IMG/VR virus record: IMGVR_UViG_3300025128_000163
Location: 1-34,885 of that record
DNA from: a virus
Direction: 5' to 3' (one strand)
Length of the DNA: 34,885 bases
Of the stretch, positions 1 through 34,885 are shown one piece after another. The notes under the pieces are model-generated. The model worked only from the letters and a program-made list of their open reading frames with translations, searched no databases and was not told where the DNA came from. Each line of letters opens with the position of its first letter. The stretch's first letter is position 1. Position numbers and translations under genes: made by a program.

Positions 1-1313
1 GCAATATGAAACATTAAGTATTGTAAAGCTTCTGCAACGTGGGAATGTTTACCTTTCTCAATCGCACCCGTCTTCGGATGAAACCTATACCCGCCCATCA
101 TTGCGGCTTTTAGCGCAGTGCAACGGGGATCAACGAGAAACGCACTATCGCCATCAACGTGCCGCATCAAGTAATCGTCCACTGCACCTAACCGGGCTGT
201 AACGTTATTGGTTCTGGCCGCGATAACTTTCAACCCTTCGGCACGTAAGATATCAATAGCACTGCGCTCATCGGTTTGCGCCCGCTGCACACCGGCAGGA
301 TCAACAACGATAGTTACAGGAGCACTAGCAAACCTTTCATTGAGTAAAGGTTTTAGAACGGTACGAGCGAACCGCTGTACGCCCATGTCAAAACTTACAG
401 CCTCGTCAAATATCAACGCACGGCCACGCGGATCACTCTGACCAATGACAGCCGCAGGCGTCAAACCCAGATCCATACCAACAATAACCGGCCGAATTCC
501 ATTGATGATCGGTTCAAGAACTTCATCGGCCATATGGTAATCGGGCCGAAAGTATTTATACACCGGCTGCCCGGCAGAACTTAACCCGTATTCCCCATCG
601 ATATAGACGCGAATATACTCATCACTGCGACCCTGTATGTCGTAATACCCATCCGGAAGATTCTCTACGTTTTCCGCCGCATCGCTACGGCCGCTAGGTT
701 GCTTGAACACCGCCCACCCGTTATGGTTCGGGCTAATACCATCCTCAATATCCAGCCCTTCCATCTGATAGTACCACCACGTATCCATCGTGGGCGGGTT
801 GGTATCTCCCCACATTCCATACCACGTAGGACCGCCATCCTTCTTTGATGGAAACCGCCCTATCCGTTTGGACATAGCGTCTACAATATCCGGGTGTATA
901 TCACGACACTCGTTAAACCATGCAAACGTAAGCTCAAGAGAGTTCAGGTTAGCTACGTCATCCGCATCATCCAGCGCACGGAACATAATCTCACACTGTA
1001 CATCGCCCACCTCAAAGAAGTAGGTCTTGGTGGTACGCATATACCGCCCGCAAATCCCGGGTGGAAACCAATCCAAAAATGTTTTTATCGTTGTATCCTG
1101 CAACTGCCGTGCTGTTTCACGAACAACAGCCACACGGGTTTTGCGTACACCCTGCGAGTTTTTATCCTGCTGCCCGGCACGGCGAATCATCTCAAACGTA
1201 CAGGTAACAGACTTCCCACTTCCAACCGGTCCCATGAGTACCCGCATCTTGGAGTTATCCAACATGAACTCACCGCAGACTCTAGTCGGCGTGTAGTCAA
1301 TATCATACGCCAT
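1..1313 (-). CDS. terL: Terminase large subunit (TerL), 3' end cut by window edge
   Basis: Packaging motor ATPase and nuclease that pumps phage DNA into the prohead and cuts the concatemer. Translating the minus strand from ATG 1313 gives 437 codons without a stop to the left edge. Walker A is GPVGSGKS at residues 28-35. The C-terminal half has an RNase H-like nuclease start, GMDLGLTPAAV, with Asp near residue 281. The last visible residues (HSHVAEALQYLMFHI) look like the usual end of a TerL, so probably only a few residues are missing. The ATG overlaps the stop of the upstream 69-residue gene by one base (TGATG), which suggests coupled translation within the late minus-strand operon. The family call is firm; the packaging type (headful or cohesive end) cannot be read from this. 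Confidence 0.93.
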   Translation of the reverse strand, partial: MAYDIDYTPTRVCGEFMLDNSKMRVLMGPVGSGKSVTCTFEMIRRAGQQDKNSQGVRKTRVAVVRETARQLQDTTIKTFLDWFPPGICGRYMRTTKTYFFEVGDVQCEIMFRALDDADDVANLNSLELTFAWFNECRDIHPDIVDAMSKRIGRFPSKKDGGPTWYGMWGDTNPPTMDTWWYYQMEGLDIEDGISPNHNGWAVFKQPSGRSDAAENVENLPDGYYDIQGRSDEYIRVYIDGEYGLSSAGQPVYKYFRPDYHMADEVLEPIINGIRPVIVGMDLGLTPAAVIGQSDPRGRALIFDEAVSFDMGVQRFARTVLKPLLNERFASAPVTIVVDPAGVQRAQTDERSAIDILRAEGLKVIAARTNNVTARLGAVDDYLMRHVDGDSAFLVDPRCTALKAAMMGGYRFHPKTGAIEKGKHSHVAEALQYLMFHI

Positions 1314-1522
1314 CAATGCAACTCCGCATCAGAACTTGTTGTGTCAAGTAAAACGACAACAGTCCGCAGAGCCGTACGTCGCCGCCTATTGGGAGGTATG
1401 AGGTGCATCCGAAACGGTATCGTCCGAGTCAGCAACTGCCGACTGAACCGCGCCGCTTCCACGGTCGTATCAAACACCCGCGCCGGAAACCCTTTATACA
1501 GCGATGTAAACTCAAGCTGCAT
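1313..1522 (-). CDS. Small conserved-looking protein between terminase subunits
   Basis: Encodes 69 residues of unknown function. It begins inside the last codons of the putative small terminase (11-nt overlap) and ends in a TGATG overlap with TerL, so it sits in a tightly coupled TerS-X-TerL arrangement. The protein is basic in its second half (PPNRRRRT at about residues 48-55) and has no membrane segment or cysteine. I recognise no domain. Position alone suggests a packaging or DNA-binding accessory role, but that is inference. Confidence 0.65.
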   Translation of the reverse strand: MQLEFTSLYKGFPARVFDTTVEAARFSRQLLTRTIPFRMHLIPPNRRRRTALRTVVVLLDTTSSDAELH

Positions 1523-1967
1523 TATCGATAACCTTCATCGCCTCCGATACAGGTTTCTGATCAAGGTTGATCGTGATGGATACACCACCGGAACCGCCGC
1601 CATCCATCGAGTCGGTAGGCTTCGGCTCTAGCCCACCCCACTTAACAGTAGACTTGATGAGGTCAGCTTTGACGGCCGCACTGACATCCGGAGAGTGTAT
1701 CAACGTCCAGCTTGTTGTAAGAAGTTCTTCAGCCTGTGCCCTTGCCTTAAGCTTGAACGTCATGCCATTGGCACGGATCTCACCGCGAAGCTCCTCAACT
1801 TTCTTCAGGAACACCTTATCCGTATTGAACCGGCCCATATCATCGATAGTAATGTTATGGCGGGCCATAACCTCATCGATAGACTCTCCACTGTTTTCCA
1901 GCATAAGAGCCACATCCATCGCCAGACGATCGGACCAGTCGTGATAGGAAAGTGGGAGAGTGTCCAT
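1512..1967 (-). CDS. Putative terminase small subunit
   Basis: A protein of 151 residues starting at MDTLPLSY. The open frame extends further upstream, but that extension lies over the neighbouring basic-protein gene, and ATG 1967 falls one base after that gene's stop. The central part (about residues 30-120) is helical and charged, with LRGEIRANGMTFKLKARAQAEELL followed by SAAVKADLIK, a pattern I associate with small terminase subunits of T7-like and other marine podoviruses. The C-terminus is glycine-rich (DGGGSGGVSI). A place just upstream of TerL supports a role in recognising DNA for packaging. The call rests on position and a remembered pattern. Confidence 0.6.
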   Translation of the reverse strand: MDTLPLSYHDWSDRLAMDVALMLENSGESIDEVMARHNITIDDMGRFNTDKVFLKKVEELRGEIRANGMTFKLKARAQAEELLTTSWTLIHSPDVSAAVKADLIKSTVKWGGLEPKPTDSMDGGGSGGVSITINLDQKPVSEAMKVIDNAA

Positions 1968-1968
1968 G

Positions 1969-2217
1969 CTATGCCGACTTTTTCTTCTTAAAAGTTGCAA
2001 CGTTCTTAGGCTTTGGCCCCGTATTACCTGCTGCACGCTTACGGCTAACTGCACTCCGCTTCTCTGCAGCGCTCATCTTCTTCGCCTTGGCAAGCGGCAC
2101 ACACTTGGGGTACTTACGCCCATCCCCCTTCTTCCGCCCACAGGGTTGATACTTCCCATTCTTCTTGGGCGCACCGATATCAACCCACTTCTCATCAACC
2201 CAACGCCGCAGACTCAT
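1969..2217 (-). CDS. Small lysine-rich protein, DUF5872-like
   Basis: An 82-residue, strongly basic protein. The N-terminal half (WVDIGAPKKNGKYQPCGRKKG) and the later YPKCVPLAKAKKMS match the pattern I associate with the DUF5872 family of small viral proteins: one Cys in each half and many Lys, Arg and Gly. The C-terminus is a Lys/Ala tail ending KKKKSA. Its ATG overlaps the stop of the next upstream gene by 4 nt (ATGA). It is the third of three small basic proteins made just before the terminase genes. DNA binding or condensation is plausible from charge, but unproven. Confidence 0.75.
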   Translation of the reverse strand: MSLRRWVDEKWVDIGAPKKNGKYQPCGRKKGDGRKYPKCVPLAKAKKMSAAEKRSAVSRKRAAGNTGPKPKNVATFKKKKSA

Positions 2218-2408
2218 GCTGCCCTCGCACCGCCGGTACGCCGCCGGGACGTAGCCTTCTTGGTCTTCGATTTAGATTTGGATTTCTTGCCGCCGGGCGT
2301 CACCTTCCCACTGCACACCGCACTTGCGTACATATTCGCATACGCACTCGGGTATACCTTGAACTTCCGTTTCGCCGCAGCCTTACCTCGCGCACAGAGT
2401 TTTGCCAT
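2214..2408 (-). CDS. Small basic Cys-containing phage protein
   Basis: Encodes 64 residues. The N-terminal two-thirds (CARGKAAAKRKFKVYPSAYANMYASAVCSGKV) has two cysteines about 27 residues apart and a form I recall from small proteins of marine phages. The tail is a run of KSKSKSKTKK followed by RRR. A reasonable ribosome site (GGTGAG) precedes the ATG. The stop overlaps the next gene by 4 nt. Function is unknown; the net charge suggests nucleic-acid binding. Confidence 0.75.
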   Translation of the reverse strand: MAKLCARGKAAAKRKFKVYPSAYANMYASAVCSGKVTPGGKKSKSKSKTKKATSRRRTGGARAA

Positions 2409-2414
2409 AGCTAC

Positions 2415-2666
2415 TCACCACTTCTTACAGGACCAGTAACGGGCAGTCAGTTTACTCGGTGGACTAGTATCGCATTTATGCCGGGCACGAAACGACTTCC
2501 GCCGCCCCGGTTGATCTTTCTTAATTGTCATGTTCGCATCACCGAAGCGAATCAACTTTACGGTATCGCCCTGTTTCGCCAACACAGCAAATTTCTTCCC
2601 GCCTTTGCGGGACCGCTTTGGTTTGTTGTATCCTGAGAAAGTTTCACCAGCCCGTGTAATAGCCAT
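2415..2666 (-). CDS. Small basic protein with RARHKCD and YWSCKKW motifs
   Basis: An 83-residue protein starting at MAITRAGE. An ATG eight codons upstream is less likely, because ATG 2666 forms a TAATG overlap with the stop of the upstream gene. The second half reads LIRFGDANMTIKKDQPGRRKSFRARHKCD and ends YWSCKKW, a conserved form I have seen in small phage proteins of unknown role. Two cysteines, very basic. Its place beside two other basic small proteins and upstream of the terminase suggests a shared DNA-related or assembly role, which is inference. Confidence 0.8.
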   Translation of the reverse strand: MAITRAGETFSGYNKPKRSRKGGKKFAVLAKQGDTVKLIRFGDANMTIKKDQPGRRKSFRARHKCDTSPPSKLTARYWSCKKW

Positions 2667-2869
2667 TACTGATCTACCTTTAACTTCCATATAATGAAGG
2701 GTTCGCTATCCGCGGTCTCCCGCATTGGGATAGACTTCGCATCAGAATCTAGAGGTTGTGTACCTACGTAGTGCCAGCGGGCACCCCGTTCAATATCCTT
2801 GTTGGCCTGCTCGAAGAACTCATAATTTATAAGGCCGAACGCGATAGGTATTAGGATCAATGCAACCAT
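2666..2869 (-). CDS. First gene of late minus-strand operon, putative membrane peptide
   Basis: Encodes 67 residues with a hydrophobic N-terminus (MVALILIPIAFGLI) that could be a signal anchor or a single membrane segment, then a charged tail. An excellent Shine-Dalgarno sequence (GGAGGAGG, 2875-2882) lies 5 nt before the ATG, and a sigma70-like promoter lies directly upstream. As the first gene of the operon it is likely made strongly. No family is recognised. A holin-like role is conceivable from size and position, but a single short hydrophobic segment is weak evidence. Confidence 0.7.
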   Translation of the reverse strand: MVALILIPIAFGLINYEFFEQANKDIERGARWHYVGTQPLDSDAKSIPMRETADSEPFIIWKLKVDQ

Positions 2870-2886
2870 CTAAACCTCCTCCGCGC

Positions 2887-2915
2887 AGTATGCGGAAGCT
2901 AAAATTTTTTGTCAA
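2887..2915 (-). promoter_or_regulatory. Sigma70-type promoter for the minus-strand (late) operon
   Basis: On the minus strand, TTGACA (2915-2910) is a perfect -35 box. A 17-nt spacer separates it from CATACT (2892-2887), which matches 4 of 6 bases of TATAAT. Transcription would begin near 2880, almost at the Shine-Dalgarno sequence, giving a leader of only about a dozen bases before ATG 2869. It is the best promoter match I noticed in the window and points to use of the host RNA polymerase. Confidence 0.7.
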
Positions 2916-2937
2916 GCGGCGGAAAAATAGAACAAAT

Positions 2938-2953
2938 CGTGTAACTTTACACG
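2938..2953. promoter_or_regulatory. 16-bp palindrome upstream of the late promoter (operator candidate)
   Basis: CGTGTAACTTTACACG has two perfect 7-bp arms around a 2-bp centre. It sits about 22 bp upstream of the -35 box of the minus-strand promoter, where an activator or repressor dimer could act on either divergent direction. The binding protein is unknown; the HTH protein encoded at 19020 is one candidate. Confidence 0.5.
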
Positions 2954-3040
2954 TTGTTTTTTGGGGTCTTGTTATAAGCGGTTTACTCATTATGGGGTAC
3001 GCTATGCGCTGGCAGTCCAAGTGCCCCCTCGCCTTGGACA

Positions 3041-3116
3041 CGGCCAGATAGCTAAACATAGGTCCGGCCAGATAGCTCGCGCCCTACATACGCGGAGTCG
3101 ATCCGGCCAGATAGCT
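3041..3116 (+). repeat. Three copies of a 13-bp direct repeat, CGGCCAGATAGCT
   Basis: Perfect copies lie at 3041-3053, 3065-3077 and 3104-3116. The last two share a longer core (CCGGCCAGATAGCTCG). Centre spacings are 24 and 39 bp. The copies sit in the divergent gap between the minus-strand late operon and the plus-strand small-gene unit. Binding sites for a regulator or a replication protein are the natural reading. No other exact copy was noticed in the window. Confidence 0.75.
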
Positions 3117-3343
3117 CGGGATTAGGGGCGTCAGTATACAATCCCCAGAACATGTTGCAGTATGCAGTTGTCGAAACGAACACGACACAAACCCGGGAAC
3201 GGACCCCGGCCAAGGGACGCAAGCAAAGTGTACGGACCCGCTGGAAACAAGAAAAGCAAAAAGCTGCGAGACAACGTGGCAAACGGTTCAATTCGACCCT
3301 CGCCTCATGGTGAGGTGGGGTAACCTTACTAGGAGTTAAGACA
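3117..3343 (+). other. Non-coding leader region before the small-gene unit
   Basis: No convincing coding region is seen here. The stretch holds a possible hairpin with 6-bp arms (GGGATT near 3119 with AATCCC near 3141) and a tight one at 3301-3317 (CCTCA, TGG loop, TGAGG, extendable by two pairs). A good ribosome site, AGGAG, lies at 3331-3335. I looked for a tRNA around GGTTCAATTCG (about 3285) and could not build a cloverleaf. Open frames on the minus strand here have no support. Confidence 0.4.
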
Positions 3344-3382
3344 ATTCCAAAACTCACAAGCGGTGGCGTCCGCATAAACGCC

Positions 3383-3697
3383 ATGAAAGATGGAAACCTT
3401 GTTCTCAACACTGGCACCGACTACGCGCTCGGTGATGAGGACGCGTTGGTTCAAGACTTAATCAAGTTCGCTAAGGCGGACAAGGTTAAGATCAACGCCT
3501 TCGTACCATCGGCTAAGAAAGGCCCGTACAGCCCAGCTCAGGTCAGCAAGTTCGCTGAAACTCTTGATCCGGTCTTACTGGTCAGCTTCAAGCCGGGGTT
3601 TCCGGCACCATACTTGGCTTTCTTCGAGCCCCGGGACGGAAACACCACGACGTTTACGCCTCGGGCTAAGAAGCCGGGCAAGTATGCGCGGAAGTAA
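3383..3697 (+). CDS. Small hypothetical protein, start codon uncertain
   Basis: The 104-residue frame from ATG 3383 has no ribosome site in front of it. The reading frame is open back to 3314, and a good AGGAG at 3331-3335 lies 8 nt before ATT 3344. Starting there would add 13 residues (MPKLTSGGVRINA), giving 117. The protein is mixed alpha/beta in look, with a basic end (RAKKPGKYARK). It is the first gene of a four-gene unit ended by the terminator near 4440. No family is recognised. Confidence 0.7.
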   Translation: MKDGNLVLNTGTDYALGDEDALVQDLIKFAKADKVKINAFVPSAKKGPYSPAQVSKFAETLDPVLLVSFKPGFPAPYLAFFEPRDGNTTTFTPRAKKPGKYARK

Positions 3698-3881
3698 GGT
3701 AACCGGGAAAGGGGAGCTTCGGCTCCCCCGACCCATCTCTCGCAAGCTGATCACGGTCCGCTACGAGAGTCCGAACGGGACGGTTTATGATACCTACCGC
3801 TCGCTACTCGACGCTGAGCTAGCAGTGAAGGAACATCGTAAATCATCCGCGAAACATCCGGTCTACTTGCAGATCGGTTGA
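3684..3881 (+). CDS. Small hypothetical protein, possibly with a lost start
   Basis: A frame of 65 residues from ATG 3684, overlapping the previous gene by 14 nt. The convincing part is RKLITVRYESPNGTVYDTYRSLLDAELAVKEHRKSS. The first 18 or so residues are encoded across the TTCG hairpin at 3711-3728, which elsewhere in this unit lies between genes. After that hairpin there is no AGGAG-ATG pair as in the two later genes, so the gene may start at a weak codon, begin at 3684, or be decaying. Confidence 0.45.
   Translation: MRGSKVTGKGELRLPRPISRKLITVRYESPNGTVYDTYRSLLDAELAVKEHRKSSAKHPVYLQIG
3711..3728 (+). other. TTCG-loop hairpin 1
   Basis: GGGGAGC, TTCG loop, GCTCCCC: 7 perfect pairs closed by the very stable C(UUCG)G tetraloop. 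No T-run follows, so it is unlikely to be a simple intrinsic terminator. It lies just after the stop of the first small gene. Confidence 0.8.
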
Positions 3882-3887
3882 AACCTA

Positions 3888-3909
3888 GGCGGGGGCTTCG
3901 GCCCCCGCC
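3888..3909 (+). other. TTCG-loop hairpin 2 between small genes
   Basis: GGCGGGGGC, TTCG loop, GCCCCCGCC: 9 perfect GC pairs with a C(UUCG)G loop. It is flanked by AAACCTA on the left and by CGCATTAGGAG on the right, the latter carrying the ribosome site of the next gene. No T-run. The same flanks recur at the hairpin near 4230. Confidence 0.85.
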
Positions 3910-3925
3910 GCATTAGGAGACTGAT

Positions 3926-4216
3926 ATGTTTAAAGTTGTAGTCAACACCTGTTATGGTGGCTTCGGCCTCAGTGATGAAGCTTTAGCTGAATACAATAAG
4001 CGGGCCGGTACTGATTATGAGTGGGATCGGGACATTGCCCGCGATGATAAGCACCTTGTTGCTATCGTTGAAGAGCTAGGCGATGAAGCTCATGGCTTGG
4101 GTGCCAAATTAGGTATCACAGAGCTACCTGATGATGTGGCAGGTAAATGGCACATCGACGAATATGATGGTGCGGAGCATGTTGCTGAAAACCATCGTAC
4201 TTGGTACGGCAACTAA
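3926..4216 (+). CDS. Conserved phage protein with NTCYGGFGLSDEA motif
   Basis: Encodes 96 residues. The N-terminal motif (VVVNTCYGGFGLSDEA, residues 4-19) is a hallmark I recall from a widespread family of small phage proteins of unknown function. The rest is acidic, with alternating helix-like and loop segments, ending HIDEYDGAEHVAENHRTWYGN. The ATG follows AGGAG with a 6-nt gap. The gene stands between two near-identical TTCG hairpins, so its mRNA segment may be processed or protected on both sides. Confidence 0.85.
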   Translation: MFKVVVNTCYGGFGLSDEALAEYNKRAGTDYEWDRDIARDDKHLVAIVEELGDEAHGLGAKLGITELPDDVAGKWHIDEYDGAEHVAENHRTWYGN

Positions 4217-4222
4217 AACCTA

Positions 4223-4240
4223 GGGGGGCTTCGGCCCCCC
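4223..4240 (+). other. TTCG-loop hairpin 3 between small genes
   Basis: GGGGGGC, TTCG loop, GCCCCCC: 7 GC pairs with a C(UUCG)G loop, flanked by AAACCTA and by CGCATTAGGAG exactly as hairpin 2. No T-run follows. Confidence 0.85.
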
Positions 4241-4256
4241 GCATTAGGAGAATACT

Positions 4257-4388
4257 ATGCGAAAGCTTGGAAAGATCTGGGGCGTAGACGTCTACTTCTG
4301 GCACATAGTGGCAGCAATAGTCGGAGCCGCGGTAATGTACTACTTGATGGTGATGTTCCTACTTATGGGAGAAATCCTCACTTCGTAA
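4257..4388 (+). CDS. 43-residue membrane peptide
   Basis: Starts MRKLGKIWGVDVYFWH and continues as one hydrophobic segment (IVAAIVGAAVMYYLMVMFLLM, about residues 17-37), ending GEILTS. A clear ribosome site, AGGAG, lies 6 nt before the ATG. It is the last gene of the small-gene unit, just before an intrinsic terminator. The form, a short basic N-terminus and one membrane span, fits a small holin or inner-membrane effector, but nothing proves either. No family is recognised. Confidence 0.75.
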   Translation: MRKLGKIWGVDVYFWHIVAAIVGAAVMYYLMVMFLLMGEILTS

Positions 4389-4398
4389 CGACTACGGT

Positions 4399-4440
4399 CT
4401 CGCATCCTTCGGGGTGCGGGGCTTTCTTTTTTGTTTTTTA
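4399..4440 (+). terminator. Rho-independent terminator of the small-gene unit
   Basis: CGCATCC (4401-4407), TTCG loop, GGGTGCG (4412-4418), extendable by two outer pairs, then CTTTCTTTTTTGTTTTTT. This is the one hairpin in the unit with a full T-tract, so the transcript that covers the four small genes should end here. Confidence 0.9.
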
Positions 4441-4692
4441 CTTCCCCCCATACATCGGTAGGTATGAGCTCGCGGATTGTATGCTCACGTTATTTAGGTA
4501 TAGCTTTACAAGGTACAAGATAAGCTAAGTATTTGATATCGCAGCACAATATGTTGTACCACAGTATACTTGACACCAAACAAGTGAAAGATGTTACATA
4601 ACGATGGGCTCTATAACTTAACAAAATACCATGTAAAGTACCAATGATATCAATGTATTAACTACCTTAACTTAACAAGATAGTAGATAGAA

Positions 4693-4813
4693 TAGTTAAA
4701 ATAGTTAAGTTGAAAGTAAAAGTCCTTTGTCTGCAAAATATTTTGGGTATGTAAGGTCTTGGCATAAAAAATGTAGTGCCTGATAAGTTACAAAATGTTG
4801 ACTATTTTAACTA
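4693..4813. repeat. 13-bp perfect inverted repeat
   Basis: TAGTTAAAATAGT (4693-4705) and its exact reverse complement ACTATTTTAACTA (4801-4813), 95 bp apart, inside the AT-rich region. The right arm overlaps the left arm of a second inverted repeat. Confidence 0.8.
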
Positions 4814-4884
4814 CGATCATGTCAAGTTACTTATTTATCGAGCAATATCAATAGGTTAAACTTAGCATAACTCTAGTCAACATT
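4794..4884. repeat. 11-bp perfect inverted repeat, nested with the previous one
   Basis: AATGTTGACTA (4794-4804) and TAGTCAACATT (4874-4884). Its left arm shares ACTA (4801-4804) with the right arm of the 13-bp repeat, so the two pairings exclude each other in single-stranded DNA or RNA. Confidence 0.8.
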
Positions 4885-4895
4885 CTAACTTACAC

Positions 4896-4925
4896 TTGAC
4901 TTCTCTATCTTATGCCCTGTCTACT
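4896..4925 (+). promoter_or_regulatory. Weak sigma70-like promoter candidate for the replication operon
   Basis: TTGACT (4896-4901), 18-nt spacer, TCTACT (4920-4925). The -35 box matches 5 of 6 bases and the -10 box 4 of 6. A second box, TTGACA at 4936-4941, has a perfect -35 but no good -10 at 17 bp. Either could drive the genes from 5015 onward. Confidence 0.3.
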
Positions 4926-5014
4926 TAGGGGTCGGTTGACAAAATCGGCGGGGCGTGGCAAGGTCTGGGTCGCTTCGGCGGTTATATATTATTGTGGACT
5001 TACAGGAGGTAAGT

Positions 5015-5305
5015 ATGAAGCAGTATGAATTGAGAGTTGTTCCACGGAACGGTGTCACGTTAGCTAAACGAACCAAAGATGAGTGGTCTTTGGGGTATGA
5101 CTTTAAAGTTGTCTCATGTTCTTCACCGATGTTTCGTTCCCATGAGTTCGTTACATCGAAGGAAGTGCATGATGCGGAAGATCGTTATGGCATCAAGTTC
5201 GATGTTAAGTTCTTCATCGAGACTGTTAAGGAACACGTTTCAGATTTGATCGAACGTGACTATGCCTTTGAGCAGTATGCCAAGCGAACAGGCATGATTA
5301 AATGA
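5015..5305 (+). CDS. Hypothetical early protein
   Basis: Encodes 96 residues, starting MKQYELRVVPRNG. The frame is open further upstream, but a strong AGGAGG lies 5 nt before ATG 5015, which decides the start. The N-terminal part looks beta-rich, and the second half is helical and charged (ETVKEHVSDLIERDYAFEQYAKRT). It is the first gene of the long plus-strand operon. Small early proteins in this place often target host functions, but there is no motif to support that here. Confidence 0.8.
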   Translation: MKQYELRVVPRNGVTLAKRTKDEWSLGYDFKVVSCSSPMFRSHEFVTSKEVHDAEDRYGIKFDVKFFIETVKEHVSDLIERDYAFEQYAKRTGMIK

Positions 5306-5343
5306 ACGCCAAGCAATGTTTTAAATACGAGGAGACAGTCGCA

Positions 5344-5535
5344 ATGAGTGAAGTTCCTTACAAGCTGACCACCAAGAAAGATTCTTGGGGTGATACAACC
5401 TACGCCATCATCCGTAAGTCGGACAACGAGATCATTGATATGATGTCCAGTGCCGATGGGTTTCAAGCTGGGGTATACATGAGGCAACAGCTTGCTCGTT
5501 TGAATAGTAACCACGTTCTGGATATGATTCTGTAA
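5344..5535 (+). CDS. Hypothetical small protein
   Basis: Encodes 63 residues from ATG 5344, which follows GAGGAG at a fair distance. An in-frame ATG at 5302 overlaps the previous stop (ATGA) and would add 14 residues, so coupled translation from there is possible. The protein (TTKKDSWGDTTYAIIRKSDNEIIDMMSSADGFQAG) looks like a compact alpha/beta domain. No family recognised. Confidence 0.7.
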   Translation: MSEVPYKLTTKKDSWGDTTYAIIRKSDNEIIDMMSSADGFQAGVYMRQQLARLNSNHVLDMIL

Positions 5536-5545
5536 GGAGTAGCTA

Positions 5546-5833
5546 ATGAAAAGTATGGCTAAGTTTAAGATGTGGTTGTGTGACTGGTTAGGGTATGTGT
5601 TCGTTGAGTTATCCCTTTGGCGAGTGTTCTCTCGCTTCTATGCTCTAGGTTGTTGGTTCTATCGGTATGGTGAGGATATCCATGCCGATCATGCAGATGA
5701 CTGTCAGTGTACAGACTGCGGTGGTATCGGTTATGAGAACATGACCGATGATGAGTACTACAGTATGTTGGAGAGGGAGGTTAAACCTGTAAACATACTT
5801 TGGACTGGGTTTCCAACCCTCCCACTCAAATAA
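5546..5833 (+). CDS. Hypothetical protein with aromatic N-terminus and Cys cluster
   Basis: Encodes 95 residues after a good AAGGAG. Residues 8-40 are aromatic and hydrophobic (MWLCDWLGYVFVELSLWRVFSRFYALGCWFY), probably membrane-attached. A cysteine cluster follows (CQCTDCGG, residues 53-60) between acidic and histidine-rich stretches (HADHADD), which could bind a metal. No family recognised. Confidence 0.75.
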   Translation: MKSMAKFKMWLCDWLGYVFVELSLWRVFSRFYALGCWFYRYGEDIHADHADDCQCTDCGGIGYENMTDDEYYSMLEREVKPVNILWTGFPTLPLK

Positions 5834-5841
5834 GTCGAAAC

Positions 5842-5858
5842 GCCAGCATCATGCTGGC
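5842..5858 (+). other. Hairpin between genes
   Basis: GCCAGCA, TCA loop, TGCTGGC: 7 perfect pairs, 8 nt after a stop codon and without a long T-run. It recalls the intergenic hairpins of the 3.7-4.3 kb unit but has a different loop. Weak terminator or mRNA processing or stability element. Confidence 0.55.
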
Positions 5859-5918
5859 TTCTATGGGAGATGACCTACCCATACTGATGAGACAGGTTTC
5901 TCAATGAAAGGATGCGCT

Positions 5919-6107
5919 ATGAGTAAAGCGTTGAAACTATTTGTCCTCAAGGACAGTAGCGGAGCAGTCATCAAAGGTGATGGTGGTGAGCCGCTGTTCT
6001 TCAGCGACAAGATGAAAGCCAAAGACCATAAGTGGTTCTTGGGTAGGGAAGGTATTACCGTTTCGGTAGGACCAGATCACCATCGTTATCAAGGAGATGA
6101 CATATGA
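5919..6107 (+). CDS. Hypothetical small protein preceding the MoxR-like ATPase
   Basis: Encodes 62 residues from ATG 5919, which follows AAAGGA. An in-frame ATG at 5904 has no ribosome site. The sequence (LKLFVLKDSSGAVIKGDGGEPLFFSDKMKAKDHK) looks like a small beta-rich domain. Its stop overlaps the start of the ATPase gene by 4 nt (ATGA), so the two are translationally coupled. No family recognised. Confidence 0.75.
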   Translation: MSKALKLFVLKDSSGAVIKGDGGEPLFFSDKMKAKDHKWFLGREGITVSVGPDHHRYQGDDI

Positions 6108-7087
6108 GAGCAGAAGTAGTTGCACAGACCATCAAGGATCTGTGGTCACGCCGTCGTACTGTGTGTATTGAGGGCGCACCCGGTGGGGGTAAGACCAGTA
6201 TCGTACAACAAGTTGCAGAGGACTTGGGTATCGAATACATCCACCGTCACATGCCGACCATGTTGGTCGAGGACTTTGGTATACTGTTTCCGAAAGAGAA
6301 CAGTGACAAGCTGTCCTACAAACTACCCGACTGGTTCCCCTCTGACCCTGACTTTGAGGGTATCATCTGCTTCGATGACCGCAACCAGTGTAGCGGTGAC
6401 TTGCAGAAAGTTATGGCGAACATATGCCAGCAGCGTGAGTTGCATGGGCATCAAGTACCTGAGGGTGTGATGTTCGTATCGACTGGCAACCGTCAGTCTG
6501 ACAGGGCTGGATCGAACCGTGTGCTGTCTCAGCTTCGGGATCGTGAGACTGTCCTTGAGTTGGATACGTTGATCGATGACTGGACTAAGTGGGCTATCGA
6601 CAACAACGTGTCGCCTTCGGTCATCAGCTTTCTACGGTTCCGCCCTAACTTGTTGCATGACTTTGACCCGCAGCGTGATATTAGCCCGACACCCCGTAGC
6701 TGGGTTGAGGGTGTGAGTGATATCATTGGTGTTGTGTCACCGGAAGCGGAGTTCGATTGCTTCAAGGGTTCTGTCGGTGAGGGTGCAGCGGCAGAGTTTG
6801 TTGGGTTTATGAAGATCGAACGATCACTGCCTAACATCGACAACTTGTTGATGCACCCTGACAGAGGTGACGTACCAGAAGACCCTGCTACGTTGTATGC
6901 CATCAGTGGTGCTATCGCCAACAAGGCAACGGACGCTAACTTCGACAGGGTTATCACCTACGCTAACCGTATGCCACCTGAGTTTGGTGTACTCACTGTC
7001 AGCTATGCCACCCGCAAGGATGAGACACTTGCTTCAACGCAAGCGTTTACCAAGTGGGCAGTGGCGAATCAGGATGTCCTATTCTGA
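6104..7087 (+). CDS. MoxR-type AAA+ ATPase
   Basis: Encodes 327 residues. Walker A is GAPGGGKT (24-31). The Walker B strand is IICFDD (87-92), with Asp-Asp in place of the usual Asp-Glu. A sensor-1 Asn follows in VSTGNR (125-130). The ILFPK segment near residue 60 is typical of MoxR-like chaperone ATPases. Known MoxR proteins work with VWA-domain partners to insert metals or remodel complexes. A VWA/metallopeptidase-like gene lies 1.5 kb downstream in the same operon, matching that pairing. The replaced Walker B glutamate could slow hydrolysis. The family call is firm; the target is unknown. Confidence 0.88.
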   Translation: MRAEVVAQTIKDLWSRRRTVCIEGAPGGGKTSIVQQVAEDLGIEYIHRHMPTMLVEDFGILFPKENSDKLSYKLPDWFPSDPDFEGIICFDDRNQCSGDLQKVMANICQQRELHGHQVPEGVMFVSTGNRQSDRAGSNRVLSQLRDRETVLELDTLIDDWTKWAIDNNVSPSVISFLRFRPNLLHDFDPQRDISPTPRSWVEGVSDIIGVVSPEAEFDCFKGSVGEGAAAEFVGFMKIERSLPNIDNLLMHPDRGDVPEDPATLYAISGAIANKATDANFDRVITYANRMPPEFGVLTVSYATRKDETLASTQAFTKWAVANQDVLF

Positions 7088-7268
7088 TCTAGACGAGGCT
7101 ACAAGGGCGCAGCTTTACTATGCACTCAAGAATATTCTTGGGTACGGTAATGATGCGCTCCTTGATAGCTACTCTGCACTCAAGTTTGTGGAAGCCGTTG
7201 AGAAACGTGATTCAGAACTTGTTGCAGCAACACTGGCCAAGGTTCGGCTAGGTTTACAAACACATTAA
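7074..7268 (+). CDS. Hypothetical small protein overlapping the ATPase end
   Basis: Encodes 64 residues starting MSYSDLDEATRAQLYYALKN. The ATG lies 14 nt inside the 3' end of the ATPase gene, in another frame. The protein is helical and fairly acidic. Placement between the ATPase and its likely partner suggests a small accessory of that complex. No family recognised. Confidence 0.65.
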   Translation: MSYSDLDEATRAQLYYALKNILGYGNDALLDSYSALKFVEAVEKRDSELVAATLAKVRLGLQTH

Positions 7269-7282
7269 CGTGGAGATATATA

Positions 7283-8140
7283 ATGCATCTATCAGATAAA
7301 GCGTTACTCGTTCACCTTGGTGTATCCCAGTGGGTTGCCAAGAAACTTGACAAGCAAGCCAGTGAAGAAGTTGCTCGTGCCAATGGTGCGGTCAAAGATG
7401 CGGGACGGTACAACAAGTCGTTGCTGCCAACCTGCGACACGCTGGATCGTATTAAATCCAAGACCAGTGAGATACGTAAGAAGTTCTACAAGAACACGTT
7501 GCCGTGGGGTATTGAGGGTACGTTTATCCTACCCTCTGCTAACTACCTGTCGTTTATGACTGACTTCCGTAATGAGAAAGCGGAGTGGGAACGCCTGACC
7601 GAGGAGTTCTTTACGGACTACCATCAGTCAGTGTCGGATGCCCAGCGGTTACTGGGTAGTCTACATAACCCCGTCGAGTATCCTACGCTGGAGGAGTTGC
7701 GGCGTAAGTTCCGTATGGAGTTGAGTATACTGCCTGTCCCTACGGCTGGTGACTTTCGTGTTGAGCTTGCCGATGAGGAGTACAGCTCCATACAGTCAGA
7801 GATTGAGCAACGTGTTGCAGACAGTAGTAAGGCCGCGATGAGTGAGGTGTGGCAGCGTCTGTATGACAAGGTGGAGTGGCTTGCGGAGCGGTTATCCGAT
7901 CCCAAGAACGCCTTCCACGATGGCACATATCAGGATGCCAAGGACTTATGCGGTATGCTGACACGCCTTAACTTCACCGATGACCCTGACCTTGAGTCTA
8001 TGCGTCGAGAGGTGGAGCAGAAGTTGGTCAACCATCACCCCGATGCACTACGCAATGATCCTGACTTGCGTAATGATACATTCGATGAGGCCAAGGTCAT
8101 CATGGATAAGATGTCCGTATTCATGGAGGGCTTGGCATGA
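7283..8140 (+). CDS. Helical partner protein of the MoxR/VWA operon (DUF3150-like)
   Basis: Encodes 285 residues after GGAG. Largely alpha-helical, with repeated charged heptad-like stretches (for example about residues 165-215 and 235-280) and a central TLPWGIEGTFILPSANYL segment. Its place between a MoxR-type ATPase and a VWA protein, and the pattern of a T-P-W-G-G-P motif followed by long helices, recall the DUF3150-type proteins found in phage MoxR loci, but I cannot confirm the family. It is probably a structural or adaptor subunit. Its stop overlaps the next start by 4 nt. Confidence 0.7.
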   Translation: MHLSDKALLVHLGVSQWVAKKLDKQASEEVARANGAVKDAGRYNKSLLPTCDTLDRIKSKTSEIRKKFYKNTLPWGIEGTFILPSANYLSFMTDFRNEKAEWERLTEEFFTDYHQSVSDAQRLLGSLHNPVEYPTLEELRRKFRMELSILPVPTAGDFRVELADEEYSSIQSEIEQRVADSSKAAMSEVWQRLYDKVEWLAERLSDPKNAFHDGTYQDAKDLCGMLTRLNFTDDPDLESMRREVEQKLVNHHPDALRNDPDLRNDTFDEAKVIMDKMSVFMEGLA

Positions 8141-8424
8141 GGATAACTTTTTTAGTGAGGACGAGCGACAATAAGCTGCACCTTCTACAACATGAGACAC
8201 GCGATATTGATCGTCCAACGTGGCAATCAAATAGGAAGATCAATGTGGAGTTGGAGTGGGAGCGTTTCTTAACAGCGCGACCAGAAGTTATAGACCGTCT
8301 ACAACATGAGACACGCAATATTGATCCTCCAAGTCTAATAGGTGCATTAGACAGTAAGGTTAGGGGTCAGGTTGTCTGGTTTGAGGGGGTTGAAATTGAG
8401 CCACACAGGGAGAAAGAAGTATGA
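8137..8424 (+). CDS. Hypothetical protein with an internal duplication
   Basis: Encodes 95 residues, overlapping the previous stop by 4 nt (ATGA). LQHETRDID (17-25) recurs as LQHETRNID (55-63). The DNA of the two copies is nearly identical, which points to a recent duplication rather than ancient domain repeats. No family recognised. The base composition is somewhat richer in A+T than its neighbours. Confidence 0.65.
   Translation: MRITFLVRTSDNKLHLLQHETRDIDRPTWQSNRKINVELEWERFLTARPEVIDRLQHETRNIDPPSLIGALDSKVRGQVVWFEGVEIEPHREKEV
8184..8332 (+). repeat. 35-bp imperfect direct repeat inside a coding region
   Basis: Copies at 8184-8218 and 8298-8332 match at 33 of 35 positions. The 114-bp period is a multiple of three, so the frame is kept. 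Confidence 0.85.
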
Positions 8425-8627
8425 CAGAGAAGGAGTACGTTGCATTGCAACAAGCCTTTCCAGATGCAGACCGTGTTTGGAGAGATCGTATGTTTGATCT
8501 TCGCGCCTATCAATTACTTGATGAGTTAATCAAACACATGGAACCGAAGATGCTACACGGCATCCTCGCTAACATTCAGCGGGATGTAGATGAGTCCCGT
8601 GCAGAGGAAGGAGAAGCCAATGACTAG
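8421..8627 (+). CDS. Hypothetical small helical protein
   Basis: Encodes 68 residues, with a 4-nt overlap at its start and an 8-nt overlap with the VWA gene at its end. Predominantly helical and charged (RVWRDRMFDLRAYQLLDELIKHMEPKM), with an acidic C-terminus (DESRAEEGEAND). No family recognised. Its tight coupling to the VWA gene suggests they act together. Confidence 0.7.
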   Translation: MTEKEYVALQQAFPDADRVWRDRMFDLRAYQLLDELIKHMEPKMLHGILANIQRDVDESRAEEGEAND

Positions 8628-9798
8628 CATTATGCCAGCACCTGACTACACCGACCGCGAACCAATGAACGATACACAGTTGGCAGCGGTGAAGATGCGC
8701 CTATCAAAGGCCAAGACCTCGTTGATCTTGGAACACCCATTCGTGGGTAGTGTGGCTATGAATATGCCGTTCTTATTTGATAGCTCCATACCTACGGCGG
8801 CAACGAATGGTAAGCGTGTGTTGTTCAACCCATGGTTCTGCAACGAGTTGACAGACGAGGAGCTAAAGTTTCTCGTAGCGCATGAGTGCCTTCATCCTAT
8901 GCTGGAGCATAACTTTCGGCGGGGTGAGCGTGATGCTCGTAAGTGGAACCAAGCCGCTGACTATGTTATCAACAAGCTGTTGACTGACGATGGTATCGGT
9001 AAGATGCCTGAGTGTGGGCTACTGTCGGACGCTATCTACGATGAGGGTGGCGGCATCAGCGATGGTATCTACAACATCTTACCAGACGAACCCAACGGTG
9101 GTAATGGTGGCAGTGGATACACTGGCTCTGGCCTTGATGAGTGTGAGGATGGCGAGGGTACTCCAGCGGAGCAGCAGCAACAAGCTGCCGAGTGGAAGGT
9201 CAAGGTCGCTCAAGCTGCACAAGCTGCCAAGATGTGCGGTAAGTTATCTGCCAACATGGAGCGGCTGGTCGATGAGGTACTCAACCCCAAGGTAGACTGG
9301 CGTGAGGTACTTCAACGGTTCGTCACCAAGTGTAAGGATGACACCCGTACTTGGGCTAGACCTAATCGTAGGTTCATAGCACAGGGTTTGTATGTCCCCT
9401 CTGTCAGTGGGGAAGCCCTTGGAGAACTTGTTGTAGCGATTGATTGCTCTGGCTCCATTGGAGTGGAGGAACTCAATCAGTTTGCATCAGAGGTTGTCAC
9501 TATCCATGAGGATCACAAGCCAGCCAAGATTCACGTGGTGTATTTCGACAGTGAGGTATCTCACCATGATGAGTATACCAAGGATGATACAGTCGAGATC
9601 GTCGGACATGGGGGTGGCGGGACAGCGTTCTCACCCATCTTTGAGTTTGTTGCAGAGAAGAACATTGAGCCGATAGCGTGTGTCGTACTCACTGATCTGT
9701 ATTGTTCCGACTTTGGTGACGAGCCTGAGTATCCTACCCTATGGGTTACTAACGGTGCGACGGAAGCTGAGTTTGGTGAAGTGGTGGAGATGGTATGA
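8620..9798 (+). CDS. Metallopeptidase-like plus VWA-like protein (DUF2201 type)
   Basis: Encodes 392 residues. ATG 8620 follows GGAAGGAG; an upstream in-frame ATG at 8590 lies within the previous gene. The N-terminal domain has the zinc-site motif HECLH (88-92) in FLVAHECLHPMLEH, as in the DUF2201 N-terminal metallopeptidase-like family. A Gly/Glu/Gln-rich linker (about 140-195) follows. The C-terminal domain has VVAIDCSGSIG with a MIDAS-like D275-x-S277-x-S279, as in DUF2201 VWA-like domains. VWA proteins of this sort commonly pair with MoxR ATPases, and one lies upstream. Together they may form a chaperone or protease acting on a host or virion target. The domain calls are firm; the role is inferred. 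Confidence 0.88.
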   Translation: MTSIMPAPDYTDREPMNDTQLAAVKMRLSKAKTSLILEHPFVGSVAMNMPFLFDSSIPTAATNGKRVLFNPWFCNELTDEELKFLVAHECLHPMLEHNFRRGERDARKWNQAADYVINKLLTDDGIGKMPECGLLSDAIYDEGGGISDGIYNILPDEPNGGNGGSGYTGSGLDECEDGEGTPAEQQQQAAEWKVKVAQAAQAAKMCGKLSANMERLVDEVLNPKVDWREVLQRFVTKCKDDTRTWARPNRRFIAQGLYVPSVSGEALGELVVAIDCSGSIGVEELNQFASEVVTIHEDHKPAKIHVVYFDSEVSHHDEYTKDDTVEIVGHGGGGTAFSPIFEFVAEKNIEPIACVVLTDLYCSDFGDEPEYPTLWVTNGATEAEFGEVVEMV

Positions 9799-10001
9799 CT
9801 ATAGACTGTATTGAACTTGCAGGGGTCGCCTTAGTGGCGGCCCTTGTGTATGTCGTTGTGCAACACGTTGCGCTACATCGGTTACGTCGGCAGTACGACG
9901 ACGCTTACGATGCTATCAGAGGCATCATACTTGGGAAACTGGAAGGGAAGGTAGACCCTGACGGTGAGATTTTATTACGAACCAAAAGAGAGGAGAACTA
10001 G
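9795..10001 (+). CDS. Small membrane protein with a cytoplasmic tail
   Basis: Encodes 68 residues, overlapping the VWA gene by 4 nt (ATGA). One hydrophobic segment near the N-terminus (IELAGVALVAALVYVVVQHVA, about residues 6-26) is followed by a charged helical tail (HRLRRQYDDAYDA) ending in KREEN. It resembles a single-span anchor or an Rz-type spanin in outline, but its place in an early operon speaks against lysis. Function unknown. Confidence 0.7.
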   Translation: MTIDCIELAGVALVAALVYVVVQHVALHRLRRQYDDAYDAIRGIILGKLEGKVDPDGEILLRTKREEN

Positions 10002-10004
10002 ACA

Positions 10005-10682
10005 ATGGCTACAGTTAGATTTTCGGACGAACTTCGTAGTGATATACGGCGCAATGCAGAGCGTCTATTCCGCAGTCGTGAAGAAGCAGCAGAAGCGGTA
10101 GGTGCTGATGAGTGGCCCCGGATAGTGGCCGATCACTACGTACTTGCTGTTAACAACTTGTTGGGTAACGTACCGCAGGTAATCCGCGAGAAGTTTCTCA
10201 CCTACGGTAAGACATTTAGGCTAGATAGGTTTGAGACTAGGGTTGACACTACTCGTGTGGATCACAGTGTTGATGTGGCTATCCCTATGCCCAATGTGAA
10301 CAGTGATGATGTAGCACGACAGCTAGGGTTTATATCCTACGAGCGCACTTATGGTGACACTCTTGCTGTGAGACTGGATGGGACTGATCCCAAGTGGGCA
10401 GACCTGTACACCAAGGCAGTAAAGCGTAAAGATGATATCGACGCTCTTGCAGCAGAGAAGGCTACCTTCGTGCAGAATGTACAACGGATCACCGATAGCT
10501 ACTCTACCCTTGCGCCTGCACTCAAAGCATGGCCCCCCTTATGGGATCTTGTTCCAGAGCATAAGCAACGGAAACACAAAGAGATAGTAGAGCGGAAACG
10601 TACTGCTGTGGAAGATGTTGTGGACGGTATGAACCTAGATCAGATGACGGCTACAACAGTCGCATCCAAACTTCGTAGGTAA
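10005..10682 (+). CDS. Phage protein, possibly Nmad5-like
   Basis: Encodes 225 residues after AGAGGAG. It begins with a charged helix (FSDELRSDIRRNAERLFRSREEAAEAV). Near residues 145-185 it has IDALAAEKATFVQNV and LKAWPPLWDLVPEH. That order of helical N-terminus, long helix and AWP-x-VPE segment recalls the family named nucleotide modification associated domain 5 (Nmad5), found in many phages, whose function is not experimentally settled. The match is from memory and not certain. No catalytic motif is evident. Confidence 0.6.
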   Translation: MATVRFSDELRSDIRRNAERLFRSREEAAEAVGADEWPRIVADHYVLAVNNLLGNVPQVIREKFLTYGKTFRLDRFETRVDTTRVDHSVDVAIPMPNVNSDDVARQLGFISYERTYGDTLAVRLDGTDPKWADLYTKAVKRKDDIDALAAEKATFVQNVQRITDSYSTLAPALKAWPPLWDLVPEHKQRKHKEIVERKRTAVEDVVDGMNLDQMTATTVASKLRR

Positions 10683-10694
10683 GGAGAAAGCACA

Positions 10695-11564
10695 ATGCGA
10701 ATGGACCCAATCGAATCATACGAGGATGCGGCAGCGTTCTTCAGTACTTGCCGTGACTCTTATAAGGGTAAACCTTTACCCGCAAACTGGAGGTTACACA
10801 AAGATGACAGCGGATTGCGCCCTGTCTACTGGATAGACACAAGTAGGTTCGGAGCCTCACAGCGTCTATGTAGCATCCACCCCGATAACACGGTTCAATT
10901 CCACTACTCAGTGGATCGACTAGTGAGGGCTAGCAATACCATTGTCATGGTTCTTCACAAGGTATTCCCTATAGCTTGTACTCGTAAGCGACAGGGCATT
11001 TATGAGGTGGGGCCAGTATGTTGGAACCAATACGACCACTGGAACCAATACTCATGGCCGACATTGGATAAAGACTTTGCGTGTGAGTACTTCCAAGGTC
11101 TGACGTTTGACCTAAGGAGTCGGCGGATTACTAATCCACAGCCTGATCTTGCTGATCGCGCTATCCCCGATGTGCGTAAGGCATGGCGCAAAGACTTGAC
11201 ACGGTTCAAGCGTGGCCTCAAGGCGAGGGCCAAGGTCGGTGCATTAACTGGGTACATTGACGAGATCAGAAGTGCAGATCGCACATGGTCTTTCTGGAAC
11301 TCAGAACTCAGGACCGATGATGACAGCAAAGCACTCACGAACATCGAACTGACAGATGCTCAGGAATATGTTCTAAAATGTATGCGTAACGATAGCTACC
11401 CTCCTGATCTACTCCGCGCCTTCGTACGGTGGGCAGGGAAGCACAACGTCTACAGTCGCCACAAGCTGGACGATAAGTCAGTCCTCAAGTATGTGGATCA
11501 GATGTTCAACAAGCACAGTCTCGATTTCCGCAAAGCCTACGGTGTATTCAAGGAGGTTGACTGA
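10695..11564 (+). CDS. Hypothetical protein, 289 residues
   Basis: ATG 10695 follows AAGGAG at a normal distance. The protein is rich in Trp, Tyr and charged residues. The N-terminal half looks globular and beta-rich, with GPVCWNQYDHWNQYSW (about residues 107-122). The second half is helical (DVRKAWRKDLTRFKRGLKARA). No conserved catalytic set that I can name. The next gene starts in a TGATG overlap, so the two are coupled. Confidence 0.75.
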   Translation: MRMDPIESYEDAAAFFSTCRDSYKGKPLPANWRLHKDDSGLRPVYWIDTSRFGASQRLCSIHPDNTVQFHYSVDRLVRASNTIVMVLHKVFPIACTRKRQGIYEVGPVCWNQYDHWNQYSWPTLDKDFACEYFQGLTFDLRSRRITNPQPDLADRAIPDVRKAWRKDLTRFKRGLKARAKVGALTGYIDEIRSADRTWSFWNSELRTDDDSKALTNIELTDAQEYVLKCMRNDSYPPDLLRAFVRWAGKHNVYSRHKLDDKSVLKYVDQMFNKHSLDFRKAYGVFKEVD

Positions 11565-11860
11565 TGGATTTTTGGGTAGTCTATCTTGAGGATGTTGAGA
11601 TAGGTAAACTCCGCGTTAGTAGTCGGTCACCTTTTTCCTCTCTGTATGAGGCACAGAGATACGCCGATGGTATAGCGGAAGGGCGTAATGCCAAGGTTCT
11701 TGTTGAGGCTACACAAGGTGTTGGCTTGGGCCTGATAACCGAACACGCACACGCTACTGGACTACAGATACAAGAGGAACAAGCACAGAAGAAAAGAGTT
11801 GCTGCTATTAGAGAGAAGATGGTACAACGTAAGAAAGAACTTGACGTTGTTGTAAAGTAA
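11564..11860 (+). CDS. Hypothetical small protein
   Basis: Encodes 98 residues. The N-terminus (MDFWVVYLEDVEIGKLRVSSRSPF) looks like a small beta-sheet domain, followed by a helical segment. The C-terminal third is a strongly charged probable coiled coil (QIQEEQAQKKRVAAIREKM). It is the last gene before the structured gap at 11861-12060. No family recognised. Confidence 0.7.
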   Translation: MDFWVVYLEDVEIGKLRVSSRSPFSSLYEAQRYADGIAEGRNAKVLVEATQGVGLGLITEHAHATGLQIQEEQAQKKRVAAIREKMVQRKKELDVVVK

Positions 11861-12060
11861 CATTATAAGGGGGGCAGATAGGCACTGGTGACTGGTGGCA
11901 TCACAACCCGACTCCTAGAAGCTTTCTGTACGATGCCACGTACATAATGCTTCCTCAGGGAAAAAAGACTGGATGAATTAGTTCCCCCCCGCCCTTAGTA
12001 GTAGGGACCATTGGGCTAAATTCAGTCAACCACCAGACTTACTTTATACAGGGAAAGACA
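11861..12060 (+). other. Intergenic gap with strong RNA-folding potential
   Basis: No coding region is seen in this 200-bp gap within an otherwise packed operon. It can form GTGGCATC (11895-11902) with GATGCCAC (11932-11939), an outer pairing of TAAGGG (about 11866-11871) with CCCTTA (about 11993-11998), and an alternative pairing of CTGGTGG (11892-11898) with CCACCAG (12030-12036) that competes with the first. No T-run terminator and no tRNA cloverleaf were found. It could be a leader controlling the Ntn-hydrolase gene, a small RNA or a processing site. Confidence 0.4.
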
Positions 12061-12504
12061 ATGACAGTAATAGTTTGGGATGGCAGTACTCTTGCCACGG
12101 ATACTGCCGCTAACGATGGTAACTCACAGTGGTATTCCCCTAAGGCTTGGTATCATGTTGTAGAGGAAGGTCCGGTTATCCTTGCTGGTGCTGGACCTTT
12201 ACACTCTATCCTCGCAATGCGAGAGTGGTTCTTGGATGGTCGTAAACGTGATGCGTTTCCCGTCATTCAGACTACCCACCCCTGCCACTTTATCGTGGTG
12301 AATCAGGGTGGGCTATACAGATACGAAGACCACCCCCTCCCAATAGAACACGGGCGTAATCAATGCGCGTTTGGTGAAGGCAAAGACTTTGCCTACGGTG
12401 CATTAGCGATGGGCGCAACCTCGCAACAATCTGTAACAATCGCCAATCAATTCTCTACCCATTGTGGCATGAGCGTTGAAGTGTTCGAGATCCCCCCACA
12501 ATGA
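12061..12504 (+). CDS. Proteasome/HslV-like Ntn-hydrolase
   Basis: Encodes 147 residues. Starting MTVIVWDGSTLATDTAA, it exposes Thr2 as a new N-terminus after Met removal. It has ATD (12-14) and Lys28 at places that match the Thr1, Asp17 and Lys33 of HslV and proteasome beta subunits. GALAMGATSQQSVTIANQFSTHCG near the end is also typical of phage proteins annotated as proteasome-like. It is shorter than HslV (about 175 residues). No HslU-like ATPase is adjacent; the MoxR-type ATPase at 6104 is the nearest AAA+ protein. It may be a self-compartmenting peptidase acting on host or phage proteins. Confidence 0.75.
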   Translation: MTVIVWDGSTLATDTAANDGNSQWYSPKAWYHVVEEGPVILAGAGPLHSILAMREWFLDGRKRDAFPVIQTTHPCHFIVVNQGGLYRYEDHPLPIEHGRNQCAFGEGKDFAYGALAMGATSQQSVTIANQFSTHCGMSVEVFEIPPQ

Positions 12505-12821
12505 CTAAAGCTGTGAAACATGATGCAGAGAAACCTCCGTATGATCTGCTTGCTCCCGAATACCTAGAGGCTACGTCTGAGGTATTAGGTTTCGGTGCGA
12601 AGAAGTATGGCTCCCGTAACTGGGAGTTAGGTATGGCATGGAGCCGCCCTTTTGCTGCGATGATGCGGCATATGTGGGCATGGTGGAGCGGAGAGAAACA
12701 TGATCCAGAAACAGGCATGAGCCACTTACACCATGCGTCATGCTGTCTGATGTTCCTGATCGCTTATGAACAACGCAAGATAGGAGAGGATGACCGTCCC
12801 AATGGACATCGTAACGATTGA
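12501..12821 (+). CDS. dATP/dGTP diphosphohydrolase-like protein (DUF5664)
   Basis: Encodes 106 residues, with a 4-nt overlap with the Ntn-hydrolase gene. KPPYDLLAP (11-19), FGAKKYGSRNWELG (31-44), HMWAWWSGEKHDPETG (57-72) and HLHHASCCLMFLIAYE (75-90) follow the pattern of the phage family once called DUF5664, now described as a dATP/dGTP diphosphohydrolase domain related to MazG-type enzymes. Such enzymes change the dNTP pool to favour phage DNA synthesis, and in 2-aminoadenine phages one of them (MazZ) feeds the dZTP pathway. The DNA polymerase gene follows with a 32-nt overlap. No PurZ or DatZ is visible here, so a modified-base role is only a possibility. Confidence 0.8.
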   Translation: MTKAVKHDAEKPPYDLLAPEYLEATSEVLGFGAKKYGSRNWELGMAWSRPFAAMMRHMWAWWSGEKHDPETGMSHLHHASCCLMFLIAYEQRKIGEDDRPNGHRND

Positions 12822-14664
12822 TTTTGAAACTTATTACTCTAAGGAGTATTCCCTTTCCAAACTTACCACTGAGGAATACGTCAGGTCAGATGACTTTGAG
12901 GTGATAGGTGTGGGTGTTAAGGTGAACGATAACCCTGCCGACTGGTATTCCGGTAATGATGTACGCACGTTCCTAAACTCGTTGGACTACAGTGATAAAG
13001 CTATTCTCTGCCACAACACTGTATTCGATGGAGCCATTCTGTCTTGGCATTATGGTATCAAGCCTAAGTTCTGGTTCGATACCATGTCGATGGCGCGGCC
13101 CAATCACAATGTGACGGTAGGTGGTAGCCTCAAAAACCTAGCCTTGTACTTCAAGTTAGGCGAGAAGGGTACGGAGGTTCTGGATGCGTTAGGTAAGAGG
13201 CGTAAAGACTTTACCCCCACAGAACTACACAAGTACGGGAGCTACTGCGTTAATGATATCGAACTAACGTACAAGCTGTTCCGTAAACTTAAGAAAGATT
13301 TTCCTGTTAGTGAATTGCTGGTGATCGACCAGACTATCCGTATGTATACGGAGCCTGTCATAGAATTGGATAGGTTCAAGTTATGCGACCACCTAGAAGC
13401 TGAGCAAGAGAGAAAGCAAAAGCTCCTCAACAAGTTGGGGAACGGTGATCCAGAGGCGGCGCGTGCGGTGCTGTCAAGTAATCCTAAGTTCGCTGCATTG
13501 CTGGAGAACCTAGGCGCGGTAGTACCAATGAAGGTTAGCCCTCGCACTGGTAAGGATACGTATGCTTTTGCCAAAACAGATCCCGGCCTACTTCAGTTAT
13601 TAGAGCATGATAACCCTGCAATTCGTGCTGTAACTGAAGCTAGGCTGGGCACCAAGTCAACGATCGAGGAGACACGTACACAACGTCTGATAGATGTTTC
13701 CAAACGTGGGCCTCTGCCGATCCTCCTGAATTACTACGGCGCACACACTGGCCGGTTCTCTGGCGGCGACAAACTTAACTTGCAGAACCTACCATCACGC
13801 AAAGGTAATGTGATCCGCACTTCTCTCTGCGCTCCTGAGGGTAGTAAGTTGATCGCATGTGATAGCAGTCAGATCGAAGCTCGTATGCTTGCGTATGTTG
13901 CTGGGCAACATGATCTGGTGAAGTCATTCCGAGAAGGCCGCGATGTGTATCGTGAGTTCGCGGCTACAGTCTACGGCGTGGGTATTGATGAGGTCACCAA
14001 GGAGCAGAGGTTTGTAGGTAAGACCTGTATCCTTGGCCTTGGGTACGGTATGGGACACGTAAAGTTTCGGGACACACTCAAGCTGAGTCAGATGGAGATT
14101 GATGAGGCCGAAGCGAAACGGATCGTCAGTCTATATCGGTCTAGGTATCCCTCTATTACACGGCTATGGGATACAGCAGGATCGGCACTCAAATCCATGA
14201 GCATAGGACAGAGCGGTACGATAGCGGGGATGTTACCTTTCGGACCCGATGGAATAAAGCTACCAAGTGGATTGTTTATACGCTATAATCATCTACGAGC
14301 TACACAGGATGGGTTTGAGTATATCAATGATGCTCGTACCCACCGCAAACTTATCGCCTGTAGGGTTGCGAACACCCCTACGGATGAGCTTCCGTGGACT
14401 AAGATATACGGTGGTAAGGTAGTGGAGAACATAATACAGGCGTTAGCCCGTATAGTTATTACAGAGCAGATGACCGAGATTGGTCAACGGCATAAGGTAG
14501 TATTTCAAGTGCATGATGAGATCATCGTCACGACCGGTACTGAATCAGCAAAGGCTGTGCAACAAGATATGGAGCGTGTGATGTCGTGTGCTCCGAGCTG
14601 GGCGACGAACTTACCAGTAGCTTGCGAGAGTGATATAGGTGACAACTATGGAGACTGTAAGTGA
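12790..14664 (+). CDS. Family A DNA polymerase with 3'-5' exonuclease
   Basis: Encodes 624 residues; the true start may be ATG 12802 (MDIVTIDFE). The exonuclease domain has DFE (D11, E13), HNTVFD (D80) and Y152-x3-D156. The polymerase domain has GRFSGGDKLNLQNLPSR (321-337), motif A (ACDSSQIEARM, D358), motif B (R407, K411, Y419-G420) and motif C (VHDE, 574-577). There is no 5'-3' exonuclease domain, as is usual for phage enzymes. The residue matching E. coli Phe762 is Leu (L415), a variant well known in virioplankton polymerases. It is the replicative polymerase, working with the primase-helicase, SNF2-type helicase and SSB-like protein encoded downstream. Confidence 0.96.
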   Translation: MTVPMDIVTIDFETYYSKEYSLSKLTTEEYVRSDDFEVIGVGVKVNDNPADWYSGNDVRTFLNSLDYSDKAILCHNTVFDGAILSWHYGIKPKFWFDTMSMARPNHNVTVGGSLKNLALYFKLGEKGTEVLDALGKRRKDFTPTELHKYGSYCVNDIELTYKLFRKLKKDFPVSELLVIDQTIRMYTEPVIELDRFKLCDHLEAEQERKQKLLNKLGNGDPEAARAVLSSNPKFAALLENLGAVVPMKVSPRTGKDTYAFAKTDPGLLQLLEHDNPAIRAVTEARLGTKSTIEETRTQRLIDVSKRGPLPILLNYYGAHTGRFSGGDKLNLQNLPSRKGNVIRTSLCAPEGSKLIACDSSQIEARMLAYVAGQHDLVKSFREGRDVYREFAATVYGVGIDEVTKEQRFVGKTCILGLGYGMGHVKFRDTLKLSQMEIDEAEAKRIVSLYRSRYPSITRLWDTAGSALKSMSIGQSGTIAGMLPFGPDGIKLPSGLFIRYNHLRATQDGFEYINDARTHRKLIACRVANTPTDELPWTKIYGGKVVENIIQALARIVITEQMTEIGQRHKVVFQVHDEIIVTTGTESAKAVQQDMERVMSCAPSWATNLPVACESDIGDNYGDCK

Positions 14665-15314
14665 CCAAGCTATCGCACTCCTACTCTGCCATTAAGATGT
14701 ACGACAACTGCCCGAAGCGGTATAATATGCAACGGGTCACCAAGGAAGTTAAGGATATACAAGGCGAAGCCAGCCTGTATGGTGAACGAGTACACAAACA
14801 ATTAGAAGACCGACTCAACGGTACACAACTCCTCCCCCCTGAGAGTGTAAAGTATGAAGCACTCGTCGAAGCGTTCTCCACTATGGATGGAGAACTTCTT
14901 GTAGAACAAGAGCTAACGCTTAATGCTAGCTTAGAGCCTACGGGCTGGTGGTCCGACGATGCGTGGCTACGATCTAAGCTGGATGTTCTCATCCTCAATG
15001 GTGAGGATGCTCTGGTAGCAGACTGGAAGACAGGAAAGCGAAGACCTGATTTCTTTCAGCTAGAACTATTTGCGCTACAGACATTCAAGCACCACCCCCA
15101 AATCCAACGTGTTAAGTCCGTGTTCGTCTGGCTTAAAGATATGCAGATGGATCACGAAGTCTATACGAGAGATGACTTACCCTCGCTGTGGGATAAGTTA
15201 CTAAGTAAGATTACGCTTATCGAAAAGTCGCTTGAGCATAACAACTGGCCCGCCAAGCCCAGCGGGCTATGCCCATGGTGTCCCGCAAAAAATGTATGTG
15301 AGTTTGCTAATTAA
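14661..15314 (+). CDS. Cas4/RecB-like PD-(D/E)XK nuclease with Fe-S cysteines
   Basis: Encodes 217 residues, overlapping the polymerase stop by 4 nt. It has the RecB-family opening SYSAIKMYDNCPKRY, GERVH (41-45, motif with H45), the core RSKLDVLI (D108) and VADWKTG (D121, K123), and a later FFQLELFALQ (131-140). Cys17 and C-terminal Cys204, Cys207 and Cys213 (CPWCPAKNVC) form the four-cysteine iron-sulfur signature of Cas4 and AddB-like nucleases. There is no CRISPR array in the window, so a role in phage recombination or end processing is more likely than spacer acquisition. Confidence 0.9.
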   Translation: MTKLSHSYSAIKMYDNCPKRYNMQRVTKEVKDIQGEASLYGERVHKQLEDRLNGTQLLPPESVKYEALVEAFSTMDGELLVEQELTLNASLEPTGWWSDDAWLRSKLDVLILNGEDALVADWKTGKRRPDFFQLELFALQTFKHHPQIQRVKSVFVWLKDMQMDHEVYTRDDLPSLWDKLLSKITLIEKSLEHNNWPAKPSGLCPWCPAKNVCEFAN

Positions 15315-15344
15315 CTTGACACTAGTGTAAAGTAGGAGTAACTA

Positions 15345-15653
15345 ATGGGCACGACCCCAGAAGGTAAAGTAAAGAAGAAACTTGATACTATGCTGAAGAG
15401 TAAACGTGACGTTTGGTACTTCCCCCCGCAAGCTGGGCCGTTCGGTAGGTCTGGTGTCCCTGACAGGATTGCGTGTGTTGCTGGTCAACTAATCGGGATC
15501 GAAGCCAAAGCTGACCGGACAAAGAAACCAACGGCGATGCAACAGCAGTGCATGGATAAGATCGAAGCTGCTGGTGGTAAGTGCTTTCTAGTATACGACG
15601 AAGCAACCATCCAAGAAGTAGAGGATTATATTGATGCAATTCGTATGGGTTGA
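15345..15653 (+). CDS. VRR-NUC domain nuclease
   Basis: Encodes 102 residues after GTAGGAG. The compact VRR-NUC fold is shown by SGVPDRIACVAGQLIGIEAKAD, with catalytic D40, E53 and K55 (the PD...ExK pattern), then TAMQQQCMDKIEAAGGKCFLVYD. Such stand-alone nucleases sit beside SNF2-type helicases in many phages, as here (helicase at 15828), and are thought to cut branched or structured DNA during replication or repair. Length is typical for the stand-alone phage form. Confidence 0.92.
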   Translation: MGTTPEGKVKKKLDTMLKSKRDVWYFPPQAGPFGRSGVPDRIACVAGQLIGIEAKADRTKKPTAMQQQCMDKIEAAGGKCFLVYDEATIQEVEDYIDAIRMG

Positions 15654-15828
15654 TGTGTTTTCTATAACTAAGTGCGAGGGAGGGTGGTTCCTTTCAGCAC
15701 TCAGTTTCGGACTCAATGATTGGTCAGGACACCTATTACGGTTGTCCTACGACAATGGTGATTGGGAAGTGGATATCTGTTATCTGCCGCGATGGCATAG
15801 TGCATCCGGGTTTAGGGAGCCGCACTAA
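15634..15828 (+). CDS. Hypothetical small protein between nuclease and helicase
   Basis: Encodes 64 residues from ATG 15634, overlapping the VRR-NUC gene by 20 nt; a TTG one codon earlier is also possible. It is aromatic and rich in Trp (MQFVWVDVFSITKCEGGWFLSALSFGLNDWSGHLL) and looks like a beta-rich domain. It ends in a TAATG overlap with the helicase, so it is translated with it. No family recognised. Confidence 0.6.
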   Translation: MQFVWVDVFSITKCEGGWFLSALSFGLNDWSGHLLRLSYDNGDWEVDICYLPRWHSASGFREPH

Positions 15829-17378
15829 TGCTTGTTGTTGAACAGGCGCAGACTATTGCGCTGAAACTTAACAATCCACAACGTGTTCTGGAGTGCCTAC
15901 CCACTGCGAAGTATGTAAACTTGCGCGGTGTCGATGTGGTACTTACCCCCCACAAACCTGATGAGGTACGTGTCCTGCGTAACCTTGGGATCAAAGCTCC
16001 CGCTCCTATCCTCCACTATTACGACTGGTCTGGTAGCTATAAGCCGTATGACCACCAACGTCAGACATCCGCTTTCCTTACCATGAATAAACGTGCGCTG
16101 GTTCTGAATGAGATAGGTACTGGTAAGACGCAAAGTGCGCTATGGGCAGCAGATTATCTTATGAAGCAAGGGATCATAAAGAAGTGCCTGATCGTATCTC
16201 CTCTCTCCACACTGGAACGTGTATGGGGTGACGCTATATTCAAAGAGTTTACGCATCGCAAATCAGTCACGTTGTATGGCACTGCAAAGCGTCGGCGCAG
16301 GTTATTGAAACAAGATGTAGACTTCTACATCGTGAACCATGACGGATTCGGTGTCATATCCAACGATATACATGACATGTTCGACCTCATTATCGTAGAT
16401 GAGGCAGCGGTCCTACGTAACCCATCGACTAACCGCTTTCGATTATTCCGTAAGTGGCTGGAGCTACACCCCGACATCCGCTTGTGGATGATGACAGGTA
16501 CGCCAACGCCTAACGAGCCTACTGATGCGTGGGCCTTGGCTAAGTTAGCATCAAGTCCACATGTGCCCGAGCGGTTCACTACGTTCCGCAATCAAGTTAT
16601 GCAGAAGTTTGGGCAGTACAGTTGGGTACCTAAGCCGGGAGCGCTTGAGATAGTGACACAAGTTCTACAACCTGCGGTACGGTATACACGCGATGAGTGC
16701 TTTGATCTACCTGACACGGTGTTTCAGACCCGACAAGTGGAGTTATCCAAGGAGCAGCGTGATCATTACGATAGGATGTTCAAGCACTTTATCACGGACG
16801 TTGCGAATGGTGAGCAGATCAGCGCAGCCAATGAAGCGGTTAAAGTACAGAAACTTGTTCAGATAAGTTGTGGTGTGGCGTACGACGACAACGGTGAGGA
16901 TGTAGAACTAAACTGCAAACCGCGAGTGAACACACTTTGCGAGATCATCGATGAGGTAGGGGGTAAGGTCATCGTCTTCACCCCGCTTACCGGTACTTTA
17001 CATATGCTGGAGCGTGAGCTGTCTAAGCGTTGGTCGGTTGGTGTGGTTAATGGTGCGGTAAGTTCCAACAAACGCAACCAAATATTCCATGGGTTCCAAG
17101 AGGAATCAAACCCGAAGATACTACTTGCCCACCCCGCTACCATGGCACACGGCCTGACGCTAACAGCGGCTTCCACCATCGTGTGGTACGGACCGATCAC
17201 TAGCAATGAGCAGTATGTACAAGCGAACGGTCGGATAGAGCGTATCGGTAAGAGGCACACAGCTAACGTGGTGCATATTGAAGGCACCAAGTTAGAGCAT
17301 CGTATGTACAAACGCCTAGAAACCAAACAGAAACTACAAGGGATACTGCTGGACCTGATCCAGCAGGAAATGGAGTAG
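15828..17378 (+). CDS. SNF2-type DEAD/DEAH-like helicase (superfamily 2)
   Basis: Encodes 516 residues. The Q-like segment YDHQRQTSAF precedes motif I EIGTGKT (95-101). Later come SPLSTLERVW (motif Ia), DEAA (191-194, motif II), TGTP (223-226, motif III), then in the second RecA domain KVIVFTPLTGT, HGLTLTAAS and motif VI QANGRIERIGK (465-475). All the parts needed for an ATP-driven translocase are present. In phages of this kind the SNF2-like protein accompanies a family A polymerase with Leu at the 762 position and a VRR-NUC nuclease. Role in replication or fork repair is inferred. Confidence 0.92.
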   Translation: MLVVEQAQTIALKLNNPQRVLECLPTAKYVNLRGVDVVLTPHKPDEVRVLRNLGIKAPAPILHYYDWSGSYKPYDHQRQTSAFLTMNKRALVLNEIGTGKTQSALWAADYLMKQGIIKKCLIVSPLSTLERVWGDAIFKEFTHRKSVTLYGTAKRRRRLLKQDVDFYIVNHDGFGVISNDIHDMFDLIIVDEAAVLRNPSTNRFRLFRKWLELHPDIRLWMMTGTPTPNEPTDAWALAKLASSPHVPERFTTFRNQVMQKFGQYSWVPKPGALEIVTQVLQPAVRYTRDECFDLPDTVFQTRQVELSKEQRDHYDRMFKHFITDVANGEQISAANEAVKVQKLVQISCGVAYDDNGEDVELNCKPRVNTLCEIIDEVGGKVIVFTPLTGTLHMLERELSKRWSVGVVNGAVSSNKRNQIFHGFQEESNPKILLAHPATMAHGLTLTAASTIVWYGPITSNEQYVQANGRIERIGKRHTANVVHIEGTKLEHRMYKRLETKQKLQGILLDLIQQEME

Positions 17379-17380
17379 AT

Positions 17381-17785
17381 ATGTCTAACGAACTAACCGT
17401 CGATCAGGTGATAGCAACCTACCTAAAAATGCGTAAGAACAAAGAGGCGATAGAGGCCGACACTAAAGAGCGGGTGAAAGCTATAAAAGAAAAGATGGCT
17501 AAACTAGAGATGTGGATTCAGACCAAGTCTGATGAGACAGGTGTTAAGTCATTTAAGACTGATGAAGGCACAGCCTTTATGACAACCAGTGATTACGCCA
17601 GTGTGGCAGACTGGGACTCTGTTCTAGAATTTGTTCGGCAGAATGAAGCGTGGGACATGCTGACGAGGGGTGTCAACAAGACAGCTATCCGAGGCTACAT
17701 CGATGAGACTCAGGCTATACCCCCCGGCGTAAACTTTGGCACCAAGGTTGGTGTCAGCGTTCGTTCACCAAGTAAGAGGGCATGA
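17381..17785 (+). CDS. Coiled-coil phage protein next to the helicase
   Basis: Encodes 134 residues after GGAG. Residues 13-55 form a charged probable coiled coil (KMRKNKEAIEADTKERVKAIKEKM). The second half has KSFKTDEGTAFMTTSDYASVADWDSVLEFV and then VNKTAIRGYIDETQAIPPGVNFGT, a form I recall from conserved phage proteins without a named function. The order helical N-terminus then small globular domain resembles Gam-type DNA-end-binding proteins in outline, but I see no firm match. It lies between the helicase and SSB-like genes, which points to DNA metabolism. Confidence 0.75.
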   Translation: MSNELTVDQVIATYLKMRKNKEAIEADTKERVKAIKEKMAKLEMWIQTKSDETGVKSFKTDEGTAFMTTSDYASVADWDSVLEFVRQNEAWDMLTRGVNKTAIRGYIDETQAIPPGVNFGTKVGVSVRSPSKRA

Positions 17786-18015
17786 TGAATATAGATGATG
17801 AAGGACGCCGTAAAGGCGCACAGACTCTCCGCCTTAGGCGCGAGGCTACACCTGATGTTGGGTATAGCAGTCGAAGGGGGAATGAGGAATTTACAAGACG
17901 CATCGGTGATCGGCGGTTTGACGATAAGCCTACTAAGACCACTGAACCCGATACTCCGGAACAGCTAGAGCTGTTCGGACCAGAAGTTGACCTAGGTAAT
18001 AAGGAGAACACCTAA
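17782..18015 (+). CDS. Small charged, probably disordered protein
   Basis: Encodes 77 residues; the ATG overlaps the previous stop by 4 nt (ATGATG, so either Met may be used). It is rich in Arg, Asp, Glu and Gly (GRRKGAQTLRLRREATPDVG, RRIGDRRFDDKPTK) with little hydrophobic content, and ends EQLELFGPEVDLGNKENT. QLELFGP has the form of a QLxLF-type beta-clamp-binding motif. No family recognised. Confidence 0.65.
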   Translation: MMNIDDEGRRKGAQTLRLRREATPDVGYSSRRGNEEFTRRIGDRRFDDKPTKTTEPDTPEQLELFGPEVDLGNKENT

Positions 18016-18016
18016 C

Positions 18017-19027
18017 ATGACTAGCTTAATACCCACGAACATTGAAGTCCCTGCCCACTTAGCAGGGCGTGTAGGACAGCCTTCGGCACTTGCCGAATCT
18101 CTCGGCGGCGGTCTTGGGACCGGAGGTGAGACTTTCCCTCGCATCTCTATCAAGGCGTCCCGCTTTCGTATTGTGGATGGTGGAGCGGAGACTGTACTGG
18201 ATGACAACACACTAGAAGTTGTTGTCGTAGGTGCGAACCCTCGCCTCTCGAAGGCTTGGTACGCAGACAAGTGGACCCAAGATGCGGAGCCGAAGGCACC
18301 GGACTGTTCATCTCTTGACGGGGTATCACCAAGTTTAGAGAGTGAGAGTCCTCAGAACGATCTCTGTGCGACCTGTCCGAAGAACGCTTGGGGTAGCCGC
18401 GTTACAGATACTGGCACCAAAGTGAAGGCGTGTTCGGATAAGAAACGCTTGGCGATTGTTGCAGCTACAGATCCCAATGGTCCGGTGTACCTACTTGAGG
18501 TGACCGCAGCAGCACTTAAAGGTCTGAACGCATACCAGCGGGAGCTATCTATGCGCGGGATTGCACCGGAGATTGTGAAGACTGCTATCTCTTTCGATAC
18601 GGGTGCATCATTCCCCAAGCTACAGTTTAAGTTTGGCGGGTTTATTGATGAAGCAACTCAAGGAACTGTGGATGGTCTGTTCGGATCAAATCGGGTGAAG
18701 CAGATCACGGGTGAGGTCTCGGCAAATATTCAGATCGCAGCACCCGCACCTGCCCCAGCACCTGCCCCAGCACCTGCCCCAGCACCTGCTCCTACGCCCG
18801 TAGCGGCACCCGCACCAGTTGCAGAAGTTGTAGAACCAGTTGCAGAACCTGCGGCACCTACTGCTAGCGCTAGTTTCGGTAAACCTGCGGCACCTGCACC
18901 CGAACCAGTAGCGGCACCCGCACCCGTGGCAGAAGAACCAGCACCCGCACCCGTGGCAGACGCTGGAAGTGCTGCGCTTGCCGACGAGATAAGTGCGTTA
19001 ATGGCAGAGGTGGCAGACGATGACTAA
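18017..19027 (+). CDS. Putative ssDNA-binding protein with Cys cluster and acidic tail
   Basis: Encodes 336 residues after AAGGAG. The core (about 40-235) holds four cysteines: C97 (PDCSSLDG), C117 and C120 (CATCPKNAWGSR) and C139 (KACSDKKRLA), a probable zinc site. Residues 241-315 are a Pro/Ala linker (repeats of AP). The C-terminus is acidic (DEISALMAEVADDD). An acidic tail on a flexible linker is the usual mark of phage SSBs, used to contact polymerase and helicase. The place in the replication operon supports this. It is not an OB-fold SSB that I can recognise by sequence, so the call is functional inference. Confidence 0.7.
   Translation: MTSLIPTNIEVPAHLAGRVGQPSALAESLGGGLGTGGETFPRISIKASRFRIVDGGAETVLDDNTLEVVVVGANPRLSKAWYADKWTQDAEPKAPDCSSLDGVSPSLESESPQNDLCATCPKNAWGSRVTDTGTKVKACSDKKRLAIVAATDPNGPVYLLEVTAAALKGLNAYQRELSMRGIAPEIVKTAISFDTGASFPKLQFKFGGFIDEATQGTVDGLFGSNRVKQITGEVSANIQIAAPAPAPAPAPAPAPAPAPTPVAAPAPVAEVVEPVAEPAAPTASASFGKPAAPAPEPVAAPAPVAEEPAPAPVADAGSAALADEISALMAEVADDD
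18746..18793 (+). repeat. 12-bp tandem repeat in the SSB-like linker
   Basis: GCACCTGCCCCA occurs three times in perfect tandem (18746-18781), with a fourth diverged copy (18782-18793). It encodes Ala-Pro repeats. Such units readily gain or lose copies by slippage while keeping the frame. Confidence 0.85.
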
Positions 19028-19304
19028 ATCCACATTGGACTTTGCACAAGTCGAGGCGCTGCGGGCACACATGTTACTGACCACAGCGCAAATGGCACAG
19101 CTCATGGGGGTATCAAGGGTGACATACTCCGGATGGGTAAACGGGAAACCAATACGTAGTAGTAATGATGCTAAGGCGCGAGTCGCGCTCCGTAGATTAT
19201 TCAAGGTATTGGAAGGGCAAGAATGGCCGAAACCAGAGGTTATAGCCATGCCATCCAAACAGAGGTTCGACCTACTCCTTGAGTTTATAGAACCATCTGA
19301 GTAA
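19020..19304 (+). CDS. HTH DNA-binding protein, Xre-like
   Basis: Encodes 94 residues, overlapping the SSB-like gene by 8 nt. Residues 19-45 (LLTTAQMAQLMGVSRVTYSGWVNGKPI) are a classic helix-turn-helix: a helix, a tight turn at GVS and a recognition helix (RVTYSGWVNG). The rest is helical, with an RRLFKVLEGQEW segment. It is the only recognisable sequence-specific DNA-binding protein in the window. It could control the divergent promoters near 2.9-3.1 kb or the AT-rich region, but no binding data can be seen here. Confidence 0.8.
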   Translation: MTKSTLDFAQVEALRAHMLLTTAQMAQLMGVSRVTYSGWVNGKPIRSSNDAKARVALRRLFKVLEGQEWPKPEVIAMPSKQRFDLLLEFIEPSE

Positions 19305-19314
19305 TATGATGGCG

Positions 19315-19336
19315 GGGGAGCGGTTCGCCGCTCCCC
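19315..19336 (+). other. TTCG-loop hairpin before the primase-helicase
   Basis: GGGGAGCGG, TTCG loop, CCGCTCCCC: 9 perfect pairs between the HTH gene and the primase-helicase gene, followed by TTAA and no T-run. The closing pair is G-C rather than the C-G of the other TTCG loops. Attenuator, weak terminator or processing site. Confidence 0.7.
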
Positions 19337-19361
19337 TTAACTACCAAAGCAGGGATCTGAT

Positions 19362-22211
19362 ATGAATACGCTGACATTCCTACAGCGTGTTCTTCCACCA
19401 GAGGGCTTCTACGCCACTATACTTATTAACGATGGTGCGGCACCTCAACAGGCCTTCTTCGATACGGTGGAAGAACTCGCAACCAGTTGCGAAAGATCAA
19501 ACCGTCTGGGCAACAACACTTATTACGCACTCTCCTCGTTTGCATCACGCGCAAATCGAAAACAGACCAACGCTCTACTAACCAAGGCATTATTTATCGA
19601 CATAGATTGTGGTCCTGATAAACCTTTTGCTAACCAGAAGGAAGGACTCGCCGCGCTATTGGACTTCCTCACAAAGTCCAAGATGCCAAAGCCGATGATA
19701 GTATCATCCGGTAACGGCCTACACGTATACTGGGTACTGTCTGAAGCTATAGCTCCCGAGCAGTGGCAACCCTTAGCTGATGGATTAAAGAAGTTACATA
19801 CTAATCTAGGATTTGATGTTGACCCGAAAGTAACTGCCGATCTTGCGCGAGTGCTGCGCCCAGTAGGTACGATAAATCCGCGAGGCGGGAAAGAGGTACG
19901 TGTTCTCATGGACGCGGCCGCAACCGACCTACACACGCTTCAAAACTTGTTGTGTAAAGATAATCATTTGGTGTCGGATCCGGGCACCATCACACGCACA
20001 CCTGAGTCTAGTAGCTTGCTATCATCGTTAGCAGTCCAACATGACTTTCCGCCATCTGTGGGTGATGTAGTCGCACGTAAATGCCAACAGGTTAAGTGGG
20101 CAGTAGAGAACCAAGACAAAGTCTCCGAGCCAGTATGGTACGCCCTGATGGGGATCGCTGCATACTGTGAGAATCCAGAGGAGGTTGCGAAGCAGTGGAG
20201 TAGCAAACACCCTGACTACTCTGAGATAGAGACAGTTCGCAAAGTTCAGCAGTGGAAAGCCAACACCACGGGACCGACGACCTGTAAGCAGATGGAGTTG
20301 GAGAGGCCCAAAGGCTGTAACAAATGCCCGATGCTGGGTAAGATCGGATCGCCAACGCGCCTTGGCTTACAACAAGTTGAGATACCTATAACGGCTGATG
20401 CGCCGGACGTCGTTGCGAAGGTCATACCCCTACCTAAACCCTTCAAGCGCAGCCATCGCGGCATCGTTCAGACCATAGATGGGACTGACATAGATATATG
20501 TGCGTTCGATCTATACCCAGTGGGGTACGGTAAAGACGAGTCTCTTGGCTACGAGACTGTACGATATAAATGGAAACGTCCACACGTTGGTTGGCAAGAC
20601 CTTGCGTTTAGACAGGCATACCTTAATGATGACAGCCGTGAGTTCCCGACTGCGATAGCAGACCAAGGGATTGTACTCAATGGCAGAAACCAAGTGAAAG
20701 GGTTTCAGTTTATGTTACGTGCTTACATGAATGAGTTACGTTCCATAAAGTCAATGACAAACATCCATGGGACAATGGGATGGAAGGAAGACTTTACTAG
20801 GTTCGTAATAGGCGACCGGCTCTACAAACGGGAGCCAGATGGGTCAGTTGTTGTAGAAGATATCTCACTCACATCTGCGACCAGTAAGATGGGGTCTGAC
20901 CTATACAGTCACGTAGGCACTATAGAGGGCTGGAAGCACGGTGCGCGTCTGTTAGAGACTGCATCTATGCCGTGGCATATGTTCGGCCTCTGTCAGACGT
21001 TTGCGGCTCCCCTGTGGGCCTTCACTGGACTCAAAGGATTAACGCTTTCTCTATGTGGTCCGACAGGCGGGGGCAAATCTCTCATTCAGTTATGGCAGCA
21101 GAGTGTATGGGGCGACCCAGAGAAGCTACACGTTGCCGCTAAGTTTACGCAGAACGCTTTGTTTAGCAGGTTAGGCGTATACTGTAACCTGCCTATGACT
21201 ATTGATGAAGCAACCATGATGGAAGATGTTGGTGACTTCTGCTACTGGGTGACGCAAGGCAGGGATAAGGCTAGGCTCAATCGCAGGGCGGAGGAACGCG
21301 AAGCGAAGGAGTGGGCGACAACAGTAACCGTATCCACAAACGTTAGCTTCATTGCCAAGATGGCAGCGTCAGGGTTGGAGACAGACGCACAGATGGCGCG
21401 TCTATTAGAGATACAGATTCCGCCGCATAAGATGTTTGAGAAAAGTAGTAATGCGGGGCGTACGATCTTTAAGTATCTGATGGCGAATCACGGTGTAATT
21501 GGCGATGCTTACATCAAAGCGCTGCTGCGCAAAGGTAAGGCACAGATTATACAACGTGTTGCAGAAGTTACGGATGACTTTCACAACATGTACAACTGTT
21601 CATTCGTCGGGGCCGAGCGGTTCTGGGAACAGGATTTGATCCTTGTCCATGTGGGTAGTGAACTTGCGTACGAGGAAGGGCTGATCGACTTCGATTACAG
21701 GAAGGGTATCCAGTGGGTAATCGAACAGTTAGATGCTCTCAGGATTACCGTCGAGGATAACAAGACCGATGGCTTCCGCCTTGTCCATGAATACCTAAAC
21801 GAGATCGCTGCTGACGCACTGACAGTCATGCACACCAAGGACACGCCGCCCACCCTAGACCACCACCGCATACCAAGGGGTGAGGTCAAGGCGCGGTTCG
21901 ATGTATACCGCAATACAGCACTTGATAAATTTACCCACGGCACAGTGATGCTGGTACGGAAACCATTTAAGCAATGGGTGTCATCGCGGGGTTACGACTA
22001 CAACACGTTGTGTAAAGAGGTGAAAGCTGAGGGGATCGATGCGACTCCAGCGACAAAGCGATTCGCTATTGGTAAGGACACAGAGCTTCGCCTTGGACAG
22101 CAGTACGTGTTCGGCGTCAACCTATGCCACCCGTACATGCACGGGTTCCTAGATACCATACAGCAGAACGCCGAGGGTCTGACTCTAGGGCAACTAACGT
22201 TGGTGGACTAG
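19362..22211 (+). CDS. Primase-helicase: AEP-like primase fused to DUF927-like ATPase
   Basis: Encodes 949 residues after AGGGA. The N-terminal primase-like domain shows FIDIDCG (D80, D82), SSGNGLHVYW (115-124, with H121) and TADLARVLRPVGT (158-170), as in RepB/archaeo-eukaryotic primases of phages and plasmids. A cysteine-bearing middle part (CKQMELERPKGCNKCP) may bind zinc. The C-terminal ATPase has Walker A CGPTGGGKS (565-573) and Walker B IDEA (614-617), as in DUF927-type helicases. Together they would prime and unwind DNA at the fork for the family A polymerase. It is the last plus-strand gene; its stop is shared with the opposing gene in a palindromic CTAG. Confidence 0.88.
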   Translation: MNTLTFLQRVLPPEGFYATILINDGAAPQQAFFDTVEELATSCERSNRLGNNTYYALSSFASRANRKQTNALLTKALFIDIDCGPDKPFANQKEGLAALLDFLTKSKMPKPMIVSSGNGLHVYWVLSEAIAPEQWQPLADGLKKLHTNLGFDVDPKVTADLARVLRPVGTINPRGGKEVRVLMDAAATDLHTLQNLLCKDNHLVSDPGTITRTPESSSLLSSLAVQHDFPPSVGDVVARKCQQVKWAVENQDKVSEPVWYALMGIAAYCENPEEVAKQWSSKHPDYSEIETVRKVQQWKANTTGPTTCKQMELERPKGCNKCPMLGKIGSPTRLGLQQVEIPITADAPDVVAKVIPLPKPFKRSHRGIVQTIDGTDIDICAFDLYPVGYGKDESLGYETVRYKWKRPHVGWQDLAFRQAYLNDDSREFPTAIADQGIVLNGRNQVKGFQFMLRAYMNELRSIKSMTNIHGTMGWKEDFTRFVIGDRLYKREPDGSVVVEDISLTSATSKMGSDLYSHVGTIEGWKHGARLLETASMPWHMFGLCQTFAAPLWAFTGLKGLTLSLCGPTGGGKSLIQLWQQSVWGDPEKLHVAAKFTQNALFSRLGVYCNLPMTIDEATMMEDVGDFCYWVTQGRDKARLNRRAEEREAKEWATTVTVSTNVSFIAKMAASGLETDAQMARLLEIQIPPHKMFEKSSNAGRTIFKYLMANHGVIGDAYIKALLRKGKAQIIQRVAEVTDDFHNMYNCSFVGAERFWEQDLILVHVGSELAYEEGLIDFDYRKGIQWVIEQLDALRITVEDNKTDGFRLVHEYLNEIAADALTVMHTKDTPPTLDHHRIPRGEVKARFDVYRNTALDKFTHGTVMLVRKPFKQWVSSRGYDYNTLCKEVKAEGIDATPATKRFAIGKDTELRLGQQYVFGVNLCHPYMHGFLDTIQQNAEGLTLGQLTLVD

Positions 22212-25200
22212 TCCAGCCCGTAGGCTTTAGCCAGAGATGCTGACAACGGTTTGACTGCCTTGGGTAGTGCCCGTAATGATCTCTGGCTTGCAGTGAGGTC
22301 GGCCTCTTTAGCGGACTTACGTGCGCCTTGTACAAAGTTTTTAAGTCCAAATGGTGTGCCTCTGTAGTCTCGTTGCAAGCGGCGCACATCTCGTAGTATG
22401 GCGCGGCGTCCTTCGGCATCAGCTTTTACATACGCATGACGTAATGATGCGGCTAATTCCTTAGAGTAGTCTGACACTTGCTGGCCCATGCGTACTACAT
22501 CATATTCAAGAGAGGCTTTACGCGGGTAGAAGCCCGTCATTCTGGCGATGGAGTGGAGGAAGTGGGCATCACGCGCAACTACCTGCCCTCGCTTGTTGAT
22601 AATGTCACCGCTTGTCATGTATACGATGCCATCAGTGAACGCTTTAACAAACGCAATACCGAAACCTTCACGACCAATGTCGGCTAAAGTCGTCGTGTCA
22701 TCCCGCAAGCCCACAGTTTCTGCAAGATATTTTGTAGCTAATGACGCTGTGGTTCCCGCGGCAACAATGAACGACGCAGGTGCACCGAGGATACTCTCGA
22801 ACTCTTTACCTATATTTGACCCTGCTTTGAACATACCAGTGCCGGGGATCAGATCGCCGTGGCCGATCCTAGAAGATACTGTCAGACCCGTAGCAGCATC
22901 GATGATTCCGCGTAAGAGGATTGCAGACGATCCGGGTATAATAGAATCGGCAAGCTGTGCAAGTTCGGCCTCGGCACCATCCCAACGTATACCAAATTTC
23001 TGTGCGAGGGTATCGATCAAGTCTAGAAGATCGTCGCCAAATGGAAGTCCCTTCAGTCCCGCCGCCAAGAATAATGTCGCTAGAAACACACGCCGTTCCT
23101 TAGGTGCTAGGTTCCGCATAAGCTGCACACTAATCACGATGAACTGCTTATACATATAGGTGTACTGTAGGAAGTTCCCCCGCGCCCATGAAGGACGGTT
23201 GTATTGGGAGTAGTTACCCTGTGAGGTATTCACTGCTAGGGTGGCTCTCTCATATAACGAATCTTGGTTTACACCGCCACCTTGGGCTTGCATCCGTTTC
23301 TTCTCTAGCCTGTAAGATGCAAGGGCCGTAACTCGACGGTTGTATTGCTCAGTCTTAGAGAACAACGCCATCCAAGTCTCCATGCCCTTACCAACCAAGC
23401 CGCGTCGGCCAGTACGAGAGAGGTCTAGAAGCGCGTTATGTAGGTTGGGAGTAAGCACTCCCTTTGCGGTTAGGTCACGTAAGAACTTTAGCTCGTCCAG
23501 ATCAACGCCGTAGCGGTCTAGAACCCTTGGGTCTTTTTCAGCTTGCGCAATAAGTTTGTCCATGGCAGCGGAGGTACCAAAGACATCCTGCTTAAACCCA
23601 TCTCGCAGTAGGCTAAGATGTGACCCTGCTCTATGGATCTCATACGTTGACGCACCTAGTCCGTGACCACCGCCATACCCCGTCTTTTCATTGTAGGTCG
23701 ATAGGTATGGGATTGCGTGCGTATAGAGAGAAGTCATGTTGATGATTGCGGGTGCAAGCACACCACCAAGTTGCGCTGCTGCGGTCGCACCTACGACTGG
23801 CCGGAAAGCTTTACCGATCTTACCCTCGCCGGACGCATCCACCAGATTGCGTGTGTCACGGTAGTAAGTAACGAGGTTTGTCGCCTGATCGCGGTAACGA
23901 TTACCTTTGCCTTTACCAGCAATGACCGTGGTATTGAGGGGATTGCCCGGTATGGGTGCGATAACTTTAACGTCACGACCAGAAGACTCCACCATCATAC
24001 GCTGATACTGATCCATTGCCTTACGGGCGTCGAAGATTAGTGCCTCGTTGTTACTGGCAACGGCTACGCGATAGCTATCCTGAAGTCTACGAAGTTTCTC
24101 AAAGTCGCCACCCCAGTTAGTGTCATCACTAAGTATCTCGGCAATCTCGTGCTGGAACCTGTTCTTACCTGCAATGTGCGAACCTGTCTCGATGTGTTCT
24201 GCAATAGATCGCATCATGTCCGTATCGAAACCGGGGTTCCCTTGGCGCATAAGGTTACGTCGGGCAACGCTGTGGTGGGAAGATGTTAACCTAACCAACC
24301 TGCGGCGATCTTCGGCAGAGAGATTGACTCCAGCACGCATCAGGGTGTTACTTAGATCATCGTAGTTTATGGTCCCACCCAATGGCGGCACACTCGAAGC
24401 CTCTTCAAACACAGCCTCTAACCTGCTTACTGCAACTAGTCCGTCAGCATCGATGTTCCCGCGTGCTCCCGGTTCGTTGGTTAGCATACGAGTGCCCGGC
24501 TTAATCTCTCCAAGGATGCTGTTTATATCGTCGCGCATAGACTTTGCATCTGTCTCACTGTCTGTACGCATGTACGTCAGCATACCGCGCAGGCTATCAT
24601 CAAGGCGAACAGGATTACCGTCCATGTCATAGGCAGTGACGCGAACTTGGAATCGTCCACGACGGCGTAGAGGAGCATAAGCTCCCATAATAGTTTGTTT
24701 GGCTCGTAACTCAGCGTTTGTGACCTGCGCATCCAACAACACAGTATCCATCAAACTACGAGTAAGGACTTTAAGTTGCCGCTCCGACAGTTTGTTTTTG
24801 GTTAGAGCGCTAACTTGTTTGATTAGAGCACGACCTTGCTCACTGGTCTGTAGCTCCTCAATTCCTACGCGATCTTGTTCTGCCACATCCTCAATGTTGC
24901 TAAACAGATCCTCCATCTTCCGCGTGCCGTATTGATCATGCATGACACGAATGAGTTGATAAATTGCTGCGTAGCCTTTACCGGTCTCACTCCTATCAGC
25001 GGGTGAGTACCCGGCATATAGCTCACCAATATTACGTATAATATTTTCTGACTCCCCATCCAATTTGAAAGTCTTAGATAATTTATCGTAGTGGCGATTG
25101 CGTGTATTGATTAGCCCCTGCACCTTATCCACGTAGACATCAACTGCATTTTGATCCACAACATTGCGCATCTCGTTGTAGGCTTTCCAAACACGGTCGC

Positions 25201-28200
25201 TAATCTCGAAGTCAATCGCCAGCTCTGTCTTATTGGTGGTTTCGATCACCTTGCCTTGATCGTTAAAGACTTTGAAAGCAAAGCCTTGTTTGAATTGCTG
25301 CTTGGATACTTTCCCAGCTTTCTGAAGTTCTCTAACTGCATGACGGTTTACTACCGCTGTGCCATCAACAATGTCTACGAGATTTACACGTGTACCTTTC
25401 TTTGGCCCATCCTTAATGTCTTCGCTGATAACAATATCTTGCTCGTACAACGGCTTAGAGGTATCGCTAATGGCCTCTAGCTGCTGGGCCTTATACAGTG
25501 TTGCCCGCCATAACAAATCGTTGACCTGTGTGCGTTCTGTTTTATCGAGTGCGTTCTGGTTGAATACAGTCCTTGTCTGAATAGCGAAAGCAGTCAAGTC
25601 GCGGTACTTTGTTTGTAGGTCACGGATATGCTCGTGCTGTCTGTCGAGTATGTTGAACAGCTTCTGCAAGCCCGGGCTGCGAAGTGCTATGTTATCCAGA
25701 GACTGAATGTATTCTACGCCCATACCTAACAAACGCAGCAGGGCTTTACCCTTGGATATGCCCGCAATCTGACGCAGTTCCTCAACAGGACTTCGTACTA
25801 TATCCGAAATTCGCTCCAGACTATCTCGTTGTGGCCGGATGGCAGCGTACTGCTCAGAAAGCGTGCGTGCTATACTAGCATCCGCAGAGGCTCTACCCTC
25901 TACATGACGTCTCTGTAGCTCTTGCATGTTGTCATAGATGCCAGCATAAGACGGGTCACTAACCGCACCCGTACGGAGATACCGTTTGGATTGATGGATA
26001 AAGTAACGTGTCAGGTCATCGGTGAAGATATTACGGTTGAACAACTTGTTTATAAACGATTTGATCGCTGCCTTAAGACGCTCAAGTAATTTAGATTCAA
26101 TAGTACCAGCCGCATCAGCCACCGCTTCTTCAATAGCTTCCAGCTTCTTCATGCCAGAAAACTCTATGCGCTGATCTGCCTCTCTGCGTATAGCCGGATC
26201 CTTCTCATAGATCTCCGTCATAATGCTATTAAATTTCTGATCGGACATGATGGTGCGCAGACCTAAGTGCCCAATCGCTTCATGCGCCATAATAAAGCGA
26301 GCGTGCTGCCTATCCTTAATGGCTTCTTGGAAGAGTAGAATTTTGTAGCGGATACGTCCGTTTGCGTCTGTCGTTGAGTAAGCATAGCCTGACGCATTGG
26401 TAGGTATCGGCTTTTTATCCTTGCGGCTTGCCATTGCTTCTTTATACACAGTGGGGTCAGCAGTTCTTAGGGCTTCAACACTGGTGTATATTTTTACACT
26501 GGGCCGTGCCTTCGCGTTGAACTTCTTCAGTGCCTTAATACGCTCCATGCGCAGAACGCCCATAGAGATCGGCTTGGTAATTGGTGCCCCATCGTTAGTG
26601 GCGGACCGCCCCTCTACAGGTTTAGCATCAGCGTCACTAATCAATTCCCGGGTACTTGGCTGTGCTCCCTTGGGCGCATCGATTACAAACAACTTACCAC
26701 CCTCACGGGTTGGCTTCATCTTTAGCATACCCTTAGAATCAACCCAGTTCTTTAGCGGTGCGCCTCTGTACTCTTGGTTTAGGTTGATTTTGTTGTACTG
26801 GATTGCATTCTGGATTTGGATTCGTTGGTCGTTGATGGCGTCGAGTCCTGCACCAACACCGGGAATAATACTATTTGCGATTGCGTCGATCTTGTTCATA
26901 ACCTCACGAGTTGCAAGATCGATATCAACCTGCGCCACTACGTTAAACTCATCGATCTTATCTTGTAGCTGGCTAGGAACCTTGCCAACTTTTTTGTTAT
27001 GTCTTTGCATTGCCGCCAAGAAGAGATCGACTGTTCCTATCTGAGCAGGATCTGTAACGATAAGTTGAGCGAGAGGCGATCGCGTCAGGGCTACAGTATT
27101 GCCTTTATACTCTGTAAGGTAGTCATCCAGATACTGCACAAACGCTTCCGAGAAAGAACTCTTATCCTGCTCACTGGTAACCAGCGACATAGGAGGACTA
27201 AAGACCTGCATCGCAGCATCTCTGTCTTTCCCCTTTAGCGCACCTACTTCTTTGCGCACGGCTGAATTTAACATATGAGCAAGGAGGTCGTAGTATGCGT
27301 CACGCCGTTGCCCGGGCATCTCTAGAAGACTAAGGCTGTCTACAATCTCACCATACGTCTCAAGTGCAGTTTGATCTGCAAGCGGGCCAGCAAAAATTCC
27401 TTCTAGCGCACGATACAGATTGCCGCTGTCCAATGTCTTTTGGTACTCTGCATACGCTTTCTTCCACGCCTCAATAGCGGCGAGGATGTTCTTGTTCTTG
27501 CTACCTTTGGCTGCAGTTAGACGGCTCCAGCTTCGACGGTAGCCCGCGTTTATACGTCTACGTGCTGTATTCCACGCTGTAGCAATATCTTTTAGTCCGG
27601 GGCTAACCGTTACATCAGCGGGTTGTTGGTCTTCCCGCTCAGTCGGTTGCGCGACAGGTTGTTCAGCGGGCTGACCTTTTTTCTTGTCTTCGGTGTCGGC
27701 TTTCGTGGGCTTTTTACGCGCAGCACCACGCTTGAGGGCTGCTGCTCCTGTTCCAGTTGCTTTAGCGCTTGCGGGTTGTTTGCCTCTAGCCAGTTTCGCT
27801 GCGCCTGACTTCTTACTCCCGTCTTGACCCGCTTGGGTTTTTTGCGCTTTGCGGACTGCTTGCGCTCCTGCCCTACGTTTTTCTTGTGCGGTGGCTCCAG
27901 CTTGTCCTTTTCGGCCTGTTGCTTTTGCAGTGCGGTTAGCGCCTGCCTTACGTTCTTGCGCATTACGTTGCCTCAACCTTTCACCCTGCTCACGAACAAC
28001 AGGGACAGCAGTTCGTGGCACCGTTTGCCCATCTATAGTCTGAGTTGCTTGCGGAGTGATTTGTTCTAACGGTGCAGTCGCTGCTGCTGCAAAATTAGCT
28101 GCTGCTTCAATCGTGCGTAACTCTGACTCGGTTGGATCGGTCTGCGTGATACCAGCCTTACGTAGCTCGCGGGCAAACTTCTTAACAATACCAGCGGGGG

Positions 28201-30076
28201 TGCGATTTGTTACGTTAGTCAGAACTTCGCCAAGAATCTCACTCCGTCGTTCCTCGGTCTGTTGCAACTGTTGTGTATCAAGTTGTCCTGTTATTGTCTC
28301 TAGCTCAGACTCTGCGCGTAGAGCAGCGTCTTGCTCAAGTAGACGCCCTCTACGAAGTAGTTGGTCGGCAGTAAGCCGTCGTGTACCCATCAACTCCTGT
28401 AGTTCTTGGTTCTCGACCTCTTGCGCAGATGCAACTGTAAGAGGGAGATCAAGCTGGTTAGGATCGGCAACTGGAGACGGGTCAAGCAGGTTAGCTTCGG
28501 GCTGCTCTACATCGATCGGCCCTAGCCTACGCGCTTCTTGTTCCTGTTCGAGAGCAAACAAGTCTGGCTGCTCAAATGCTGCAACGTCACCGCGCTCAGC
28601 CGCGGCTAATGCAGCACGCTCGCGGGCTTCAGCCTGTATACGCTGCTCCTCAACAGGGTCCACACCAAGTGGCGATAACAAGCTTAGCTCACCCTGTTCT
28701 TGTGAGAAGTCCAGTTCTAGTTGCTCGCCGTCAACAGGACGCCCATCAGGACCGACAGGACGCACATCGGAGAATAACTCACCCTGTACTTGTCCTTCTT
28801 GCAAGCCTATAGGAGCGGCACCAAGGTTTTGATCTGGAAATAGTTCAAGCTGTTCCTCTTGTTCGATTGCTAGTGGATCTGCAACTTCTTCTGGGTCAGC
28901 AATCTCTTCCGTGGGCGTCGCGGTTGTATCTCTTTGTTCGCCACGAGCGGCAAGGCTAAGTCCCGTAACCGTACCACCAACACCAGCGCCAGCAGCAAAT
29001 GCGTTGATATAGCGAAGAGACTTTTCTTCATCAGACAAATTAGGATTCTGCGAGGCGGTAATAACTTCTTGTACAAATTCGGTAGTGCCCTCACCAACAG
29101 ATCCAAGAGCAAGACCTTTACCAAACCGCTTTAAGCGCCCACCCTTGGCACCTTTGAACAGCAGACCCGCACCAATAAGTTCTGGAATTGTCTCTGCTAC
29201 AGCGTACGGAATACCAAGGGCAAGGGCTGTACCTCTATCCGCAGTGCCGCCTTCAAGCTGCTCACCATATACATCAGAGGCACCAATAGCATAATTAGAG
29301 GCCGCAGTGGCAAGCGTAGCACCACCGACCCTACCAAGCAGCGTCTTCTCAGCTTTAGTTAATGCTTGCTTAGCTGCACGTTTCTTAGCCGCAGCGAGCG
29401 CGGCACTCTTAAATCCAGCTTTACCCCCTAGACCTGCGACAAGTCCACCTATGGCTGCTGCAGGACCACCAGTGGCACCTCCAATAAGAGCGCCTGCGCC
29501 AGCTACAAGTACAGACTCCAAGAGCATTGGACCTTGTTGAGCAAGGTTAGCTACAAACCAGTCAATGATACCACCGGGCTTATCAACCGATATGTCCGTA
29601 AAGGCTCGTTGGTAGGGCTGATTCTTACGTAGGTCTTTTAACTGCTGGTCTGCAATCTCTTTGCCTAGCTCTTCCGCTCCAGCAAGTTGCAGTCCATACC
29701 CGGCAAGAAGTTGTAGATTGTCCATCCCTATCGCCCAGTTCTTGGACAGCTTTCTCCCGAAAGAAGGATCACGAATGTTGTTTATGTACTCGACATACTT
29801 ATCAGGCTCGATAGGCCGGAACGAATCCGGCATCTTTTGTTTGGGGCGTTTGAGAGCTTCTCTTGTATCCAGTGCAGACTGGTGATCATCGAAGTCAAAC
29901 GTCTCACCATTGACATACATCTGCTTAGTAGCGTCGTTATACCCTATCGGGTATGGCGAGAATGTTTTCATCGGTGGCGGAGCAAACGCACTAATGTCTA
30001 CAGGAGCAGCATCAGACGTATCAAACGCAAACGAAGGATCGTATGTCCCTCTGGAAACCGGAAACATTTCGGCCAT
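22208..30076 (-). CDS. Giant polyvalent internal virion protein, 2622 residues
   Basis: The largest gene here. The N-terminal part (1-400) has glycine- and alanine-rich hydrophobic stretches (for example about 185-225) that could insert into membranes. About 430-900 is low-complexity, rich in Gln, Glu, Ala and Lys. Near 1263-1275 lies IMAHEAIGHLGLR, an HExxGH zinc-peptidase-like motif, followed by an EAIEEAVADAAG helix. The last 700 residues (GNFLQYTYMYKQF, LKGLPFGDDLLDL) resemble the C-terminal part of large polyvalent phage proteins (LPD38/PLxRFG type). It is probably ejected with the DNA, like T7 gp15/gp16. Weak ribosome site; start chosen as the first ATG, 2 nt after the previous stop. 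Confidence 0.85.
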   Translation of the reverse strand: MAEMFPVSRGTYDPSFAFDTSDAAPVDISAFAPPPMKTFSPYPIGYNDATKQMYVNGETFDFDDHQSALDTREALKRPKQKMPDSFRPIEPDKYVEYINNIRDPSFGRKLSKNWAIGMDNLQLLAGYGLQLAGAEELGKEIADQQLKDLRKNQPYQRAFTDISVDKPGGIIDWFVANLAQQGPMLLESVLVAGAGALIGGATGGPAAAIGGLVAGLGGKAGFKSAALAAAKKRAAKQALTKAEKTLLGRVGGATLATAASNYAIGASDVYGEQLEGGTADRGTALALGIPYAVAETIPELIGAGLLFKGAKGGRLKRFGKGLALGSVGEGTTEFVQEVITASQNPNLSDEEKSLRYINAFAAGAGVGGTVTGLSLAARGEQRDTTATPTEEIADPEEVADPLAIEQEEQLELFPDQNLGAAPIGLQEGQVQGELFSDVRPVGPDGRPVDGEQLELDFSQEQGELSLLSPLGVDPVEEQRIQAEARERAALAAAERGDVAAFEQPDLFALEQEQEARRLGPIDVEQPEANLLDPSPVADPNQLDLPLTVASAQEVENQELQELMGTRRLTADQLLRRGRLLEQDAALRAESELETITGQLDTQQLQQTEERRSEILGEVLTNVTNRTPAGIVKKFARELRKAGITQTDPTESELRTIEAAANFAAAATAPLEQITPQATQTIDGQTVPRTAVPVVREQGERLRQRNAQERKAGANRTAKATGRKGQAGATAQEKRRAGAQAVRKAQKTQAGQDGSKKSGAAKLARGKQPASAKATGTGAAALKRGAARKKPTKADTEDKKKGQPAEQPVAQPTEREDQQPADVTVSPGLKDIATAWNTARRRINAGYRRSWSRLTAAKGSKNKNILAAIEAWKKAYAEYQKTLDSGNLYRALEGIFAGPLADQTALETYGEIVDSLSLLEMPGQRRDAYYDLLAHMLNSAVRKEVGALKGKDRDAAMQVFSPPMSLVTSEQDKSSFSEAFVQYLDDYLTEYKGNTVALTRSPLAQLIVTDPAQIGTVDLFLAAMQRHNKKVGKVPSQLQDKIDEFNVVAQVDIDLATREVMNKIDAIANSIIPGVGAGLDAINDQRIQIQNAIQYNKINLNQEYRGAPLKNWVDSKGMLKMKPTREGGKLFVIDAPKGAQPSTRELISDADAKPVEGRSATNDGAPITKPISMGVLRMERIKALKKFNAKARPSVKIYTSVEALRTADPTVYKEAMASRKDKKPIPTNASGYAYSTTDANGRIRYKILLFQEAIKDRQHARFIMAHEAIGHLGLRTIMSDQKFNSIMTEIYEKDPAIRREADQRIEFSGMKKLEAIEEAVADAAGTIESKLLERLKAAIKSFINKLFNRNIFTDDLTRYFIHQSKRYLRTGAVSDPSYAGIYDNMQELQRRHVEGRASADASIARTLSEQYAAIRPQRDSLERISDIVRSPVEELRQIAGISKGKALLRLLGMGVEYIQSLDNIALRSPGLQKLFNILDRQHEHIRDLQTKYRDLTAFAIQTRTVFNQNALDKTERTQVNDLLWRATLYKAQQLEAISDTSKPLYEQDIVISEDIKDGPKKGTRVNLVDIVDGTAVVNRHAVRELQKAGKVSKQQFKQGFAFKVFNDQGKVIETTNKTELAIDFEISDRVWKAYNEMRNVVDQNAVDVYVDKVQGLINTRNRHYDKLSKTFKLDGESENIIRNIGELYAGYSPADRSETGKGYAAIYQLIRVMHDQYGTRKMEDLFSNIEDVAEQDRVGIEELQTSEQGRALIKQVSALTKNKLSERQLKVLTRSLMDTVLLDAQVTNAELRAKQTIMGAYAPLRRRGRFQVRVTAYDMDGNPVRLDDSLRGMLTYMRTDSETDAKSMRDDINSILGEIKPGTRMLTNEPGARGNIDADGLVAVSRLEAVFEEASSVPPLGGTINYDDLSNTLMRAGVNLSAEDRRRLVRLTSSHHSVARRNLMRQGNPGFDTDMMRSIAEHIETGSHIAGKNRFQHEIAEILSDDTNWGGDFEKLRRLQDSYRVAVASNNEALIFDARKAMDQYQRMMVESSGRDVKVIAPIPGNPLNTTVIAGKGKGNRYRDQATNLVTYYRDTRNLVDASGEGKIGKAFRPVVGATAAAQLGGVLAPAIINMTSLYTHAIPYLSTYNEKTGYGGGHGLGASTYEIHRAGSHLSLLRDGFKQDVFGTSAAMDKLIAQAEKDPRVLDRYGVDLDELKFLRDLTAKGVLTPNLHNALLDLSRTGRRGLVGKGMETWMALFSKTEQYNRRVTALASYRLEKKRMQAQGGGVNQDSLYERATLAVNTSQGNYSQYNRPSWARGNFLQYTYMYKQFIVISVQLMRNLAPKERRVFLATLFLAAGLKGLPFGDDLLDLIDTLAQKFGIRWDGAEAELAQLADSIIPGSSAILLRGIIDAATGLTVSSRIGHGDLIPGTGMFKAGSNIGKEFESILGAPASFIVAAGTTASLATKYLAETVGLRDDTTTLADIGREGFGIAFVKAFTDGIVYMTSGDIINKRGQVVARDAHFLHSIARMTGFYPRKASLEYDVVRMGQQVSDYSKELAASLRHAYVKADAEGRRAILRDVRRLQRDYRGTPFGLKNFVQGARKSAKEADLTASQRSLRALPKAVKPLSASLAKAYGLD

Positions 30077-30078
30077 GG

Positions 30079-32133
30079 TTACTTAGATCCGCTTACAGCA
30101 TTGAATATACTTAGTCCACTTGGGGCAGCGCTAAATGCCCCCCCGCTAACGCGACTTACGTTAAAGCCGATTGTTTGGCCTAACTCAGCCTCGTTCTCTG
30201 AGGGGTCTCTGGTTGTAACAGCAAACACGCCAGCAGGACTAGTTAAGTATGTAATACCACTAGAAGAATCAGTCTTAACATCTGGCCCTTCATTGCGCTT
30301 TTTCCAAGCATCCCATTGTGCTTGCGTACCGATCTCTGCCAACTTAGCAACAAATTTATTGCGAGCATCTTCTGCTGCAGTGCGGCGAGCGACCTGCGCA
30401 GCATTAACAGAGGTGGTAAACCGTTGGGATGCGGCTCTACGGAACATACTTACAACTTCGGAGCGGGACATCCCTTCCTTCTTCCGTTGACCATTAACTT
30501 CAATGTCGTATTTACCATCGGAACGTGGGCGGATAATTGTATTTGTGCCAGAGGCTTGGCTCTCAAGGGCCATAAGCATCCGCGGATCACCTCCGTTCTC
30601 GAACATATTGATGCCCTTTTGCACCGCAATATTTTCTAGGCTGGTAGCCGCGTTATCGACGGCTACAACGGCCCGATCAAACATAGCACCATCGCCATTT
30701 TGTAGCGCAACTTGGGCAGCATACCGAGCGCTTCGTAAAACAGCCTGACCATTATTAAACTCCTCGTTGAACATAGCAGGAGTCCAGTTACTTAGAATCT
30801 TAGGTTTAGGAGTCTTCTGATTTGCAGCCTCTTGAGTGGGTGACTTCGTACCATCGGTAAGTACGCCAGCTTTTCGAGCGGGCATTGTTCGCTTACGGCC
30901 AACGATGTCAGTCTGAATCTGTTCAGTAGCAGCAGGCTGTGGTTGTGGCTGTGTAGCAGGTTGTGTAGCAGGTTGTGTAGCAGGTTGTGTAGCAGGTTGT
31001 GTAGCAGGTTGTGGTTGTGTAGTGGGCTGTGTAGCAGGCTGTGTAGCGGATCCCGACAGAATCTTTTGGAATGCAGTTTGAAACTTGGCAACATATTGTT
31101 TAGTAGTTGCATCTAAAGGACGGTTTTCTTTTGCAGCAGTAAAACCTTGGTGCCACGACTGAGCAATCTTAATTGGTATATCATTCTGTGAGATTGCACC
31201 GTTTGCAGCTTGCTGCGCCCAGTACTTAGTAAGAGCATCCAGACGCTGGACCGCATACGCATCTTTATCAACATCACTAGTGCTTGCCGCTGGTTGTAGC
31301 CCAAACGCTACAAGGTCTGCGTCCTGTTTCCCTGTTGCTGTTGGGTTAGTAACTTGATACATCCCAGACGCAGTACTTTTGGGGTTCTTACCCGTGTTCT
31401 TACCACCGCTGCTCTCGATCTCAGCAACCGCTTGTTGTAGCTGTGACTGAGTAAAAGCTAAGGTAGCGGGGGCAGTAGGAGCAAGAGTAGAAGCGGAAGC
31501 GCCCGGCGGTTGTAGACCAGCGGTTGGAGAGGGCTTTGTGAATAAATGTTTATGCGAGTCAGGAATACTTGCGTACTGCCCTGCACCCGTCAGCATACTA
31601 CGCGCTCTAAGAGCGGGGTGTATTCTCGCTAACGCCGGATCAACATTAGCTGGAAGGTTATTCAAAGACTGAACAGCTACAGTTTCTTCCCCAAGAGTAT
31701 CATCTTGCCCCATATCAGGTGGGTACGCAGAAGAAGCACCTGTTGGAACAGTTGGGAGAATAACGGGTTTTAGTTGGCCTTGAGCTAAAACTCGATTTGG
31801 TAATGGGTTACCCATCGTGGTTTGTATGCCCGGCTGATTACCGGCAAGCTGCGGGGCGACAGAACGCGTAATAAACTGGTCACTGCCTTGACCAGCATCG
31901 ATCTCGGCGGCGATGTTCGGGTCTACAGAAGGGGCAGGAGCCGCGGGCGGAGGAATATTGCGGGTTGTAGGCATATCCGCAGATGCCGGTATACGCGGGT
32001 TACGGAGTTGTTGGTTCTTCTTGCGATATTCCTGACCACCGCGCTGTCTCATAGCATCAATCTGGGACATGTATTTATTATAGTCGGTAAGACCCTGCCC
32101 AAGTTGCTGTGATGTAAGAGTAAACATACTCAT
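30079..32133 (-). CDS. Internal virion protein with lytic transglycosylase-like domain
   Basis: Encodes 684 residues, with a 4-nt ATGA overlap with the upstream gene. The first 220 residues are Pro/Gln/Ala-rich. Residues 228-350 contain QLQQAVAEIESSGG, with the probable catalytic Glu240 before SS, then GMYQVTNPTATG and IKIAQSWHQG, the pattern of a soluble lytic transglycosylase fold. A Thr-Gln-Pro repeat (362-400) follows, then a charged helical C-terminus. In podoviruses such enzymes are ejected first and open the peptidoglycan for DNA entry. In T7 the transglycosylase is at the N-terminus of gp16; here it is on a separate, smaller protein. Confidence 0.8.
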   Translation of the reverse strand: MSMFTLTSQQLGQGLTDYNKYMSQIDAMRQRGGQEYRKKNQQLRNPRIPASADMPTTRNIPPPAAPAPSVDPNIAAEIDAGQGSDQFITRSVAPQLAGNQPGIQTTMGNPLPNRVLAQGQLKPVILPTVPTGASSAYPPDMGQDDTLGEETVAVQSLNNLPANVDPALARIHPALRARSMLTGAGQYASIPDSHKHLFTKPSPTAGLQPPGASASTLAPTAPATLAFTQSQLQQAVAEIESSGGKNTGKNPKSTASGMYQVTNPTATGKQDADLVAFGLQPAASTSDVDKDAYAVQRLDALTKYWAQQAANGAISQNDIPIKIAQSWHQGFTAAKENRPLDATTKQYVAKFQTAFQKILSGSATQPATQPTTQPQPATQPATQPATQPATQPATQPQPQPAATEQIQTDIVGRKRTMPARKAGVLTDGTKSPTQEAANQKTPKPKILSNWTPAMFNEEFNNGQAVLRSARYAAQVALQNGDGAMFDRAVVAVDNAATSLENIAVQKGINMFENGGDPRMLMALESQASGTNTIIRPRSDGKYDIEVNGQRKKEGMSRSEVVSMFRRAASQRFTTSVNAAQVARRTAAEDARNKFVAKLAEIGTQAQWDAWKKRNEGPDVKTDSSSGITYLTSPAGVFAVTTRDPSENEAELGQTIGFNVSRVSGGAFSAAPSGLSIFNAVSGSK
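30951..31010 (-). repeat. Five perfect copies of a 12-bp tandem repeat
   Basis: Plus-strand unit GTGTAGCAGGTT, five exact copies in 60 bp, with diverged copies on both sides. On the coding (minus) strand it gives repeated ATQP. It forms the linker behind the transglycosylase-like domain. Confidence 0.95.
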
Positions 32134-33719
32134 CCGATTGTTCTCTCTTGCTGCCTTTTACGTTCTTCATCAGTTATACCAAATAGCCCTTGAGCGACAA
32201 GTGGGCTAACAAGCCCAGCAGCATTTGCACGCTCGGCATTCAAGCGGTTACGAGCGGTAGTTGCTGCGGCAAGGTCAGCGGATGCCATGTCGTAGAGCGA
32301 TCCTACATTAGCGCCAGTGTTGGCAGCCCGAGATATGGCAGCCATACGTTGTTCTAACCCGCGTCCAAACCCTTGATTAAACGCAGAACCACCGAGCCGC
32401 GCTTGGTCGAGAGCCGCTCGACGCTGACCGGCTGTCCGTTGAGCACCTGTCAAGTTACGCAGCCCAGCCCGGCTCGACCGCTCATACCTCCGAGCAGCAT
32501 CTGCAGCGCTCTCCATACCCAGTTGTACAGGGTTGATGGCTTGCGCCTGTTGCATGTATTGATCACCAAGCTCACGCCTACGCGCTTGTTCGGCTTCCTC
32601 CATCTGCATGATACGCGCTCGTTGATCAAGTGCCGCCTGCTCTCCCGGCGTAATCTCAGGCTCAGAAGCAAGAAAATTAGCGGCCTGTTGCGTGAGTAGA
32701 TCCCCCATACCTTTCTTAACAGGATCGGGCAGTCCTTTTAGACCTGCGATTGGGTCACTAAAGAATCCGCTAACACTGTCTCCAAGGCTAGTAAGCCGGT
32801 CACCAAAAGTAGGCGTGGATTGTACACCAGCAAGCTGTGTCCCAAGTTGTGCGTCCATCGTCGGGGGGCGGGGGATGCGGTAATCAGGGCCGTGCAACCT
32901 CTGATACCGTTCAAGCATCGAAGGTTTAGTCGGATCGGGGAAGTACGCTGTAGATAAATCATCGCTAGCGCCCGCTCCGATCAGAAAGTCATCACCATAG
33001 CCACCGGCAAACTGTACAGGGTCACCTCCACCAAGGCCCGGGTTAACTCTTGGTAGCGGTGTGCCGGTGGGTATTCCTCGAACCGCACCCATGTTAGTAT
33101 TAGTAGGTAGTGCTAAAGGATCAGGACCGTAAGCGCCCGACAACTGCGAGCCAAGAGATGGCGGCGCACCAGCTCCGCTGGGAACTCCGCCTGTGAATTG
33201 TTCCGGACCAGTCATACGAATGGGCATATTTGTAACCCCACCGAGGTCTTGCGCAATCCCACTTATGCCAGACTGAACACCGACCGGTGTAGGCATACCC
33301 TGCGCAGCATTAAATGCAGCACTCCCCGGAGCTGGCCCTCCAAAGGGTACAGAGGATTGGATAGTGTTTCCCGTAAAGGGATCTACACCAGACGGAGTAT
33401 TCATATACCCGCCGATGCCGCCGCCAACGCCACCCGTGAGCGCACCCACTCCAATATTTTGACCGGTAACAGCGGCTGTTGCAGCACCAAGGCCTGCACC
33501 TACAAGGGCACCACCAAGCGTAGGACCAAGAGCCGCCGAGATACCTATACTAGTTGCGATCGCAGGAGCTGCCCAAGGAATTGCAACAGCGGCTACGATG
33601 CTGACGATAGACCCCAGACCTCCGCCGCCATGTTGCGTTGGCGTGAGCGCCGTAGTAGCGCGGAGGTGTTGCTCAAACGACTTTATCGATGATGGTGGGA
33701 CAAGGACTGAAGTATGCAT
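32130..33719 (-). CDS. Glycine-rich putative internal virion protein (gp14-like place)
   Basis: Encodes 529 residues from ATG 33719, which follows GGAG at a 7-nt gap. An ATG at 33734 lies inside the previous gene. The N-terminal 100 residues include long hydrophobic Ala/Gly stretches (VSIVAAVAIPWAAPAIATSI and ALVGAGLGAATAAV) able to span a membrane. The middle is Gly/Pro-rich and probably flexible. The C-terminal 150 residues are helical with many Arg and Gln (EEAEQARRRELGDQYMQQA). Order in the operon (GNAT protein, this, transglycosylase, giant protein) mirrors the T7 gp13-gp14-gp15-gp16 order, so a membrane-channel role at DNA ejection is likely, though there is no sequence match I can name. 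Confidence 0.7.
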   Translation of the reverse strand: MHTSVLVPPSSIKSFEQHLRATTALTPTQHGGGGLGSIVSIVAAVAIPWAAPAIATSIGISAALGPTLGGALVGAGLGAATAAVTGQNIGVGALTGGVGGGIGGYMNTPSGVDPFTGNTIQSSVPFGGPAPGSAAFNAAQGMPTPVGVQSGISGIAQDLGGVTNMPIRMTGPEQFTGGVPSGAGAPPSLGSQLSGAYGPDPLALPTNTNMGAVRGIPTGTPLPRVNPGLGGGDPVQFAGGYGDDFLIGAGASDDLSTAYFPDPTKPSMLERYQRLHGPDYRIPRPPTMDAQLGTQLAGVQSTPTFGDRLTSLGDSVSGFFSDPIAGLKGLPDPVKKGMGDLLTQQAANFLASEPEITPGEQAALDQRARIMQMEEAEQARRRELGDQYMQQAQAINPVQLGMESAADAARRYERSSRAGLRNLTGAQRTAGQRRAALDQARLGGSAFNQGFGRGLEQRMAAISRAANTGANVGSLYDMASADLAAATTARNRLNAERANAAGLVSPLVAQGLFGITDEERKRQQERTIG

Positions 33720-33720
33720 A

Positions 33721-34215
33721 TCACATCTCCGCAAGGTCTAAACGCATAGTTGTATAAACAGTATTAAAGCCATAGCGCTGAAGTATACGCTCTATGGCAG
33801 GAGAGACAGCCTGTGCTTCAAGCTGACTGGCACCACTCATAAATGCCCAACTGCAAACGTGTTTCCAAAACTTACTTTTTAATAAGTCCATCTGCCGTCC
33901 ACCGATGGCAATTACGCTAATACAATGTAGGCGAGGATAAGACTTACCCTCGAGTATCAAAACAAACGCAACTTCCGACGCGCCATCCCTATCGCACTTT
34001 GCAATGATTGCCGCCGTACGCCCATCTTTTACAGAGTCATATAGATCCTGCAGTATTACTTCCCCGTTCATCTTTGCTACGCACGGCTCTAGCCAGTAAG
34101 CCATTTGCGGCCAGTACTGGTCTAGCTGTTCGTGCGTAGTGATGAGTAGAGGCTCAAACTCCTCAATGCTCGGAGACGCAGTTTCGATCAACTTAAGCTT
34201 TGGTTGGGCGGCCAT
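33721..34215 (-). CDS. GNAT-fold protein, T7 gp13-like place
   Basis: Encodes 164 residues. The pattern AAIIAKCDRDGASEVAFVLILEGKSYPRLHCISVIAIGG, then a helix and ASQLEAQAVSPAIERILQRYGFNTVYTTMRLDL is that of an acetyltransferase (GNAT) fold, including the terminal RYGF-x-TVYTTM strand. The acetyl-CoA-binding R/Q-x-x-G-x-G/A loop is not clearly kept, so enzymatic activity is doubtful. In T7-like phages a protein of this fold at this place (gp13) is needed for assembly of internal virion proteins. It overlaps the upstream gene by 23 nt and its stop is two bases before the next start. Confidence 0.75.
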   Translation of the reverse strand: MAAQPKLKLIETASPSIEEFEPLLITTHEQLDQYWPQMAYWLEPCVAKMNGEVILQDLYDSVKDGRTAAIIAKCDRDGASEVAFVLILEGKSYPRLHCISVIAIGGRQMDLLKSKFWKHVCSWAFMSGASQLEAQAVSPAIERILQRYGFNTVYTTMRLDLAEM

Positions 34216-34885
34216 CTAGGTCGTATCCTTTGTTAAGTTTATCAAAGAAGTCAGTTCCTTTTGCCATGACTGCGCCTTTATGCACAACCATCTCACCATC
34301 GTGCGCGTTGATTGCTACACTACCATCGGCGTTACGGCTCTGAGGAACTTTACCCCCCATGGCCATGGTAGCTTGCGGTGGCTGTCCCTGCGACTGCGGC
34401 ATACCTTGGTTACCAAAGGCTTCTTGTGCTGCTTGGGCGGCCAACAAGAGGACAAACACTAATCCTTGGTCGTACTCCATGGGCAGCTCTTGCTCTGCTG
34501 CTAACCCTTGCTCAATAGCAAACCTACGAATCTGAGGGTATAGTTGCGGGTCTTGCGCCGCTGCCATAGCCAACTGAACAGCCATGTTAAGTTCTTGAGC
34601 TGTTAGTTCGCCAGATTGTACAGCTTGCATTACAGCCTGTTTGATTTGCATAACCTGCTGCGGGTGCTCGCGGATCATGCGCTGCACTTCCATCTGCATT
34701 TGCGGTAATGGAATCGGCGCAGTTTGTCCACCGGGTGCAAGTCCTGCAGTACGCGGGTCTCCACCGGGTGCAACCATACCGCCCATTTGGTAGTCAGGAC
34801 GATCCTTCTCGACCTTTCCACCGTACATATATGAAGGGTTCATTTGGTACTCCATTGAGGGGGGTTCTTCGGGTAGACCTTGACC
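34193..34885 (-). CDS. Phage protein with GGKV motifs, 5' end outside window
   Basis: The frame is open to the right edge (GQGLPEEPPS before the first visible Met at 34855), so the true start may lie beyond the window. At least 230 residues are visible. It has YMYGGKVEKDRPDYQMGGMV near the start and MAMGGKVPQS with SVAINAHDGEMVVHKGAVMAKG and DFFDKLN near the end. I associate this layout with virion or assembly proteins of marine phages that are often annotated as hypothetical. The middle is a Gln/Met/Ala-rich helical region. Its stop overlaps the GNAT-fold gene start by 23 nt. Confidence 0.75.
   Translation of the reverse strand, partial: GQGLPEEPPSMEYQMNPSYMYGGKVEKDRPDYQMGGMVAPGGDPRTAGLAPGGQTAPIPLPQMQMEVQRMIREHPQQVMQIKQAVMQAVQSGELTAQELNMAVQLAMAAAQDPQLYPQIRRFAIEQGLAAEQELPMEYDQGLVFVLLLAAQAAQEAFGNQGMPQSQGQPPQATMAMGGKVPQSRNADGSVAINAHDGEMVVHKGAVMAKGTDFFDKLNKGYDLDGRPTKA

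Follow-up and report, generated by a model that had tools for sequence, protein, structure and literature searches.

What would a phage do with an operon that joins an ATPase to a protein that is at once peptidase-like and VWA-like, and what is the protein encoded between them? Here, we consider this question for positions 6104-9798 of the window (the whole 34,885-nt stretch of viral DNA analysed), where one tightly packed operon encodes an AAA+ ATPase of the MoxR/midasin class, a protein of 285 aa and one that joins an HExxH domain (PF13203) to a complete VWA MIDAS (PF09967).

The operon and its two recognisable proteins

A preliminary description of this DNA had the genes coupled by overlaps in a single operon, which holds for the ORFs and their tight packing, with overlaps of 4-14 nt and a 14-nt gap ahead of the 285-aa gene. 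The overlaps are of 4 nt between the upstream ORF and the ATPase gene, 14 nt between the latter and the 64-aa ORF, 4 nt between the 285-aa gene and the 95-aa ORF, 4 nt between the 95- and 68-aa ORFs, 8 nt between the 68-aa ORF and the VWA gene, and 4 nt between the VWA gene and the next gene. The ORF list starts the VWA gene at 8590, from which its residues are numbered below; an alternative ATG at 8620 (392 aa), immediately 3' of AGGAAGGAG, is the likelier start. The features are as follows.

6104..7087, + strand: MoxR/midasin-class AAA+ ATPase, 327 aa, with Walker A (24-31), Walker B (D91-D92), N129, R147 and R198; from phrog_1297, PF07728, Midasin as best PDB sequence match and conserved motifs
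7074..7268, + strand: small ORF, 64 aa, between the ATPase and DUF3150-like genes; variable, non-core insert with homologues in 4 loci only, the window included
7283..8140, + strand: DUF3150-like protein, 285 aa, mainly helical with short strands; core third gene, from a profile-profile match and 114/114 loci
8137..8424, + strand: small ORF, 95 aa, with an internal twofold repeat; variable insert without clustered relatives, in 2 loci, the window included
8421..8627, + strand: small ORF, 68 aa, in a minority of relatives (13 loci; a cluster of 10 unique sequences)
8620..9798, + strand: DUF2201 protein, 392 aa, with an N-terminal zincin-like metallopeptidase domain (HExxH, H107, WNxAxD) and a C-terminal VWA domain with full MIDAS; from PF13203, PF09967, phrog_1314, motifs and predicted structure
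10005..10682, + strand: d2, 225 aa, 3' of the trio in this phage group; position conserved (order kept), fast-evolving (median identity 31%)
10695..11564, + strand: d3, 289 aa, 3' of d2 in this phage group; order kept, median identity 27%

The intervening small ORFs had been thought possible dedicated accessories, an idea we set aside because they are not conserved: homologues occur in few loci and they are mostly absent in relatives, where the median estimated gaps (about 42 nt from the ATPase to the 285-aa gene and about 13 nt from there to the VWA gene) leave no room for them.

The ATPase matches the phage ATPase family phrog_1297 (5.7e-67) and passes PF07728 (AAA_5; 25.0 bits, gathering cut-off 22), with Midasin as its best PDB sequence match, in agreement with its first assignment as a MoxR-type AAA+ ATPase. 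Against PF07726 (AAA_3, MoxR proper) it scores 13.2 bits, below the gathering score of 27; here, 'MoxR' stands broadly for the dynein-related MoxR/midasin class. The two motifs originally reported are both found, namely a Walker A (GAPGGGKT) at residues 24-31 and an Asp-Asp Walker B, the latter shared by 47 of 48 non-redundant relatives, while G27, G29, K30, D91, N129 (the sensor-1 Asn), R147 and R198 are invariant. The second Walker B residue is Asp in this phage clade and Glu in most outgroups parsed; the Asp-Asp form could reduce ATP hydrolysis.

The combination of HExxH and a VWA-like MIDAS in one protein, also proposed at the outset, is borne out by PF13203 (161.1 bits against a cut-off of 23.2; 5.6e-47) and PF09967 (89.6 bits against 26.4; 2.2e-25), and by the identity of H98, E99, H102, H107 and D124, together with the MIDAS residues D285, S287, S289, T345 and D369, in 60/60 non-redundant relatives. 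The protein belongs with phrog_1314 (1.1e-106), a family labelled 'HNH endonuclease'. Pfam finds no HNH domain, and the metallopeptidase and VWA domains span residues 36-401; this label, widely propagated in phage records, appears to be wrong and to conceal the gene. A structural match to MoxR, DUF2201 or VWA folds had been expected, and besides the DUF2201 domains the predicted structure shows likeness to VWA domains and, at its N terminus, to selecase MJ1213. The latter is a likeness of fold, and weakly of sequence: Foldseek aligns the peptidase domain with selecase 4qhi at a probability of 0.96-0.99 and a TM-score, by target, of 0.41-0.44, with HExxH aligned.

Does this domain cut? Among the MoxR-VWA pairs that have been studied, most (NorQD, CbbQO, RavA-ViaA) remodel enzymes and do not cut them, and by analogy the operon might encode a chaperone for cofactor insertion or maturation, in which the metallopeptidase domain is a non-cutting, metal-binding adaptor. 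A purely structural metal site would not need the HExxH glutamate, however, and this residue is invariant in the 60 relatives and present in every outgroup checked, so that we regard such a role as quite improbable.

A DUF3150 homologue as the fixed third gene

The 285-aa protein had been described as helical. Its predicted model, of moderate confidence (pLDDT 77, pTM 0.48), is indeed mostly helical, but with short strands at the N terminus and near residue 150; it has no PDB match at E 0.001, its fold matching only other viral DUF3150-like models. Judged by its sequence profiles, the protein is a divergent, full-length DUF3150 homologue. Profile-profile alignment (hhalign) to plasmid DUF3150 proteins, one of which carries that annotation, gives a probability of 100 and an E-value of 4.8e-69 over 283 columns, and a joint profile of the two groups reaches the sequence L244 at 5.6e-27, which itself passes PF11348 (DUF3150) at 47 bits. 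The window protein alone scores 15.0 bits against PF11348, under the gathering score of 24.9, and 20 of the 52 members of its family match at E <0.1. It has no NTPase or effector domain that we could find, and the literature searched makes no mention of DUF3150.

At each of the 114 related viral loci that leave room on either side, the order is ATPase, DUF3150, VWA, which is thus not due to chance; DUF3150 likewise occurs at every one of the 137 ATPase loci that have 2.5 kb of downstream sequence. The non-random association anticipated in the preliminary description is therefore found, and the trio is a co-inherited set. Its carriers are a widespread group of aquatic phages, and cyanophage MinM2 has the same order. 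Median identities among loci are 66, 56 and 63% for ATPase, DUF3150 and VWA, figures somewhat inflated as loci were recruited with the first two; conservation is thus similar to that of the phage DNA polymerase (61%), against 31% and 27% for d2 and d3.

The same order recurs on all six plasmids examined, two of them from Cupriavidus and the others from Rhodovastum, Paraburkholderia, Burkholderia and Simplicispira, the last with a 3.6-kb interval. Of 77 loci on bacterial contigs, 55 have it too, in a scan whose plasmid-type query biases matches to Burkholderiales. In a survey for recurrent extra genes beside the plasmid trio, shadow ORFs in GC-rich DNA dominated. Further afield, distant DUF3150 genes of Planctomycetota and Desulfobacterota lie 3' of a classical PF00004 AAA ATPase in all 15 loci with upstream DNA. 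Being found beside two kinds of AAA+ ATPase, DUF3150 is a recurrent AAA+ partner.

Not every such machine needs DUF3150, as pair-only elements exist (N4, phiFa, PA5oct, CBB and pSYSA). Searches of the whole records of N4, phiFa, PA5oct, D500, CBB and Rollin, run without a positive control, gave no DUF3150 match even at E 1, whereas the family profile recovers MinM2 and the plasmids at E <1e-90.

A proposed machine for an intracellular target

We favour, at a probability of roughly two in five, a three-part AAA+ machine in which the ATPase ring, through the VWA protein, remodels or cuts an intracellular protein target, with DUF3150 as third subunit. The ATPase would assemble as a ring onto which the VWA domain docks, and the MIDAS metal would grip an acidic surface of the target, by analogy with NorQ-NorD. 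ATP hydrolysis would then strain or pull the target, and the metallopeptidase domain, on the same polypeptide as the VWA domain, could cut the part exposed, unless the target is only remodelled. DUF3150 may select the target or couple the ATPase to the complex. The target itself would be no virion protein but one met in the cell by lytic phages and plasmids alike, for example a host factor or a complex bound to their DNA. At a similar probability, DUF3150 proteins may be a previously unrecognised family of AAA+ partners of mobile elements, which join a MoxR-class ATPase and its metallopeptidase-VWA protein in phages and plasmids, or a classical AAA ATPase in elements of Planctomycetota and Desulfobacterota, to form ATP-driven proteases or remodellers of a target that phages and plasmids share.

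The role of the operon had been called unknown, yet it can be narrowed: plasmids make no virions, and the presence of the trio on them, with the pair on plasmids pSYSA and pTHEOS01, makes a purely virion-assembly role unlikely. Such a role, in which pair and peptidase domain fold, assemble or mature phage structural proteins, was explicitly proposed for jumbo phages by Iyer et al. (2021, PMC7824862). It fits the Acidianus two-tailed virus, where p618 belongs to the virion, has p892 as its VWA partner and acts with it in tails, as well as the structural genes adjoining the gp24/25 homologues of RPP1, the position of the CBB pair amid virion genes, and the PA5oct ATPase, which bears an 'ESI-MS/MS' note in its record and is possibly virion-associated. 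Nevertheless, gp24/gp25 homologues are absent from the 13 virion proteins listed for RPP1/RLP1, and the window operon lies far from a minus-strand block that is probably structural. The trio probably serves mobile DNA in general as a protein-remodelling machine and forms no part of the virion. A link was also considered to the window's giant 2621-aa protein, were this a virion polymerase that has to be unfolded; that protein has no PDB homologue, and only a C-terminal stretch of it resembles proteins annotated variously as DarB-like antirestriction or internal virion polymerase.

Several phages have replication or other non-structural genes beside the ATPase-VWA pair, which speaks for the three-part machine with its intracellular target; DNA replication is common to plasmids and phages. 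The replication-type neighbours, with the selecase/minigluzincin-like fold, would also suit a protease that, together with its ATPase, clears the replicating DNA of the element of proteins stuck to it, by stripping or cutting them, since Wss1 and Spartan are of that fold class and Wss1 acts together with Cdc48 (PMC4559962). Such clearance, a more specific form of the three-part machine, is in our judgement rather unlikely: the fold likeness is distant, no DNA-binding domain is seen and there is no DNA-damage link. In Burkholderiales plasmids the trio can adjoin conjugation T4SS genes, so that targets of the three-part machine could differ between element types.

Finally, MoxR-vWA ternary systems are predicted conflict systems of multicellular bacteria (PMC7159879), and the occurrence of the trio on phages and plasmids might suggest defence or counter-defence. 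We consider this very improbable, as effector domains are lacking, the third component is not VMAP, iSTAND or FtsH-type with effectors, and the trio has no convincing match among PADLOC defence families. Anti-defence genes have, as a rule, a patchy distribution. Core-gene status, in all N4-like phages in PMC4193335 and all sampled relatives, is unusual for them.

Comparison with known systems

The ATPase/metallopeptidase-VWA pair is itself already known in phages. N4 gp24 and gp25, which in N4-like phages count as middle genes and belong to the core set (PMC4193335), likewise place a AAA+ ATPase next to a PF13203 and PF09967 protein in the same order, but the N4 record shows no DUF3150 gene, whether between the two or at another place, and the gp24 Walker B is Asp-Glu rather than Asp-Asp. 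As 14 core genes are common to all N4-like phages examined (PMC4193335), the pair is among the few that these Schitoviridae share. The jumbo-phage pair (PMC7824862), which the large phages CBB and PA5oct have, shows the same two-protein architecture, although a third protein was not described.

Among better-studied systems, NorQ-NorD, CbbQ-CbbO and RavA-ViaA share a MoxR-class ring ATPase with a VWA partner, NorD binding its target through its MIDAS (PMC9976466), but they lack both the DUF2201 metallopeptidase domain and DUF3150, and their targets are metabolic enzymes. In p618-p892 of the Acidianus two-tailed virus, a viral MoxR-VWA pair with demonstrated interaction, the virus is archaeal, no peptidase domain is reported, and a virion component and tail development are involved. 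Selecase MJ1213 and the minigluzincins (Wss1, Spartan) share the fold class of the peptidase domain but have no VWA domain.

The plasmid sets of Burkholderiales and Acetobacteraceae (e.g. Cupriavidus basilensis pRK1-1) have the same three genes in the same order, a full-length DUF3150 homologue and a VWA protein about 35% identical to that of the window, although they lie on plasmids rather than in lytic phages, and d2 and d3 are not seen there. Two laboratory systems have the pair, namely phage N4 with E. coli K-12 as host and Synechocystis 6803 with its plasmid pSYSA. New here is the recognition of the 285-aa protein as a DUF3150 homologue and fixed third gene of the ATPase/VWA set, which names DUF3150 as a partner to consider; with machine and third subunit on plasmids too, the question shifts from virion assembly to an intracellular need of phages and plasmids.

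Operon layout and protein identities

The operon occupies 6104-9798 in a plus-strand gene run of the 34,885-base virus record, where it is followed by d2 and d3 (the two proteins after the trio in this phage group), an HslV-like peptidase, a dATP/dGTP diphosphohydrolase, a DNA polymerase, an exonuclease, a helicase and a primase/helicase. The main features are:

6104-7087, plus: AAA+ ATPase, 327 aa
between the ATPase and 285-aa genes, plus: 64-aa ORF
between the 64-aa and 95-aa ORFs, plus: 285-aa DUF3150-like protein
8137-8424, plus, between the 285-aa gene and the 68-aa ORF: 95-aa ORF
between the 95-aa ORF and the 392-aa gene, plus: 68-aa ORF
8620 (likelier start ATG, directly after AGGAAGGAG) to 9798, plus: 392-aa DUF2201 protein
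12061-12504, plus: HslV-family-like peptidase (phrog_1040, 2.8e-20)
22208-30076, minus, inside a minus-strand block: giant protein of ~2620 aa

The preliminary description had the operon genes coupled by overlaps, which holds (4-14 nt) everywhere except ahead of the 285-aa gene, where there is a 14-nt gap. It also called the ATPase MoxR-type, and its sequence does place it in the MoxR/midasin group, broadly defined: Pfam AAA_5 passes while AAA_3 fails. The Walker B motif (residues 91-92) is Asp-Asp in 47/48 relatives, being fixed in this phage clade, and Asp-Glu in most outgroups where the motif was parsed.

The 392-aa protein is clearly assignable to DUF2201, since both the PF13203 metallopeptidase-like domain (5.6e-47) and the PF09967 VWA domain (2.2e-25) match, bearing out the proposed union of HExxH and MIDAS motifs in one chain. 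HExxH, H107, D124 of WNxAxD (numbered from the alternative start at 8590) and the MIDAS D/S/S/T/D residues are identical in 60/60 non-redundant relatives; the invariant catalytic glutamate speaks for a real peptidase activity. The predicted structure (pLDDT 79) resembles VWA domains, including the midasin MIDAS domain, and its N-terminal part resembles the minimal metallopeptidase selecase MJ1213, with the two HExxH motifs aligned by sequence in a weak match. In PHROG 1314, and in many phage records such as NC_008720 gp25 and NC_041878 gp217, such proteins are labelled 'HNH endonuclease'; by Pfam, the window protein and N4 gp25 both lack an HNH domain.

The 285-aa protein falls below the Pfam DUF3150 cut-off; in profile comparison the match between its family and plasmid DUF3150 proteins spans the full length (probability 100, E 4.8e-69).

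Among the neighbours, the HslV-like peptidase, ~2.3 kb downstream of the operon and present in ~40 related loci, has no Pfam or NCBIfam match and may serve an AAA+ ATPase as a second proteolytic partner. Within the 95-aa ORF lies an imperfect internal repeat (LQHETRDIDRPTW / LQHETRNIDPPSL). The giant protein lacks Pfam or PDB matches; towards its C terminus it is similar to proteins that other phage records call DarB-like antirestriction or internal virion polymerase.

Conservation and distribution

Viral-contig relatives were recruited with each of the three proteins as query. The order ATPase, 285-aa protein, VWA protein, d2, d3 is kept, a core member being absent only at contig ends. The association is thus non-random, as a co-occurrence survey was meant to establish: the ATPase lies upstream and the VWA gene downstream in 114/114 loci with room on both sides, and a DUF3150-like gene is present in 137/137 ATPase loci with 2.5 kb downstream, these loci representing ~50-60 distinct proteins at 90% identity, since some of the contigs are not independent of one another. 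The small intervening ORFs, proposed as dedicated accessories, are not conserved among relatives, and that proposal falls. Across loci reaching the DNA polymerase, median identities to the window are 66% (ATPase), 56% (DUF3150-like) and 63% (VWA), values somewhat inflated by recruitment with the ATPase and DUF3150, against 61% (polymerase), 31% (d2) and 27% (d3). Being near the polymerase and above d2 and d3, the trio behaves like core genes.

Synechococcus phage MinM2 also carries the trio (annotated MoxR, DUF3150 and VWA-like), and its DUF3150 protein led to 42 plasmids. The order was the same on 6/6 plasmids examined, the genes being directly adjacent except in Simplicispira, where several small genes intervene. 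On Paraburkholderia and Burkholderia plasmids (L177, L178) VirB-type conjugation genes begin a short way downstream of the trio.

Of 77 loci from a genome scan, 55 have the trio. At 19 distant loci, mainly of Planctomycetota and Desulfobacterota, DUF3150 was found without either partner; instead, a classical AAA ATPase (PF00004) on the same strand precedes it within ~4 kb in 15/15 loci that include upstream DNA, six of which built the ATPase profile and nine of which were found with it. Two of four distant-locus DUF3150 proteins pass PF11348 (47 and 41 bits) and two have no Pfam match. ThiF-like, Cas4-like or UvrD-like ORFs, noted by eye at some loci (among L236-L253 and L255), suggest that these are mobile elements.

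Pairs and the origin of the trio

ATPase and VWA genes lie close together without DUF3150 in N4 (gp24-gp25), Thermus phage phiFa, PA5oct, Vibrio phage D500, CBB, Synechocystis pSYSA and Thermus pTHEOS01. In a quick ATPase tree, a single, unsupported branch separates trio from pair ATPases; with one locus (L180) removed, the trio ATPases group together at 95% support. Three changes are required on the VWA tree. A single assembly of the trio is favoured, not proven.

The window's DNA polymerase and primase/helicase (12790-22211, plus) are related to those of Rhizobium phages RHph_TM and Pseudomonas phage Rollin. No DUF3150 is present in Rollin, nor does 43 kb of its sequence give an ATPase or VWA match.

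Probable mechanism and known systems

In NorQ-NorD, the VWA domain plugs the hexameric MoxR ring, its MIDAS binds an acidic patch of the target, and ATP hydrolysis remodels that target (PMC9976466). If the phage system works likewise, its ATPase ring would hold a target through the VWA domain, exposing it to the metallopeptidase domain on the same chain. As DUF3150 accompanies two kinds of AAA+ ATPase, its most plausible role is that of an ATPase partner or target selector. We infer target, complex formation and proteolysis alike. Two points make a target inside the cell more probable than a virion protein: the set also occurs on plasmids, which make no virions, and N4 gp24/gp25 are middle genes with homologues absent from the virion proteins listed for related phages (PMC4193335).

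The distribution of the trio across phages and plasmids therefore changes the likely function of the known pair. Iyer et al. described jumbo phages that carry the MoxR and metallopeptidase-vWA pair and suggested that it serves virion assembly (PMC7824862), Chan et al. counted gp24/gp25 as core N4-like genes of no known function (PMC4193335), and in Acidianus two-tailed virus p618/p892 are a MoxR-VWA pair that serves tail development (PMC4124505). DUF3150 had no mention in the literature searched. The trio is a real, core and mobile three-gene AAA+ system in which the pair was already known and DUF3150 is newly recognised as the third member, one that differs from the third component of the MoxR-vWA ternary conflict systems (PMC7159879).
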